DNA from: Armillaria gallica
Taxonomy: Eukaryota > Basidiomycota > Agaricomycetes > Agaricales > Physalacriaceae
Assembly (NCBI GenBank): GCA_037576215.1
Contig: JBANDB010000005.1
Location: 3,720,001 to 3,784,000, forward strand
Direction of reading: 5' to 3'
Length of the DNA: 64,000 bases
Shown one piece after another: positions 1 through 64,000 of the stretch. Numbering within the stretch: position 1 is the stretch's first letter; each line of letters opens with the position of its first letter. The position numbers and the translations under genes are program-made. The notes under the pieces were generated by a model. The model had not been told where the DNA came from. It ran no database searches and saw nothing but the letters and a program-made list of their open reading frames with translations.

Positions 1-7
1 CAGATCC

Positions 8-1443
8 ATGGTCCATAATCCATGTGATAATCGCTGCAAGAAGGCTGATGGTTGCTGTTCAAAAAACTTTCCAAAAGACTTCAATGAGCACACTGAGTTC
101 ACCACTGATGGATATCCCAATTTGGCACATCCTAACAATGGTCATGAGTATGTTAAAATGCATGGTCAAACCTATACTGTCTATACCAACCATGATATTG
201 TCCCATATAATCCTTATCTCAGTGCAAAATATAACTGTCACATCAATGTGGAGGTTTGTGTTTCTGTCAAGGCCATCAAATATATTTATAAATACATTTA
301 CAAGGGCTATGACAGGACTACATTAGAGGTTCAGGATCATGATGAGATCAAGAAGTTTCTGGATGCATGCTATATCTCTGCTATTAAATCATACTGGGGA
401 ATCTTTTCATTTTGGCTACATCAGAAGGAGCCAAATGTTGTCTGTCTTCAGGTCTATCTCCCTGATAAATAGCTTATCACATATGATGAGAATGACAGTC
501 CAGAAGAGGTGTTAGCAGCTGCAGAGAAAAAGACAACTACTCTGTTACAATGGTTTGAGCTCAATAAGAGAGATTCAAATGCATGCCGATATCTATATCA
601 GGAGACTCCTGCTCACTATACCTGGAACAAGAGAAAATGAAATCCATGCCAAAGATATAATACTATTGGTATTACTATTGGCTGAATGTATCAAGCTGCC
701 TCCTTATCTGGTGAACAATTCTATCTGCAGCTTCTTTTGACTGCTGTTGCCAGTGCTCAATCCTTCCAACACCTATGCACTATCAACAATGTGGAGTGTG
801 CTACTTTCAAGGAGGCATGCATTACTATGGGATTGCTGGAAAATGATAATGAATGGAGACAATGCTTACAGGAGGCAGCTATTATGCAGTCAGGAGCACA
901 GTTGTGATTACTATTTGTGACCCTTCTTCTCTTCTGCCAGCCAGCAAAGCTAGATAAGCTGTGGGAGGAGTTCAAGGAGAACATTTGTAATGATTTGGCA
1001 TATAAGTTCTGCCAACATGATGTTCCAAATCCAACAGATGCTTAGCTTTATGATTTTGGTCTCCATCTTATCAATAAGCTTCTTCAATCTCATGGTCATT
1101 GTCTCTCTGAGTGGACCAAGATGCCAGCCTCTATCATGGACTGGGCTGCTTATGAAGAGAATCCTCTTCTGGCTGCACAGCTGGCCTATGATATCCCATC
1201 TCTATAGTAATTAGTTGCTAACAATCTTCAAAAACATTCAATGAAGAGCAGAAGACTGCTTATAATAGTGTGTTTGACTGTGCTATGAATGAATGAGGGA
1301 AATTTGTATTTTTGCATAGTGCTGGAGGTGGTGGAAAGACTTTTGTATGCAATACTATTGCTGCTGCTGTTTGTGCCGAAGGAAAGATTGCATTTACCTG
1401 TGCCTCCTCTGGTATATCAGCAATTCTCTTAGTTGGAGGGCAT
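8..1443 (+). pseudogene. Helitron Rep/helicase, part before L1
   Basis: The first 154 codons are open and match the Rep region of copy 2, including the KYIYKYIYKG stretch that corresponds to the two-tyrosine motif. Downstream the reading frame is broken by stops: at about 906 copy 1 has TGA where copy 2 has CGA (Arg), and at about 1045 it has TAG where copy 2 has CAG. The helicase begins near 1315 with an intact Walker A motif, AGGGGKT, which copy 2 has lost. It breaks off at the L1 insertion inside the segment ending ILLVGG. It cannot make a functional protein. Confidence 0.85.
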
Positions 1444-3320
1444 TGTTGAGCTTCATGGTGTGCACCAGTGAAACTAAGAGCAGCCTAGCATGAATGACAC
1501 ACTACACCTACACTCAATCCCACTAACACACACACACTAATCTCTAATAAGTGCAGAGGGGAGCAAGGAATTTAATTCTACTTGTGCACCAACAGTATCT
1601 CAACAAATCTCAAGAGCTCTCTCTCAATGGCCTGACACAACATGAAGTAACCAGCAATATCTCAAGTTCTCTTTGTTTCTCCTCTGAAGCTTTTTACAAG
1701 AGAGCATGATGAACCATGCAACCCTCAAGGCAAAGACTTTTTATAATTTATACAAATGGACACACAGATCCACAAAAATGACACAGTCTGCACAGTGAGC
1801 TTACTAAGTATGAATCGTAGCTAGGTCCAACTGTGCACGACTTCGCCTTCTTCTTAGCTCATGAAACCTGAGTCCCAACTGGTCATGATAAAAGTCCATT
1901 CAATGAGCTTGCTAGTACAAAGTGCCACTAGGTCCAACTGTGCACACCTTCACCTTGCTCTAGTCTGCTAAACCTGAATCCTGACTCATCACAAATGAGG
2001 CCCTCGGCACTCTCAAACAAAACACAATAAACCCTCAAACAAACAGGTCTTGCACACAGCAAGCTCACTAAGTAACAAGGCACCACTAGAGTTCTTTCAG
2101 CCAGCACGCACCTACTACACCTTGTGCAGCTATCACAGAGCAGCCCAATCTGGCCAATTCCCACATGAAACCCTCAATTCTCTCTTACACTGCACCAGAA
2201 ATAGAACAGAGCTTCTCTCAGATGTAACCAAGTATACTCTCAAGGCTGGTGCAGCTTCACTGCCTCTGAATCTCTTATTTATCTCAAGTAAACTGAAGTT
2301 TATTATCCAAAATGTTTCTCTGATTCTATTTCTCTGCGAGCTTGCTATGATGCACAAGCTTGGAAGCCAACTAATGACTCTCTCACCAAAATACAGTCTC
2401 TCAGCACTTGTCTGTCACAATTTCCAAGGCTAGCAACTAGTAGGCTCACAAGGCAGGAGACCCACAGATTCTGAGCTAATCCTTTTCAATGCAACTCAAG
2501 CCATTCGCACTGTGCCTTAGCAGAGAAGAGGGCAAATAGTAACTTAAATTGTACACTGGCTAGCTGAACTACTTATATACTATGAGTGAAAGGTGATTAC
2601 AAACAGTCCATGAGTAAGGTAAATAGTCTAGATCTTTCGATGCATTTCTATGGTTTTCGATGTCAGTCCTCCGCAGCTGCAGTATTCCTTGGCAGGTGAG
2701 TCAGACTGTCTCTGATTGGTCTCTTCAAGGTGTACCGATGACTGTGTATGTCAAAAGTCACCTCCATGGGCTTAGGACCTTAGCAACTAATGATTAAGCC
2801 CATGGCATCTCTCTTCCAGAGCTATTTTCTGGTGGACAGCTCCTTTCTTAGGCATATTAGCCCTCGGGTCTTTCAGATTCCTAGCAATCTTGCTAATCTC
2901 TCAGCTGAAACCCTTGTCTTAGGCCTGCCTCATGATATCTCTCCATTTCCTGCCTTGTATGAGGTTATCTCCAGATTTTCAGGCACTATGCTTCTTTCAT
3001 TAAGCGAGCACATGGCTATCCTCATCATTATGTCGTGATCCAACTCTAAGTTCATCCTACTGATGCGTGCACAGGTCAATCTTATTGAAAGGAGTGAGCT
3101 TGCTAATTGGCCTTTTTGTCAAGCCTGCCATTCAGGTACAGTGCTGTGACCAAGTCCTTGGTTAACTCTGTTGTTTCCATTGACATACTGTGACATTGCT
3201 TCAGTAACCTTGCTTAGAATAGGTATCTGCTTAGCAAGCTCGCTAAGTATAGCCTGTAAGCTAATGCTTAAACATGCCCAATCACAAATTTACATAAGTA
3301 GCCACACCATGGGCATGACA
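1444..3320 (+). repeat. Solo LTR L1 with 4-bp target duplication GCAT
   Basis: An 1877-bp block interrupts the helicase frame that is continuous in Helitron copy 2 (apart from L5). It starts TGTTGAGCTTCATGGTGTG and ends CACACCATGGGCATGACA, so the ends are TG..CA with an imperfect inverted repeat sharing CATGGTGTG. GCAT flanks it directly on both sides (1440-1443 and 3321-3324), matching the uninterrupted target. It has no gag or pol. Inside, a segment starting CTAGGTCCAACTGTGCAC recurs about 107 bp apart (1821 and 1928), and an AGCAAGCTC..CTAAGTA word appears at least three times. The strand is arbitrary. Confidence 0.82.
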
Positions 3321-3324
3321 GCAT

Positions 3325-4546
3325 ACCAGCCACAGCACCTTCAAAATTCCAATTCCCTCATGTGATGATACAACATGCAGCATTTGCAGAGGAACTCACT
3401 TAGCTGAACTTCTCTCATCATTTGGGATGAGGTTCCTATGCAGAACTGACATGATATTGAGACTGTTGATTGTACTCTTCGTGATGTCTGCAATAAGGAT
3501 GTTCCTTTTGGTGGAAAAACTGTACTTTTTGGTGGTATGTGTGTTTATTCTGAGTTACTATAGATTGTCCTTTCTGATTATTTATTTTAAGAGACTTTTG
3601 TCAGACATTACCAGTTGTTTCATGAGGATCATGGGAGCAGATTGTTGCAGCTTCATTTTGCCATTCACCTTTATGGCCTCACATTGAAGTCATTCATTTA
3701 AAGAAAAACATGTGCCTGGATCAGACTCCTGAAAATGTAGAGTTTGCCCATTGGCTACTTACTGTTGGTGCAGGTGAAGGACTTATTGATGATCATACTA
3801 TCACTCTTCCTGCTTCTATACATCTGGCCAACAATTCACTCTCTGAACTCATTAAATATATCTATCCAAACATTCAAGCTGGCCACTTCCAAGACCACTT
3901 CTTTTTAGAACGAACAATTCTCTCTGGATGCAATGATGATATTGATGAAATCAATCAACAGGTTCTGGATATGTTTCCAGGACAAGAGACAGTTTATTGG
4001 AGTACAGACAAGACAATAGAGGAAGAGTTGGATGATGCTGCTACTCTTTATCCAGTGGAGTTTCTGCAAAATTTCAATGCCTCTGGATTGCCACATGCAA
4101 AGCTGGCTCTCAAAGTTGGATGTCCTCTTATGCTTCTCCACAATCTGGATCCAGCAAATGGCCTATGCAATGGGACATGGATGATTCTCACACATTTCTA
4201 TCCTCATGTATTAGAATGTTGTCTTCTCAGTGGTAACAATGCAGGCAAGGCTGTTTTCATCCCACACATCACAATCAATGCAGATACAGCTGAACTTCCT
4301 ATTGCATTTTCACATTGCCAATTTCCAGTCAGGTTGGCTTTTGTAATGACAATCAACAAGTCTCAAAGACAGTCAGTTACTTATGTTGGATTAGATTTAT
4401 GTACTCCTGTTTTTTCTCATGGACAACTCTATGTAGCACTTAGCCATTGCACTTCTGGACAATGGATTCGAGTTCTCTTTCCAGATACAGAAAAAGGTAC
4501 AAATACTTTGAATATTGTATACCCTGAGGCTCTATTATCTTCATAA
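3325..4546 (+). pseudogene. Helitron helicase C-terminal part
   Basis: This continues the helicase after L1. It includes WDEVPMQN (Walker B region), then a candidate intron near 3537-3595 (GTATGT..AG) that restores the frame into GDFCQTLPVV, as in copy 2. From 3710 a 278-codon open frame covers the SF1/Pif1-type C-terminal motifs, including NKSQ and YVGLDL..QLYVALSHCTS, and ends at TAA 4544-4546. The conserved arginine of the usual ALSRCTS motif reads His here, a CG to CA change. Confidence 0.85.
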
Positions 4547-4703
4547 TACATATTTGTTTCTGAACTAATAACTGACACTCTCAAGTAATAAGCTGGGTTT
4601 GAGACAGGCCCCAACAAGCTAAAGTCTCGTGACATAGTCAGGTTGCCAGGACCTGAGGTATGAGGGTCCAGCAATCGTGATGAAGACATGGGGCATAGGC
4701 TTG

Positions 4704-5485
4704 TTATCTATCTGTCTCTCTTTGCTATATTTAGGTAATCATTTCCTAGGATCAAAAATCACCTTGAGCCATTAGCCATCACAGCAAACATCACACAGGC
4801 TGCATTTTGTCATCTTGACCAAGTTCTTCTGACATTTGGTGGACTATATATGCATTATCACACTGCATTGCAGGTCCCAGAGGATCAGGATGTAAAGTGG
4901 GCCATCCTTGAGAGTTTGGATCATTGCTGGGCAAACTCTAACCAAGAGGTGTTCATTGCAGCTGTCATTCTCAACCTGTTTTTTAAGAAAAAGCTGTTTC
5001 ATATGTCCCTCCCCTTTATGAACCTGGCTGGAATATTCTCTCTTCTAAGCTGCCTTTACAAACACTTCTTGCAGAAAGATGCACCACTGGAGTTGCTCCA
5101 TGATGTGAAGGATTACCTTGGTGGGAAGGGATTATTTTCATCTCTTAGTCAGATGGCTGAAACAATTGCCACTACAGCAACCAAGGTAAATTGACTATAA
5201 TTATGCTCCAGATGCAATTCTAATTTTATTTGACAGCTAAATGAAAGCCTCAACCCTCTGGAAGTTTATGATGGGCACACCTTGATCAGTGTCAATGATG
5301 TGATGGCATCAACTCCACCTCTCATTCATCTTGCATGTCATATCCTTTCCATCACCACCAACTCAGTGTCTTGTGAGTGGCTATTTAGTACACTTGGTAA
5401 CACCCTCACCAAACTTTGCAATCACCTCAGCACCCAAACACTTGTCTCCTTAGCAGAGTTGAAGATGTACATAAAAGATCCCTGA
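4704..5485 (+). pseudogene. hAT transposase C-terminal remnant (hAT-1)
   Basis: Directly after the Helitron 3' end, an open frame from 4749 reads LEPLAITANITQAAFCHLDQ and on to QEVFIAAVILN, typical of the RNase H-fold region of fungal hAT transposases. A 51-bp intron (5186-5236, GTAAAT..GACAG) joins it to an exon ending at TGA 5483-5485. That exon holds the hAT dimerisation signature ILSITTNSVSCEWLFS, where the family usually has SCERLFS (Arg lost here). The N-terminal half is absent, so Helitron copy 1 either inserted into or lies against this gene. It is not the same hAT family as the minus-strand gene at 18.8-29.8 kb. Confidence 0.8.
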
Positions 5486-5709
5486 TTCTTTCTGATAGTA
5501 GAGAGGAAGAAAGAGGGTGTTTGTCAAAGAGATAACAACTGATCAACCACCATAGGGTGTTGGCAGGAGCTAGTTAATGCTGTTTGCTTGCATGCGCTTG
5601 ATCTTCTGGACCTAACTTATTTTTCTGACAGTTCCCGTTAGGTCTTAGACATGTTTAAGCCATCTGTTTTGGCTGGTGATGACTCCTTAGCTATAAAAGA
5701 AAAGCCATC
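5486..5709. other. Short gap, no gene seen
   Basis: I see no coding signal here. It contains flanking sequence between the hAT-1 remnant and the inverted-repeat element that follows. Confidence 0.5.
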
Positions 5710-7118
5710 ATCAGCAATTTCACATCCTTATAGGACACATAGGAGGTATAGAATGTATAGATCATTTCACCAGATTCCAATTCTATACAAGGCCTATACC
5801 ACTATACCACCTATACCCTATGCACCTACACCTGCATTACACTACAGAAAATGAATGTAAATAGGATACATGTTCATATATGAATTTACTAATCTTGTAC
5901 ATGGATGGATTCGAAGCAAACTAAGGGAAGGATAAAGGAAAATGAATTGGGGGATGTTGACATGTTCTCAAAATCCTTCCTGCATCCCCTTATGAAGCCA
6001 GAGAAAATAGATACAATGTGGTAAGAAGTATCTCAACATAACTGAGCAGCACTGGAATGATTCCCAGGCCATAATTGCTATGATTCATGAAACAATTTCG
6101 TGTCAATTGACATCAAGGTGCAAAGTCAGCAGTTTCTGCCCAGAGACTATATTTAGCAGTGGAATGTGCACAGTGTGTCATCCATCACATGAATGTTGAA
6201 CTTCAGACTTTTGTTGCAGCAATTCTTTCTTCGCTACAACCACATTGATGAGTTGTTGACTCCGTTAGGTGGTCCCGTTTTCTCTGATTTTCTTCTCAAT
6301 TCTCACACACATTTTTGCCTGCAGTGCCATACACCTTGTTCTCAATGTCAATACGGTGTTTTAGAGACCACGGTTAACTAGAAGGATCAAAGATGTAAGC
6401 CATTCAATTGTGGTTTTTCAACCTTTCGGTAACTCTTCAAATGCTATAGGTGGAAATCTAGGTGAAAAGTGTGTCTCTTAAGCTTTGATAATGCATTCTC
6501 ATTCTCAATCTTGCAAGAATTTCTGTTTAAACAGCTGTTGGGACAATGTCATCTCCTCTCTATTTGTTCACACATGGTACATGGCAGCATCTGATTCCCT
6601 TATTTCTGCTACATACTACCTTTGCAGAATGCATGCCATCAATAAATCCGGATCAAGCTTGTTTTCCTGTGATGGGCCCACATTTGAACTGTGACATTCT
6701 AGAAAGCACATGATATGTCCGGTAAGCTCTTCTATTTAAACAATCCAACTTGAGACTAATGTAAAATGTCTAGTAGTACACTGGATTGCTGAAAACAAGG
6801 CTCATGGAAGCAACGAGATATGTTTATCTTACTGTACATCTTACGGCTCCATTAGTTTAAATTGTTGATGACTGTACCAATACAATCATGCCTTTATGTC
6901 TATTCATTATTAGTCAAGCACAATCTATTTTTGAAGCCATAAATAAATTGGACCACCCGCATAATCCTATGTATAGCAGGTATAGATGGGGTATAGCTCT
7001 ATGAAATGTGGTATAGAAACCATGCATGTGCCTTATAGCCCTATGCTGTGTTATAGGGCATAGGGGGGCATAGGATTCATAGCTCTATGGTCCCTATATG
7101 AGTTGTGAGATTGCTGAT
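5710..7118. mobile_element. Non-autonomous TIR element, 1.4 kb
   Basis: The left end ATCAGCAATTTCACA followed by CTTATAGGACACATAG is repeated in inverted form at the right end (about 7085-7118), giving an imperfect terminal inverted repeat of about 34 bp. Just inside both ends, words of the type CTATACC/GGTATAG are clustered (about 5730-5830 and 6960-7095), as in subterminal repeats that bind transposase. There is no coding frame inside. No clean target duplication was found, so the exact ends may be off by a few bases. The superfamily is undetermined. Confidence 0.65.
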
Positions 7119-7490
7119 GGTTGACAATGGTCAACCCCACAAAGGTGAATCCCAGCATTCTGTTTGTTTATATGTGCTAAGAAATCTCATGACCAGCACA
7201 GCTTTGTATATCAGTGGGTGCCTGACATCTAGTAGTTACTTTTTATGAGTCTGAGTTTATGAGGATTCATTCTTTTACGGCGAATTTTTTGACCTGGACC
7301 CTTAATTTTAAGAGTGACATCTGATTTCAACAGTGACAAATACTAACCCTTTTATGGTAATCTCATGCATCTCACCTTGCAGTCCATTCGTCCATTCCTT
7401 TTGCTTCCCTGATATCCCCTGCAAGCCCTGATTTCATTATCCAATGTTCACCCCAGTGAAACTTCATGGCAATTCATCCCACTGAACTTA
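7119..7490. other. Gap, nothing recognised
   Basis: No convincing ORF, repeat or RNA gene was seen in this AT-moderate stretch between two inverted-repeat elements. Confidence 0.4.
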
Positions 7491-8679
7491 GCCGAAGTGG
7501 GCCACTGCGAGCATGGCAGGTACGATTTGGAAATTGGTCCGAAAAGCAGCCACCCTCTCATGAGCTGCTCACTTGGACCAAATGAAGATACACTATCTCA
7601 AGTTTAATTCCATTATTTAATCTCCTTGAATGAACATAACTACACCCACAGAATCAGTACTGGCAGAGCAACATCCCCTAAAGAATATGGATGACCATGA
7701 CAAGTCACCCCTTTGCTGAGGAACATATTAACAAAATTGCTAACATCAAACAAAAGCACCAATATCATTTCATGGAGTTAGTAGTATATCTCCTAGAGCA
7801 TGGTGTTAGAAGGAGGTGGGAAGCACTTGATCAACTAAAAACTCCTCCCTGAACCCCATTCCCAATACGACAATACGACATCTTTCAGCTTCCAGCAGAG
7901 GGAACGAGTTTTAGTCATGGTGCATGCACTAGATGTTGTATCTGTACATTGAATGGAGGCGACAACAAGCCATGTGTACAATGTACATGCTGTTCACTGA
8001 TCTCAGCATTGCATTCACTTGTAACCAGAAAGCTAACAGCGCACTGTAGGAGTACCAGAATTGGGGAGAGGTACATGAGGCCTTCTTTCACTGGGATAGC
8101 ACTCACAGCCACAGCCTTCATGGACGTCCGACGTGTCAAAGAGGTTGTTTGTGTTGGGTGAATGGTGATTATGGGATGGGAGTATTATGAGAAATAAACA
8201 CACGCTAATGACCTTTGCACATGCATCCTGTCATTGTCAAGACTTATAAAAGCAGTCATATGACTCTGAGCTACCATCAGCTACATCCTGTCTAATGTTG
8301 ATGACCCTTTGTCCAAAGCTCATTGCTGCTCTATATCGCGGTGCATCTTGTAAAGCAAGACAGTTTAATTACAGATCAAATTGTGACAATGATATACAAA
8401 GCATACCATACAATGAAGTAAAAAAGCAGGTTCATTTTATTTACCATTAGTGCATGTGGTGGGACTATCACTGCCTGCTGTGGTTAGTGGGCCCCATATG
8501 TATTCTCGCGGTGAACATGACCCTATGTTGCTGGTGGAGTTGAGCTTGCAGATCCTCCACTTTCAGGAGAATTTACATGAGGTCAAGTGAAACTACGAAG
8601 AATTGTCAATGTCAGACCTGATTAAAAAACAGACATGAAACATACCCAGGCATCAACATTCCCTGCCACCATTAATATT

Positions 8680-9272
8680 CAGGATTCTTGAGTGCCAGGA
8701 TTGAGGAGAGCATATCGAACATCTGCACCACCAGAACTCCCAACAACCTCGTTTCCATTGACATTCCCATTCTCATATTTGAAACCGCTTGCACCCATCT
8801 TCACATTACGCATTGTGTCTTCCAGCTCATTGCTGGGAGGGGCAAAGAGGTCGAAGGCAAAAACGGACCTCACCATTGGATTCCCCAATGTCAAAAACAG
8901 GGGTGGTGAGGTCCAGATGGTGGTGGCTAGTCCATAGGGGTAGTTATAGGGTAGTGAGTGGCCATAGGGAAGCATGGGAAGGGGTAGCAATAGCCAACAA
9001 CGGGGGGCATTGGAGGTACAGGCACACAGCAAAATCATGTTCCCCCACCTAAATAATGGTGATGCACGATTCTAGGATGGCTGGGGTGCGTGGGTGGAGC
9101 GGGGAAGGCCGATGTTGAATTTCAGGGGGTGGATGGCGGTGGGCAACCAAATCGTCATACGGTGATGATTCTTGCAGCATTCGTGATGCCTGAGAGTCCT
9201 CCTTCGATGCCCAGAAGGGTGTGTCCATCATTGTTGTCATTCGCTATCAGTGTCCCGATCTTGGTCCCACCA
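8680..9272 (-). pseudogene. Unknown protein family, copy A (homologous to 45.1-45.5 kb)
   Basis: Read on the minus strand, the frame gives TKIGTLIANDNNDGHTLLGI then EGG..NAARI. The plus strand at 45.06-45.17 kb gives TIKIGMPTLNDSDDKHILLS then IEG..NALGI. Similarity continues through PAPPTHPSHPR..YLGGGT and DIGESNG/DVGESNG, over roughly 450 bp in inverted orientation. Shared coding-frame similarity argues that this was once a protein gene, but it is stop-ridden here (several TGA) and its 5' side is cut by L2. I do not recognise the family. Confidence 0.5.
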
Positions 9273-9482
9273 TCCTGCTTGTGCTCTCCAGCCCTTCTAC
9301 CTAGTCCATGTCTGTTTTCATTCAGTATCAGCCCTCCCCAGGATCGTGCTATATCCCTGCCTTATAGTAGAAATCCTCTGCAACTGTTGTTGTCATCCTG
9401 TTCAGCGTTGGCATCCTGGTCATCAGTTGTTCATTTCGTGGAGCCTCCCGTGTGCAGATGGTGGTTGATGTCAGACCCCTGG

Positions 9483-11125
9483 TGATGTGCTCGGTAACGG
9501 GCAGTGCGCAAATGCAACAAGTGTCTAGATCGTCAATCTAGATACTAAATCACACACAATCACCAATGTTTAAGTTTGAGGGTGAGTACGGTAGAAGCAC
9601 TTGTGGTGTACTTAGATATCGATAATCAATTGGGTTTGTTTCAAAACAACTTCGATTCAAATCTAGAAGTGTTTACACGAGATACACTAATCGTGATAGC
9701 GAGGTATATGGATGTGGGGGTTTGTAAGGTATAATTTGAGTGGCTTAGACTCAAAACGACTTCGTCTAGGAGAGCTGGTAAGGCTTTAACTAGACAAGCT
9801 TTAACAATTGAACAATCAAAGACCTAGAGGTCTACAAAGAGCGTAATTGCTCTGGAGTACATGAACTCAATTACAACACAAGCACACGCACTTGCAACAA
9901 AGAACCGAAGTTCTACAAAGAGTACACAGACTCTACAAAGAACACACAGGTCCTGGCTTCAAGTATGAGACTTGCAAATAGTACACAGACTCTAGAGTAC
10001 ACTGACTCGTTAACTGTTCGAACTTAAAGCGTTCTAGGGCTTATTTCACTTCAACTAGGCAACGTCTTCAGTCTGTGGTCGACTTAGCATGTCCAGATCA
10101 CTTTAGTCAGTGAGGGAGCACGAGGCCTTTGGATGCGGAGCAGTTCAATTAACTAGCAAGGCGCAAACACGGGGATGACTCTTCTTCCTACTTAGTTCTT
10201 CTAGATTACTTATAGCCGCCCTTTTGGGGTAAACTTGGTAAACTTAATTCACTTCAGTCGAGGATATGCAATTAAAACCAGTGATTGATTAGGTAGCTAT
10301 AAGGCTACTAGCACAAACGTGAGGGAATGCTTTCCTGCCGTTATGCGTCTAGTCGCTGCTAATTTATACAATTTCTAGTCTAGGTATAGGAGCTTGTATC
10401 TAAAAGTAATTATGGTACGAGCTTTGGGTATCAATACAAACGACGAGTAATTAATTTACAAGGATTGTGCCATTCTGAGATTTCTATTCAGTTAGGCAGA
10501 ATGACTAGCAGTTATTCTATTGCCGAGGAGTGCCCTAATGGTCTGTAGGAACTCCTTGCTTCTCCATGCCTTGCCACGTGGATTCCTATTCAATACTACG
10601 AATTGCACAGTATTTCGAGGATGTAACCACCGATTGTGATTGATCGTCGGACCGAGATTGTATTTGCTTTGATCACTGCGTGATATTTAGCTATCTCAGC
10701 GCCAAGCGTCGGTTATTCAGTTATCCCAAGTTTATTCGTGTTCTAGACTAAGTTCATTTCACATTGTGAACTGTTGTGGACTTAGCGATTCTCTTCTAGG
10801 TTCATTCAGGTCATTGAGATGACGAGTAATCTAGTACTTCTGTGTTCTGCTTTAGGTTTGTAACCCATCTCGATGTGTCCCTTGGTTCCGACTGTAACTA
10901 GTCTTTGTTTTGGGCAGGGAATAGCATTCAGTGTTGAAGGCTTGTAGAATTGACTCGTCTAGATGTCGCTTCTAAGTCCGTTCTGATACTGTATTGCTCA
11001 CTATCTTATGTAGTATACTAGCTATCAGTGTAAAGCCTTCACTATAGCTCTCTGTACTGCTTGTAGACTGCATTATTTGATAGAAAATTGCAAAATCTAC
11101 GGGTAGCCTGATACCAAGCGTATCA
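9483..11125 (+). repeat. Solo LTR L2, CpG-rich (young)
   Basis: This 1643-bp block starts TGATGTGCTCGGTAACGGGC and ends GATACCAAGCGTATCA, giving TG..CA ends with an imperfect inverted repeat. Flanks are CTGG (9479-9482) and CCGG (11126-11129), compatible with a CCGG duplication that has lost one CpG. It has no coding capacity. An internal motif CTACAAAGAG..ACAC..GACTC is repeated several times around 9830-10010. It is the CpG-retaining sister of L3 (16939-18577). The strand is arbitrary but is the same orientation as L3. Confidence 0.78.
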
Positions 11126-11129
11126 CCGG

Positions 11130-11560
11130 ATGTATTCTAAAATGTTGTAGTGTATGGAGTTTGTGTGCAGCAGCAATTGGCATGGATGTTGATGTGGGGG
11201 GTGCTCGGTCAGTTGGGATGGGGATGGTGCCATATTTGTGGCCATGGCAGCAGTCAGCAGGGGTCATCATCAGCATTGGACTTGCTGGCATCGTCATCAT
11301 TGCCATGTATGCATGGATCGTAGCACTGCCCCAAGTGATGGCTTATGCGGGGGATGGGGGGAGGATAAAAGTAATCTGGGGCTCTTGGGGCCACCACATT
11401 TGTGCCAGATGCATAAAATGGACCTAAAAAGAAGAGTAAGTAACGGAATAATAAAATACACACCTTTTCATGTCCTGTGAAACAGGCATGGGGGAGTGGA
11501 CTATGCACTATTAAAGGTGGTAAAAGACAAGAATGGAATGGCATAGCCACTCAATTGGTT
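11130..11560 (-). other. Possible coding remnant upstream of copy A, weak
   Basis: On the minus strand a 98-codon frame (11254-11550) contains a proline-rich stretch (VVAPRAPDYFYPPPIP). It sits on the same strand as the copy A remnant on the other side of L2, so it may be its 5' part. An overlapping plus-strand ORF also exists, and I cannot decide which is real, if either. Confidence 0.25.
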
Positions 11561-12041
11561 CTTGGTGCATCGGACTGTGGCAAGCGATGCATGCATCCTC
11601 CACTCTATTCTCCCACTCTGAAGCCTGAAGATTTAGTGACATATACATATACTCTTTTATACATTCTACATACCATAAGCTTGAACAAAATGATTGTCTT
11701 CTAGTTTATTTAGCACAATTATAATGATATTCCGAGTTTGAAAGACAATTGTTACCATAAAAGGAGTGTTGTTTGTCACTGTTGAATTCTAAGGTAAAAC
11801 TTAAAATGCAGGATCCTGGGTCAAAATGCAGCGTAAAAGAACAAATCCTCATAAACTCGGACTTGTAACCTCCAATGGAAATTGCAGTCACTGCAATGTC
11901 AGTACAGAAACGCTATCCCCACCTGATCGCCCAACGAAAATCAACCTGATCTCATCCTTGGCATCCAAGTCAACTTGTGCCTACCATGCTCTGCAATTCA
12001 CCCAGCTGATCCTCCAATGGAAATCGATTCCAATCGTTGCT
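11561..12041. other. Gap, nothing recognised
   Basis: AT-moderate sequence with a few short ORFs and no recognisable motif. No repeat was noticed here. Confidence 0.4.
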
Positions 12042-12427
12042 AGCCATAGTACTGTACCATTTGAATCACTTCAAATGGCTTGTGACATGTGACATATTTG
12101 TACCTTACTGAATGATTGAATACAGGGCTAGTGACAGTGACATTCATATAAAATCCGAATAATATTGCTATTAAAGTACCATTTACTTAAATATTCTAGT
12201 CATGAAACAACTAGCAAGAAGCAAGAAATGAGGTAAAACTGGCATATTGGAGAAATTTTTCCATTTTCAGCCATTTTTCATCGAATTTGGCACCTTTTTG
12301 AGTTTGTGACATCAAACCCTGCTGAATGAGACCCTTGAGATGCATGACACATGGCCATTTTATGAATACAAATGCACCCTTTGTGACATGTGACATTCAA
12401 AGTGATTCAAATGGTACAATAATGGCT
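12042..12427. mobile_element. MITE-like 386-bp inverted-repeat element
   Basis: The left end AGCCATAGTACTGTACCATT, continuing TGAATCACTT, is found inverted at the right end (AAGTGATTCAAATGGTACAA, then TAATGGCT), an imperfect terminal repeat of about 32 bp. Both arms are followed inward by TGTGACATGTGACAT or its equivalent. There is no ORF inside. No target duplication is evident. It lies within the candidate 6.8-kb element. Confidence 0.6.
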
Positions 12428-12599
12428 CCAGCAAGATCAAAAACCAGAATGGGATCCAGACCTTTTATCTTTCCTGATGCACAGTTCACTCAATGCATAG
12501 GGGAGTTTTGGTCTCCTGCCTGATAAGCAGTCATTTTAGTACTGTGGGGTTCACTGCTCATTCTTCATCCTAGGCTTGGTTTTGCTAAAGACTGACTGA

Positions 12600-13310
12600 T
12601 TGCACCATGTGAGGGAGCATTACATTGAATGTTGAAGGACTTTCTGGTGATCAGGTATCTTTCAATTCCCTTTATTTCACTTCCTTACAACGTCAATTAG
12701 CCTTCATTGCCTTTCCTGGGGACCCAAACTCACAGCATGACTACACCAAACACTCTCTTTAAAGGAAGAGTTGGACGAAATGGGGATCGTGCGGGTGTTC
12801 ATGATCAAGACCAGGTAAATGGTATGTTTGAACTACCTCTTTACTTGTTCCTCTGGACGAACTCTGGCCCAGATTATCTCTATCTTGAAAATTGGTGTTT
12901 ACAAGGTCCTCAGTGTGCTCGCTGACAAATATCTTGTGTGGAGTGGTGTCAAACAGAAAGTAAGGAAATGAGTTCTGATCCCAGTGCATGTAATATCATT
13001 GACCTGTGAATTGAATGCTAGCATTGTCTATCAGCGGTGGCATCCCTAGCTGGTTAAGAAGGCCCCGCCTTGACTAGAGTACTTTCTTTTTCCTTGTTGC
13101 TGTGCTAATTCCTTCAGAAGGTTCAAATTTTCATGGCAAGGGTTGCAATCTCAATGACGGCTCTAGGAAAGACTATGCTGAGCCTAATGATGGTACATAC
13201 ACCTCAAGTACCATAGCACACATGCATCTCCAAGACTTTGGCTTTGTACTGAACCATACAAAGCTGGTGTCACCATACAGGAATACAGTCTGAGTAAGGT
13301 GCTCAGAGGC
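12600..13310 (+). pseudogene. Unknown multi-exon coding remnant
   Basis: Three coding-like segments are separated by GT..AG gaps: a short segment ending at 12654; a segment after an acceptor near 12700 reading AFIAFPGDPNSQHDYTKHS to GVHDQDQ, with a donor GTAAAT at about 12817; and a segment at 13111-13292 reading EGSNFHGKGCNLNDGSRKDY..EPNDG. The peptides look like real protein (balanced composition, short introns), but I do not recognise the family and stops are present (TGA at 13291). Confidence 0.4.
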
Positions 13311-14260
13311 TAGCACAAATATAAAGCAGCAGCCTCGAGTCTTTGCCAGATAACCATCTGCTGCCTATTTCTTATCTTGCTTACTTATGTTCCCTTCTCC
13401 AAAGTAGGGTGGACATCTAACGATAAGATATGCTCAGTGAACTGCTAGCCTAGGTGCGACCAAGCATCTTGGCTTCACTATTCTCCAGCTAACAAATTCC
13501 ATGTAGCGATGTCTTCTTCCAGCTTGTCGCTGACAAGAACCACCCTCTCAGCTGATGCTACCCATTGCAGTATGTCAATACCTGTCCCCACCAGTAACCC
13601 TGCCAATCTTCCCTCACGGTTCCTCAAATGGAGACCACCCTCAATCGCTGCAAGCCATGGCAATCATATCCTGGAACAATGTCATGTACCAGGCAAGATT
13701 GAATATTGGACAATATCTGAGCATGTAGGGCCATGCGCATTGATGGTGGCCCACCCTGGGGGTCAATGATGGTGGCAATAGCCTATGTAGTGGGAAGGGG
13801 TGCTCATTTGGGCAGGTAAAGGTAGGAAGAGTGGGAGAGTGTAACCAGAATGACGATGATCCAATGGTGTACTGCGCTATACTTGCTGTTAGCATCTATA
13901 TGCTGCCACCACTCTCAATACCATGGCAAGTGGTTTACAATTTTATCTACAATCTCAACTACTTTTGTTAAATGAATTATCCTTGCATACATGGTTATTA
14001 TGTATTGGTGTAATCATTAGTTGTTCCTCCATTTTCCCTACACTCTGTCTGAGTCTTGGTTTAAATCCTGCTACATATTTTTGTATATGAACATTTCCTC
14101 ACCAACTGTTTAGTATTCTTTTGAGAGAAGCTTGTCTCATCCAAGCATGGTGTACCATATGTTGCATCCAGTCAGAGTATGCACATAATTCTGCTACATG
14201 TATGTTAAAGAAGACCTAAATAAGATGCGCTCAGGGTGAACTTCTTGTTCGGACCCATGC
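13311..14260. other. Low-information stretch with weak minus-strand ORFs
   Basis: Minus-strand frames at 13478-13663 and 13641-13895 give peptides such as FNLAWYMTLFQDMIAMA that could be a decayed gene, but the plus strand is open in the same place. From about 13.9 to 14.2 kb I see nothing. Confidence 0.25.
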
Positions 14261-14434
14261 CTGCCATGCTCGCAGTGGCCCACTTGGCTAAGTGCTAATC
14301 TCCTTGTGTGCAGGTGGCTCCCTTGTAGGTGCCAATGACGTTATTGTTGCTCAGTGATGAAGTTTTGCGTTTCATGTTTTAGCGTTCAGCGCCCTGATAC
14401 CATGTCTCTTATCTTGAACAAGATTCCCTGCTGT

Positions 14435-15487
14435 TCACCTCAAGCATTGTTGGAAGCTGATGTCCTTGATATGGATGGTAGGCAGTTGACTTCTTTGTAC
14501 CCATGATATTATGATCCCTTGTATTTTCTGGAAATCCATGGTGATGTATTTTCCACGATCTCTGGTGCACCAGCTTGGCTGGAACAGTGCTTCATGTTTT
14601 ATTCCGGTTGGAAGTGTGCGAGTGTGCATTTCATTGGAAATGTGTTCATTGTCACAAGCATGTGAATCACAATATCTGGGCTTCAGATTCATGCTGCCCA
14701 GTGTCGAGTTAATGTCTGTTACACTTGAAAAGCCAAATACCATTTTATTTTCTCCCAGACTTGGAACCCTGCCTCCGGTGTTGCTCACCACCTGACTCTA
14801 GAGTTGTTGAATTCAAAGACTTGGCATTTATTGATGATGAGGTTGTGAACCTACCTTTTTCTCCTGATGCTCTCCATTGGGTGACGGGTCTGAGATGGGT
14901 TTTGCCTGTTTGTCTTCACCGCTGACAAGTATTTTGTTATATGAGAGCTGTTTTCAAGTTTTTTCTTCATTCTCCTTCTGCCTCCAACAAAACTGATCTG
15001 TGTCGCATCCCAGTATGTCTTCAAGTTCAGTCTTTATTTATTGTCTGTACTGATGAATGCGACTAGTATATTTCAGGATACTTCTTCCAAACCGAGCTTT
15101 TGAAAGTCAAGTGTGTATTTAACATCCGATTGTCGTTCCCTACTGAATACATTTTCCTATTTATAGTTACACGTTAGTTGCTCAGCAACAATGCTTCGTG
15201 TTCCCCTTTCTTACGCTTGCCACTTAGCACCTCGATGTTCATGTCTTGGATCCTCCACCAGCATCATTGTTGTCTACCATATTATTGGAGGAGAATGTCT
15301 CTGGTGTGAACAATAGGCAGCTCACTGGTTCGTATTCATGATAATATGATAATTTGTATTTTTCAGAATTTATCCTGCTGACTTCCATCGATTTGTGGTG
15401 TCTCGATGTGGTTGGAATAGTGCTGCATGTTTTATTTAGGGGATCAGACAATGATGTCCCAGGTCTTAGAAATATAGTGAAGCTCAT
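14435..15487 (-). repeat. Two diverged tandem copies of an unknown ORF
   Basis: A segment at about 14440-14620 and another at about 15260-15450 are homologous at DNA level (shared runs such as GGCAGTTGACTTC/GGCAGCTCACTGG, CATGATATTATGAT/CATGATAATATGAT and AGTGCTTCATGTTTTATT/AGTGCTGCATGTTTTATT). They are offset by about 820 bp. The longest frames are on the minus strand (14435-14791, 118 codons; 15239-15487, 82 codons), and both carry related residues. The product is not recognised. Either the gene is duplicated or each copy belongs to a longer repeat. Confidence 0.45.
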
Positions 15488-15689
15488 ACTGGAATGATTG
15501 GATAATGCACACTTGACCCAGTCAATGGCAACAGGCTCACTGTCTCTTTTGCAAAAGATGGTACCAATTTAAACGAGTAGTATATCCTTCCTTGGGGCTG
15601 ATTTCAGTTCACATAAATGGTACCCTCATGTACATATTTCGAATTCATGTCCCTGTTTGATTCCTATGATTCGTCAGTCAGTACAGAAG

Positions 15690-16272
15690 GAACCAGATAA
15701 GTAAAAGGGGAAGAATCTGGGGCCAGCACGAAGCTGCCACTACTGGATGAGTATCTGGAGGAGAGAAAAGCACATCCAAAGTGCTATTTTGGTTTCAAAA
15801 AGTCGCAGGCAACTGCACTCCAATCACAGATGACCCCACTGATGGTACACAACCCTGAAGAATTAAGTTCTTCAGGTATTCCCACATTGCAGTCTATTAA
15901 TGTACCAGACACTGCTTCAATGAGTGTGGCTGGTGATCTGGATCCTATTCAAGATCCTCTCTTTGATATCACTGATGACCTTTAATGGAGAGTGGATGAG
16001 GATGCTCTTGATGACTCAGAGCTGGCTTGGGACCTTTACAATGATCAGGTGGAAATGGACACTGACATTGACTCAGAGCTGCTTGATCTAATACCCCTTG
16101 CATCACTGTTCAATTTTGACTCTCGAGAGTAGATCATGGTTCATGAACATAGTGCCACAAAAAGCTTGAAAGAGAAACTGGAGCTGTATGAATTAGCAGA
16201 TCTTGATGTGGAGGGAGATCCTGATGAATTTTCAATAGATATTGATTCCACTCTACAGTCAATAATGTAACT
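15690..16272 (+). pseudogene. Acidic unknown ORF with two stops
   Basis: A single frame reads LPLLDEYLEERKAHPKCYFG through a Ser/Thr-rich middle into acidic repeats (DEDALDDSELAWDL; DTDIDSELLDLIPL) and ends DSTLQSIM before TAA at about 16269. It is broken by TAA near 15984 and TAG near 16131. The acidic, Asp/Ser-rich C-terminus resembles activation-like tails of transposon-linked proteins, but there is no recognised domain. Its neighbour at 14.4-15.5 kb may belong to the same element. Confidence 0.4.
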
Positions 16273-16491
16273 AATGGCTAGTCATACAAATTACAATATT
16301 GCTATATTGTACTACTCATCAAGAGCCAGCTGTATTGCGGAACATCTGCTGTAGTGGCTGACATGTGGCTGTGCTTGACTGCCTTGTGGCTGTATGAGTA
16401 AAGTTGCCATCATTTGGTGACCATGACAGTGGTGACTTCGCAACAGTTGTAACTTTGGCGACTGTTCCATGACACACACAACACTGATTCA

Positions 16492-16934
16492 ATGTGTTAC
16501 AAACAACTCCAGGGTGTGCCTGTCTTCATCATCTTGAATGCTGGACTCATATTGAAGCAATTGCCATTTGCAGTGAAAGTGGAGATGGCAATAAACAACT
16601 TCAAGGAGAGTGTGTTTGTCAGCAATGTTGTCAGAGCATTCAGTCCCATTCTGTTGTGGCTATCTCTACATCTTTCTTCTCTGCTTCTCTCAAAATGGTG
16701 TGCTGCAATGTTGCACTTGCTCAGTGCTTGCATTTTGTTGTTTCCAAGGACCCAAGTTCTGCTGCTCCTGCTACTTCACTTTTTCTTGAATGGTGGTGTA
16801 CTGCAAAAGGCATGCTTGACTTGGTGTTTGCATTTTGTTGGTTCCATTCCACACTGGACCCTGCTATTCCTGCTGCCATGTGGTTCTTCAAAATTGTGTG
16901 CTGCAACTAAAGCACTGCATGGTTTCCCTAATAC
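16492..16934 (+). other. ORF-dense segment with internal ~95-bp duplication
   Basis: Two plus-strand frames and two minus-strand frames are open together, so an ORF here proves little. The segment contains two diverged copies of a unit about 95 bp long, each with a TTGCATTTTGTTG core followed by a CTGCT-rich stretch (about 16695-16790 and 16790-16885). It is truncated on the right by L3. Confidence 0.35.
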
Positions 16935-16938
16935 CTGG

Positions 16939-18577
16939 TGATGTGCTTGGTAACAGGCAGTGCACAAATGCAACAAGTGTCTAGATCATCAATCTAGATA
17001 CTAAATCACACACATACACACAATCACCAATGTTAAGTTTGAGGGTGAGTATGGTAAAAGCACTCATGGTGTACTTAGATATCAATAATCAATTGAGTTT
17101 GCTTCAAAACAACTTCAATTCAAGTCTAGAAGTGTTTACATAAGATACTCTAATCGTGATAGCAAGGTATATGAATGTGGGGAGTTTGTAAGGTGTAATT
17201 TGAGTGGTTTAGACTCAAAATAACTTCATCTAGGAGAGCTGATAAGGCTTTAACTAGAGAAGCTTTAACAAATCAAACAATCAAAGACCTAGAGGTCTAC
17301 AAAGAGTGTACTTGCTTTGGAGTACACAGACTCGATTACAACACAAGCACATGCACTTGTGACAAAGAACCAAAGTTCTACAAAGAGTACACTAACTCTA
17401 CAAAGAACTCACAGGTCCTGGCTTCAAGTACAAGACTTGCAAAGAGTACACTGACTCATTAACTGTTCAAACTTAAAGAGTTCTAGGACTTATTTCACTT
17501 CAACTAGGCAATGTCTTTGGTCTGTGGTCAACTTAGTATGTTTAGATCACTTTAGTTGGTGAGAGAGCACAAGGCCTTTGTATGTGGAGCAGTTCAATTA
17601 ACTAGCAAGATACAAACATAGGGATAACTCTTCTTCCTACTTAGTTCTTCTAGATTACTTGTAGCTGTTCTTTTATGATTGACTTGGTAAACTTAATTCA
17701 CTTCAGTCAAGGATATGCACTTAAAACCAGTGATTGATTAGGTAGCTATAAGGCTACTAGCACAAATGTAGGGGAATGCTTTCCTGCCATTATGTGTCTA
17801 GTCACTGCTAATTTATATGATTCCTAGCCTAGGTACAGGAGCTTGTATCTAAAAGTAACTATGGTACAAGCTTTGGGTATAAATACAAATGATGAGTAAT
17901 TAATTTACAAGGATTGTGCTATTCCAAGGTTTCTATTCAGTTGAATGGAATGACTAGTGGTCATTCTATTATCAAAGAGTGCCCTAATGGTCTGCAGGAA
18001 CTCCTTGCTTCTCCTTCATGCCTTGCTACATAGATTCTATTCAATACTGCAGCTTGTGTGGTATTTCAAAGATGTAACCACTGATTGTGATTGATTGTCA
18101 GACCAAGATTGTATTGCTTCAATCACTGCACAATCTTAGTTAGCTATCTCAGTACCAAGCATCAGTTATTCAGTTATTCCAGGTTTATTCATGTTCTAGA
18201 CTAAGTTCATTTCACAGTGTGGATTGTTGTGGACTTAGCAATTCTTTTCTAGATTCATTCAAGTTGTCAAGATGACAAGTAATCTAGTTCTTCTGTTTTC
18301 TGCTTTTAGTTTGCAACCCATCTTGATGTGTCCTCTGGTTCCAACTGTAGATAGTCTTGTTTTGGACAGGGAATAGTGTCCTATACTGAAGGCTTATAGA
18401 GTTGACTTGTCTAGATGTTGCTTCTAAGTCTGTTCTAGTATTGCCTGGCTCACTATCTTATGTAGTCCTTTAGCTATCAGTGTAAAGCCTTCACTATGGC
18501 TCTTAGTACCACTTGTAGACTGTGTTATTTGATAGAAAATTGCAAAATCTATGGGTAGCCTGATACCAAGTGTATCA
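16939..18577 (+). repeat. Solo LTR L3, CpG-poor sister of L2
   Basis: This 1639-bp repeat is collinear with L2 from end to end. In the first 75 bp the two copies differ at four positions, all of them CG in L2 and TG or CA here. The ends are TGATGTGC..GTATCA. Flanks are CTGG (16935-16938) and CCAG (18578-18581), both one transition from CCGG. It is non-coding. It lies immediately next to the 3' side of the minus-strand hAT gene. Confidence 0.8.
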
Positions 18578-18801
18578 CCAGATGCATCTGTGGACAGACC
18601 CAGCTCCAGGTCTTGAGCAACACCTTGAAATGACACCTGCAGACCCACAGGTCTGAGTCAGGAAACAGATCCAATTGTAGTTACCAATGGTAGGTCCATC
18701 GATGGTTGACCTGCCCAAGACTTGTGGAAACTTACACAAATTTATGATGAAGAAATAAAATACAATTGACAAAAAGAAAAGTATAGTATTGGTTAATTAA
18801 A

Positions 18802-19816
18802 CTAAGTCTTGTTAGTAGCCCCACTTGGTTTCTTGCCACTGTTGTTAGGTCTTTTAGACTTGTTGAAAAACTCTGCAAGCTCATCCTTATCAATAAGACC
18901 CAGTCACTTGACCCACAAATTGAGAGCTGTTTGATCAATTGTAGATTCTGTGGACAGATTATGGTGACATTTTGTAATGTTTGGCCCTCCATGTGAAAAG
19001 AGTCACTCCACATCTGTTGATGTTGCTTAAATAAAACATCAGTTATAAAAATGAATGCAAAAACAAAAATGTACCTGATGCTAAGAGGAAATCTAAGGCC
19101 ATTTGAGCCAAGATGCCTTTTGGTGTAATACAGGGAATCTTTTCTGACTTGTCATGGAAGTCTAGGAGACTTGTCCAGTAGTGAAGGGGATTGTTGAGGT
19201 CTTCAATAATGGAATCATGAAGGTACTGTTGAGGTTTCTACTGGGCCAGCACTTTCACATGCAGATGGTGCTTGTAAATATGTATATACAGTAGTTATGT
19301 GGTATTTTTGATTGTTCAATCAGATACTTTTACCACCATCTTGTGACCATTTCATGCTCTTCCAGCATCCATTTAGTGCCTGTCTTATGATCTTTTAGTG
19401 CTCCTCAGCTTCTTTATCTTAACAGGTACTTCTCTAGAACATCAGTATTGTTATTCTTGTGATAGTGTTTCTTCAGCAAATCAGAGAGATTCTTAGACAA
19501 TGACTTTTCTAAGTCCTACAAGAAGATACTTAGTTGATAAAATGCATCAAAATAGGCTACTGACCTGATTATCCAGACTAGGAGTGCTGACAGTTGATTT
19601 AGAATGCTTGTTCCAGACTTCTCGCATAATTTCATAACAGCAATCTACCCACTCAGGCTCCCAGTTCTGTTCATGGAAGTATTCAGTTTTGTAAGCAGGA
19701 TATAGCACTGAGAAAACAGATTAACAATATGCATAAGACCAACAACAAAGACTCACTCATTGCCATTCAGTACATATAGGAGTCATCAGTCTTTAAATAG
19801 TATTTGCAAAGGACAG
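18802..19816 (-). pseudogene. hAT transposase hAT-2, C-terminal part
   Basis: On the minus strand, just after L4, the frame resumes with LCKYYLKTDDSYMY, followed after an intron by LYPAYKTEYFHEQNWEPEWV, the hAT segment that precedes the dimerisation domain. A further intron with AG acceptor leads to a Lys-rich stretch, and then ILAQMALDFLLAS joins ATSTDVE-stop-LFSHGG and HHNLSTES. This is the hAT C-terminal dimerisation motif, with a stop at the position that is normally Arg (ATSVDVERAFS). It ends at TAG 18802-18804 with a Lys/Asn-rich tail. The frame carries several further stops. Confidence 0.82.
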
Positions 19817-21264
19817 TGATGAACCTAGAGACTCCTGCAGGCAGAAAACACAAGACCAGTTATGGCTAGTGTAGTCAAACACAGAATCTGAAGGCAGGTT
19901 CTAGTGAGTCTAGTCTTGCACCTCCATGTGATGACTATAGCTTCCTAGGGGTGTAGTGAAGTATTGCTACAGGTGTTATGACTCTCTGAAGGATGTACAG
20001 AGTCTCAAAGTATGTATGCGAACTTTCTTAGAAGGAAAGGGATGCATAAATATGGATGTTTGCTGAGTAGGGGTGACCTATATGCAGTATGAACTATGTG
20101 GTGTCAAAATCTTGGCTGCAAATTTTGTTGAAGAACTCTATGTGAGTTAACAAAGCTAGAGCTCTAGATGTGAGTGAGGTTTTGTTCAAGATAAAGTATG
20201 CACAAGCAAGATACAGCTCTAAATGATCCTAATATCAAGAAAGTTAATATCAATTTTGAGTCAAATTTAAAAGGGCAACCATAGCAAACTTTTCCTTCTA
20301 TTGAAAAGGTAGCTAGGGCCCCAGGTGTCCAACTCTATAAGAGTTAAGTGGTGTTGTTTCTTAAGTTTGGAAACAGTTGTACTGGGTTGTTAGTGGCTAA
20401 AGGGCTTCAATCCTAGCTTTGGATTGCTCTTTAAAGTGCACAGGTATGCAAGCGAACTTAAGACATCAAGGATGCCATGCAAGAGTAACCAGTAAAGGTT
20501 TCCTAGCAAAGGTAAGCACATGAAGCTATAGATAACTTTTGTTAGCAAAGAGAAAGTTCACTAAGTGTTATTTCTCTAATGAACAGTAAAGAAGCAATAA
20601 CTTTGGGTGTGTGTATTGAATCTAGGAGGTGTGTAAGGTACTTGTGGGCAAGTAACTTCCTTGGGGTTCATCTCCTCTTCTCCCTCTCTTTAGTTAGCTA
20701 CTTTTATACTACTTTGAGAATTACTTGTATATAAGCTACATTTGTCCTTGCTCTGTTAATTTACAACACAAGTGAACTATTTACTGTGCAATAGAGTATT
20801 CTTGTCCTTTCTTTACTAATGCTGAGTTGAGATCTGTTAGCAGCTGTGCAACTCCAAGAACTACACAACTGTGCATAGCTGTGCATAACTGTGCATGTAG
20901 CTTCAGTTACTATGCAATGCTGCTGCAAAGTGAACTTCCTGTGCATTTACTAAGCCATGGACTGTGTCAAGTAAACAGCCTTGGTAAGGCTTTAACTGCT
21001 GCTGACTGTAGCAAATTATAATAGTTCACTAACTTGTTATTAAAGTTGCATAACAGGATTCAAGTCTTTTACAGCTACTCCAAGTGATCTGGAAACTCTA
21101 GGATGAGGTTTTGGAATACTTTTGGAGTGGTTTGATAGGATTCATAATCAAAGTGCCTGACAATCATGGCTGTGCTTTGATATGGAGGTTTAGAAGGAGT
21201 GGAATATCACTAGATCATTATAGATCCATGAATTTATGAGTGTACAGAGCCTGGAGATTCATCA
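19817..21264 (+). repeat. Solo LTR L4, CpG-poor sister of L5
   Basis: It starts TGATGAACCTAGAGACTCC and ends GGAGATTCATCA, with TG..CA ends and an inverted repeat. It is collinear with L5 but about 125 bp longer. Within the first 120 bp L5 has six CpG and L4 none; five of the six are TG or CA here. It splits the hAT-2 reading frame: removing it joins IQACT to LCKYYLK. The 4-bp flanks are ACAG (19813-19816) and ATGG (21265-21268), a degraded duplication. Confidence 0.78.
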
Positions 21265-22856
21265 ATGGTGCAAGCTTGAATTGCAACTGCATGTACATTA
21301 GTGAAGAGTTTAGTATTGGTGATCATGTCTTCTAATTGACTAATTATCTCATCAAACATTGGAATTACCTTGTGTATAAGAGGCATTCCTGACTGAGACA
21401 TTTGAAAAGTAGCTGATGCAAGCATCTGATCTAATATTAAAACAGTGAAAATAACAGAAGAAAAATACATACAAGAAATATTGGTTCAAGCTGTACCAGG
21501 AACATTCATTTGTCATCATTGAGTTTGAACTTGCATAGTTTTTTTGTTATCCTCATTCCATTTATTGATATGGCAGAATGCATTAAGGGCAGGCTGAAGT
21601 TTGAGAGCATGCAGTAAAATGGTTCCCTTCAATATAGCATTGCATCTTAGATCACCATCCTTAGCCTCAAGCTCATTGAGATCATCCAATACCATGAGGA
21701 GTTCATTGAGCATTGCCTCTTATTTACTGAAACTTAATTCTTCTAGCAATTTCTGCTCCTCAGCATCCAGTTCATTGTCATTGTTGTCATCCAGCCAAGA
21801 ATTGTTGTCATCATTGTGGAAACCTTGGTTGGTGGTTTTGGCCTTCTTGATAAAGTAATGAAAGATGGCCTAGATAATAATTATAAGAAGCCACACTGCA
21901 AAAAGATGAAGTCTACCTTGTTTGCAAGGTCAAATATATGTCCTGCACAAAGCATACAGGTTTTTGGACCCACAATGTGAGTACTTGGAAGTTTTCCAGA
22001 ACCCTTCAGAGAGCAAGTCATGATTACATTGTTTGATGTGTTATCACTAGGAAGTGATAAAAGCTTGTCAATGATCCCATAGTTGTGAAGTGTTTGCAGA
22101 TGGCCTTGGCAAGATTGGCCCCAGTGTGAGATTTTTTCATACTGATGATAGTCAGTGATATATAGTGAAGCAAAGAAATCACTCACTGCACCATGTCTAA
22201 TGTGAGAACTTGCATCTTTCCATCAGCAACCCAAACAGTGACTAGGTTGAGTAACAAAAGTTTTAAGGTGCAGACCAACTGTCCTGCACAACATGAATTC
22301 TTCCTCTTATGTTCTATAGAAAACAGCATTGTAAATCAGTATTATAGCTAGTTGATCAATCAGTTGATGTACCTAAAGAAGCTCTGCCACCCACTTCTTG
22401 ACCAGCATATAGACATTTTTGACATCATGAGATAGAGTATCTGCCAATGGAATTTGAACATCTTTGTTAAACATACACAATATACCATGATATTCCTCAT
22501 ACTCAGTGAAGGCATAAGGGACATGATGCCTTGCAGCAAGCTTTACCTCCTTTACATGAAGATGACCAAAACTATATGTTGAGCCTTGCACAAAGGGTAG
22601 CAGGGACAATTGCATGAGTGTAGACTCATTGTCATCACCACTAATAGGAGGTTTGCAGTGCTGTTATCATAAAATGCATGATAGACTTTGATAGATTTGT
22701 CACTATAAAGCAGTCAGAACAAGAATGGGCTGTTTGGAGAACTCACATACTGTTTGCAAGTAAAGACTTGCTACTATTTGTCCATCTTGGCATTCCAGGA
22801 AACCACAACATCAGCAAGATAATGTTCATAAGCAGAGACCAACCATTTATGTCACA
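21265..22856 (-). pseudogene. hAT transposase hAT-2, N-terminal and central part
   Basis: Read on the minus strand after the Helitron: a Trp/Lys/Cys-containing segment (WNAKMDK..FTCKQ) that may be a BED-type zinc finger, then KLAARHHVPYAFTEYEEYHG to KNVYMLVKKWVAELL, an intron near 22300-22380, and the RNase H-fold core with HTGANLAKAICKHF, GIIDKLLSLPSDNTSNNVIM and CAGHIFDLANKV. In hAT proteins the Asp in SDN is a catalytic-core residue, and it is retained. An acidic linker and PLIHKVIPMFDEIISQ follow, up to the L4 insertion. Stops and small frameshifts make it non-functional. Confidence 0.8.
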
Positions 22857-23016
22857 CAAGCCTATGCCCCGTGTCTTTGTCATGATTGCCGGACCCTCAT
22901 ACCTCGGGTCCTGGCAACCTGACTACGACACAGGACTTCGGCTTGTTGGGGCCCGCCCCAAACCCGGCTTATTACTTGGGAGTGTCAGTTATTAGTTCAG
23001 AAACAAATATGTATTA

Positions 23017-24316
23017 TCAATGTAATAGAGCCTCAGGGTATATAATATTCAAAGTATTTGTACCTTTTTTTGTATCTGGAAAGAGAACTCAAATCCGTTG
23101 CCAGAAGTGCAACAGCTAAGTGCTACATACAGTTGTCCATGAGAAAAAACAGGAGTACATAAATCTAATCCAACATAAGTAACTGACTATCCTTGAGACT
23201 TGTTGATTGTCATTACAAAAGCCAACCTGACTGGAAATTGGCGACGTGAAAATGCAATAGGAAGTTCAGCTGTATCTGCATTGATTGTGATGCATGGGAT
23301 GAAAACAGCCTTGCCTGCATTGTTACCACTGAGAAGACAACATTCTAATACATGAGGACGGAAACATGTGAGAATCATCCGTGTCCCATTGCATAGGCCA
23401 TTTGCTGGATCCAGATTGCGGAGAAGCATAAGAGGACATCCAACTTTGAGAGCCAGCTTTGCACGTGGCAATCCAGAGACATTGAAATTTTGCAGAAACT
23501 TCACTGGATAAAGAGTAGCAGCATCATCCAACTCTTCCTCTATTGTCTTGTCTGTACTCCAATAAACTGTCTCTTGTCCTGGAAACATATCCAGAACCTG
23601 TTGATTGATTTCATCAATATCATCATTGCATCCAGAGAGAATTGTTCGTTCTAAAAAGAAGTGGTCTTGGAAGTGGCCAGCTTGAATGTTTGGATAGATA
23701 TATTTAATGAGTTCAGAGAGTGAATTGTTGGCCAGATGTATAGAAGCAGGAAGAGTGATGGTATGATCATCAATAAGTCCTTCACCTGCACCAACAGTAA
23801 GTAGCCAATGGGCAAACTCTACATTTTTAGGAGTCTGATCCAGGCACATGTTTTTCTTTAAATGAATGACTTCAATGTGAGGCCATAAAGGTGAATGGCA
23901 AAATGAAGCTGCAACAATCTGCTCCCATGATCCTCATGAAACAACTGGTAATGTCTGACAAAAGTCTCTTAAAATAAATAATCAGAAAGGACAATCTATA
24001 GTAACTCAGAATAAACACACATACCACCAAAAAGTACAGTTTTTCCACCAAAAGGAACATCCTTATTGCAGACATCATGAAGAGTACAATCAACAGTCTC
24101 AATATCATGTTGGTTCTGCATAGGAACTTCATCCCAAATGATGAGAGAAGTTCTACAAAGAAGTTCAGCTAAGTGAGTCCCTCTACAAATGCTGCATGTT
24201 GTATCATCACGTGAGGGAATTGGAATTTTGAAGGTGCTGTGGCTTGTACGCCCTCCAACTAAGAGAATTGCTGATATACCAGAGGAGGCACAGGTCAATG
24301 CAATCTTTCCTTCAGC
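23017..24316 (-). pseudogene. Helitron helicase, part after L5
   Basis: Minus-strand frame: SSGISAILLVGGRTSHSTF, then SLIIWDEVPMQNQHDIE (Walker B) and GGKTVLFGG. A candidate intron (GTATGT..AAGAG, about 58 bp) joins in frame to DFCQTLPVVS, a stop TGA, and GSWEQIVAA. The 220-codon ORF 23187-23849 carries the C-terminal helicase domain to NKSQG, where TAG replaces a likely CAG. After it, [20 protein letters not shown] can still be read. The number of lesions is small: this copy died recently compared with copy 1. Confidence 0.85.
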
Positions 24317-24320
24317 ACGA

Positions 24321-25643
24321 TGATGAACCTATTGACTCCTGCGGGCAGAAAACACAAGACCTGTAACGGCGAGTGTAGTCAAGCACAGAATCTGAAGGCA
24401 GGTTTTAGCGAGTCTAGTCTTGCACCTCCGTGCGATGACTGTAGCTTCCTGGTGGTGTAGCGAAGTATTGCTACGCTTTGTTATGATTCTCTGAAGGCTG
24501 TTCAGAGGCTCAAAGTATGTACGCGAACTTTCCTGGAAGGGAAAAGATACGTAAACGTGGATGTATGCTGAGCGGGGGTGACCTAGATGCGGCGCGAACT
24601 ATGTGGTGTCGGAATCCTGGCTACGGTTCCGGTAGAATCTATTTTCCTATGCTCACGTACTTTCTTTAGAGAAACGCAGAGATGGAGCTGGCTTATCTAG
24701 AGAAACTCGAATTAGTATCGTTCCTAACTTATAGGAACAGTATGCTGTTGGTGTTAGAGACTAAAGTTCGGAATCCTAGCTACGGATTACCCTTTGAAGT
24801 CTTCAGGTATGCGAATTTATGACAGGAGGATGACAAACAAGGTAGTCTTTATATGATACCCTTGCTTGTGTTTTGGACGAGAGGATGTGAATCAAGTTAT
24901 TTAACACTGGGTAGCTAGCGAGTTTTGGAGAAACTTCACCAAGTGTTATATCTCTTAAGAACGTAGAGATATTAACTTTAATTCGCATGTATTGGGTGGT
25001 ATGTGTGGTGTATGTATCCTCTATGGAGAACTGTCCTTTTTCTATCTACAGGCCGTTATCTTTTATACTACAGAACTGTACTTGCTAAGTAAGCAAACTT
25101 TTGCCTTGGCTTGATAACCGCAGTACATGATTTGTGAGCGTAGCGAACTATTTGTAACCGTAGTTCACTATACCGTGTGCTACTCTACTGTGCATACTTA
25201 TTAAAAGTTCGCGTAGCCTAATAAAGCTACGGAAGGTTTACTAATTTACTTACTACTTACTCAGCCACAGTTAATGGCTCACTAATCTCTACTATATTTC
25301 TAAGCTGTAAAGGCATATCCATATGGCCTCTTGAGAATCCGTAGCTATGCATAGCCTACGCGTAGTTAAACCGCGTGATCGTATGGCTCTGTCCACGTGC
25401 AAAGGCCCAGAATAATGACGCGTGTCTAATTTACTGCGGAAGGATTGGCAATCAATGTGCCTTGAGGCAAAATGACTCATAGATATCGGAGTGAAAGTTC
25501 ACGTGGAGTGGGAAATTTAATATGATTCGACCTGTGCCGGACTTGCAACGTTTGGTTTAGTGAAAGGCCGCATAAGGGAGATAGGCGATAAATTGTAAGT
25601 GGTGTTTGCGATTTCAGAGCGCACAGAGCCTTGAGGCTCATCA
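24321..25643 (+). repeat. Solo LTR L5, CpG-rich, inside Helitron
   Basis: A 1323-bp insertion with TG..CA ends (TGATGAACCTATTGACTCC..TTGAGGCTCATCA) and inverted terminal repeat TGATGARCCT. ACGA flanks it exactly on both sides (24317-24320 and 25644-25647), and copy 1 of the Helitron provides the empty site at about 1370. It has no internal coding region, so it is a solo LTR left by recombination or a non-autonomous form. It retains many CpG that its sister L4 has lost, and is the last event in the hAT, Helitron, LTR nest. Confidence 0.85.
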
Positions 25644-25647
25644 ACGA

Positions 25648-27857
25648 ACAGCAGCAGCAATAGTATTGCACACAAAAGTCTTTTCACCACCTTCAGCACT
25701 ATGCAGAAATACCAATTTCCCTTGTTCATTTATAGCAGAGTCAAGCACAGTATTATAAGCAGTCTTTTGCTCTTCATTGAATGTTTGGAGATTGTTAGCA
25801 ACTAATTGCTGCAGAGATGGGATATCATAGGCCAGCTGTGCAGCCAGAAGAGGATTATCTTCATAAGCAGCCCAGTCCATGATAGAGGCTGGCATCTTGG
25901 TCCACTCAGAGAGACGATGACCATGAGATTGAAGAAGCTTATTGATAAGATGGAGACCAAAATCATAGAGCTGAGCATCTGTTGGATTTGGAACATCACA
26001 TTGGCGGAGCTTATGTGCCAAATCATCACCAATGTTCTCCTTGAACTCTTCCCACAGCTCATCTGGCTTTGCTGGCTGGCAGAAGAGAAGAAGGGTTATA
26101 AATAGTGATCGCAACTGTGCCCCTGACTGCATAATAGCTGCCTCCTGTAAGCATTGTCTCCATTCATTATCATTTTCCAGCAATCCCATAGCAATGCATG
26201 CTTCTTTAAAAGTAGCACACTCCACATTGTTGACAGTGCGTAAGTGTTGGAAGGATTGAGCACTGGTAACAGCAGTCAAAAGAAGCTGCAGATAGAACCG
26301 CTCGCCAGATGAGGGGGCAGCTTGATACATTCGGCCAATGGTAACACCAATAGTTGTGTATCTTTGGCATGGATTCCAGTGTTTCTTGCTGCTGTTCCAG
26401 GTATAGTGGGCAGGAATGTCTTGATACAGATACTGATGTGCACTGGGATCTCTTTTGTTGAGATCAAACCATTGTAACAGAGTAGTTGTCTTTGCCTCTG
26501 CAGCTGCTAACACCTCTTCTGGACTGTCATTCTCATCATATGTAATAAGCTGTTCATCAGGGAGATGGACCTGAAGACGGACAACATTTGGCTCCTCCTG
26601 ATGTAGCCGAAATGAAAAGATTCTCCAGCATGATTCAATAGCAGAGATATAGCATGCATCCAGAAACTCCTTAATCTCATCATGATCCTGAACCTCTAAT
26701 GTAGTCCTGTCATGGCCCTTGTAGATGTATTTATGGATATATTTGATGGCCTTGACAGAAACACAAACCTCCACATTGATGTGACAGTTATATTTTGCAC
26801 TGAGATAAGGATTGTATGGGACAATATCACAGTTGGTATAGACAGTACGGGTTTCACCACGTATTTTAACATACTCACGACCATTGTTAGGATGTGCCAA
26901 ATTGGGATATCCATCAGTGGTGAATTCAGTATGCTCATTGAAGTCTTTTGGAAAGTTTTTTGAACAGTGACCATTGGGCTTCTTGCAGCAATGATCACAT
27001 GGACCATGGACCATGCATCTGGTGACAATCTCATAAAGAATTGGTTGGGTAACAGGATCAGGAATCTGAGCACATGAGACTGAATCAGCATCAGCAGGTG
27101 TGCAAATCTTGTCTTCAGGATTCAGAAAAATCAAAAGATGCATATGAGGGAGTCCACACTTCTGAAATTTAATAGTATGCACTATAGCCCTGACTTTTCC
27201 AAATATTCCACCCTTCTTGATTTCATCCAGTAAGGCCTCCTTCTTCAACTGGAAGACCCTGGCCACAATATCTGGTCGATCCTCCACTTTCTGATCTGGT
27301 CCATCTGTATGCTTTAGAGCTTCAACAATTTCTGGCCACTGTGGGTTTGCTGTCATTGTAAGAAAGATATCTGGCTTCTGCAAAGCTCTACAAATTGCCA
27401 TAGAATCCTGATACAGCTGATACATTGCACGGGGACTGCCAGTATGTGATGAAGGTAGGACAATACGCTGGCCAGAGTCTTGCAATCCATCAGCATTAGT
27501 AGCTGCATCCACCACTCCCTTATACAGATCTGCATGGATAGTTTTCTGATTGTGTCGAACCCAGTTGAGATTACTTTGTTCAATTGAGGCCCATGCATCT
27601 ACAATATATTGTTGGTACAGCCGTCCTTCTCTATACAATGGTGCATTTGGTTCAAATATTGGACGATCCTGTAGGTGGTAAACATGATACATATGCTGAG
27701 TAATCTTTTTCTGTTCTCTATGTTCACTTGTTTCAGTTTCTTCCAGAAGCATATGTATATTCCAACCCAATTCTCCATGTGGAAAAAGGAGAACATAATG
27801 AAGAGGTTGATAACTTGGATGAAGTTGGCTAATGCGTTTGAGAGAATGATCATGCAT
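25648..27857 (-). CDS. Helitron Rep/helicase, long ORF (interrupted)
   Basis: About 735 codons are open on the minus strand. In order: RISQLHPSYQPLHYVLLFPH typical of Helitron proteins; the Rep HxH motif in GLPHMHLLIFL (about residue 238); a Cys/His cluster (CDHCCKK..HCSKNF); the two-tyrosine stretch KYIHKYIYKG (about residue 372); and the start of the helicase. The Walker A here reads AEGGEKT: two glycines are changed to Glu by G-to-A transitions, while copy 1 keeps AGGGGKT, so helicase activity is probably lost. The ORF runs into L5, which supplies an artificial end. Upstream it is separated from the next ORF by a single TGA at 27873. Confidence 0.87.
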
Positions 27858-27872
27858 ACATAAAACAATATC

Positions 27873-28886
27873 TCAATCATTTTGAACAGGCTCAGATCCA
27901 TCTCCAGGAATAATAGCAGCCAACTCATTTACTGTTGGAAGATTATATCGTCGCCCATCAGTTTCATCACCCACATGCAATCGTACTTCAATATTTGGAT
28001 ACTCTTCACGGGGCTTTTCTTTCATAATGAGATATGCATGTCGATATAAAGTAACATATGGATTCACATCCTGCATTAAATCCTGTAATTGGGACATGAT
28101 TTCAGGATTTAAGTTAGGATTGCGGCGATTACACATATGCAATGCCTCCACTGGATTATGTATATACAGCTGTGCATAAGACAATTTCCCCTCTTCCTCA
28201 GGCAGCAGAGATCCCATCCGGTGATGAAGCTCACCAGATACACAAAAGCAGTATTGTCCTGAAGAGTTGGTAATTGCCTCATCAACTTTTACAGCCATGG
28301 ATGTAAATGCCAATGCTGCATTATACTGCCTGATATCCTGTAAGAAGGCTTTTGACATTGGATTGTCACCACAAAGAAGATTTTGAAGAATGGCAGGAGC
28401 AGGAAGAAGAGGAGGTAATTTGACCTGCCCCTGTAGACAGCACATCTCAAAATGCAGTGTAGCTTTTGACTTATTTTTAATTCGCTCATCATGCCAATGT
28501 AATGCCCCACAACATTCACACATCCATTTTCTACTCCCAATATCATGCTGGGAGTACACCTTAGCATATAGACATCTTGCCAGAGGAAGTGGTACAGAAA
28601 CAGCATGCGGTGGTTGATGCTGATGTGGTAATGATAATGGTGGCTGTGGAGGTGGTGAAGGTAATCGTGATCCTTCAGGAGCACCACCATGTAATTGTCT
28701 ATGACGTCTACTTCTTGGAAAGATAGGAAGAGTTGGTACTACAGGCATGGGATGTTCACGTGGACAATCTAACTGAGATGAAATATGTGTCTCAGGTGGT
28801 ACATTGATATTTAAGCGTGGAAGTTCAATATTAGGATCAGGACTTGGACATGGTGATCGACCACGACGGTCAGAGGAGGGGGTCAT
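27873..28886 (-). CDS. Helitron N-terminal ORF
   Basis: A 337-codon frame starting at the ATG at 28886. The first 100 residues are Pro/Ser/Arg-rich and probably disordered. Then comes a zinc-finger-like Cys/His block (CECCGALHWHDER..HFEMCCLQG), followed by LQDIRQYNAALAFTSM and GELHHRMGSLLPEEEG..AQLYIHNP, which are characteristic of the region before Rep in Helitron proteins. It stops at TGA 27873-27875; the next ORF continues in the same frame (DIVLCMHDHSL). CGA at that codon would make one protein of about 1400 residues with the downstream parts, so these are best read as one broken gene. Confidence 0.85.
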   Translation of the reverse strand: MTPSSDRRGRSPCPSPDPNIELPRLNINVPPETHISSQLDCPREHPMPVVPTLPIFPRSRRHRQLHGGAPEGSRLPSPPPQPPLSLPHQHQPPHAVSVPLPLARCLYAKVYSQHDIGSRKWMCECCGALHWHDERIKNKSKATLHFEMCCLQGQVKLPPLLPAPAILQNLLCGDNPMSKAFLQDIRQYNAALAFTSMAVKVDEAITNSSGQYCFCVSGELHHRMGSLLPEEEGKLSYAQLYIHNPVEALHMCNRRNPNLNPEIMSQLQDLMQDVNPYVTLYRHAYLIMKEKPREEYPNIEVRLHVGDETDGRRYNLPTVNELAAIIPGDGSEPVQND

Positions 28887-29425
28887 CTAAAGACGCTGAA
28901 GACGATCCTGCTCCCGTTCTTAATGACAATTCTGCTCTGGTGTAACTGGAGCTGGAAAATCGAAATAATCATTCTCTCTGGTAGGAGTGGAGGGAGACCT
29001 ATTAAAAGAAAGCTGTGAGCATTAATCTTGGAGAAATAAGAGTGGTACATACATCACAGGGGATGGAAAGGCAGAAATTGTAGCAATGCTGTGTGAGGAA
29101 GAGCCAAAGAGCCAAAGACATCTGTAGAGAAAATCAGCAACAAAGAGCTTTAATCAAAGATTGATAGACAGTACTGTGAGAGATCCCAGAAGTCCTTATT
29201 ATATATCACAGGGCTGTAATGTTTGCCTGGGATGATACACTGTGAGGGGGGGTGGAACAGAGCAGAGGGTAAGAAGGAAAGGGCACAGGCTTGAAGCCAC
29301 ACCATTGCAGCATGGCGAAGTTCAAACTCAGCCGGAATTGGCCGGGGTATGGCAATGGCCAGAAAATTCAAACTCAGCTTATTATGTCAGCTTTGATGCT
29401 ACCTCTCTTAATATATAGATATAGA
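28887..29425 (-). other. Helitron 5' non-coding region
   Basis: About 540 bp lie between the first ATG of the Helitron ORF and the proposed 5' TC terminus. No ORF stands out. It probably contains the promoter and 5' untranslated region. The phrase TTCAAACTCAGC occurs twice (about 29320 and 29365, plus strand). Confidence 0.5.
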
Positions 29426-29752
29426 TTTGTGCTGGCAATCTGTTAGCCCAAATTGATATGCATACACTAGCTGCGTACCTAATTTCCTTTCTCAAGCCTG
29501 CTTAGACTCATTGGTCCTTTTATGAACAAGTTCTTTCTCCACATCTAGTTTATCATCATCTGAGAGCTTGATGGGTTGCTAGAAAGCAGACTCCTCAGCT
29601 GAGATGCCTGTGGTCCTGCTTCTCTTTGGTGATGAAGGCCTTTGATTGGCATCAACCTCAGAAGTCATATCATTATAGGGTTGTTTGCATTTATTCAAGA
29701 ATTTTGTATGTTGAGTAGCTTTCAATGCTTTCAAGAGAGTGGAGTTGGCCAT
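29426..29752 (-). pseudogene. hAT-2 transposase N-terminal exon
   Basis: Minus strand from ATG 29752: MANSTLLKALKATQHTKFLN, then a Lys/Ser-rich stretch (RPSSPKRSRTTG) and LSDDDKLDVEKELVHKRTNE. This is a plausible hydrophilic, disordered N-terminus of a hAT transposase. It directly abuts the Helitron 5' end, and the remainder of the transposase resumes at 22856 on the same strand, so the simplest reading is one gene split by the Helitron. Two in-frame stops are present. The link is inferred from position, not from motif. Confidence 0.55.
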
Positions 29753-29925
29753 TGTGACAAGGACTAGTGTGAGAGAGACACTAGGACAGCCAGCCTTTAT
29801 AGCATGTTAATTAGTGCCACCTAGAGGTATATCTATTTGCCACACCTGTGACTTTGTAGGTTAGACATCAAGCAAAACAATTACTACATTAATTGAATTC
29901 CTAAAAACAATGATGAGTAAAAACA

Positions 29926-30600
29926 ATGGTACAACTGCTGAGTACTTACCTAGTCATATGTGCTGTCTGGGTATTTCCCTGCAGAAAAGAGACTTTGGTG
30001 GATATGGCAGAGACAGTAAGACAAGAGCTAAAGGTTTTATATGCTGTGGGCCCAATGGATGAACACAGAGTTTTTCTTATGATCTTGAAACAAATTACAC
30101 ATCTATGTACAGAGACAATAAGCAGGACATACTTTCCATTTGCAAAGATGCCAGAGGTCTGGCTATCTACTGTCACTGCTATCATTTGCCTTCATATATG
30201 GCACCAACTCACTTGGGATGTGGCTTTTTAAAATCCAAGTTGTGGTATGCTGACAGAAGCAACTGTTATTAGTGATAGCAGCAAGTATGAAAAAAGAGTA
30301 CGCACTCTACTATTGGTGTAATGGAATCTGCAAGGTTGTCAAGGCTGCTAGGTGCCATCTGAAATCTTAGAGAAGAGCCTGAAGATAGCAGACTTGAAGG
30401 AGTGGGATTGACATTCAATGACAGATCAATGAGAACTGTTAGAATACAACTAAATCCAACAGCTGAATATACCAGATGCACCTCCAAACCTGGAATAGAA
30501 TTTACCCATTTGATCTTGGATGATGTTCCTGTGAACATTTGGATGTTATCCAGAAGGTTCTCTTGTGTGCAACTCCATTGACCTAATTGGTTTAAACATA
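29926..30600 (+). pseudogene. Unknown plus-strand coding remnant
   Basis: Two coding-like segments: 29926-30231 (101 codons, with ETVRQELKVLYAVGPMDEHR) and a separate frame at about 30290-30560 reading VGLTFNDRSMRTVRIQLNPT and on to IEFTHLILDDVPVNIW, broken once by a stop. They may be exons of one gene. No domain is recognised. Confidence 0.3.
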
Positions 30601-31640
30601 CCAATAGTTGTTCCTATAAATAGTGAGCTTCCAACTGAGCCATAAGATATGACTTTACCTTATTTCTTTGTGTTTTGTCATTGTGCAATAGTATTCCTAG
30701 TAGAAGCAAAATCTACCGAATACAAGATTGGTACACTCCAGTTATATGTATAGCCAGTGTATGTGTATATTTGTTCTTACTATATATAGTAGTAGGACCT
30801 CAGACACATTGATTTGCTATATTAATACATCTATAGAAAGAATATCAATTGTGACTAAGATATGTACATCTGTGACTATGCTTAAATATTGGCATTTATA
30901 CTGCAGATCTTCATCTTTTCTCATCTCATCTCAGTTGGCTTGATTTTATTTATTTTCACACCTTACAACTGACAAAAACCTGGTCTGACAAGTCAAAAAA
31001 GTTAAGACTGAGGAAATATTTAACCAGTAACTTTTAAAAGACATTGGACAAAAGCCAATGTTTTTGTACCTATGAAAATAGTGAAAATATTCAAAGTTTC
31101 TTTACAGTTTTTTTTCTGAAAAAAGTACTGAAAATATCTTGAATTTTTCACTGTTTTATACAAAATCTGCAAAATACAGTAAAATGTTTTAAATATTTTT
31201 ACTAATTTCTTAGCAAAATTACTTGAAAAAAAACTTTGTATATTTTTAATGTATTTATGAGTGAAAATACTCAAAATTTTGTGCAGTGAGAATGGTCAGC
31301 TCATACAACATCACAACTCTGAGACATTACTATTGATTGACCAGAAGTGTCAATCAAATTGTCAAGTTGTGCACAATTCCTCAATAGCTCCCCATCTTAT
31401 GAAAAATTTTAGCATGAGCCTTTTGAGAATATAAACAATCATTTTACCAACTTTCCGATTTTTTTGCAACAGTCTAGTAGTCGAGCAAATGTTGTCAGTG
31501 AAGTTGTCAAAACAAGTGGAGAAGTGTCAAGTGTGACAAGTGGTGACCCAAGATGCCGAAGCCAGCTTCACTGGCAACCAAGCAGGCCGGTGCACGTCTG
31601 CCTTTCTCCTCAACCACGATCACAATCCTATTCATGAACG
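30601..31640. other. AT-rich gap with GAAAATAYTCAAA-type repeats
   Basis: No gene. Between 31020 and 31290 the sequence is very AT-rich and contains repeated GTGAAAATATTCAAAG-like words in both orientations (for example about 31079, 31127 and 31259). The ORF on the minus strand here is a composition artefact. Confidence 0.5.
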
Positions 31641-31689
31641 TATACATGTTCCTTCAGTGAATGCAACATGTCAATCACAATGCATGTCT

Positions 31690-32465
31690 CTGGGTCTGTA
31701 ACTGACAAAAGCGAGGACCTGGGACATTCCAGACTGCCCTATGTAACCATAATGCGCCAACAAGAGCTTCAGATCTTGGCTTTGCAACATGAGCATAGGA
31801 AACAAGATCTCATTCTGCAGGAGGTGAAGGACAGTTTTGTGATGTAGCTAAAGGAAGTCGAATCCCAGATGAACAGGAAGCTGGAGGCATTGCAAGAGCA
31901 GCAAAGGTGGTTTGGTCAAGAATTACACGAATTAAGCAGAGGAGAAGGTGTGCAATGAGTTCTTATATTGCTTACTTGCAGCTAACGATACTCTTATTTT
32001 ATCAGTGTTGCTGCCCCCATTCCAAAGCCTATCTCTTGACTACCTTCAGACACCAAAAGCTTTCACGGTGTCGCATTCCCAATGCGATATATTTTATCCT
32101 GGATCTCTACCAGCAACACCCAGAGCTTCAGTGCCAAACCCATAACATCCTCACTCATCACCTATCCATTCACCACACCATGCTCAATCTTCCACCAACG
32201 ATCCACGTGTTGTGCTCTGAAATTGATTTCACATGGTCTCAATAAAATTCATTCCTGTGCTGACAGCCTTTTATCCATCCTCTCCCATCTCCATTGGTGA
32301 AATCAATCACGAGAATCCTGAAGAGCAAGTTGCTGAGTGGCTCAAGTCTGACAAGCTCGGTGGGCACAGGGCCAGGGTCAGCTGGAATCTGTTTATTGTG
32401 TCTGGTACTAATCTACAAATTTTAGATGATGCATACGTACACACTCTGTTCTTGCATTGCCTGTA
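31690..32465 (+). pseudogene. Coiled-coil protein remnant
   Basis: The frame VTDKSEDLGHSRLPYVTIMR leads into a heptad-like stretch RQQELQILALQHEHRKQDLI and on to ESQMNRKLEALQEQQRWF, with one TAG in between. A 34-bp intron is possible near 31948-31981 (GTGTGC..TTGCAG), followed by a Pro/Ser-rich region and a C-terminal segment ENPEEQVAEWLKSDKLGGHR, stop at 32463-32465. It converges with the pogo gene on the other strand. Unknown function; the coiled coil suggests self-association. Confidence 0.4.
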
Positions 32466-32704
32466 AAGCATACTGATTTGAGCATGCACCTGGGGGCATG
32501 TGGGAAGGAAGGAGGGATCCCAAGGGTTATATTGACTGCAATATGATGTGTTAGAGTTCTTATGACAGACAAGCTTTTAGAATACAAGGACTTGAAATGT
32601 GGAATAGACTTCGTGAAATACACTCTGATAGAATAGCCAATTCAAATATGAAAACAAGAACTACAATAGCGAGGGACAAGCGAGGGATAGCAAATTTCAA
32701 AACA

Positions 32705-35189
32705 TTAAACAGGGAAAGAAGAAAACACGGGCAGACCATCACAGTAATACGAGAATGCTGGACGAAGCAGGGGATGTCTGTCCATAGGAAAGGTTCCATG
32801 TGGGATCCATGCTGCGTGTTGTGGATGAGGTTGATGTTGATGTTGTTCTGTGAGATGTTGAGTTGACGAGCCTTGAACAAAATTGGGAGAAGGAGAAAAT
32901 TGTATGTTACTGATATCTGCTAATCGTCGACATTGGGTTGGACTTGGCAGTGATGGGGTAACAGGGTGGCTCTGAGTGTTTGCGCCAGGGATAGCAATCT
33001 CAAGCATAGGATGGGGGCATTTTGCAGCATTGGCCTGCTTTGGAAATAGAGCTGAGTATCAGTGGTCATTGTAGAGTTTGGCATGCTCTGTGAAATAGTC
33101 GCATATACGTTGGATAAGGTCCAGCTTGTTGCCCTGCATATCAAGCCCCAGATTCCACAGCACATTTCAAAGCACATCCACCTTTAGAGATGCAAGCAGA
33201 CCAGCGTTAAATACCATATTACCCTAACCAATGGAGTGAGCTTGACATAATGCCATAGATGCATCTTCTCGACAATTCTTCTTATCCTCGGTGGCAATGG
33301 CCCTTGCAGTCTTTGCCTCCTCGGTCCTCTCAGCAGCCTTGAGTCCCTCTGGTGCTGTAACTACCTATGAGCCCAAGCCCACCTGCACCGACCGGTCATT
33401 GCCGTTCTCTTTCTTCTGCTTTTTGTTGTTGAGCTTCATCGAAAGGTGCGTAATGTGAAGTGCAGCCATCTTCCCATGCGCCTTGGCTTGATCCAACTCC
33501 CCTGCGAGTTTGAAGCACCACTGCTTTGAAACAAGATACCATTCTTTGTATTTGCAAACCTTCTGTCTCAACACAGCCATCTGCTCCACATTCAGCACAT
33601 CTGAGCTGTCATCAGATTGATTTTCCCAGCTGTCATCTGATATTAGCTCGTTGTAGACAGAGTCCTCATCTGTGAATGCAGATTCTTCATTAGAGGTGCT
33701 ATTGCTCAGGGCATAGTCTGACTCTGAGCTTGAATCAGGAGAATCAGGGCCAGACAACAAAGCTGATGGGGATCAAGAGGGTGAATGGACCAGGGTTGCA
33801 GGTGGCTCTTCAGCCTCACTAAGCAAGTCTTCATTATCATCATCATCGTCACCCAAAGATGACAATAATGGGGTTGATATGGTAGAAGGGTCAAGAAGAG
33901 AGAAAGAATGTGGCAAAGGAAATCCTTCAGGAAGATGGAGTTGCATAGAGCTGGAGATACTGGGAGCAAAATCAGCATCCATGAAAATGGACATGTTGCA
34001 TTTTGGATGGCCAATTTCATCAACTGTGATACCTGATTTATGCCAAGCTGCCTTGATGGTGTTGACTTTGAAAGCCTCCTTGCGAACCTGTAGATAGACA
34101 CATACAATATCTCTCACAGCCAGAGGATGGTGGTTCATGTGGAGAAACTGCACAGAGGCCTTGTTCCAAAAGCGCTTTAATGGACTAAATGTGCCAACGT
34201 CGTTGGGTTGAAGCCAGTGTGTTGTGTGAGCAATCAGGCAATATAGTATTGTATTTTCTCTCAAAGCAAGTCATATTATGGGGGAAGTATTATGGGAATT
34301 GTGGCCATCATATATCAAGAGCAAGAGTTTGCTTTGGTCTGAATATGCCTGAGCTTGTGGGATGAAATTTGTTTTGAACGAGGCATAGAAAATCTCCTCG
34401 TTGGTCCAGCCAGAACCAGATATTGCTAATCTAAAAGTTGTACCATTCAATAATGAGATGTTGAGTATGAATATAACACATACAACATGTCTTCATCCTT
34501 TGTGAACCATTCCTTACAAAAGAGCTTTCCTTGAAAGACAAAGCATGGCTTAACAGGCACACTGCCATCCATGCAAGTCGTCTTCAAGATGGTGACCAAC
34601 TCTGATCCTCCACACCATAAAAAAACAGCTCCCCTGACCCTTTTCCTCCACCGCCAATCTGGATGCCAATCTCGTCTATATTAAAAATATTGCAAGTAGG
34701 AATATCATTCAAGTTGATGGTATCTTGCAGGAGATCAAAATGTGCCTTCACAGAAGGGTAGTTGAATGCCTGAGCATGTTTTGGATCAAGGCCTGAAGGA
34801 TGTCCAAGGGTGAGGTCAGGATTGCGCTCAATGAATGCCTTGAAAAATTTCTTGGAAGGTGATTGACCACACAGCTCCTCCACCATTGGTCCCATAGTCT
34901 TCTTAGATAGAGGGAATCCCTGTGATGACAAGAATCTTGTTCATGACTTCAAAACCTCTGTCTGTGCCTCTGTAAGTAACTCTTGGGACTGATGAGCAGC
35001 CCTGCACTCATCCGTCTCCCAAAAGAAGTATCGCTGAATCGTCCTGGCCTGCTTAGTGATACCAAGTTCACTTGCTGCATGCTCTAGGCTAGTGTAAATG
35101 CCATTGCTCAGACCCTGGCATGCCAGCTTGATTTGAGCCTCTTTTTCAAGAGCCTTCTTCCTTTTCTGCATGAGTTTTTTGTCAGCCAT
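32705..35189 (-). pseudogene. pogo-like (Tc1/mariner superfamily) transposase with SAP-like C-terminus
   Basis: Minus strand from ATG 35189. N-terminus: basic residues, then an HTH-psq-like segment (AASELGITKQARTIQRYF) and a CENP-B-type HTH (TEAQTEVLKS, FLSSQGFPLSKKTMGPMVEE). DDE domain: NIDEIG (first Asp, about 34680), LLIYDGHNSHN (second Asp, about 34305), LQPNDVG (third Asp, about 34205), so the DDD triad is retained. An intron lies near 34440-34500. C-terminus: acidic Ser-rich stretch, coiled coil (33365-33760), and a SAP-like helix pair LGLDMQGNKLDLIQRICDYF (about 33080-33180). Lesions: stop at about 34935, frameshift near 34585, TGA at about 34268. pogo elements use TA targets; no terminal repeats were located here. 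Confidence 0.83.
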
Positions 35190-35716
35190 GAGAAAGTATT
35201 ATCAGGAATTAGACAGTTGATAGATTAAGGATGATTAGAGGGAATAACACATCAATGTTGACATCGATGCAGGAACCAAGCCTGAATTTGGGTGCAACAG
35301 GAGTGTTCGGCCAAAATCATTGGAGTTTAAAATAAAGTCACACCATATCACTACTCTTTTTCCCTCTCACTTATAAAGCCCAAGCAAAAACTCGTTCATC
35401 TGGATTTTATTGTAATTGACTCATGATATGTCTTAGGCTTATGCTTGTAAATTTTAGTCCTGACAAATGGTCGCTTTATTGCAGTAGCATGGCAGAGCTG
35501 GTATTGTCAACTGAAAACTTAGCTATTAGGCATGTCAAGATAAATCCAAATTATTTTCTGGGTCATGCCAAGAGAATCTGAGTAGACAGTCTCCAAGGTA
35601 GCATATTGAACTACCTATGATAAATAAATTATATGCCCCAGTAAAGAACTGTGGGAGGAAGAAAGCAAAAACCACCAAAATTGACACTTCTGGTTGATCG
35701 ATAGTACTTCAAGTGA
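35190..35716. other. Gap upstream of pogo gene
   Basis: This probably contains the promoter and 5' end of the pogo element. I could not identify its terminal inverted repeat. No other feature seen. Confidence 0.35.
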
Positions 35717-35718
35717 TA

Positions 35719-36237
35719 AGATAGAGGACATCTGTTTTCAACATCTGTTATATAAGCCATTGGTAAGCAAAAACTGTCTCCACATCTCCTCTGTGATATC
35801 ATCACAGTGAAATATTTTGACTGCAGAAATAGACTCTTTGGGTGTTTGGGTACATTTCCCCAAAGACCAATTGAAAAAATATTTATTTTTGGGTGAGCAG
35901 AAGTTAAAATACATTTTTTGTATTTAAAGTCCACTGGTATTATTGATAAAAAATCTGCCTTTTTCCAACCCAAAGATTTGTCCAGTCACATGACTCATAT
36001 GGACTGGTCTACCCTCACCCACCCTGCTGTCCTGCCTGCTGTTTCCCACCTGCAAACTCACTATATGCTCTTAAGAGCCTACTTTTGAAGATTTAGGACT
36101 TTCAGGAGTGAAATTTTGCTTTAGAAATACAAAAGTGTCTTACAGAACTGTAATTAATCAAATTTTTTTTTTGAAAGCTGATTTTGTTCACACATGATCT
36201 GCTTACATAAGGTGTCAGAAACAGATGTCCTCTATCT
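35719..36237. mobile_element. MITE, 519 bp, TA target duplication
   Basis: The left end AGATAGAGGACATCTGTTT is exactly inverted at the right end, and similarity continues inward for about 45 bp (AACATCTGTTATATAAGC against GACACCTTATGTAAGC). TA borders both ends (35717-35718 and 36238-36239), the signature of Tc1/mariner-type insertion. It overlaps a 114-codon minus-strand ORF, which I regard as chance. It may be mobilised by a pogo- or mariner-like enzyme, but its ends were not linked to the neighbouring pogo gene. Confidence 0.72.
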
Positions 36238-36257
36238 TAATCATATTGAAATCATTT

Positions 36258-36532
36258 AGCAATTAGACTTGCATAAAATATGTTTTAAATTTAATTACAA
36301 ATCAAGTTGATAAAAATATGATTTAAGATTATCAGATAATGAAAGATATAATGTGATAGGTCTACAAATAATAGCAATTAAAGCAAATAAACTGAACTGT
36401 GACATACCTCTAGACCTTATTAAATCAGTAAATAAAATTGTGACTGTGACTATAGTCACAAGTCATCCAGCTAGATAGCTTTTTGTCACATCACATGACC
36501 TGTCACTCAATAAGCTGGATGACTGCTTAGTT
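36258..36532 (+). repeat. Hairpin repeat, copy 1 (inverted copy at 58277-58553)
   Basis: About 275 bp recur in opposite orientation 22 kb away, with the same start (TAGCAATTAGACTTGCAT) and end (GCTTAGTT). Near one end both copies keep a perfect 11-bp inverted repeat, GTCATCCAGCT..AGCTGGATGAC (36462-36472 and 36513-36523), around a loop containing GTCACAT and ATGTGAC-like words. There is no ORF. It has no clear terminal inverted repeat, so the element type is open. Confidence 0.7.
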
Positions 36533-36877
36533 ATATATAGTCATTGAGCTAGGCACATGTCTAATGTCTCCAACTCTAACCTAAGCAACTGACCATTCCT
36601 TTTACTATGATTATAAGCAACATAATCAATCCTCTTCTATGTCTTACCTTTACACCCAATGCCCTAGCCCCTTTGTAAGTATTACTATTAAAATAGTGAT
36701 TTCTATTACATAGAGAGCCTATCTAATTGGTCGACAACTGTCTGACTTATCATATGAGTTTACCAAAAAATGTGCCCCTTAAGGCACAAGTCAAATTGCC
36801 TCAGCCAGGTGCCATGTGTATGAGTGCTACTGGGTAATAGAACTGAAAAGGACAATGGGAATGTACACGGTGGATGA
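36533..36877. other. Gap, nothing recognised
   Basis: AT-rich spacer between the hairpin repeat and the DIRS-like gene's 3' end. No feature seen. Confidence 0.4.
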
Positions 36878-37975
36878 TTATAGGGAAGGAGCTCTTGTAT
36901 CAATCATGGCTTGGAGTAGAATGGGGTTTTTCCAAATGTATATTTTGAAGGTCTTTGATGACCATCTGCCACAAGCTTGAATCAAGTATGGTAGCACACC
37001 TTGTTCAGCAAGATCTGTAGCACCACCTGCATGCATCGATTGGCCAGCAATTCCTTTGCTTGGGAAAATCTGTCGGAGTCTCTTCATGAACCATAATCTA
37101 ATGGGAATGGATCTAGTAGATGTGACCCAGAGTGCTGGGTGCACAAAGTGCTGAGTGTCACGCATTGTCAGATATCAACAGAAAACTGGGAGAGGATTGA
37201 ACTCAGGATTGTTGTCTCTGGATATAATGATCTTGTTGCCTTTGAACATGGTGTCAGCCTTATGCGCTGGCAGGAAAAATGCATAGCCCTCTGGAATCCA
37301 CTTGACGGTGGTCCAGCAAGTGACTTTCCTCCAGTTGCATGCCTTTTTCTTATCAGGCATGCTGAGCTCCACAAGATATAAGAGACTATTGAATTCAGTG
37401 ACAAGCATGGCAAGAAAGAGGGAATCATCATAATCCGATGAGTTTCCGAGTGTTCTGATGGCATGGCATATATCATCACATGATAGTGGGGACTTCCTTT
37501 TGACAGCTGAACCCTTGAGTCTCTTGGACCCCTTGAGAGTATGGCTGACCATAGGGGAGTTTCATATCTCATGAATGTCAGGAAAAAATCCTTCAAGTCT
37601 GTTGCAGATGTTGGAGAGATAGGTTGATACAGACTCTGGTTTGATGTGAGAAGACATGAAAACTATATAGTAGCTCATGGTGTTGGACATAGGTTTGACA
37701 GGGAAGTTGTGTATTTTGCAGAATGTGATATATGAATTTAGAGCAGAGTTATATGATCCAAGAGTTGTGGTGTCAATTGCAGATCCTAGTGTGAGGGACC
37801 GTTCATGATAAAGTCTCTCCAAGGTCCAAGGTTCATGAGCCTTTTGTCTGGACTCAGGAGTCACATCTATCAACATTTTGATGCCCCCAACATGTTGTGA
37901 GGGGGTTAAATAGTAGGATGATGAGCTGAGGGACCAAGTTCCATGCCTTAGAGAACTGAGAACGTGACAGAGCAT
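36878..37975 (-). pseudogene. DIRS-like tyrosine recombinase domain
   Basis: Minus strand, three frames. An N-terminal SAM-like segment LGSYNSALNSYITFCKIHNF and on to MSSHIKPESVSTYLSNI corresponds to the core-binding domain. The catalytic domain follows: EFNSLLYLVELSMPDKKKA, then QSMHAGGATDLAEQGVLPYL and IQACGRWSSKTFKIYIWKNP. Compared with the usual LLRLGEL, HSxRAGGAT and YIRKNP motifs, the first catalytic Arg position reads Tyr, the HxxR pair reads QxxH, and only the nucleophile Tyr region (KIYIW) is kept. It is therefore catalytically dead. A TGA at about 37173 interrupts the chain before MRDTQHF. Confidence 0.75.
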
Positions 37976-39068
37976 TCACGATGTCATTCTCCAAGCCAGG
38001 AATATGTAGCACATGCAGATCAATGTCATGGGAGATCATCTTGTTGACAGCTGACTTCAGAATAGGATTATAATTAGGTGAGGCCCTGAGAGAGTTGAAT
38101 ATATCAATGGTGTTCATGTTGTCTATGAGCATAGTGACATGTTTCCATAACTTGGGGGAAAGAGTGTTGGCAACCCAGTGAACAGCTGCACAAACACACA
38201 ATGCCTTGAAGAAAAAGATAACTTCCTCCTCTTCAGGCAGATCTGGCATTGGACAAACAAATCTGCATGCTATTTTTGGGATCCAAAAACCCATACCATT
38301 GAGGCATGCATCACAAAGGATGGTGATGGTGGCATCCACCATTGGGTTCCAATCTATGGAGTCATAGCAGCAGATGCTGTTTGACCCCTCAATGTGATCT
38401 GCAAGCCATGTCAAATCTTCCTTGACTGCGTTGCTCAAGGCAATTCCTGTAAAAGAGTTCGTCTTCCCCTGCATCTTGGCATATACATTGCACAGCCCTG
38501 GTTTGAGAAGTGGGAACATATTGAAGGACCAGTTTGCCCACCCAGCAATTTGCTGATATTTCTGCAAGTTTTGACAGTTTGACAATCCAAAATGTCGCAG
38601 AGCAAGGATGAGATCAGCTTTGGAGTCAGATGGCATAGTTGCAGTCATAGCATTCAGATCAATGTTGAAACCTATTATCATGAGTTCCAACCCATGCAGC
38701 TGCTTGGGTTTGCTGTACAGCACACCCAGTCAGTCCCACAGCCTAAGTAGCTTCATTTGCTTGCATGGGTAGAATTCATCATATGGTTTATAGAAGTTCA
38801 AGTCGTTCCACTCTTCGAAGCCAAAGTTGTCATCTACATAGCAGCCTAGATCTTTGATGTCCTCAATGTTGATGGCTATCCAAGTAATGAGGCCATTGCA
38901 GGTGATGCCCTTAACTAGTGGCAAACAGACCAGTGAGAAGACAGTTGAGCAGATGGCATTTCTCTGTTTTGCTGTACAGCCTTCCACAACTCTCAATCTG
39001 GTAGCTTGCTTGCTCACCAATCCTGCAGGCTCTAAATGTGCGGTGAAAAAACTTTTCAGACCTTGCAA
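37976..39068 (-). pseudogene. DIRS-like reverse transcriptase and RNase H
   Basis: Minus strand. The reverse transcriptase palm is represented by CNGLITWIAINIEDIKDLGC and the catalytic YVDDNF box (about 38840). After a stop at 38730 comes the thumb (QLHGLELMIIGFNID), then AGWANWSFNMFPLLKPGL and the RNase H domain: DACLNGMGFW, FFFKALCV, LIDNMNTIDIF, HIPGLENDIVNALSRSQF. RNase H lesions: the FFxEAL glutamate reads Lys and the last Asp (usually DALSR) reads Asn. Together with the recombinase downstream, the RT, RNase H, recombinase order is that of DIRS-type retrotransposons. The gag-like part and terminal repeats were not found. Confidence 0.78.
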
Positions 39069-39937
39069 AAGCTAAAATCTATGCATTTTGCCATGCCATC
39101 CCAATATCACTTATTTAATGAGCGAAACAGGTATTATATCACTGCAATCCTATTTAATACACATTCTGACCGATCATTTGGCCACTCTGATCCTGTCCAC
39201 TATATCTTTGGCATCATTTCCATCTTCTCACAGCATTCTGGCGCTGTTTTTTTGTTTGCAATCCCACATGTACATAGAAGCTAGCACAACATGTGATCAG
39301 ATGCACTCTTTTACACACCTCTTGATGCCATGGCAGTGCCAGCTATGCAGACACATTGTCTTCATGCTCCCACTTCACCTTCCTGCTCCCCACCATGACT
39401 CCCACTATCATACTGCTCCACAGCATCCTCTTTCTTTTCAACCAATTTGGCCCAATCGCTACATTTCTTGTCACCAGGTTTGGGACCTATGCACCAATTT
39501 CTGACCAGTCTCAATTGCCATCGCTCTGTTTCCTCATCATCTCTAGCCAACCTCAGGACCTACCAATGACCCCAGCACCAGACACGACACATCGTTTTCT
39601 CTTTTTAATCAACACTTCTGATGAATGTCAATGCAGTCTCAACCACTGGCATCCTGTTTCCTCACCGTTCCCCAAACCTCAGGACCTACTATGACTAAAG
39701 TGCAGGTGTGTCCATCCTGGTAACCTCTCCTGCAATTCGAAGTCTTGACAAATTTCAATTCCCACCTCCCTCTCCCTTTTGATTAGACCATGTCATCAAC
39801 CTCCTATTTTCTTGTGATAGGACACATTATTTTCACACCTGTTTGTAATACCTGTACCATGCCAATTTCCATGTATCCATACAGACCACACTGACTGATG
39901 TGCCCATGTGATCCATGATCAGGCAGCCATGTGATAT
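39069..39937. other. Gap, His/Pro/Ser-rich chance ORFs
   Basis: Plus-strand ORFs at 39088-39504 and 39356-39694 have the composition of translated C/T-rich spacer. No motif is recognised. A DIRS 5' region could lie here but I cannot show it. Confidence 0.35.
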
Positions 39938-40180
39938 GCCATATGGACTGTGTCCAGACAGAATGTACCTTTCTCGGACATGACCAACCATGTCCATCCT
40001 CAAAATGCCATCTCATCTGTGGTCAGACTGGCAGTAATTGTGTCCAGAATTCCATCTTGTCTACATTGAGGTAGCATGCCATATGGGCTGTATTCAGACA
40101 GGACGTACCTTTCTCAGGCGTGACCAACTACATCCATCCTCAAAATGCCATCCATGTCTGTGGTCAGACTAGTGTGGCCT
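39938..40180 (+). repeat. Tandem duplication with 140-bp period
   Basis: Two adjacent units begin CCATATGGACTGTGTCCAGA (39939) and CCATATGGGCTGTATTCAGA (40079), exactly 140 bp apart, and stay alignable through TACCTTTCTC..GACCAAC..CATCCTCAAAATGCCATC..CTGTGGTCAGACT. Related ATGCCATY..CTGTG..CAGAC words continue to about 40430 and reappear at 53.16-53.43 kb. Confidence 0.65.
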
Positions 40181-40589
40181 CCCAATCCTATAAAATTGCC
40201 ATGTAGACTGTGTTACTGTAGAGACATGGCCCTAACCTGTAAGCGTAACTGACCACATCGTTCATTTAAATGGCAATTTGTTCTGTGTGTTTGCACTCAA
40301 CTTGGCAGTTGCAAGGTGGCCCTAATCCCATTTCGTCTGTATTCAGACAGCTCCAGTATGACTTTCATTGAACTCATCTTATAAAAGGCCAAATGCTGTT
40401 GCCCCTGTGTTCAGACTAGTGACAAACGGTATGCCATTTTGTAGTGTCGTCACAGCTTTATAAAATACTATAACATACAGTTCGTATACTTACCGTGACC
40501 TGACTGGTCTCCCTCAGCTCACTATGCTAGTCATCACCCAAAGTATGTCCTCCACCACAGCCTCCCAATTCCTCATCCACATCGAGCCC

Positions 40590-43194
40590 ATCCCATAATG
40601 CTTTGTGATTAGTAGTCCCCATCACTTCAGACTGATTAGCATTGTCATCAACCTGTTTGCTCCTGGGTGCCACAGACAACCCCAATCGCTGTTGCCAGTC
40701 TGATGATCAGTGTCCAAGCAACCTTCCACTGCCAAGACATTCCTCCAGTCTGGTTGTAGTGCCTTCCACCATGCCCACTATGACTCTTCCAACACTTTGA
40801 GGTCTTTCCTACCAAGTTCCAGCACATATTCCATGCCACATCCCCACTTCAGCCAATTGCCAACCTCCACTAGATGAAGTTCTGCTGCTTCCAGACCAAT
40901 ACTGATGCAAGATGTCTTAAACTCCTGACGGCCTTCAATGAGCATCTAGAACCACATAATATCATCCCATCCATCTCCCAGAGATGACAGCAGTGGTGAT
41001 TGTAATGTCTCTCTTGCTTTCTTGAACCAAGGTGGCCATTTTTTGTCATCCAAACATGCAGCATCCACTGGACTTAATGTAGACTTCTGTCATTGAACTG
41101 GTAGCATCACACTTGTACCGTCAAAAGGATTCAGCATATCATTTGGACTGAAGATAGGGATTCGGCTGAAGGAAATTGACTGCATAAGTGATGGTGGGAG
41201 CGACTTAACACACTTCCGAGCTGACCTTCCAGCTGAGGGAGATGCCAACGATGCATTCAAAGGCACATTTCCCCTCAGAGTAGGATCAATGACTGTGCTA
41301 GATGGGGTCAGTGCCTGGTGATGCACTTGTGAGGGAACAGGCATCAGGACCACTTGCGCCACCTTCTTTGTTTGGGGACCTGCCCTTATTGATGCGAACG
41401 GTGACTGGCCAACAGGATTTCACAAAGATACAGGCTGTTACAGAGTCTTCAGAAGACACATTGGAGATATCAGGCATGGGGGAGTGGGAGGATGATGGAC
41501 TGTGCTCCCAGAGGGGACTGGTGAAAGTGGAGAAGACTGCTGTACAGAGGGACCAGCCACTCCAGAAAGCTTCGTCAAACTTTCCCTGATAGTAATGACA
41601 GCCTTCTTCGAAACTGTATTCTTCTTCTTCTTCTCCCTTGAGCCTGCACTTGTCTCCATAAAGTTTGCCTGTCCTCCATCTGCTGTCTTCATTGTCTTCT
41701 TCTTCGACAGCTGGTTCCTGTTATCTGCATGTCTCTTTCTCTTCCCCTTCTATGCAGTCTCTCCCTGCAACTTCTTAATACCCTTAGGAACCTGTTCACC
41801 TTTCTTCAGGATCTCAGCACTGTCGACTTCATTGTCATCCAAAAATACATCCTCATCCAACTGTAGCAACCCTTTGAGAATATCCACCTCCTCATGAGGT
41901 ATCTTTCCCGAACTCTCTGTGGTCTCCATAGATTCCTCAGCGCCTGGCAAAGCCCATGCACATTCATCTTCTTTGTCTGCATAGCACCATCAATACTGTG
42001 TCAAACACTTCGTAATGATAATGCACTAACCATAACACTCCCCAAGGAATTCCCCAAAGGCCTCCAAAGTGCAACCATAGCAAGTGACATTGACACTGAA
42101 CTTGATAGGGATGGCATTTTTATCCTTCTCATGATTTTGACTAAGTAAGATCACCCATGATGTTAGTAACCAAAAACCAATGTGAAGACATTCCAATATG
42201 CACACCAACATATTCAGTTTCCCTCCTCTTCGTGATTCGGCACCACCCATTATCATCAAGATCTTCATACCAGACAGCGTTGCTACCTGGTCCAAGAAAG
42301 GCCACATAAGTGTGCTGAAATGATCAATAAAACTTATGACTGATATCAGTAACAAAGAACCCCACAGCGAAAACAGACTCACTTTTGGGCTTCCTGAGGC
42401 AGTAAGGGCTGCTCCATGAGGCCCCTCACATGCTCCCACTCTTCATGGGCCTTAACCTTGTCTTCTGTGACTCAAGGCTTATAAGAATCCTGAGTCTCCT
42501 TCGGCAGGGCAGCAAATAGTGCTGACATGTGGGCAGCCTCTCAATCTGCACACAAATGTGTCAGTTCACCCGATTCCTTGAACGCCTCTCTGAATGATTT
42601 GTGCTCCTCCTCGCCCTCTTCCTTTGCCCAAAGCTGATACAGTGCTGTCCCTGGCTTGATACCATTCACGCACCCCAGCAATATATCCATCATGTCAGCA
42701 CCACTCTTTGCTGTGACAGATTTCACCTTCTTCGAACCATGCGCCTTCACAGACTCCTTGCACAGCCAATTCAACACCAACACTCAATCCTGCACAACAA
42801 CTGCTGTCCTCAACAGTTGATCACTCTTACACAGAGGTTCCTTCAGGTCGTAAGGCTTGTTGGGCATGATGTTCATTGGGAGGCAAAAGTCGAAATGCAT
42901 ATGAAGGTCGTTGCAGGCAGTGTTCACATATCCCTTCGCTTGTGCTAGTGAGTCTTCATAGAGCTCGAGATAGTGCAGGAGGTGTTTGATCATCAGGAAC
43001 TCCAGAGCCGACCCCTTGATCCATCCCTTCTTGTTGTCAGGAACTGCCAGAAGCTCATCGCTGTCAAGACACTCTTCATGGTTTGGTGGTGGGGTGGGAC
43101 TCTGGGGTGGAGATGTGCTAATATCCTTAGAGGGGCTGGGAGCAGGAGAAGGAGGACGAGATTCATGCTGACTAATGTATCTATGATAAACCAA
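40590..43194 (-). pseudogene. Multi-exon gene of an unnamed Agaricomycete family
   Basis: Minus strand from ATG 43194. Exon 1 starts with a Pro/Ser-rich stretch, then KKGWIKGSALEFL..HYLELYED and continues to about 42388 with in-frame TGA at 42784, 42541 and about 42473, each compatible with a former CGA. A donor GTGAGT at about 42387 opens an intron; the next exon has TLMWPFLDQVATLSGMKILM, then MGGAESRRGGKLN and FGEFLGECYG. A Lys/Ser/Pro-rich linker follows (41090-41950), and the C-terminal exon has WWAWWKALQPDWR and PGANGLMTMLISLKWWG in shifted frames (about 40640-40840). From memory this layout recurs in repeat-rich Agaricomycete regions; the function is unknown. Confidence 0.6.
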
Positions 43195-44560
43195 ACAAAT
43201 AACAGGCCATGCTGTAGATTTTAGTCAAATTTCAATGCTGCTCAGCAGAGGAGCTGATTGCAAAATCAATGCAGATTGCCAAAGCAGTGATTTTGGGCAA
43301 TAGGGCAGGCCATTAGCTAATCCAAAAATGGTTGGTTTGGGCACTGGCTCAGCCTGCACTGAAATTCCCACCCTCCTGCTCATTTCTTGGGTCTCCCAAA
43401 AAAATTGTGGATCTTAAAAATAATATTTAATATTCTGATACCACTTCTGTGGCTACTCACAGCTTATTTTGGCTGGATGCATCTTCATGCACTTGGATGT
43501 GCTTACCATAGGAATACATCATTCCTAAGTTGGTTGGCTTGCGATTTTTGAAAACAGGCATAATTTTGGGTATAGCAGACAGTAGATTTCTCTTGGCTTT
43601 AAAATAGAATGCGTATGACATTTAAATCTGCTTATATTTACCTTCTTATAACCTTGTAACACACTAATAGTCAGTGAAAACAACATTTCGATGAGTCTGG
43701 AGTTTGCCAGAAAACCATGAATTTAGGTGCACTAGATGATAGCTCATAATTGTACTGTCATGAAGCTCTTCCAGCCCTTGAAATTACACTGGTCAGTGTC
43801 TATATGTTGGTTATCATTTGATTAGTTAGTTTTCTAGCTATATTTCCCCTCCCATGGATTATTACATGTGAATAATGATGAAAATTCCATGTTTATAACC
43901 TTTTGAAGGCCATATACCATATTACACATTCAAATTAGAGTGAACTCCCAAGAAAATTATGTTCTGCAATGCCTTAGATTATTATGTGCTTCAAAATGTA
44001 TGTACCCCGGCACTGACGAGTTTTGGTCAGATGAACATTCATGAAATAAGGGCACAGCCCAATGGTGCATTGCTTTACTCAAGCAATTATGTGGATAACC
44101 AGGTCTATGCTATGAGATCACTGTGGATCAGATGCTTAGATTATATGGTAAAATACATAATAATGCTTATGGGACTCATCTGACTTTGTGTTATGGTACA
44201 GGGAACTGTGAATTAAAGATATATACTAGCAAACATTCAAAAATGAGGCTTTTATACAATAAAGTGCATTTTAGTCATGATTTGAAGTATTTAATATATA
44301 GAAATTAGTCCAGGCATACACATTACTATAATAACAATATATTCTGATAGCTTCTGGGGCCTCAGAGTAGATGTTTCAAGCAGAGGATACATTCCGAGGA
44401 TGCATTTGCTTGCTTGATCACACTGGACCATAAATCTGCAAGCTGATCAAGTGGCTGTGTGGCTTCTTTTTTGCTCATGAACTGTCATCACCTCTCATCT
44501 CTATGCCCATGTCACTTGCAAATTGAGTCGTATTTGTGCATTAACTACTTCTTACTTTAT
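43195..44560. other. Gap, nothing recognised
   Basis: About 1.4 kb of AT-moderate sequence. Short ORFs at 43959-44308 have no recognisable motif. It includes the promoter side of the minus-strand gene ending at 43194. Confidence 0.4.
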
Positions 44561-44979
44561 TTCAGGCCTTTTTTGCACATCTGGCAGCCCCAAGAGCCTC
44601 AGATTGTGTGTATCCTCGCCTCACACACTCACGTAAGCCCTCAAATGAGGCAGTACCACACAATGTCATTTCAGACAACAGCCCTGGAGAGCGCTGCACT
44701 CGCTGACACCGATTACCCCCACTGACACCTGCTAGGGGCCACAAACCTGGCTCAAATTCGCAATCCCACCGCTCCAGCACCCTCCACAACAACATTGGGG
44801 CTAATCGCTGCTGCACATGAATTTCACACAGAGGAATCATATGCAATACATCTGGGGATAGGACATCAGCCTCCATCTCGGTGCAGGAGGGCCTACAAAG
44901 CACACAACTGATAACAAGGACTGCAACATCAAGGATGAGGATGACTAGGGGGATGGGTGGCTTCATACTGTGAGACGTG

Positions 44980-45510
44980 GCCCTGGCGCTGTCCTGTGGA
45001 GTGCTCACCCAGAAGGAGGTGAAAGACGGAGGATCCAGGAGGGTGGGAGATGTCGAGCGGGATGACACGATAAAGATTGGGATGCCAACACTGAATGACA
45101 GCGACGACAAGCACATCCTTTTGAGCATCGAAGGAAGACCTGATGGCTCAAGGAATGCACTAGGAATCAAGGTCGTACAATGTTTCACCTGCTCACCACT
45201 GCCCACCCTGCTGAACACCAACATTGGCATTGCCTGCTCCACCCACACACCCCAGCCACCCCAGAGTCATGGATCCCCCTTATTTAGGTGGAGGAACACG
45301 ACTCTGCTGTGCACCACTGCCCTCATTGCTCTTGTTGCTGGGAATCACTATCTCATCCCTATACCTGTCTTTTTCACTCCATATCTGCTCCTACAGCATA
45401 GCCACCACATCCCAGTCCTCATCACTACTGTTTATGATGTCGGGGAATCCAATGGCAAGCTCCTTTCTCATCTGAGACCGCATCATTGCCATGAAAACAG
45501 GCACCAACAC
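44980..45510 (+). pseudogene. Unknown protein family, copy B
   Basis: The plus-strand frame at 44977-45663 contains GVLTQKEVKDGGSRRVGDVE, then TIKIGMPTLNDSDDKHILLS and YDVGESNGKLL, matching copy A at 8.7-9.3 kb in inverted orientation; a second frame gives LPAPPTHPSHPR..YLGGGT. It retains more CpG than most of the window. The opposite strand is also open for 228 codons (44562-45248), but homology to copy A supports the plus strand. The function is unknown. Confidence 0.45.
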
Positions 45511-45714
45511 CTCCCTGCCCCTCTTTCCCATCCTACCACTCAGAAACTGCTCACTTGGACATACAGGGACCATGTCCTGCTGTCAACGACACTCATGATG
45601 CCCGCCATTGACACCTGTGCCCCCCATGCCCAGTTTATGAGCAGCAAATTTTTTTATTTCTAAAATATTGAATAATAGATTCTATGTATACTACCAGATC
45701 TCAGTACAATATAT

Positions 45715-45844
45715 GGTCTGTTGGTGCAGTTGTTAAAGTTGCCATCAGTTATGTTGGTTTGTTTAATGGTGTGACTTGTGTTTGATTCTCAATGGGTGTA
45801 TATTTTTGCTGCATACATACTCAATTGGCAGCCAAAAAAAAAAA
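45715..45844 (+). repeat. SINE-like repeat with tRNA-type head and A11 tail
   Basis: About 130 bp starting GGTCTGTTGGTGCAGTTGTT, which fits a degraded tRNA 5' arm and A box (TTGGTGCAGTTG). About 50 bp later GTGTTTGATTCTCA fits a degraded B box (GGTTCGATTCTC with CG changed). A short unrelated body and a run of eleven A (45834-45844) close the unit. This is the layout of a tRNA-derived SINE transcribed by RNA polymerase III. No target duplication was found and only one copy is visible. Confidence 0.55.
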
Positions 45845-46089
45845 GGTAATCCAAACATTCAATGTTGAATCCATCCAATGTTGGCTGCATGACGTTGGGC
45901 TACCACCTGATATAGGTTTGAATATATTTTTCATGTTTAGTTCACTTTTTTTTGACCCACCCAATGAGCACAGGTCCTGGAAACTGAGCTACATCTGCAA
46001 CCAGGACTCAAAATGAGCCAGTTGGCCAAAATAGGATGTGGCAGTGTATGACCTAGCTGTGCAAACCAGTCATATATGGCCCAATAGGT

Positions 46090-46146
46090 GCCTATGCTAA
46101 TAAGCATTCTGTGTGCAATTCACTCTGATTGCTGATTAGCATAGGC
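46090..46146. repeat. Perfect 12-bp inverted repeat (hairpin or mini-MITE)
   Basis: GCCTATGCTAAT (46090-46101) and ATTAGCATAGGC (46135-46146) form a stem with a 33-bp loop. Weaker complementarity continues outward (GGCCCAATAGGT against CAATGGCC), so the whole could be a tiny inverted-repeat element of about 90 bp. Confidence 0.55.
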
Positions 46147-46428
46147 AATGGCCTTTTTGTGCAGCATGGGGTGCAAATAAATGAAAACAAATGAGCAACC
46201 CTTACTCTTGATCTATCTTGTCTGTTCTTGTCATTCTTCAATATGGCTTGGCTGCATGTACCAGAGGTCGACGATGGATGGAAGAAAGGCCTGTAGTGAG
46301 TGTAGCAACTTGGAAGTTTTGCTGTTTATTGGCCAAAGGATTCTTGTATGTCCCACTTCTCATTTCAGATGCTCGCTGACTATCTGGTTCTCACACCAAT
46401 GAACCCAGTCTTTTGTTCATGTTACCGC

Positions 46429-48063
46429 TGACACACTCTGAAAGTGTTTATGTGTGCAATTTTGCAATTTGTACAAATAAGTACAGGCTACAATGTCCAG
46501 ATACTGAGGCACCAAGAAACACAACAGAGCGCGATGTTTATAATGCCAGTAATAAAATTACCTGAGTAAAGCTGGGTGGAGCACATGACTTAACCTAAGA
46601 ACGGTACTAGAAAGGCTGCACTAGGTATGAAGTCCCAGTGCTTGACACTAAGTGCTCTGACAGGGCATAATATACACGCACTAAGAATAGAGCAGGACAT
46701 GCTTGTGAGATAATTAAGACTTCGCGCAACATTGATCTATGACGCACAAGGCCCGGGAGATCTGGAGCTTAGAGATCTAGACTTGGTGATGTCAGAACTC
46801 GAGTAAATCCAAAGTATCTGACTTTGGCCGATGCGTGCGAAGCCTAGACAAGGCACTCATTGCCTTCACTACGATAGAATTCCCTCAGAGAATATTATGA
46901 AGTGAAATAAGAGTCGCATGCAAGGCTGCAACTCCGAGGAGATAGCAACTAACGTCAGTACACATGTAATAGCGATGTTAACCGACGTCGCAATGCTCAG
47001 AGACAGGATCTGGCCCTGAGTTGGATGCCTGAGTAAGCGCCAAGCTATGGTGTGATAATGGCGACATGTGTGGGATGCAGGCGAAGGAGCTCAGCAACCC
47101 CAATAATACTATATTCAGTGATACTAATTTGTAGGATGTAAAATAGATAAATAGTGCAGTGTAGCCGTAGTGTACAAGTTTTGGACCCCTGTTGTAGTCG
47201 CGTGCAAGCCCCCAGCTTGATGCTGTAGCTTCAGGACTAGTTTGTAACTTTGAGCAAGAGAATATACCTAGAATTGAGATCATATTGAGTGAATTGAGTT
47301 GCACACGAGGCATAGAAAGCTAACGCGGCACTTGTGTGATTGTTAATTGGTTGGGTGACTTGTGCTCTGACCTGAGAAGAAGAGCTTAGTGTCATTGAGG
47401 ATGTGCTCTTGTACTTTGAGGGTTTCGTGTGATGCGAGGCACTACAGGTGGCAGAGGTTCAAACCCTTTGGCTTGATTAGTGCTTGCTTGAGGGTATATA
47501 TTTCCCAAGTGGCATAGGTTCAACCCCTGTGGCTTGCGGATGGGGTTTTATAAGGTTTCTGTGTCTCTGGATCGCATAGGTTAGAACCCTGTGGATCTAC
47601 GATCGGTTTGGAAGCTCGAGCGTGTAGGTTTGAATCCTGTGGCTTTAGTGGAAGGTTTTGTGGAGTATTTCTGCTTGGAGCACGAAGCTTTGAGTCGTGC
47701 GTTGTGTGTTTTAAGTTATTTGAGGTCATTCCATGTGTCGCTCTAGACTTTGTGAGGGTTTTGTGTGCGTCTCTTGACATTGCATGTACTGTACTACACC
47801 CTGCCTTGAGGCCCAGCGACAACTGTCACTCCTCTTGTTATTAAAAAGCCTTTGGACTTAGAGAAATCGAGATACATAGCGCGTGCTATCTCTATACGTG
47901 TGTATCCTGTATTCTGAGAGTTTGGTTGTTTTGTTTCTATCTGCTTCTATCACATCAGAATCCCTCACAAACTTGAGGGTTTGTGTGTGTAGTGTTGGGT
48001 GTGGGTGTGATCAGTGTCTTCGATGCAGTTGCATTTCTAGCTTGTGCGCACAGAGTCTCTTCA
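46429..48063 (+). repeat. Solo LTR L6, CpG-rich, target duplication CCGC
   Basis: A 1635-bp block bounded by TGACACACTCTG and CAGAGTCTCTTCA; the ends share ACTCTG in inverted order. CCGC flanks it exactly (46425-46428 and 48064-48067). CpG is frequent inside and scarce outside. It has no coding capacity. It contains a degenerate tandem array at 47449-47700. Its family is distinct from L1, L2/L3 and L4/L5. Confidence 0.78.
47449..47700 (+). repeat. Degenerate 48-62-bp tandem repeat with GGTTCAAACC core
   Basis: Four clear units, and a fifth weaker one, carry the core GCATAGGTTYGAACCCTGTG GCTT (at 47451, 47512, 47574, about 47620 and about 47683). Spacing is 61, 62, 48 and about 59 bp. The core GGTTC..GAACC is an inverted repeat and resembles the B box of tRNA-type promoters. 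Confidence 0.6.
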
Positions 48064-48359
48064 CCGCCATTGTCAAGACCTGGAGGATCCTCATCTAGTC
48101 TGCACTTCATTGGTTTCTTCCATGTCATTATGCCCAATCATGGGCACATTCTATATAGTGCATTTACCCCAAATGAAAACCACTTTGCTTCTTTGGGACT
48201 GGCCCCCAGTAAGGACATTGCGAGGTGGATAAATGCAATCTCTCAAATGAAAAACACGACAGAAGACAATCAGGAACAGTCACTCATAGGGAGCAGGCCG
48301 TTCAGCATACCATAGTCATCACAAGTTTGCCCGAATCCATGCCACTGTCTTCCCAGGGC

Positions 48360-48780
48360 ATACCATAGCCCAGCACTGTTCCGCTGTTTCAGCCTCCCCT
48401 CAAATCTGTACTCCTGGCTGCTGGAGAGATGGATGTCTATTATAAAAATTTTAGCGTAAATCCAAGTGAACCCAGGGCAACATACAACATGAATCTCCAG
48501 TAAGGAGAATGTGAGAAGTGTGACCTGTCACTCACAAAGGATAAGTGTTACATTTGGGCTCCACGACATAGATACCAACCAATGATGCTTTGGTGCCAGA
48601 ATACCGCAGAACCAGTCAGATATTTGGTTGAAGTCATGTATGACACAAACTCACAGAGACTTCTTTTTGGCAGCATCCGACAGAATGCTGCAGACCAGGT
48701 CATATTTTTGGTCAGAGTACATGCACGACATGAACTCACAGAGATCTTTTGGCAACGTCATTCTTCATGTCACTCATATT
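48360..48780 (+). pseudogene. Unknown protein remnant with an in-frame 28-residue duplication
   Basis: The plus-strand frame reads VLLAAGEMDVYYKNFSVNPS, a TAA, GECEKCDLSLTKDKCYIWAP and then two units of 28 residues beginning QNTAEPVRYLVEV and QNAADQVIFLVRV. The DNA units start at 48597 and 48681, 84 bp apart. The CxxC..C cluster hints at metal binding. The gene was probably continuous across L6 into 46.2-46.4 kb. The family is not recognised. Confidence 0.42.
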
Positions 48781-49199
48781 AGTAGTGAAGATGCAGTGTG
48801 GGGTATGACATCAGCAAAGGGAATGTACACCTGTCCGAACCGGGCTGTGTCCTGCATGTGTCATTATGTTCTAACAACCTGACAATTTTGACTCTACTAC
48901 TATACTCTGTGAAGTCTGTGAGGGCGGAATGTGATCCTCACAATCTACTAGCAGCCTAACATGACATTATCTGGTCAAAACTTTTCTGGAAAGTCAGTGA
49001 GGATTGTCCAGTTTGTTAGACAACTACAGAGCATCATTAATGAATACTACTTCTTTACCAGTCTTGGTTCACCACTGCAGTCTACATGAGTCATCTCTGA
49101 CCTCTGACCTCAGACCTTAGTCAAGAGTCCTTATATGCTTCACTTGGCCCATCAAATACCCCACAGTGAGGCTACTGTATCGCAGGAGAATGTCTTTTG

Positions 49200-50210
49200 A
49201 TATGCGACTTTCTGAATGTATGAGTATGAGGTAAACATTCATCACTCCTATCTCCTGCCCCCATTCCAGATAGATCCCAAGACTATATTAACAAGTAGCA
49301 TTTATGACACATTCCTTCTGGTCCCTACTCATTGCAGTCACCTGTTCAGCCAGAGTCACTCGATGGAATTTCTATTGTGCCATGTAGCCATTAATGGGAC
49401 CTCACTGGGCCAACCAGCAAAGCTACCTGAGATGTAATTGTGCTCGTTCAGCCCTGCTACACTCTTCATGATACTTTGATGGCACTGGGTTGGCCACATC
49501 TCTACCTCACTGCCAAACATCATCAGGCTGCTCAACAGCATAGTCAAGCTCTTTACCGTGCCCTGTCAGTTTTCAACCAAGGCTTTTTGCTCAAGATAGT
49601 AATTTTTTCATCACAGACTCCTTCAGTCATGTGGATGAGAGAAATGCTTGGCAGTGGCATGAATGATGTTGAGCTCACCCAGGTGGCCAGAATGGTACTT
49701 CCTTATCATCGGATATTGGTGTACAGGCTGACCTTTCAGAGGTTGCTGAGGTTGCAGAGGATCACGAGTACGACTAGTCCGCCCTTCAACCAAATTGCAC
49801 ACTGACTTGGTGCAGGGAACGGTGTCTGCAGATTGCTCACAAAGCACTCAGTCGCATCTGGGCAATTGTGGCACCAATCTGCCTCATAATGGGTTTGCCA
49901 CTCGCTGATTGGCTGGATAATCTTTGCCGTGCTATGAAATTGGATGATGATCCTGCTGAGGTACTATGAGAGGCTGAGGAAATCTTCGTTGGGAGCTATG
50001 CTCTGGCGATCCACGCTGAGGCTTGCCTCGCTCATGCTGATGTACATGGTCCCATATGGCGCACAGGTTTTCCTACCTTCACCTTTCTTCTGGACGCTTG
50101 CCAATATATTGAGGACATCAGGGAATGTCAGGTCTCACAGTGGAGAACATTTGCGTCATCTCATAGACACCAAGATTTTGTATATCAATGTGAACTTTAT
50201 TAGTGAATAA
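49200..50210 (+). pseudogene. Unknown decayed coding region
   Basis: Successive plus-strand frames (49216-49437, 49440-49805, 49944-50210) give protein-like peptides such as MREMLGSGMNDVELTQVARM and LPYHRILVYRLTFQRLL, with frame changes between them. It lies on the same strand as the remnants at 48.4 and 50.5-51.4 kb and may be part of one large gene. No domain recognised. Confidence 0.35.
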
Positions 50211-50506
50211 AATGCATTTATGATCGAGGGGAGATAGCTCTGTGTGCCATTCTTGCCATATGGAACATCCTGACCAACTAGGCATTTTCGAAAGCCACAA
50301 GTATTTTCACATGCCATTTTTGCCATGCGGCATATTCTGGTGGACTGTACAGCTGTTTAAGCCACCCTATAGCCTCTGCCTTAGGTATTTGTCATTTTGG
50401 CATTTGTCATTTCATTATCTCAGAGAATCTAGCTGGTGCCAAGTGACATGAAGGTCTGTGATATCATGCACCCCTAAGCCCCACATCTGATTACCTCTAT
50501 CTTTAG

Positions 50507-51388
50507 CTCCAACTTGCCGATTTCCCCTATGATGACAACCAAAAGGCTCTGGTGGAGTGTGTATACGTACTGTACATTGAGTGTTGTGATGAGGCAATTG
50601 AGACTTGTAACACAGTTCATGTGGACTACGTCTTCAATGGCTTTGCTGCAGAGTGGTTCACCATCTATCCGGTAGAGAGTACTACAGTCGAGGAGAGGTT
50701 TGTGGCTGAGGAGGAAAAAAAAAAGAGATACATCTATACAAACTGTCAATGATGCGCCATGTGACCTAACTTCAACCAGGAGCTTTGAATGGTGCTTGTC
50801 ACAGCGTATAGTGAGAGGCGAGTGGCACAGGAGCCTCAAGAGCCCACATGATGTGACAATTCAGCATGGGACACGTACATTGCCACCTGGCAACATCCAG
50901 GCAAGGACAGGGCCTTGGATGACAAGGATAAAGACATATCCATGTCAGAGAATAGCAGCTACGAGCACGGGTCCTCAACATCATCAGAATCCTCGTCTCC
51001 TAGTGATAGAGGCTCAGTTGAGGATATGCTGGGTGTGTCTGCTGCCTCCTTTCACCAGGAACTCAGAATCTGGGCTACTGAAGTACTGGAAGCCCTCGAC
51101 AAGGATGTGGCCACAGGATACTGGGAGCTGGCAAATGTGGGAAGGTCCTCCCCTGTGCAATGCAGTGCATTTTGAGCATGGGAGGCAGTGGTGGAAAACC
51201 ACCTTCTTCAGTGGTTGGACGAGGTGCAGCAGGAGGACGAAGCACATGTGTGCCATGAGCAGTGACTGGCTCACCTGGATGAGCTCAATGCTGAGCTGGA
51301 GGCCATTGACAATGAGTACCCCATACCTGACCCACCATTTGAATGGTGCAATAGCAATGGGTACAATATAGACAGCTTTTTGACGTAG
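50507..51388 (+). pseudogene. Unknown gene, last exons, with TGA stops
   Basis: After an acceptor TCTTTAG (to 50506) a frame reads LQLADFPYDDNQKALVECVY through VDYVFNGFAAEWFTIYPVES to a Lys-rich end at 50752. From about 50870 a second frame reads ATWQHPGKDRALDDKDKDIS, a Ser-rich stretch, FHQELRIWATEVLEALDKDV, TGA, AWEAVVENHLLQWLDEVQQE, TGA, LAHLDELNAELEAIDNEYPI and FEWCNSNGYNIDSFLT, ending at TAG 51386-51388. Both inner stops fit CGA to TGA. It has an acidic, helical, probably nuclear character; the function is unknown. Confidence 0.45.
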
Positions 51389-51413
51389 TCCACCTGTAGC
51401 AGCCACTTTCATA

Positions 51414-53076
51414 TATCAATTACTGTCAATTGACAGGCCAGCTGATAAATCCAGACTATCAATTGACTGGCCACCTAAATAAAGCATTTTTGTCACTGTC
51501 ACCAGAGCAGAACATTGTCACAGCCTTCCCTTTGATAGCTGTTGCACTGCCACCCTCCTCTCTGCGCATTGTCAGAGTCCCCCGCCCTCCCTCTTACTGT
51601 TGCACACTTTTTCCTTTTTGGAAAAGTTGCTTTCAATGCCTCCAGAATGCTTGTGGGCCTTATTCCTGCCCTCCTCCTGCTCACTGTTTTGGACCAAGAT
51701 TTGAGATTTGAGGTCTTCTAAAAATATATTATAGATTAGTAAGCTGACCCCACCCCTCCTGCATGCCTGGAGGCTGGATTCAGCCACAGGAGACTGGATG
51801 TAGTGTGGCAGTGCAGCCAATTGATGAGATCAGCCATCAATATCAGGCCATTTTCAGACAAATCTGGGATTGGGGTAGTTTCTGGGTACTGGATGGGCCA
51901 GGAGATGGTACTAGTATATGCCTAAATATAAATAACATAAAAGCAAACCCTCTGGTGAGGTATGGGGGCCCTGGGGAGGGGGTAAAAAGGGTAAAATAGT
52001 GAAAAATTGCGGAAAATTGCACAGAATTCGTGTTTTGGCAAGGCTACGTGTGTCGGATCACTTCGAAAACTTGACCAATGAATTTTCTTGCCTTGAAAAC
52101 CCCTAAATGACCCCTCTACAGTACATGTGGCACATTTTATGGCTAGGAATAATCAGGACAATTGGCTTTTATAGTGCTGCATACATTGGATTGCTCTGAG
52201 GATGTTACCAATCAATTTCTACACTATGAAAACCCTAGAATACATCTTCATATGCTATATATGACTGCTGTAATGCAATGAAAAATGGGCAATTGGTGGG
52301 GAAATATGGTTTATTTTGTTTTCTAGCCATCACATCGGTCTGGGGACATCACCAATCAATTCCTCAACCTTTAAAACCCCAAAACAACTCTTGGTTTCAT
52401 TTTTGGGGTCTCAGTATCAATCATTATAATGATATAACAGTTTAGGAGGAGCACACATGGAAACTTGCATTTCTGAGCTTCAGAAAACTTCAGAGTTGTT
52501 GCTAATGAATTCCTTGACCTTGAAAGCCCCCAGAAAACCCCAAGAACATAATACAGACCTTCAGAATACATAAAGAAAAGTGTAATAGTGAAAATCTGCA
52601 AAATACCATATAGCTCACATTTCTGAATGTTGGGGAGGGTAATTCTGGTATACAATACACAATATATACTGTATAATAGTGTGTACAAAAGATTAGGATG
52701 ATCCAAAATGTATTAGCAGAGATATAAGGAGATCTTTCTGAAAATGAGAAGAAGCACCTCCTAGATTTCGATGTTCTAGTCATCCCATGCCCTGGAGACT
52801 ATCAGATTAGCAGAAGGAGGGCAGGAATAAGGCCCACAAGCATTCTGGAGGCATTGAAAGCAACTTTTCCAAAAAGGAAAAAGTGTGCAACAGTAAGAGG
52901 GAGGGCGGGGGACTCTGACAATGCGCAGAGAGGAGGGTGGCAGTGCAACAGCTATCAAAGGGAAGGCTGTGACAATGTTCTGCTCTGGTGACAGTGACAA
53001 AAATGCTTTATTTAGGTGGCCAGTCAATTGACAGTCTGGATTTATCAGCTGGCCTGTCAATTGACAGTGATTGATA
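51414..53076. mobile_element. Long-TIR element, 1.66 kb, TA-flanked
   Basis: The first ~268 bp (51414-51682) are repeated almost identically in inverted orientation at 52809-53076, starting TATCAATTACTGTCAATTGA on the left and TATCAATCACTGTCAATTGA on the right. TA lies outside both ends (51412-51413 and 53077-53078). The arms are open in one frame, but identically so in both because they are copies. The interior is non-coding and holds a four-unit degenerate repeat. The high arm identity implies recent movement or gene conversion. The superfamily is uncertain; the TA target suggests Tc1/mariner-like. Confidence 0.78.
52060..52550 (+). repeat. Four ~140-bp degenerate repeats inside the long-TIR element
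   Basis: The phrase ACCAATGAATT..CTTGAAAACCCCTA recurs in variant form at about 52072, 52208, 52350 and 52502 (for example ACCAATCAATTCCTCAACCT), with spacings of about 136, 142 and 152 bp. Each is followed by a short C- or A-rich tail. No coding meaning is apparent. Confidence 0.55.
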
Positions 53077-53156
53077 TAGAATATTGGTTGCTAAGGCTGC
53101 ATAGTCAGTAGGCTGTAGTTGCAGTAGTGATATCTCATTTGTGCAGTGTAGTGTAG

Positions 53157-53440
53157 GCCATATGAGTATGCCATTTGATGTGTGTGCAGACAGCACAAAC
53201 CTTTGCATCCTTCGTCAAATGCAAATGCCATTTTCTCTGTGGTCAGACTACTTAGCAGGGGTGGATCAAAATGCCATTCTGTGTGCAAGTCTGAAAATGC
53301 CATTTGCTCTGTGGTGGGATCACTTAGCAGGGGTGGTTCTAAATGTGTGAGATCCACTTTCTATTTGGTCTGTCTGGAGACAACCGTATTTCACAGTTCC
53401 CTCAAATGCCATTTCTAACTGTGTTCACACTGATCTAATA
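53157..53440 (+). repeat. Clustered AAATGCCATTT..CTGTGGTCAGAC motifs
   Basis: At least five degenerate units occur (about 53170, 53220, 53268, 53297 and 53403), two followed by ACTTAGCAGGGGTGG or CACTTAGCAGGGGTGG (53249 and 53328), giving a partial 79-bp tandem duplication. The same motif family appears at 39.99-40.43 kb. Confidence 0.5.
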
Positions 53441-53456
53441 TGCATACAGGATCTAA

Positions 53457-54150
53457 CTACATCCAGCGAACCTCAACCAAGCGTGGAGTGTTTTGCATAT
53501 CCTCTAGAGTGGGTGGCACCTCCTTCAAGGTCGGGAAGAGGTCATCGATGAAGTCATGTAGGTACCACATGAGCATGAACATCTGCTCCACAGTCCCTGC
53601 TTCACCTTCAGGACACAGCTCTGGGTTCGACCAGTGTTGCTCCAGCACCATCACAAACATTGAAACAATCTCCTGCAATCCAAGCATGAGTGGAAGACGA
53701 AAGATAGCTGGGGAGCTCACGAACCTTGGATTGCCATGTCTTTTCTTCCTCAAACTCCAGCTCAAACATCAGCGGATCATCCTCAATGAGCCACTGTATC
53801 CAAAACTCATCCAACTTCATCATGAACCAGTCGTAAATGGGATGCTGATCCATCCCCAGCAGCTCACTGAATAGAGTCACCTCAAACTTGGGCCCAAGGC
53901 AAGAGAAGTGGGCATACTCCTTGTCCAAGAAAAGATGCATCAGGATAAACTCCAGTTTAGATAGATTAAAGGTCAATCACCCGGGAACAATAGATAAAAA
54001 TACATCAAAATGACATACAGGGAAATGTCCCTGCAACCGCGATCAGAAATCAGGAACCAGATCAAGAAAACAGACTCACGTCAACTTGTCAGAGGACTGG
54101 TCACCCTCTGTGCCCAGGACAGATTCAGAGTGGTTAGTGTAGAAAGACAT
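53457..54150 (-). pseudogene. Unknown two-exon gene, nearly intact
   Basis: Minus strand: exon 1 MSFYTNHSESVLGTEGDQSS to KLT (54150-54080), a 49-bp intron 54031-54079 (GTGAGT..TTGCAG), and exon 2 reading GHFPVCHFDVFLSIVPG, TGA, LTFNLSKLEFILMHLFLDKE, HPIYDWFMMKLDEFWIQWLI and MFELEFEEEKTW. A frameshift near 53720-53760 then leads into PAIFRLPLMLGLQEIVSMFV and AGTVEQMFMLMWYLHDFIDD to the end at 53457. It is acidic, aromatic-rich and probably helical. Only two lesions were seen. No family recognised. Confidence 0.5.
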
Positions 54151-55383
54151 TGTGCTTGAGTTCAAAGACTACTGGATGAGCTCAAGTCTTATGGGGTATC
54201 CATTGATGAGCCTCCAGGCTCTGTATGCTCAGAATTCATGGATTTATCCATTCATCACCCAATACCTTCGAAACGACGCCATTATAATCCTCACACACTT
54301 GATAATACTGCCAACACTTGATAATACTATGGATTTTCACAGTATAGGCCACAAACACCCAGATACAATCCTAAAACTGTAACATCCACTCCTCACACAC
54401 TTCATTATCCTTCCCAGCTCACCTTGCATCACAATTACCATATCCCATCACGGCAAGGCAGCTTTGATTGACAATCATCCTAAAACAGGGTTGCTACATC
54501 ACTCAGAAGCATCTGGTTGATGTGCTCATCAATCATTTAATGAAATGACATGATTGATGCAAGTACCCTCCCAGCTATGATAATTATAGCCACGGCAACT
54601 ACAGACTGCATTTACTAAGGCTGTTACAGTGCCAAGACTTCAAGTTATTGTTGCCACAAGTGTACACCTCAGTACAGCAACTGCAGCTCAATAATCCACA
54701 GCTAAACAGCACCTCATGATCCACTCATTGCTCAATAAAACCACATGGTTTGCATCCATACATGGCAACATCAAGGACTTGCTGTTACTTTAGAACCACA
54801 GATACCATATGTTTACTATGGCTATTACAAAAGCCAAGGACTTACAGCCTTACTAAGGTTCCGATGAATATTCTATTTATAAAATTGTACTTGTAGTATA
54901 AAAACTAGGTAGAAACCGCATTTTTAGAGCTAGTTCTTACCCAGTTGACGAGGCTATGGCATTACCAGTCAGCTACAGTTACTCCAAGTTATTCCTCACC
55001 ACTTGCTTTACTCTTTAAATGTTGTTGGTTGCACCAATACACGAAATCTTGCGTCAATAACTTGCTTTTGTATTTTAATGCCACAACATCGCTTCACTTT
55101 CACCACATAGGATTGTTTTATCGCCTTCACCTTCTACATTGCCATCATTTTCATCACCTAGTTCAGTATTGCCTCCATGTAGGCCCAGTTCAGCTCCATA
55201 GGATCACCCTCATCTTCACCATTGTTCAGAGTTGCCATACATCTATTGCCACAGCACCCCACTCAGCACCTCAGTTGCTACGTTTCTTCCAGTTCCAAGG
55301 CAGTCTCCGTACGTTTATTGCTATTGTTTCGACTCACAATATTAGGTACAGCCCAAGCCACATTTACTAGGCTATTTTGATGT
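54151..55383. other. Gap, nothing recognised
   Basis: A/C-rich spacer. The 141-codon plus-strand ORF at 54945-55370 is His/Cys/Leu-rich with no motif and I do not support it as a gene. Confidence 0.4.
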
Positions 55384-55590
55384 CTTCTAGTCCATTGCTA
55401 TAATTTCTAGAGCATTGCTATGATTACCAGTCCTTCCACATGATTTCTAGTCCCTCCCCACATTTTACAGTCCATCCCCATGATTTCTAGCACGTTGCTA
55501 TGATTTCTATTCCCTCCCCATGATTACTCATCCTCCCCCACGATTTCTAGAGCATCACAATGGTTTCTAAAGCATTGCTATGGTTTCTAG
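55384..55590 (+). repeat. Minisatellite, about ten units of ~20 bp
   Basis: Units follow the pattern TTTCTAGTCCNTYSCYATGA, alternating between an AGCATTGCTATGA type and an AGTCCCTCCCCATGA type. Ten or so units can be counted between 55384 and 55590, 19-22 bp each, imperfect but in phase. This is not a CRISPR array: units are adjacent, with no spacers. Confidence 0.75.
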
Positions 55591-56445
55591 ACCTATTTTC
55601 GTGCTCTTTAGACTATTTTCACAGTTTCTATCATGGTTTCTTGGTATTCAAGTCGTCATATCAGATTCCATCCCTTCTTGTTTATCAAGATCCATCCAGG
55701 CTTACAGCCAATGTCTACTAGTACTCCTTGACCAAGAGTACTACTTCGCTGACTGAAAAGTTGCAGTGTATCTTGCATTATTGAGGAATTGACTGCACGG
55801 AGGTGCACCGAACCACTCGCAAACACATTGCCTTGATTGCTGTGTTGCTACATTAATTGCCTAAGCTCTCACTGAGTTTTAGGTGTTGCTGTTGCCATAG
55901 AAGTCTAGGCTCATCACCGTCTTTTTCTTCATGGTTGTGGCAGCACTTGAATGATTCCATGGGTCCTCAGTCCTGGATTCAATCAAAGTGTAATGCGCAT
56001 GTACACAGCAAGGTGGGGGCTTAAGGTGGATTATTCTTTTTACACTGGCTATCAGCAGTTATGACAAAATCAGGCTACAAGCGGCCCCAAGTGGACGAAT
56101 GGGGTTTTGCACAGCATTCAGTTCAGTCTAGAACCCTAGAATCCTCGCACCATGGAGACTGGGAATGACAAGGTCTATCCTTTACTCCAGCCATACCCAA
56201 TGAGCCCACCTTGAGTCCCTGTGAGGGTAATGGCATTGACAAGGATGCATGGTGTGATGAGACAGTGAATTATCCAGCTGCCCCTGTGGAAACCAAGAAG
56301 AAATCAAAGAGGAAAAAACCAATGAAAGGCAAAGCGTTGAAGAGCATGGCATCTGTATGTAGCCTTCGTAATCTGAAGCATGGTGGCTGACTGACACTAG
56401 TATCAGAGATATCCAATGTGGGAATGGGCTGGTGTGGGACATAAA
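55591..56445. other. Gap; possible N-terminal KDZ remnant at its right end
   Basis: Nothing is recognised to about 56170. At 56215-56360 a frame reads CEGNGIDKDAWCDETVNYPA then a Lys-rich KKKSKRKKPMKGK, which could be the N-terminus of the KDZ transposase that follows. Confidence 0.35.
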
Positions 56446-57060
56446 TGAGGCTACAAGCAAGAATTCTTGCTTGAGCTCTTGCAGCGTAAGAGTAGATTGA
56501 ATGATCCCCCAACCATTTGTTTGATGTGTGGAGAGGGAGGTGAGCCTTCTTTCTGCTGTCTTGAATGTTCTCTTGGATGCCTGGAGTGTCAGGCATGCTG
56601 TGTGACCCAGCATCAGCAGATGCCACTGCATGTTATATCAGTGAGTTGACTTCCCACTGAAGGTGGACATGCAGCTAATGAGAACCATGGTTTTAGGAAT
56701 GGATGGGGACTTTCTTCAATAAGATTTTACTGAGGGAACTAGGATTGCGGATTCAGCTCAGCCACAAGGATTGATCGACTTGTCTGAAGTCTCACCATGG
56801 GCCTGACAAAATGATAGTCATTCATACAAATGGGATCCATGAGGTTGCAATTAACTATTATGACTGCCACTGACATGTCTCCCCCTGGCAGCAACTCCTT
56901 CGCTTTAGTTGGTACCCAGCAACAGTGAATCGACCGAACACCTGCTTATGGAATACATGACTGGTACGCTCTGTTGTCATGACATTGTGCCTTAGCACCT
57001 CTGACACCCATCTATGGATATATATGGATAAACTCCTGTGACTTTTATTAATCAATGATG
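56446..57060 (+). pseudogene. KDZ (Kyakuja-Dileera-Zisupton) transposase remnant
   Basis: The frame QEFLLELLQRKSRLNDPPTI leads into the CxC2-like cysteine cluster CLMCGEGGEPSFCCLECSLG, CLECQACCVTQHQQMPLHVI (56461-56640). After a small frame change WMGTFFNKILLRELGLRIQL follows (about 56700-56770), then NGIHEVAINYYDCH (about 56830) and QQLLRFSWYPATVNRPNTC (about 56886-56942). This order (PLHxI, WxGTFF, LGLRIQLGH, GIHEV, QLLRxxWYPAT) is specific to KDZ transposases of basidiomycetes. The catalytic domain further downstream is missing or unreadable; two stops and at least two frame changes are present. Confidence 0.82.
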
Positions 57061-57342
57061 CGATTGCCATGATGGGAATTAAATTTTATAATTTAGGAAC
57101 TCAGAAATAATTATTAAAACTCATATGCCAAACTAGGCACAAAGATTATTAGTTATATTATTTGAATTATCATTGTTGGATCAGATTGAAAAGTTGTTCT
57201 ACATAAATCTAATTGCTATGAGCACACAAGGAGCATCACACACCTGGCTCAAAGGGGACCAGGATCCTTGCCAACCAAACTCTGATTCTCGTCAATGTAA
57301 GTTGTGACTCAGAGCACTAGCAGTGTCAGGGGTTAAATGTAG
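57061..57342. other. Gap after KDZ remnant
   Basis: AT-rich. A 25-bp phrase CTAATTGCTATGAGCACAC (about 57211) resembles the sequence beside the hairpin repeat at 58543. Otherwise nothing was seen. Confidence 0.35.
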
Positions 57343-57556
57343 GTATATACTAGTACCATCCCCTGGCCCATCCAGTACCCATAAACCACCTCAAATGCAA
57401 ACTTTCTACCTATTTTCACTATTTTTCACTATTTTAGCCCTTTTAGCCACTTCCCAGGACTCTCATACTTCACCAGATAGTTCAATTTATGTTATTTATA
57501 TTTGAGTATATAATAGTACCATCCCCTAGCCCACCAGCCACCCAGAGAATGCTCCA
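57343..57556 (+). repeat. Repeat shared with interior of the long-TIR element
   Basis: 57413-57556 is homologous in inverted orientation to about 51865-52010, including CACTATTTTAGCCCTTTTA, TATGTTATTTATATTTGAG and AGTACCATCCCCTAGCCCA. Within the segment the phrase AGTACCATCCCCTGGCCCA occurs twice (57352 and 57516), 164 bp apart. It is probably a remnant of a related element whose ends are gone. Confidence 0.6.
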
Positions 57557-58276
57557 ATAAGTCTAAACCCCTATTCGATCCAAAAATGGACTGATATTAT
57601 TGATGGCATTCTGCACTGCCACTACATCCAAACCAATTTTGACATATCCATTCATTTTTGGCTGCATTTCAATAAAATAACCTTACAGGCATAAAGAAAA
57701 GTGTAGGGCAAGGTCCTCTCTTTAATATTAGCTCAATCCATTGAGAAATGAGCTGGATTTTTGAGGAAAAGTAGATTTTTAATGCATTTTTTTTTCTTTT
57801 GATTCATCCAGTCTTTTTTGGCCAAATATTGAAAGAGTCACTATACCAGCTAATGTGCTTGAAAGGTGTGCAAAAGTGCAAAAAGCTGTGTGACACATTT
57901 GTTTGGTTATATTTGCAAAGCCTTTGGACTGCTTATTCAAATGCACCTGGTACAGGCTTCCACAGACCTTGTATCACTTTGAAAAAATTACAGATTATCA
58001 TTTAAAAATAAACTACATGTTTTCTTCAGAGCACTTTTAAAAAAAAAGTATTTTAAATGTTATAAATGCAATGAAACTATGGTAAACCAGGGGCTAAAAA
58101 ATAAATTGCCTCAAAGAAAACATGTAAAATTATGTCCTGAGTAAAATGTTCCTGCAAAAGTACTTGCAAATCTTCTTCCTTCAACCTGCAGAAGGTGCAT
58201 CTATGAAACTCACATATTCTGGGCCCTGATCGAGATCACTTGGAGTGCGAATTTTGGTGGGGGTTGCCGGTGCCCA
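57557..58276. other. Gap, nothing recognised
   Basis: AT-rich sequence with A and T runs and no supported ORF. A minus-strand 62-codon frame at its right edge (58181-58369) overlaps the hairpin repeat and is not supported. Confidence 0.4.
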
Positions 58277-58553
58277 AACTAAGCAGTCATCCAGCTTGAT
58301 GAGTGACAGGTCACATGATGTGACAAAGAGCCATCTAGCTGGATGACATGTGATTACAGTCACAGTCATAATTTTATTTACTGATTTAATAAGGTCTAGA
58401 GGTATGTCACAGTTCAGTTTATTTGCTTTAATTGCTATTTATCATAGATTTATCACATTATATCTTTCATTATCTGACAATCTTAAATCATATTTTTATC
58501 AACGTGATCTATAATTGAATTTAAAACATATTTTATGCAAGTCTAATTGCTAT
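58277..58553 (-). repeat. Hairpin repeat, copy 2
   Basis: Inverted copy of 36258-36532. It keeps the 11-bp arms GTCATCCAGCT (58286-58296) and AGCTGGATGAC (58337-58347) and the body through TTAAAACATATTTTATGCAA. The loop is 40 bp in both copies. Sequence conservation between copies is high enough that both must be fairly recent. Confidence 0.7.
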
Positions 58554-58756
58554 AAGCACATATTAGTCATGGAAGGAAGGAAGAGAGTTTTATTAGTTGT
58601 CGTGGCTCCTAAACAGAAACATAATGATGTCCGTACTGCAGGGTGCTATCTACAGATGTCCAATCTGCTATGGGACCAAACCTATCCCATGCTCTGCCAC
58701 TCTGGTAAAGCCCTCTCATGAGTACTCTCTCACAGCCTCAGTAATGGGAAGGTGAT

Positions 58757-59405
58757 ATGAGAGACTTGATAGAAGATGATTCAATGAACTACAAACACTT
58801 ATTTAAAACAGCAAGTATATTCTGGATCAACAGCAATATATGCCCAAGCCTTGCAAGTATACAAGAATTGAGGGGCCAGTGGCAAGGCACACTGAGCCCT
58901 CCCTCCTTCATTGGAGCATGGGAGTGCATCAATGGCAATAAGTACTCCATTTCAGGAATCTCCTCTGACAATACTACAGTGACACCCTCTGTCTTGCTCA
59001 ATAAAGATGTCCCCAAAAGTCGGAGAGCACTATGTTGAACTAATCTTGAGATGGCTTTGCTTCCAAAAGACTATCTCTCTTTGATCTCGTTGAATCCCAT
59101 CAGCTTTCTCCAGACTCTTATGACCAACATGGAGATTTTCTCATACCAGCAGGGACTGGATCAAGCAAACTCACAGCTAATTCTGGAACTTCTGGATGCA
59201 CTCTGGAGCCATGACCAGATCTGTTTGCACATGGAGACTTGGATAGAGTCTAAAGCTTTGACTCAGGTGGCAGATGGAGTTTCCAACAAGTTTGAGGCTG
59301 CGAAAGCTCAATTCTTAATGTACTCAAATCAGATAACACCGGAATTTGTTATGACCTGGCCATTTGATGAGGAACTGAAGAAGGCACATTGTAATATGCT
59401 GAAGT
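58757..59405 (+). pseudogene. Unknown ORF with one TGA, truncated by hAT-3
   Basis: One frame runs from ATG 58757 to the hAT-3 left end, reading FIGAWECINGNKYSISGISS, TGA at 59036-59038, then LEMALLPKDYLSLISLNPIS, LILELLDALWSHDQICLHME and FVMTWPFDEELKKAHCNML. CGA in place of the TGA would leave it open. It changes character abruptly at about 59406, where the GTTCAG-rich transposon end begins. Function unknown. Confidence 0.5.
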
Positions 59406-62400
59406 GTAGTGTTGCCAAAGTTCAGTTCAGAACCTCAGTCCGAATGCTGAACATCAGAACTGAATGTGAGGTTCAGTTCAGGTTCAGTTTCAGTTCAGCA
59501 AAATATACTCTGTTCAGTTCAACGTTCAACAGCTCCCAGAAAAATCTGAACACTCTTTGAATGTGTTTGAATGTGTTCGAACACTGAGCTAGCCAAGCAC
59601 TGAGGCTACTTTTATTAGCAAAATCAAGGCAAAATTCTCCATTGCCATTATTGCCATGATGGCTGCCTGCATCCAGCAGTTCCGTGGTTGCCATGTGGCT
59701 ACCTGACTCCACCACATTCCACCATCACTGACCACAACAATTCATCCAAGTTGCGTCCGATAGTCTTAGTTTTGGTCTGACAGCACTTCAACAATGTATC
59801 TTTTCCTTTATACCATGTTATAGCAGGCACTTCAAGACCTGATGTTGCACTTTTATCTCTCTATTTAATTCATCCAACTCAGATACTGTCTTCAAATTCT
59901 ACCTCCATATTGGAAATGAGACACCTCTCACATACAAGATTTGTCCTGGAATATATTATAACCTATCCTTATTTCTGCAAAATACACATCTTTACGGTCT
60001 AAAGAAGTATTTTGAAAGGTCTGAGTGACGGTCTTGCCATTACTCATATCATATTGAGATCCATGTGAGCTGCAGCTGTAAATCTATTTTTCCTTGTCTT
60101 TCTGCTAATTTATTTATCTCTTTAGTGCATATTATCTCTGAATCGGGCTTGCATCCATGTATAAAGGTTGACTTTAACAGTCTCTCTTCTATCATCTTCA
60201 AAAGTCCTGCAATGTCTTCTGACAACTGCGCTCTCAATCCTGATGGCTCTCTCAAAGCGGCCAAGGACATTGATTTCTATGACTCTGAATCTGATGAGAG
60301 ACCATTGCCCAGTGAGTAAAATTTACCTCTTTTTGAGATTTCACTCCCAATGTTACCATTACAGAATCCAAGAGTGAGGGCCAGCCAGAACTGTGTCAGA
60401 CTCATTCTCTGGGAGAGCCTATTCAGAAGGTCGCTGGAAAGCGCCAGATGAAACTCACCTGGAAGCTATGACAGTCACCAACACCACAAAGCAAAACTAC
60501 AGTAGCAGAAACTTTGAATGGCAACAAAAAGCGCAAAGCTACTGGAGGCATGACTCAAGTGAAATCAAAGAAGTCGAAGAATGATGAAGGTAATGCTACA
60601 GATCCTGATGATAATAGATCATCAAAAGACGATGAAATGGATGAGTATGAGAGACTTCATGAAGCTAAAAGTCAGGAACAAGATGGTGAGGTAATGATTG
60701 TTTTGCTTGCCAGCATATTAGCACACTAAATTCACTCTTAGGGTCAACGAAAGCACAATCATCGTGGCCATGACCCTCGCACCACTGACATCCATGCCAT
60801 CTTTTTAGCAGATACATGTGTTATCAACAGGGAGCAAGTATCTGGCCACTGGTGTGAAATCTGTTGGTAAGTAGTTTCTGTGACCTTGAATTCATTGCAA
60901 CATTCACCATGAATTATCAGTAATGTCCTTAAATTAAAGGCAGATGACTCCTGGTTTATGGGGAGTGTTTCATCCTTGCATGCCCACATTAATTGGTATG
61001 TCTCTATGAACGCATATTTTCATATATACATCAAATAGACTTCATCAGAACTAGGTGGTGGTCATCCCATGGTAAAATATACATTGAAAAATGTGCTGAA
61101 GCACATGTTGAACCTCATCACTGTGCTGTGACAATATCTGATTGCAAAGATAAAGATACATGGCCAACACTTGATTCATTTGTGCATAATGTGCCAGGAC
61201 TGTGGACCAGCAAGGGATTACTCGAGCATATCGTGGAACTCTTTGTCACTGAGGATGAGGTAATATGTTTCCTGGTCCCTACTATCCTCAGATGACTTTG
61301 ATTAGCTAACTTCCTATCACAGTCCTTTTGGTTGATTGACAGACATGCATTTTGACACTTACTGATTTATCAGACACCCAAAACCAAGGAGTCTGAAATT
61401 CCACATCAGACCAAACTTCATGAGGTCATTTTAGAAAAAGTGCAAGAAGTCCAATCTCGAATCAAAGAACTTTTCAAGGTATGAATGCTTGCTAATCTGG
61501 AATTTATACTCACTGTGTTTGAAGGAAATTCTAGGTCAAATTTTGTTGACTTTTGGTGCCTGGACTTCAAAAGCATATGATCTATACCTTGCAGTCACAG
61601 CACATTACATCAATGCTCCAAAAGAACAGCCAAATGCCTGGGAATTGAAGAAGAAGAAGCTTGGCTTCACAAAGATTGAGGGAAATCATGGTGGTGCAAA
61701 TACAGCAGCTGTTCTCATACAAATTATTGACCACTATAATTTCCAGGACAAGGTAAGGCATGTATCCTTAAAGCTTTCATATTCTACTCATAATATGTCT
61801 TAAGGCTGGCTGGGTGACATCTGACAATGCATGTGTTAATGACAAGGCCATGCATGTCTTGCAAAGAGTCTTGAATAAGTATCCGACTGGATGACACTGG
61901 ATTGGGAAGAAGCGAAGAGTACAGTAGAATTTCTCTTGCATTTTTAAGAATCCGTTAACATCTTGAACCTAGATGCATCGAGCATTTAATTCAACTTGGT
62001 TCAGGAGCTTTCATTGAGGCAATATGTCCCAATCCCTCTCACTTTCACTGCAAGCTATCCATGGCTTGTTCTGGTGATGCCAATGAACCGGATAGCAACC
62101 AGAGTGATGTCGGAGATGATTCTGGAGATGAAGACTGACTCCTTGACAAGGAAGGTGATGATCCCAATACCCCTGCAGAGGAAATTGATGAGGACGTCGA
62201 GTATGATCTCAATGATCTACTTGGAAAGATCCTAGCACTTGTAACCCAAGTAAGTATTGAGCATCATTGTCCTTTAAGATAGACTCCTTACAACATTCTC
62301 AGATCTGCAGATCTCCTCAAGCAAAGGCCTATCTGGCTATGCTGTGCAAACAAGAAGGTCTTGCACCACTTGAGCTTTTGAAATGGGTTCGGACACGATG

Positions 62401-63850
62401 GGGATCAATGTTTGATCTTATTGAATGTGTCATTGAAAATAGGGAGGTATGTGAAGTACCTGATGTGTTTTGTGATGCACATTGCGAGTTGCTGGTCAAA
62501 TATTAGGCTATCAATAAGTTCTGTGCATTGTCAGATGACAGTTCAAAGGTTCTGAACCTCAAGAAAAAGAAATATGCTGATTTCAAGATATTACCAGAAG
62601 AGTGGAAGCTTTTAGCTTTAATCATGGAGGTATTGGACGTGCATGAGAGTAACTTCTTGACTGTGGCTTTAACTTATGTTGTGTAGGAGCTGCATCAAGC
62701 ACAGTCAATGTTTTCATCAGAACATGTTCTGACTGTCTGGAATGCTATACCAACATTAGATTGCCTCCTTAAAAACTGGTGTACTATGGCTTCAACCTCA
62801 AAGTTTGAACCTGTTTCTCATGGACTTGAAGCTGCTATTATGAAGATTGAGAAATAGTCACTTTCTGTTGAATAAAACGAGCTCTATTTTATTTGCATCG
62901 GTGAGTCTTTGTTTCCGAAGTCACATCTGGGTTGATTTTTTCCTCCCAATGCGGGAATATAGCTTTAGATCCTTGTATTAAATTGGCGTACACTAAAGCA
63001 GCATGGAAGTCAAAACATCATGCTGCTGGTGTGAAGGCACTTGAGTCAGAAGTCGGTCTGTCATTTAACCTTGATGTTTGCTGTCTAACTGTTCCTCTCT
63101 AGTTCAATTGGTATCATAATGAGCACACTTTGGTGCAAGTGAACTTAGAGTCACATGAATTAGGTAGTCATACAACTGACACCCAAGGTATTATTTTACA
63201 TCACATGTAGCTTAATGATGAGAGCCTGATGTTGTTTGGAAGCCGGTGCTCCGCAGGGAAAGGGGTATGCATCAGTACATCTGTACAATGCTATCAAGGA
63301 TTGAGCACCTTACGAGCAGAAGGATAACGAGAGAAATCCTCAAAAGGAATTGAAAGATTACCTTGAAGCTGACCTTGTCAACTCTGATGATATCATTCAG
63401 TGGTGGGGTGTATGTGCATTCAGTACTATAATTATGCTGCCTTTCTTAATCTCCTTAGGACCATGCCTCGGAGTATCCAACACTCATGAATGGCACACAA
63501 TTATCTCACCATCCAAGGCTCTTCTGTTGCTTCAGAGCAGGTGTTCTCCTCAGGTGGTTTGACAGGGACACTGCATTGAAATCAGTTGTCTCCTGAAACA
63601 TTTGAGGCATTGCAGCTGCTGAAAGACTCATACAAGTCTGGTATCATTAGTGCAGCAGAAGAGGCTACCTTATGGGAAACTCCTGAATGGGAGCCAGCTT
63701 CATAAATGATCAAGATATATATAGGGCTCACCAATCAGCATGTTGATATCACAATACAAACAGTACAGATCAATGTCAAGTGACTTGCCTTTGTGAACTG
63801 CACTCAAACAGGTTCTGAATGTGAACTGAATACCATTGAACGTGAATGGC
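59406..63850 (+). mobile_element. hAT element hAT-3
   Basis: The left end is taken as TAGTGTTGCCAAAGTTCAG (59406), resembling fungal hAT termini. It is followed by a subterminal array of GTTCAG and inverted CTGAAC words (59420-59530). The right end is less clear: CTGAATGTGAACTGAA and GAACGTGAA words lie at 63816-63850 but no inverted copy of the left terminus was found, so the 3' end is eroded or slightly further right. The element contains one multi-exon transposase gene. Confidence 0.6.
60212..63705 (+). pseudogene. hAT-3 transposase, multi-exon, decayed
   Basis: Start ATG 60212 (MSSDNCALNPDGS). Exons with GT..AG borders: 60212-60311, 60365-60690, 60742-60866, then a BED-finger-like segment (CEIC..FMGSVSSLHAHINW), about 61048-61259, 61323-61478, 61525-61752, 61805 on, and others. 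Core motifs: EIPHQTKLHEVILEKVQEVQ, FGAWTSKAYDLYLAVTAHYI, GNHGGANTAAVL, GWVTSDNACVNDK, CIEHLIQLGSGAFIEAI, LLKWVRTRWGSMFDL, and the dimerisation end AIQGSSVASEQVFSSGGLTG..LKDSYKSGI, stop 63703-63705. Lesions include TGA in HAF-stop-HLLIYQ (usually Arg), TGA in PTG-stop-HWIG, TGA after DSGDED, TGA in TLH-stop-NQL and frameshifts near 63470. Confidence 0.83.
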
Positions 63851-64000
63851 CGTTTTCCCTGTACCACTGATGGTGTGACTGCCACGAGGGCTCTGAGACC
63901 ATTTGTTTCAATGCACTGGAGACTAGTCTCCCCAATGTGCATGCCCACATTACCCTCCGATGATGCCTATGCTTGCAGTGCTGACTGCAATGGGGGGTAT
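63706..64000. other. hAT-3 3' flank to window end
   Basis: This contains the presumed subterminal GAAC-type words of hAT-3 to about 63850; the remainder is unrecognised and cut by the window edge. Confidence 0.4.

Follow-up and report, generated by a model that had tools for sequence, protein, structure and literature searches.

Loss of CpG from fungal repeats has been described before: in the passages of PMC4352252 (2015) that deal with it, C-to-T changes at CpG in repeats are explained by methylation, in which a Masc2-like gene takes part, and subsequent deamination. Among LTR elements, Drosophila errantiviruses of the ZAM subgroup are described in parts of PMC5408687 and PMC3276498 as producing 4-bp duplications of a palindromic, CG-containing target, the sequence CGCG going with ZAM if the sentence in this literature is read in order. 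For plant LTR retrotransposons, the relevant portion of Jedlicka et al. 2019 (PMC6911290) presents 4-bp duplications with a GC-rich central dinucleotide as a logo preference. The window analysed here is a stretch of 64,000 nucleotides from Armillaria gallica and carries two related units, L2 and L3 (Table 1). Our data indicate that the family of L2, together with others in the same genome, lands almost only on CpG sites, which decay subsequently destroys.

Table 1. Positions of the insertions, their target-site duplications and the empty site in the window.
Feature	Position	Strand	Remarks
L2, solo-LTR-like unit, TGATGTGC...GCGTATCA	9483..11125	+	1643 bp, 55 CpG
Left target-site duplication of L2, CTGG	9479..9482	+	read as CpG-decayed CCGG
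Right target-site duplication of L2, CCGG	11126..11129	+	
L3, older copy of the L2 family	16939..18577	+	1639 bp, 2 CpG left
Left target-site duplication of L3, CTGG	16935..16938	+	
Right target-site duplication of L3, CCAG	18578..18581	+	
Paralogous empty site of L2	44545..45445	-	host repeat without L2
Other insertion, TGATGAGC...GGTTCATCA	24321..25643	-	duplication TCGT/TCGT, within a Helitron copy
Other insertion, TGTTGAGC...GCATGACA	1444..3320	+	duplication GCAT/GCAT, within the other Helitron copy

L2 and L3 can be aligned over their entire length at 86% identity, which bears out the sequence-only reading that they are collinear over their full 1.64 kb. The four differences pointed out there within the initial 75 bp of L2 are present (positions 10, 17, 26 and 50; CG in L2, TG or CA in L3), and no further substitutions occur in this stretch, but an 8-bp insertion in L3 at 69/70 had been overlooked. 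The 55 CpGs of L2 are read in L3 as CA (29), TG (19), TA (5), AG (1) and CG (1), and L2 has an observed/expected CpG ratio of 0.79, L3 one of 0.036. Counted per strand-C, a C of L2 is T in L3 at 58/110 CG, 17/98 CHG and 46/469 CHH positions. Columns with a CpG in either copy (n = 112) contain 59 transitions and 1 transversion, as compared with 112 transitions and 23 transversions in the remaining 1511 columns; with 0.53 transitions per column at CpG versus 0.074 elsewhere, CpG sites are as strongly over-represented among the transitions as that reading had anticipated. The decay is thus targeted to CpG, but ordinary drift has occurred as well. A part of the apparent non-CpG signal is in fact CpG lost from both copies, since there are 20 mirror pairs (TG/CA in 9 cases, CA/TG in 11), whereas of the 12 control dinucleotide swaps that were printed all but one give 0–4, and the remaining one, CG/TA with 5, is itself CpG loss.

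L2 keeps 54 of its 92 CpG-capable sites and thus cannot serve as an undecayed reference; L3 keeps 2 of 91. The earlier description of the pair as the same LTR before and after CpG loss calls for correction, because L2 is itself decayed and the two are separate single insertions of unequal age. Over the family retention is graded from 0.02 to 0.63 (92 sites, 55 copies), and the 5021 cells read TG in 1726 cases, CA in 1640, TA in 63 and CG in 1592, so that decay is about equal on both strands. Retention correlates weakly with private non-CpG changes (Spearman 0.29, p 0.03 for all copies; 0.25, p 0.07 without L3), although the copy with the strongest decay also ranks as the oldest when non-CpG changes are counted. 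Among the 55 copies, the pairs L007/L016 and L042/L048 are non-independent. In the segmental duplicates L007/L016 the CpG columns diverge by 0.22–0.26 and the others by 0.006–0.010, in element and flanks alike, i.e. divergence in duplicated loci is 23–41 times faster at CpG than at other bases. The 110 flanks have a median observed/expected CpG of 0.27, with 6 above 0.8, and five sampled methyltransferase loci have 0.95–1.03, i.e. are without decay. With regard to insertion into DNA that was CpG-poor beforehand, the flanks of the 12 most CpG-rich copies are richer (mean 0.54 vs 0.28 for the rest), which fits a choice of target and a subsequent alteration of the flanks equally well. DNMT5-like, DNMT1-like (L035) and DNMT2-like genes are present in the genome. 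The DNMT5-like gene (L031) matches chain 7r76 with E 4.7e-79; this chain bears the label "DNA repair protein Rad8" and we take it to be Cryptococcus DNMT5; the methyltransferase assignment of L034 comes from Pfam, the tested piece having no PDB match. The pattern of decay fits deamination of 5-methylcytosine, and methylation is its probable cause.

Both sides of the insertion show matching outer bases and a CG, TG or CA centre (the N-CG-N rule) in 44 of the 55 copies, as against a mean of 0.14 and a maximum of 2 at 250 control offsets; this rule had escaped the sequence-only reading. The first base of the 4-bp duplication is more often A or C and the last is rarely A. The 11 deviating junctions comprise those where the match stops short of an end (L039, L048, L055), those whose centre is non-YR on at least one side (L042, L044, L053) and those with CG/TG/CA centres but unequal outer bases (L012, L028, L030, L037, L052). 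The counts of the centre classes fit independent decay starting from all-CpG targets. The rule is shared by the two further insertions of the window and by a family of 16.8-kb LTR elements (L061). The empty Helitron copy (1-4704) has a single TTGT at the place of the insertion at 24321, and that corresponding to the insertion at 1444 has GCGT with the CpG intact. A scan for further empty/filled pairs, covering loci of more than 1000 bases, brought up no clear new family; one 4.85-kb case (30862-35715) has no readable duplication.

Copies of the L061 family on C4 and C1 possess paired direct-repeat LTRs, PPT-like and PBS-like stretches and duplications outside (ATGG/ACGG, GCGG/GCAG and ACGA/ACGA), and their ends, TGATG...CATCA, are similar to the L2-type ends. 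The PBS-like stretch, in the form taken from one copy, has no exact tRNA-like match. Left ends were counted 532 times with a pattern requiring that the first base of the 4-mer is not T, and right ends at 141 places. The letters were read for 20 left ends: 15 follow a CG or TG centre, while the other 5 are preceded by GGGA or GAGA, as found just ahead of the 3' LTR. The 15 insertions (8 CG, 7 TG and 0 CA) are lopsided for strand-symmetric decay. Positions of RVT_2, RVT_1 and rve were used to seek a Copia or Gypsy placement of this family; inside three 15-kb intervals no reverse transcriptase or integrase was found among the candidates scored (150 of 671 rve, 150 of 774 RVT_1 and 140 of 140 RVT_2).

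It might be supposed that a single element has L2 as its 5' LTR and L3 as its 3' LTR, one end having been protected from methylation, as they lie in the same orientation 5.8 kb apart and their outer 4-mers, CTGG and CCAG, would fit a single duplication. However, L2 has a duplication of its own, and its joined flanks align through the insertion point with the paralogous empty site (64.6% over 920 bp, E 4e-90), meeting precisely at 44855; L2 was thus inserted alone and the host repeat carries on downstream of it. On this empty site the pairing was rejected; by eye, moreover, L3 is not preceded by a purine tract, nor is L2 followed by a primer-site-like stretch, and private changes at the 1383 columns without CG in any copy are nine times more numerous in L3 (36 vs 4), so that a common element is extremely improbable. 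As to the agent of decay, the sequence-only reading had left 5-methylcytosine deamination and a RIP-like process side by side, of which the former fits. A RIP-like process would recognise repeats in the sexual cycle and mutate their CpGs in bursts, whereas maintained methylcytosine would be deaminated slowly. In basidiomycetes, mutation of repeats restricted to CpG is known, with a TpCpG bias in Microbotryum, according to the part of PMC4352252 concerned with it, and both the large ratio between CpG and other bases and the weak link between CpG loss and non-CpG age agree with bursts. When TCG is tabulated against the other contexts, however, it is the least decayed (loss of 0.295, vs 0.318 for GCG, 0.375 for CCG and 0.399 for ACG), by which a TCG-biased form is rejected, though not one lacking a context preference. 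The graded rather than all-or-none retention, the CpG-poor flanks with a similar divergence ratio in the one duplicate tested, and the coincidence of strongest decay with greatest age also speak against RIP, which we regard as quite unlikely.

The target preference, in turn, could be for any of CG, TG and CA, and TG and CA centres indeed make up 57 of the 98 duplication copies today. This is very unlikely, since identical pairs do not exceed the numbers expected under independent decay from CG (TG/TG 5 vs 5.9, CA/CA 2 vs 2.7) and the maximum-likelihood share of non-CpG targets is 0, with an upper 95% bound of 0.11. Somewhat more weight is due to the proposal that the 1.65-kb units belong not to LTR elements but to non-autonomous DNA transposons whose inverted ends measure ~20 bp, mobilised by an integrase-like transposase cutting at CpG. 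The L2 ends pair as inverted repeats at 15 of 20 positions, longer than is usual for an LTR, and among 100 listed left ends 53 have a right end 1.5–1.8 kb on, 18 show other spacings (7 of them 3.0–3.6 kb) and 29 lack a partner within 30 kb in the list of right ends. A full-length element with paired LTRs, PBS and PPT was not found among the 100 of 118 left and 100 of 134 right ends listed, and L2 and L3 are for this reason classed only as solo-LTR-like. Nevertheless, the L061 family combines similar ends and NCGN duplications with direct repeats and PPT-like and PBS-like stretches, and its 88 listed left ends on C1 form 11 same-strand pairs at 14–16 kb versus 3 opposite-strand ones. In the one 3.3-kb form that was partly read (C18), considered as a possible autonomous L2-type copy, a nested L061-family LTR explains the extra length. 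DNA transposons are an unlikely account; with their 5'-TG...CA-3' ends and short target duplication, as expected of LTR retrotransposons, the L2-type units are most likely solo LTRs.

The explanation that we consider very probable is that L2 and L3 are independent insertions of a single family of LTR retrotransposons, the fungal host of which would methylate CpG in its repeats. Deamination of methylated CpGs to TpG and CpA would far outpace mutation at other bases, and CpG content would thus drop with age after insertion, L2 being fairly young and L3 old. The integrase would make a 4-bp staggered cut centred on CpG (N-CG-N); both copies of the duplication would consequently begin with a CpG, and these CpGs would then decay like those within the element. 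It would be the integrase itself that reads the CpG. It is conceivable, though on the whole doubtful, that integrases of a fungal LTR group read methylated CpG as their target and use the silencing mark of the host as a landing signal. If so, the elements would settle in already silenced repeats, and deamination would erase both their CpGs and the supply of targets. The paired CpGs of the duplication, with their known starting state, would be a clock for each insertion. A CpG requirement, if true, would tie the choice of integration site to the very dinucleotide subject to methylation and loss in the host, and the way in which retroelements reach silent chromatin could then be addressed with one integrase and methylated and unmethylated oligonucleotides. 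CpG loss in fungal repeats was already known; a near-absolute CpG requirement for LTR integration, with a strict CpG target of LTR elements in fungi, was not found described in the open-access literature searched.

Kitamura et al. reportedly observed in 1992 that CpG methylation affects the choice of retroviral integration sites in vitro; the rule suggested here by the sequence would be a natural and near-absolute one. The system treated in the cited part of PMC4352252 resembles the present one in its C-to-T changes at CpG in repeats, whereas here 53 of 55 CpGs are lost between two copies, the target-site duplications are affected too, and the TpCpG bias cited there for Microbotryum is absent. 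The errantiviruses, as far as the passages of PMC5408687 and PMC3276498 describe them, are likewise LTR elements with 4-bp duplications of a target containing CG, but their ends are AGT/AnT, not the TG/CA found here, while here the central CG alone is close to fixed and the host is a fungus. In the plant LTR retrotransposons, judging by the relevant portion of PMC6911290, there is a base preference, whereas here the CpG is close to absolute.

L2 and L3, two copies of one LTR-like family, were claimed to be collinear in the sequence-only reading, and their whole-length alignment (86% identity) bears this out. The four substitutions described for the first 75 bp are indeed present and every one affects a CpG, but an 8-bp insertion in L3 was overlooked. 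L2 contains 55 CpGs (observed/expected ratio, o/e, 0.79) and L3 contains 2 (o/e 0.036); at the 55 L2 sites the aligned L3 has CA (29), TG (19), TA (5), AG (1) or CG (1). Ordinary drift is present too, since 112 transitions and 23 transversions are found in the 1511 non-CpG columns. The 20 mirror TG/CA pairs of the alignment point to CpGs gone from both copies.

Two DNA searches of the genome (86.05 Mb in 28 contigs, with the window at C5:3720001-3784000) gave 55 family loci including L2 and L3; these are the best matches to L2 and L3 and no random sample. A pattern search that tolerated 3 mismatches at most counted 118 left ends and 134 right ends of the family. For 100 listed left ends, a listed right end follows at 1.5–1.8 kb in 53 cases, none lies within 30 kb in 29 and the spacing is different in 18; the units are called here solo-LTR-like, by analogy. 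The family alignment has 92 CpG-capable site pairs, defined by CG in at least 3 copies, which drops sites lost from nearly every copy. Retention, the share of these sites still CG, ranges from 0.63 (L002, the top copy) and 0.59 (L2) down to 0.02 (L3), with family totals of CG 1592, TG 1726, CA 1640 and TA 63. Two near-identical inverted copies, L042 and L048, differ at 2 of 1598 columns and have a common 104-bp spacer between them.

In most copies the flanks fit an N-CG-N target. Both flanking 4-mers are centred on CG, TG or CA in 49 of the 55 copies, and in 44 both outer bases match as well, i.e. the unit has its own 4-bp duplication; the remaining 11 fall short of the full rule. Applied at 250 control offsets, the full criterion gave a mean of 0.14 and a maximum of 2. 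The present centres in the 49 copies (n = 98) are CG 41, TG 34 and CA 23, and the pair classes, with the values for independent decay in brackets, are CG/CG 8 (8.6), CG/TG 15 (14.2), CG/CA 10 (9.6), TG/CA 9 (8.0), TG/TG 5 (5.9) and CA/CA 2 (2.7). The likelihood estimate of the non-CpG target share for the 44 copies is 0 (upper 95% bound 0.11). CpG is kept more often in duplications of CpG-rich copies (26/48) than of decayed ones (15/50), and it correlates with copy retention (Spearman 0.35, p 0.015). The first outer base is A or C in 32 of 44 duplications and the last is A in just 3. No negative-control LTR family for the CpG rule was found in the genome.

In the window, 920 bp at a paralogous empty site align to the joined flanks of L2 across the junction (64.6%, E 4e-90), and further copies, e.g. 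L003, L020, L023, L026 and L059, have paralogous empty sites as well; a search for an L3 empty site found none. L2 and L3 as two ends of one element are therefore ruled out by their own 4-bp duplications together with the L2 empty site.

Positions of the features (bare numbers, window; with contig prefix, genome G000)
Feature	Position	Strand	Remarks
L2	9483-11125		
L3	16939-18577		
L2 empty site	45445-44545	-	flanks meet at 44855
L061-family copy, ~16.8 kb	C4:2534886-2551676		
L061-family copy, ~16.8 kb	C1:4946974-4930195	-	
1323-bp insertion	24321-25643		TCGT/TCGT; empty copy TTGT
1877-bp insertion	1444-3320		GCAT/GCAT; empty copy GCGT
Helitron copy	1-4704	+	
Helitron copy	22856-28886	-	
4.85-kb stretch	30862-35715		absent from matching L060 flank; no readable duplication
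Tandem array	55385-55591		20/40/80-bp units
L042/L048	C3:7350631-7353955		
L007	C2:8003019		
L016	C5:6417159		
L031	C9:3880866		near contig end
L032	C18:67597		near contig end

The same rule is seen in other insertions. L061 (C18), the namesake of a second LTR family, is nested inside an L2-type copy with the duplication ACGA/ACGA; the C4 and C1 copies have ATGG/ACGG and GCGG/GCAG, paired LTRs (~1.69 kb each, spaced 15.1 kb from start to start), AGGGGGGA preceding the 3' LTR and, behind the 5' LTR, a PBS-like stretch. An exact pattern (preceding 4-mer not starting with T) found 532 left ends of this family. Among the first 20, 15 follow a CG (8) or TG (7) centre, with CA 0, and 5 are preceded by GGGA or GAGA, as 3' LTRs should be; 3 of these 5 have another same-strand left end 15.0–15.1 kb upstream. 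Three 15-kb intervals of the family gave no match to reverse transcriptase or integrase (scored: rve 150 of 671, RVT_1 150 of 774, RVT_2 140 of 140), nor did an integrase for these families come to light among the scored candidates. The rule holds for no fewer than three types of insert and perhaps for four, because the 1323-bp element, which starts like L061, may be its relative. The two Helitron copies (matched pieces 91–97% identical) are each interrupted by a different insertion, and fungal and plant relatives are among the best 120 of 1617 matches.

A preference for TCG, as in a RIP-like process of the TCG type, is contradicted by the 5' context: CpG loss is 0.40 after A, 0.375 after C, 0.32 after G and least, 0.295, after T. 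This differs from Microbotryum, for which a TpCpG preference is cited in PMC4352252. Judged from sequence, methylcytosine deamination is the best reading of the CpG loss. In 1383 columns without CG in any copy, private changes (present in one copy alone, the commonest base in at least 80%) number 4 in L2 and 36 in L3, the highest among the 55. Over all the copies, retention is weakly tied to these changes (Spearman 0.29, p 0.03; 0.25 and p 0.07 when L3 is left out). The pair L007/L016 serves as a cleaner clock; these are segmental duplicates ~60 kb from two contig ends with one L2-type insertion and both flanks in common. Divergence in upstream flank, element and downstream flank is 0.26, 0.26 and 0.22 at CpG columns and 0.008, 0.006 and 0.010 at other columns.

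Five methyltransferase loci were found in the genome. L031 matches a PDB chain, 7r76, that bears the label 'DNA repair protein Rad8' and that we take to be DNMT5 of Cryptococcus. L032, also DNMT5-like, has the same length, composition and search score, and the pair is either a subtelomeric duplication or redundant assembly. L035 is DNMT1-like, L033 is DNMT2-like, and L034 matches Pfam DNA_methylase, its tested piece giving no PDB match. Taken together with the Helitron relatives, these loci suggest a basidiomycete, perhaps an agaricomycete. CpG o/e is 0.95–1.03 in the five loci (two apparently duplicates) and has a median of 0.27 in 110 family flanks; the flank composition fits either a choice of methylated DNA or later flank change and does not separate them.

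CpG methylation reportedly affects retroviral integration in vitro (Kitamura et al., 1992). Searches of the open-access literature, to which most subscription papers do not belong, yielded no description of fungal LTR elements with a strict CpG target. Cryptococcus TCN3 makes 5-bp duplications of variable sequence (PMC12810828), and in plants the 4-bp duplications are GC-rich at the centre (PMC6911290). Drosophila errantiviruses use palindromic 4-bp targets, CGCG among them (PMC5408687), but their LTR ends differ from those found here. The recurrent capture of methyltransferase by retrotransposons, described in PMC5890265, is another kind of link between CpG methylation and retroelements than the CpG target rule.
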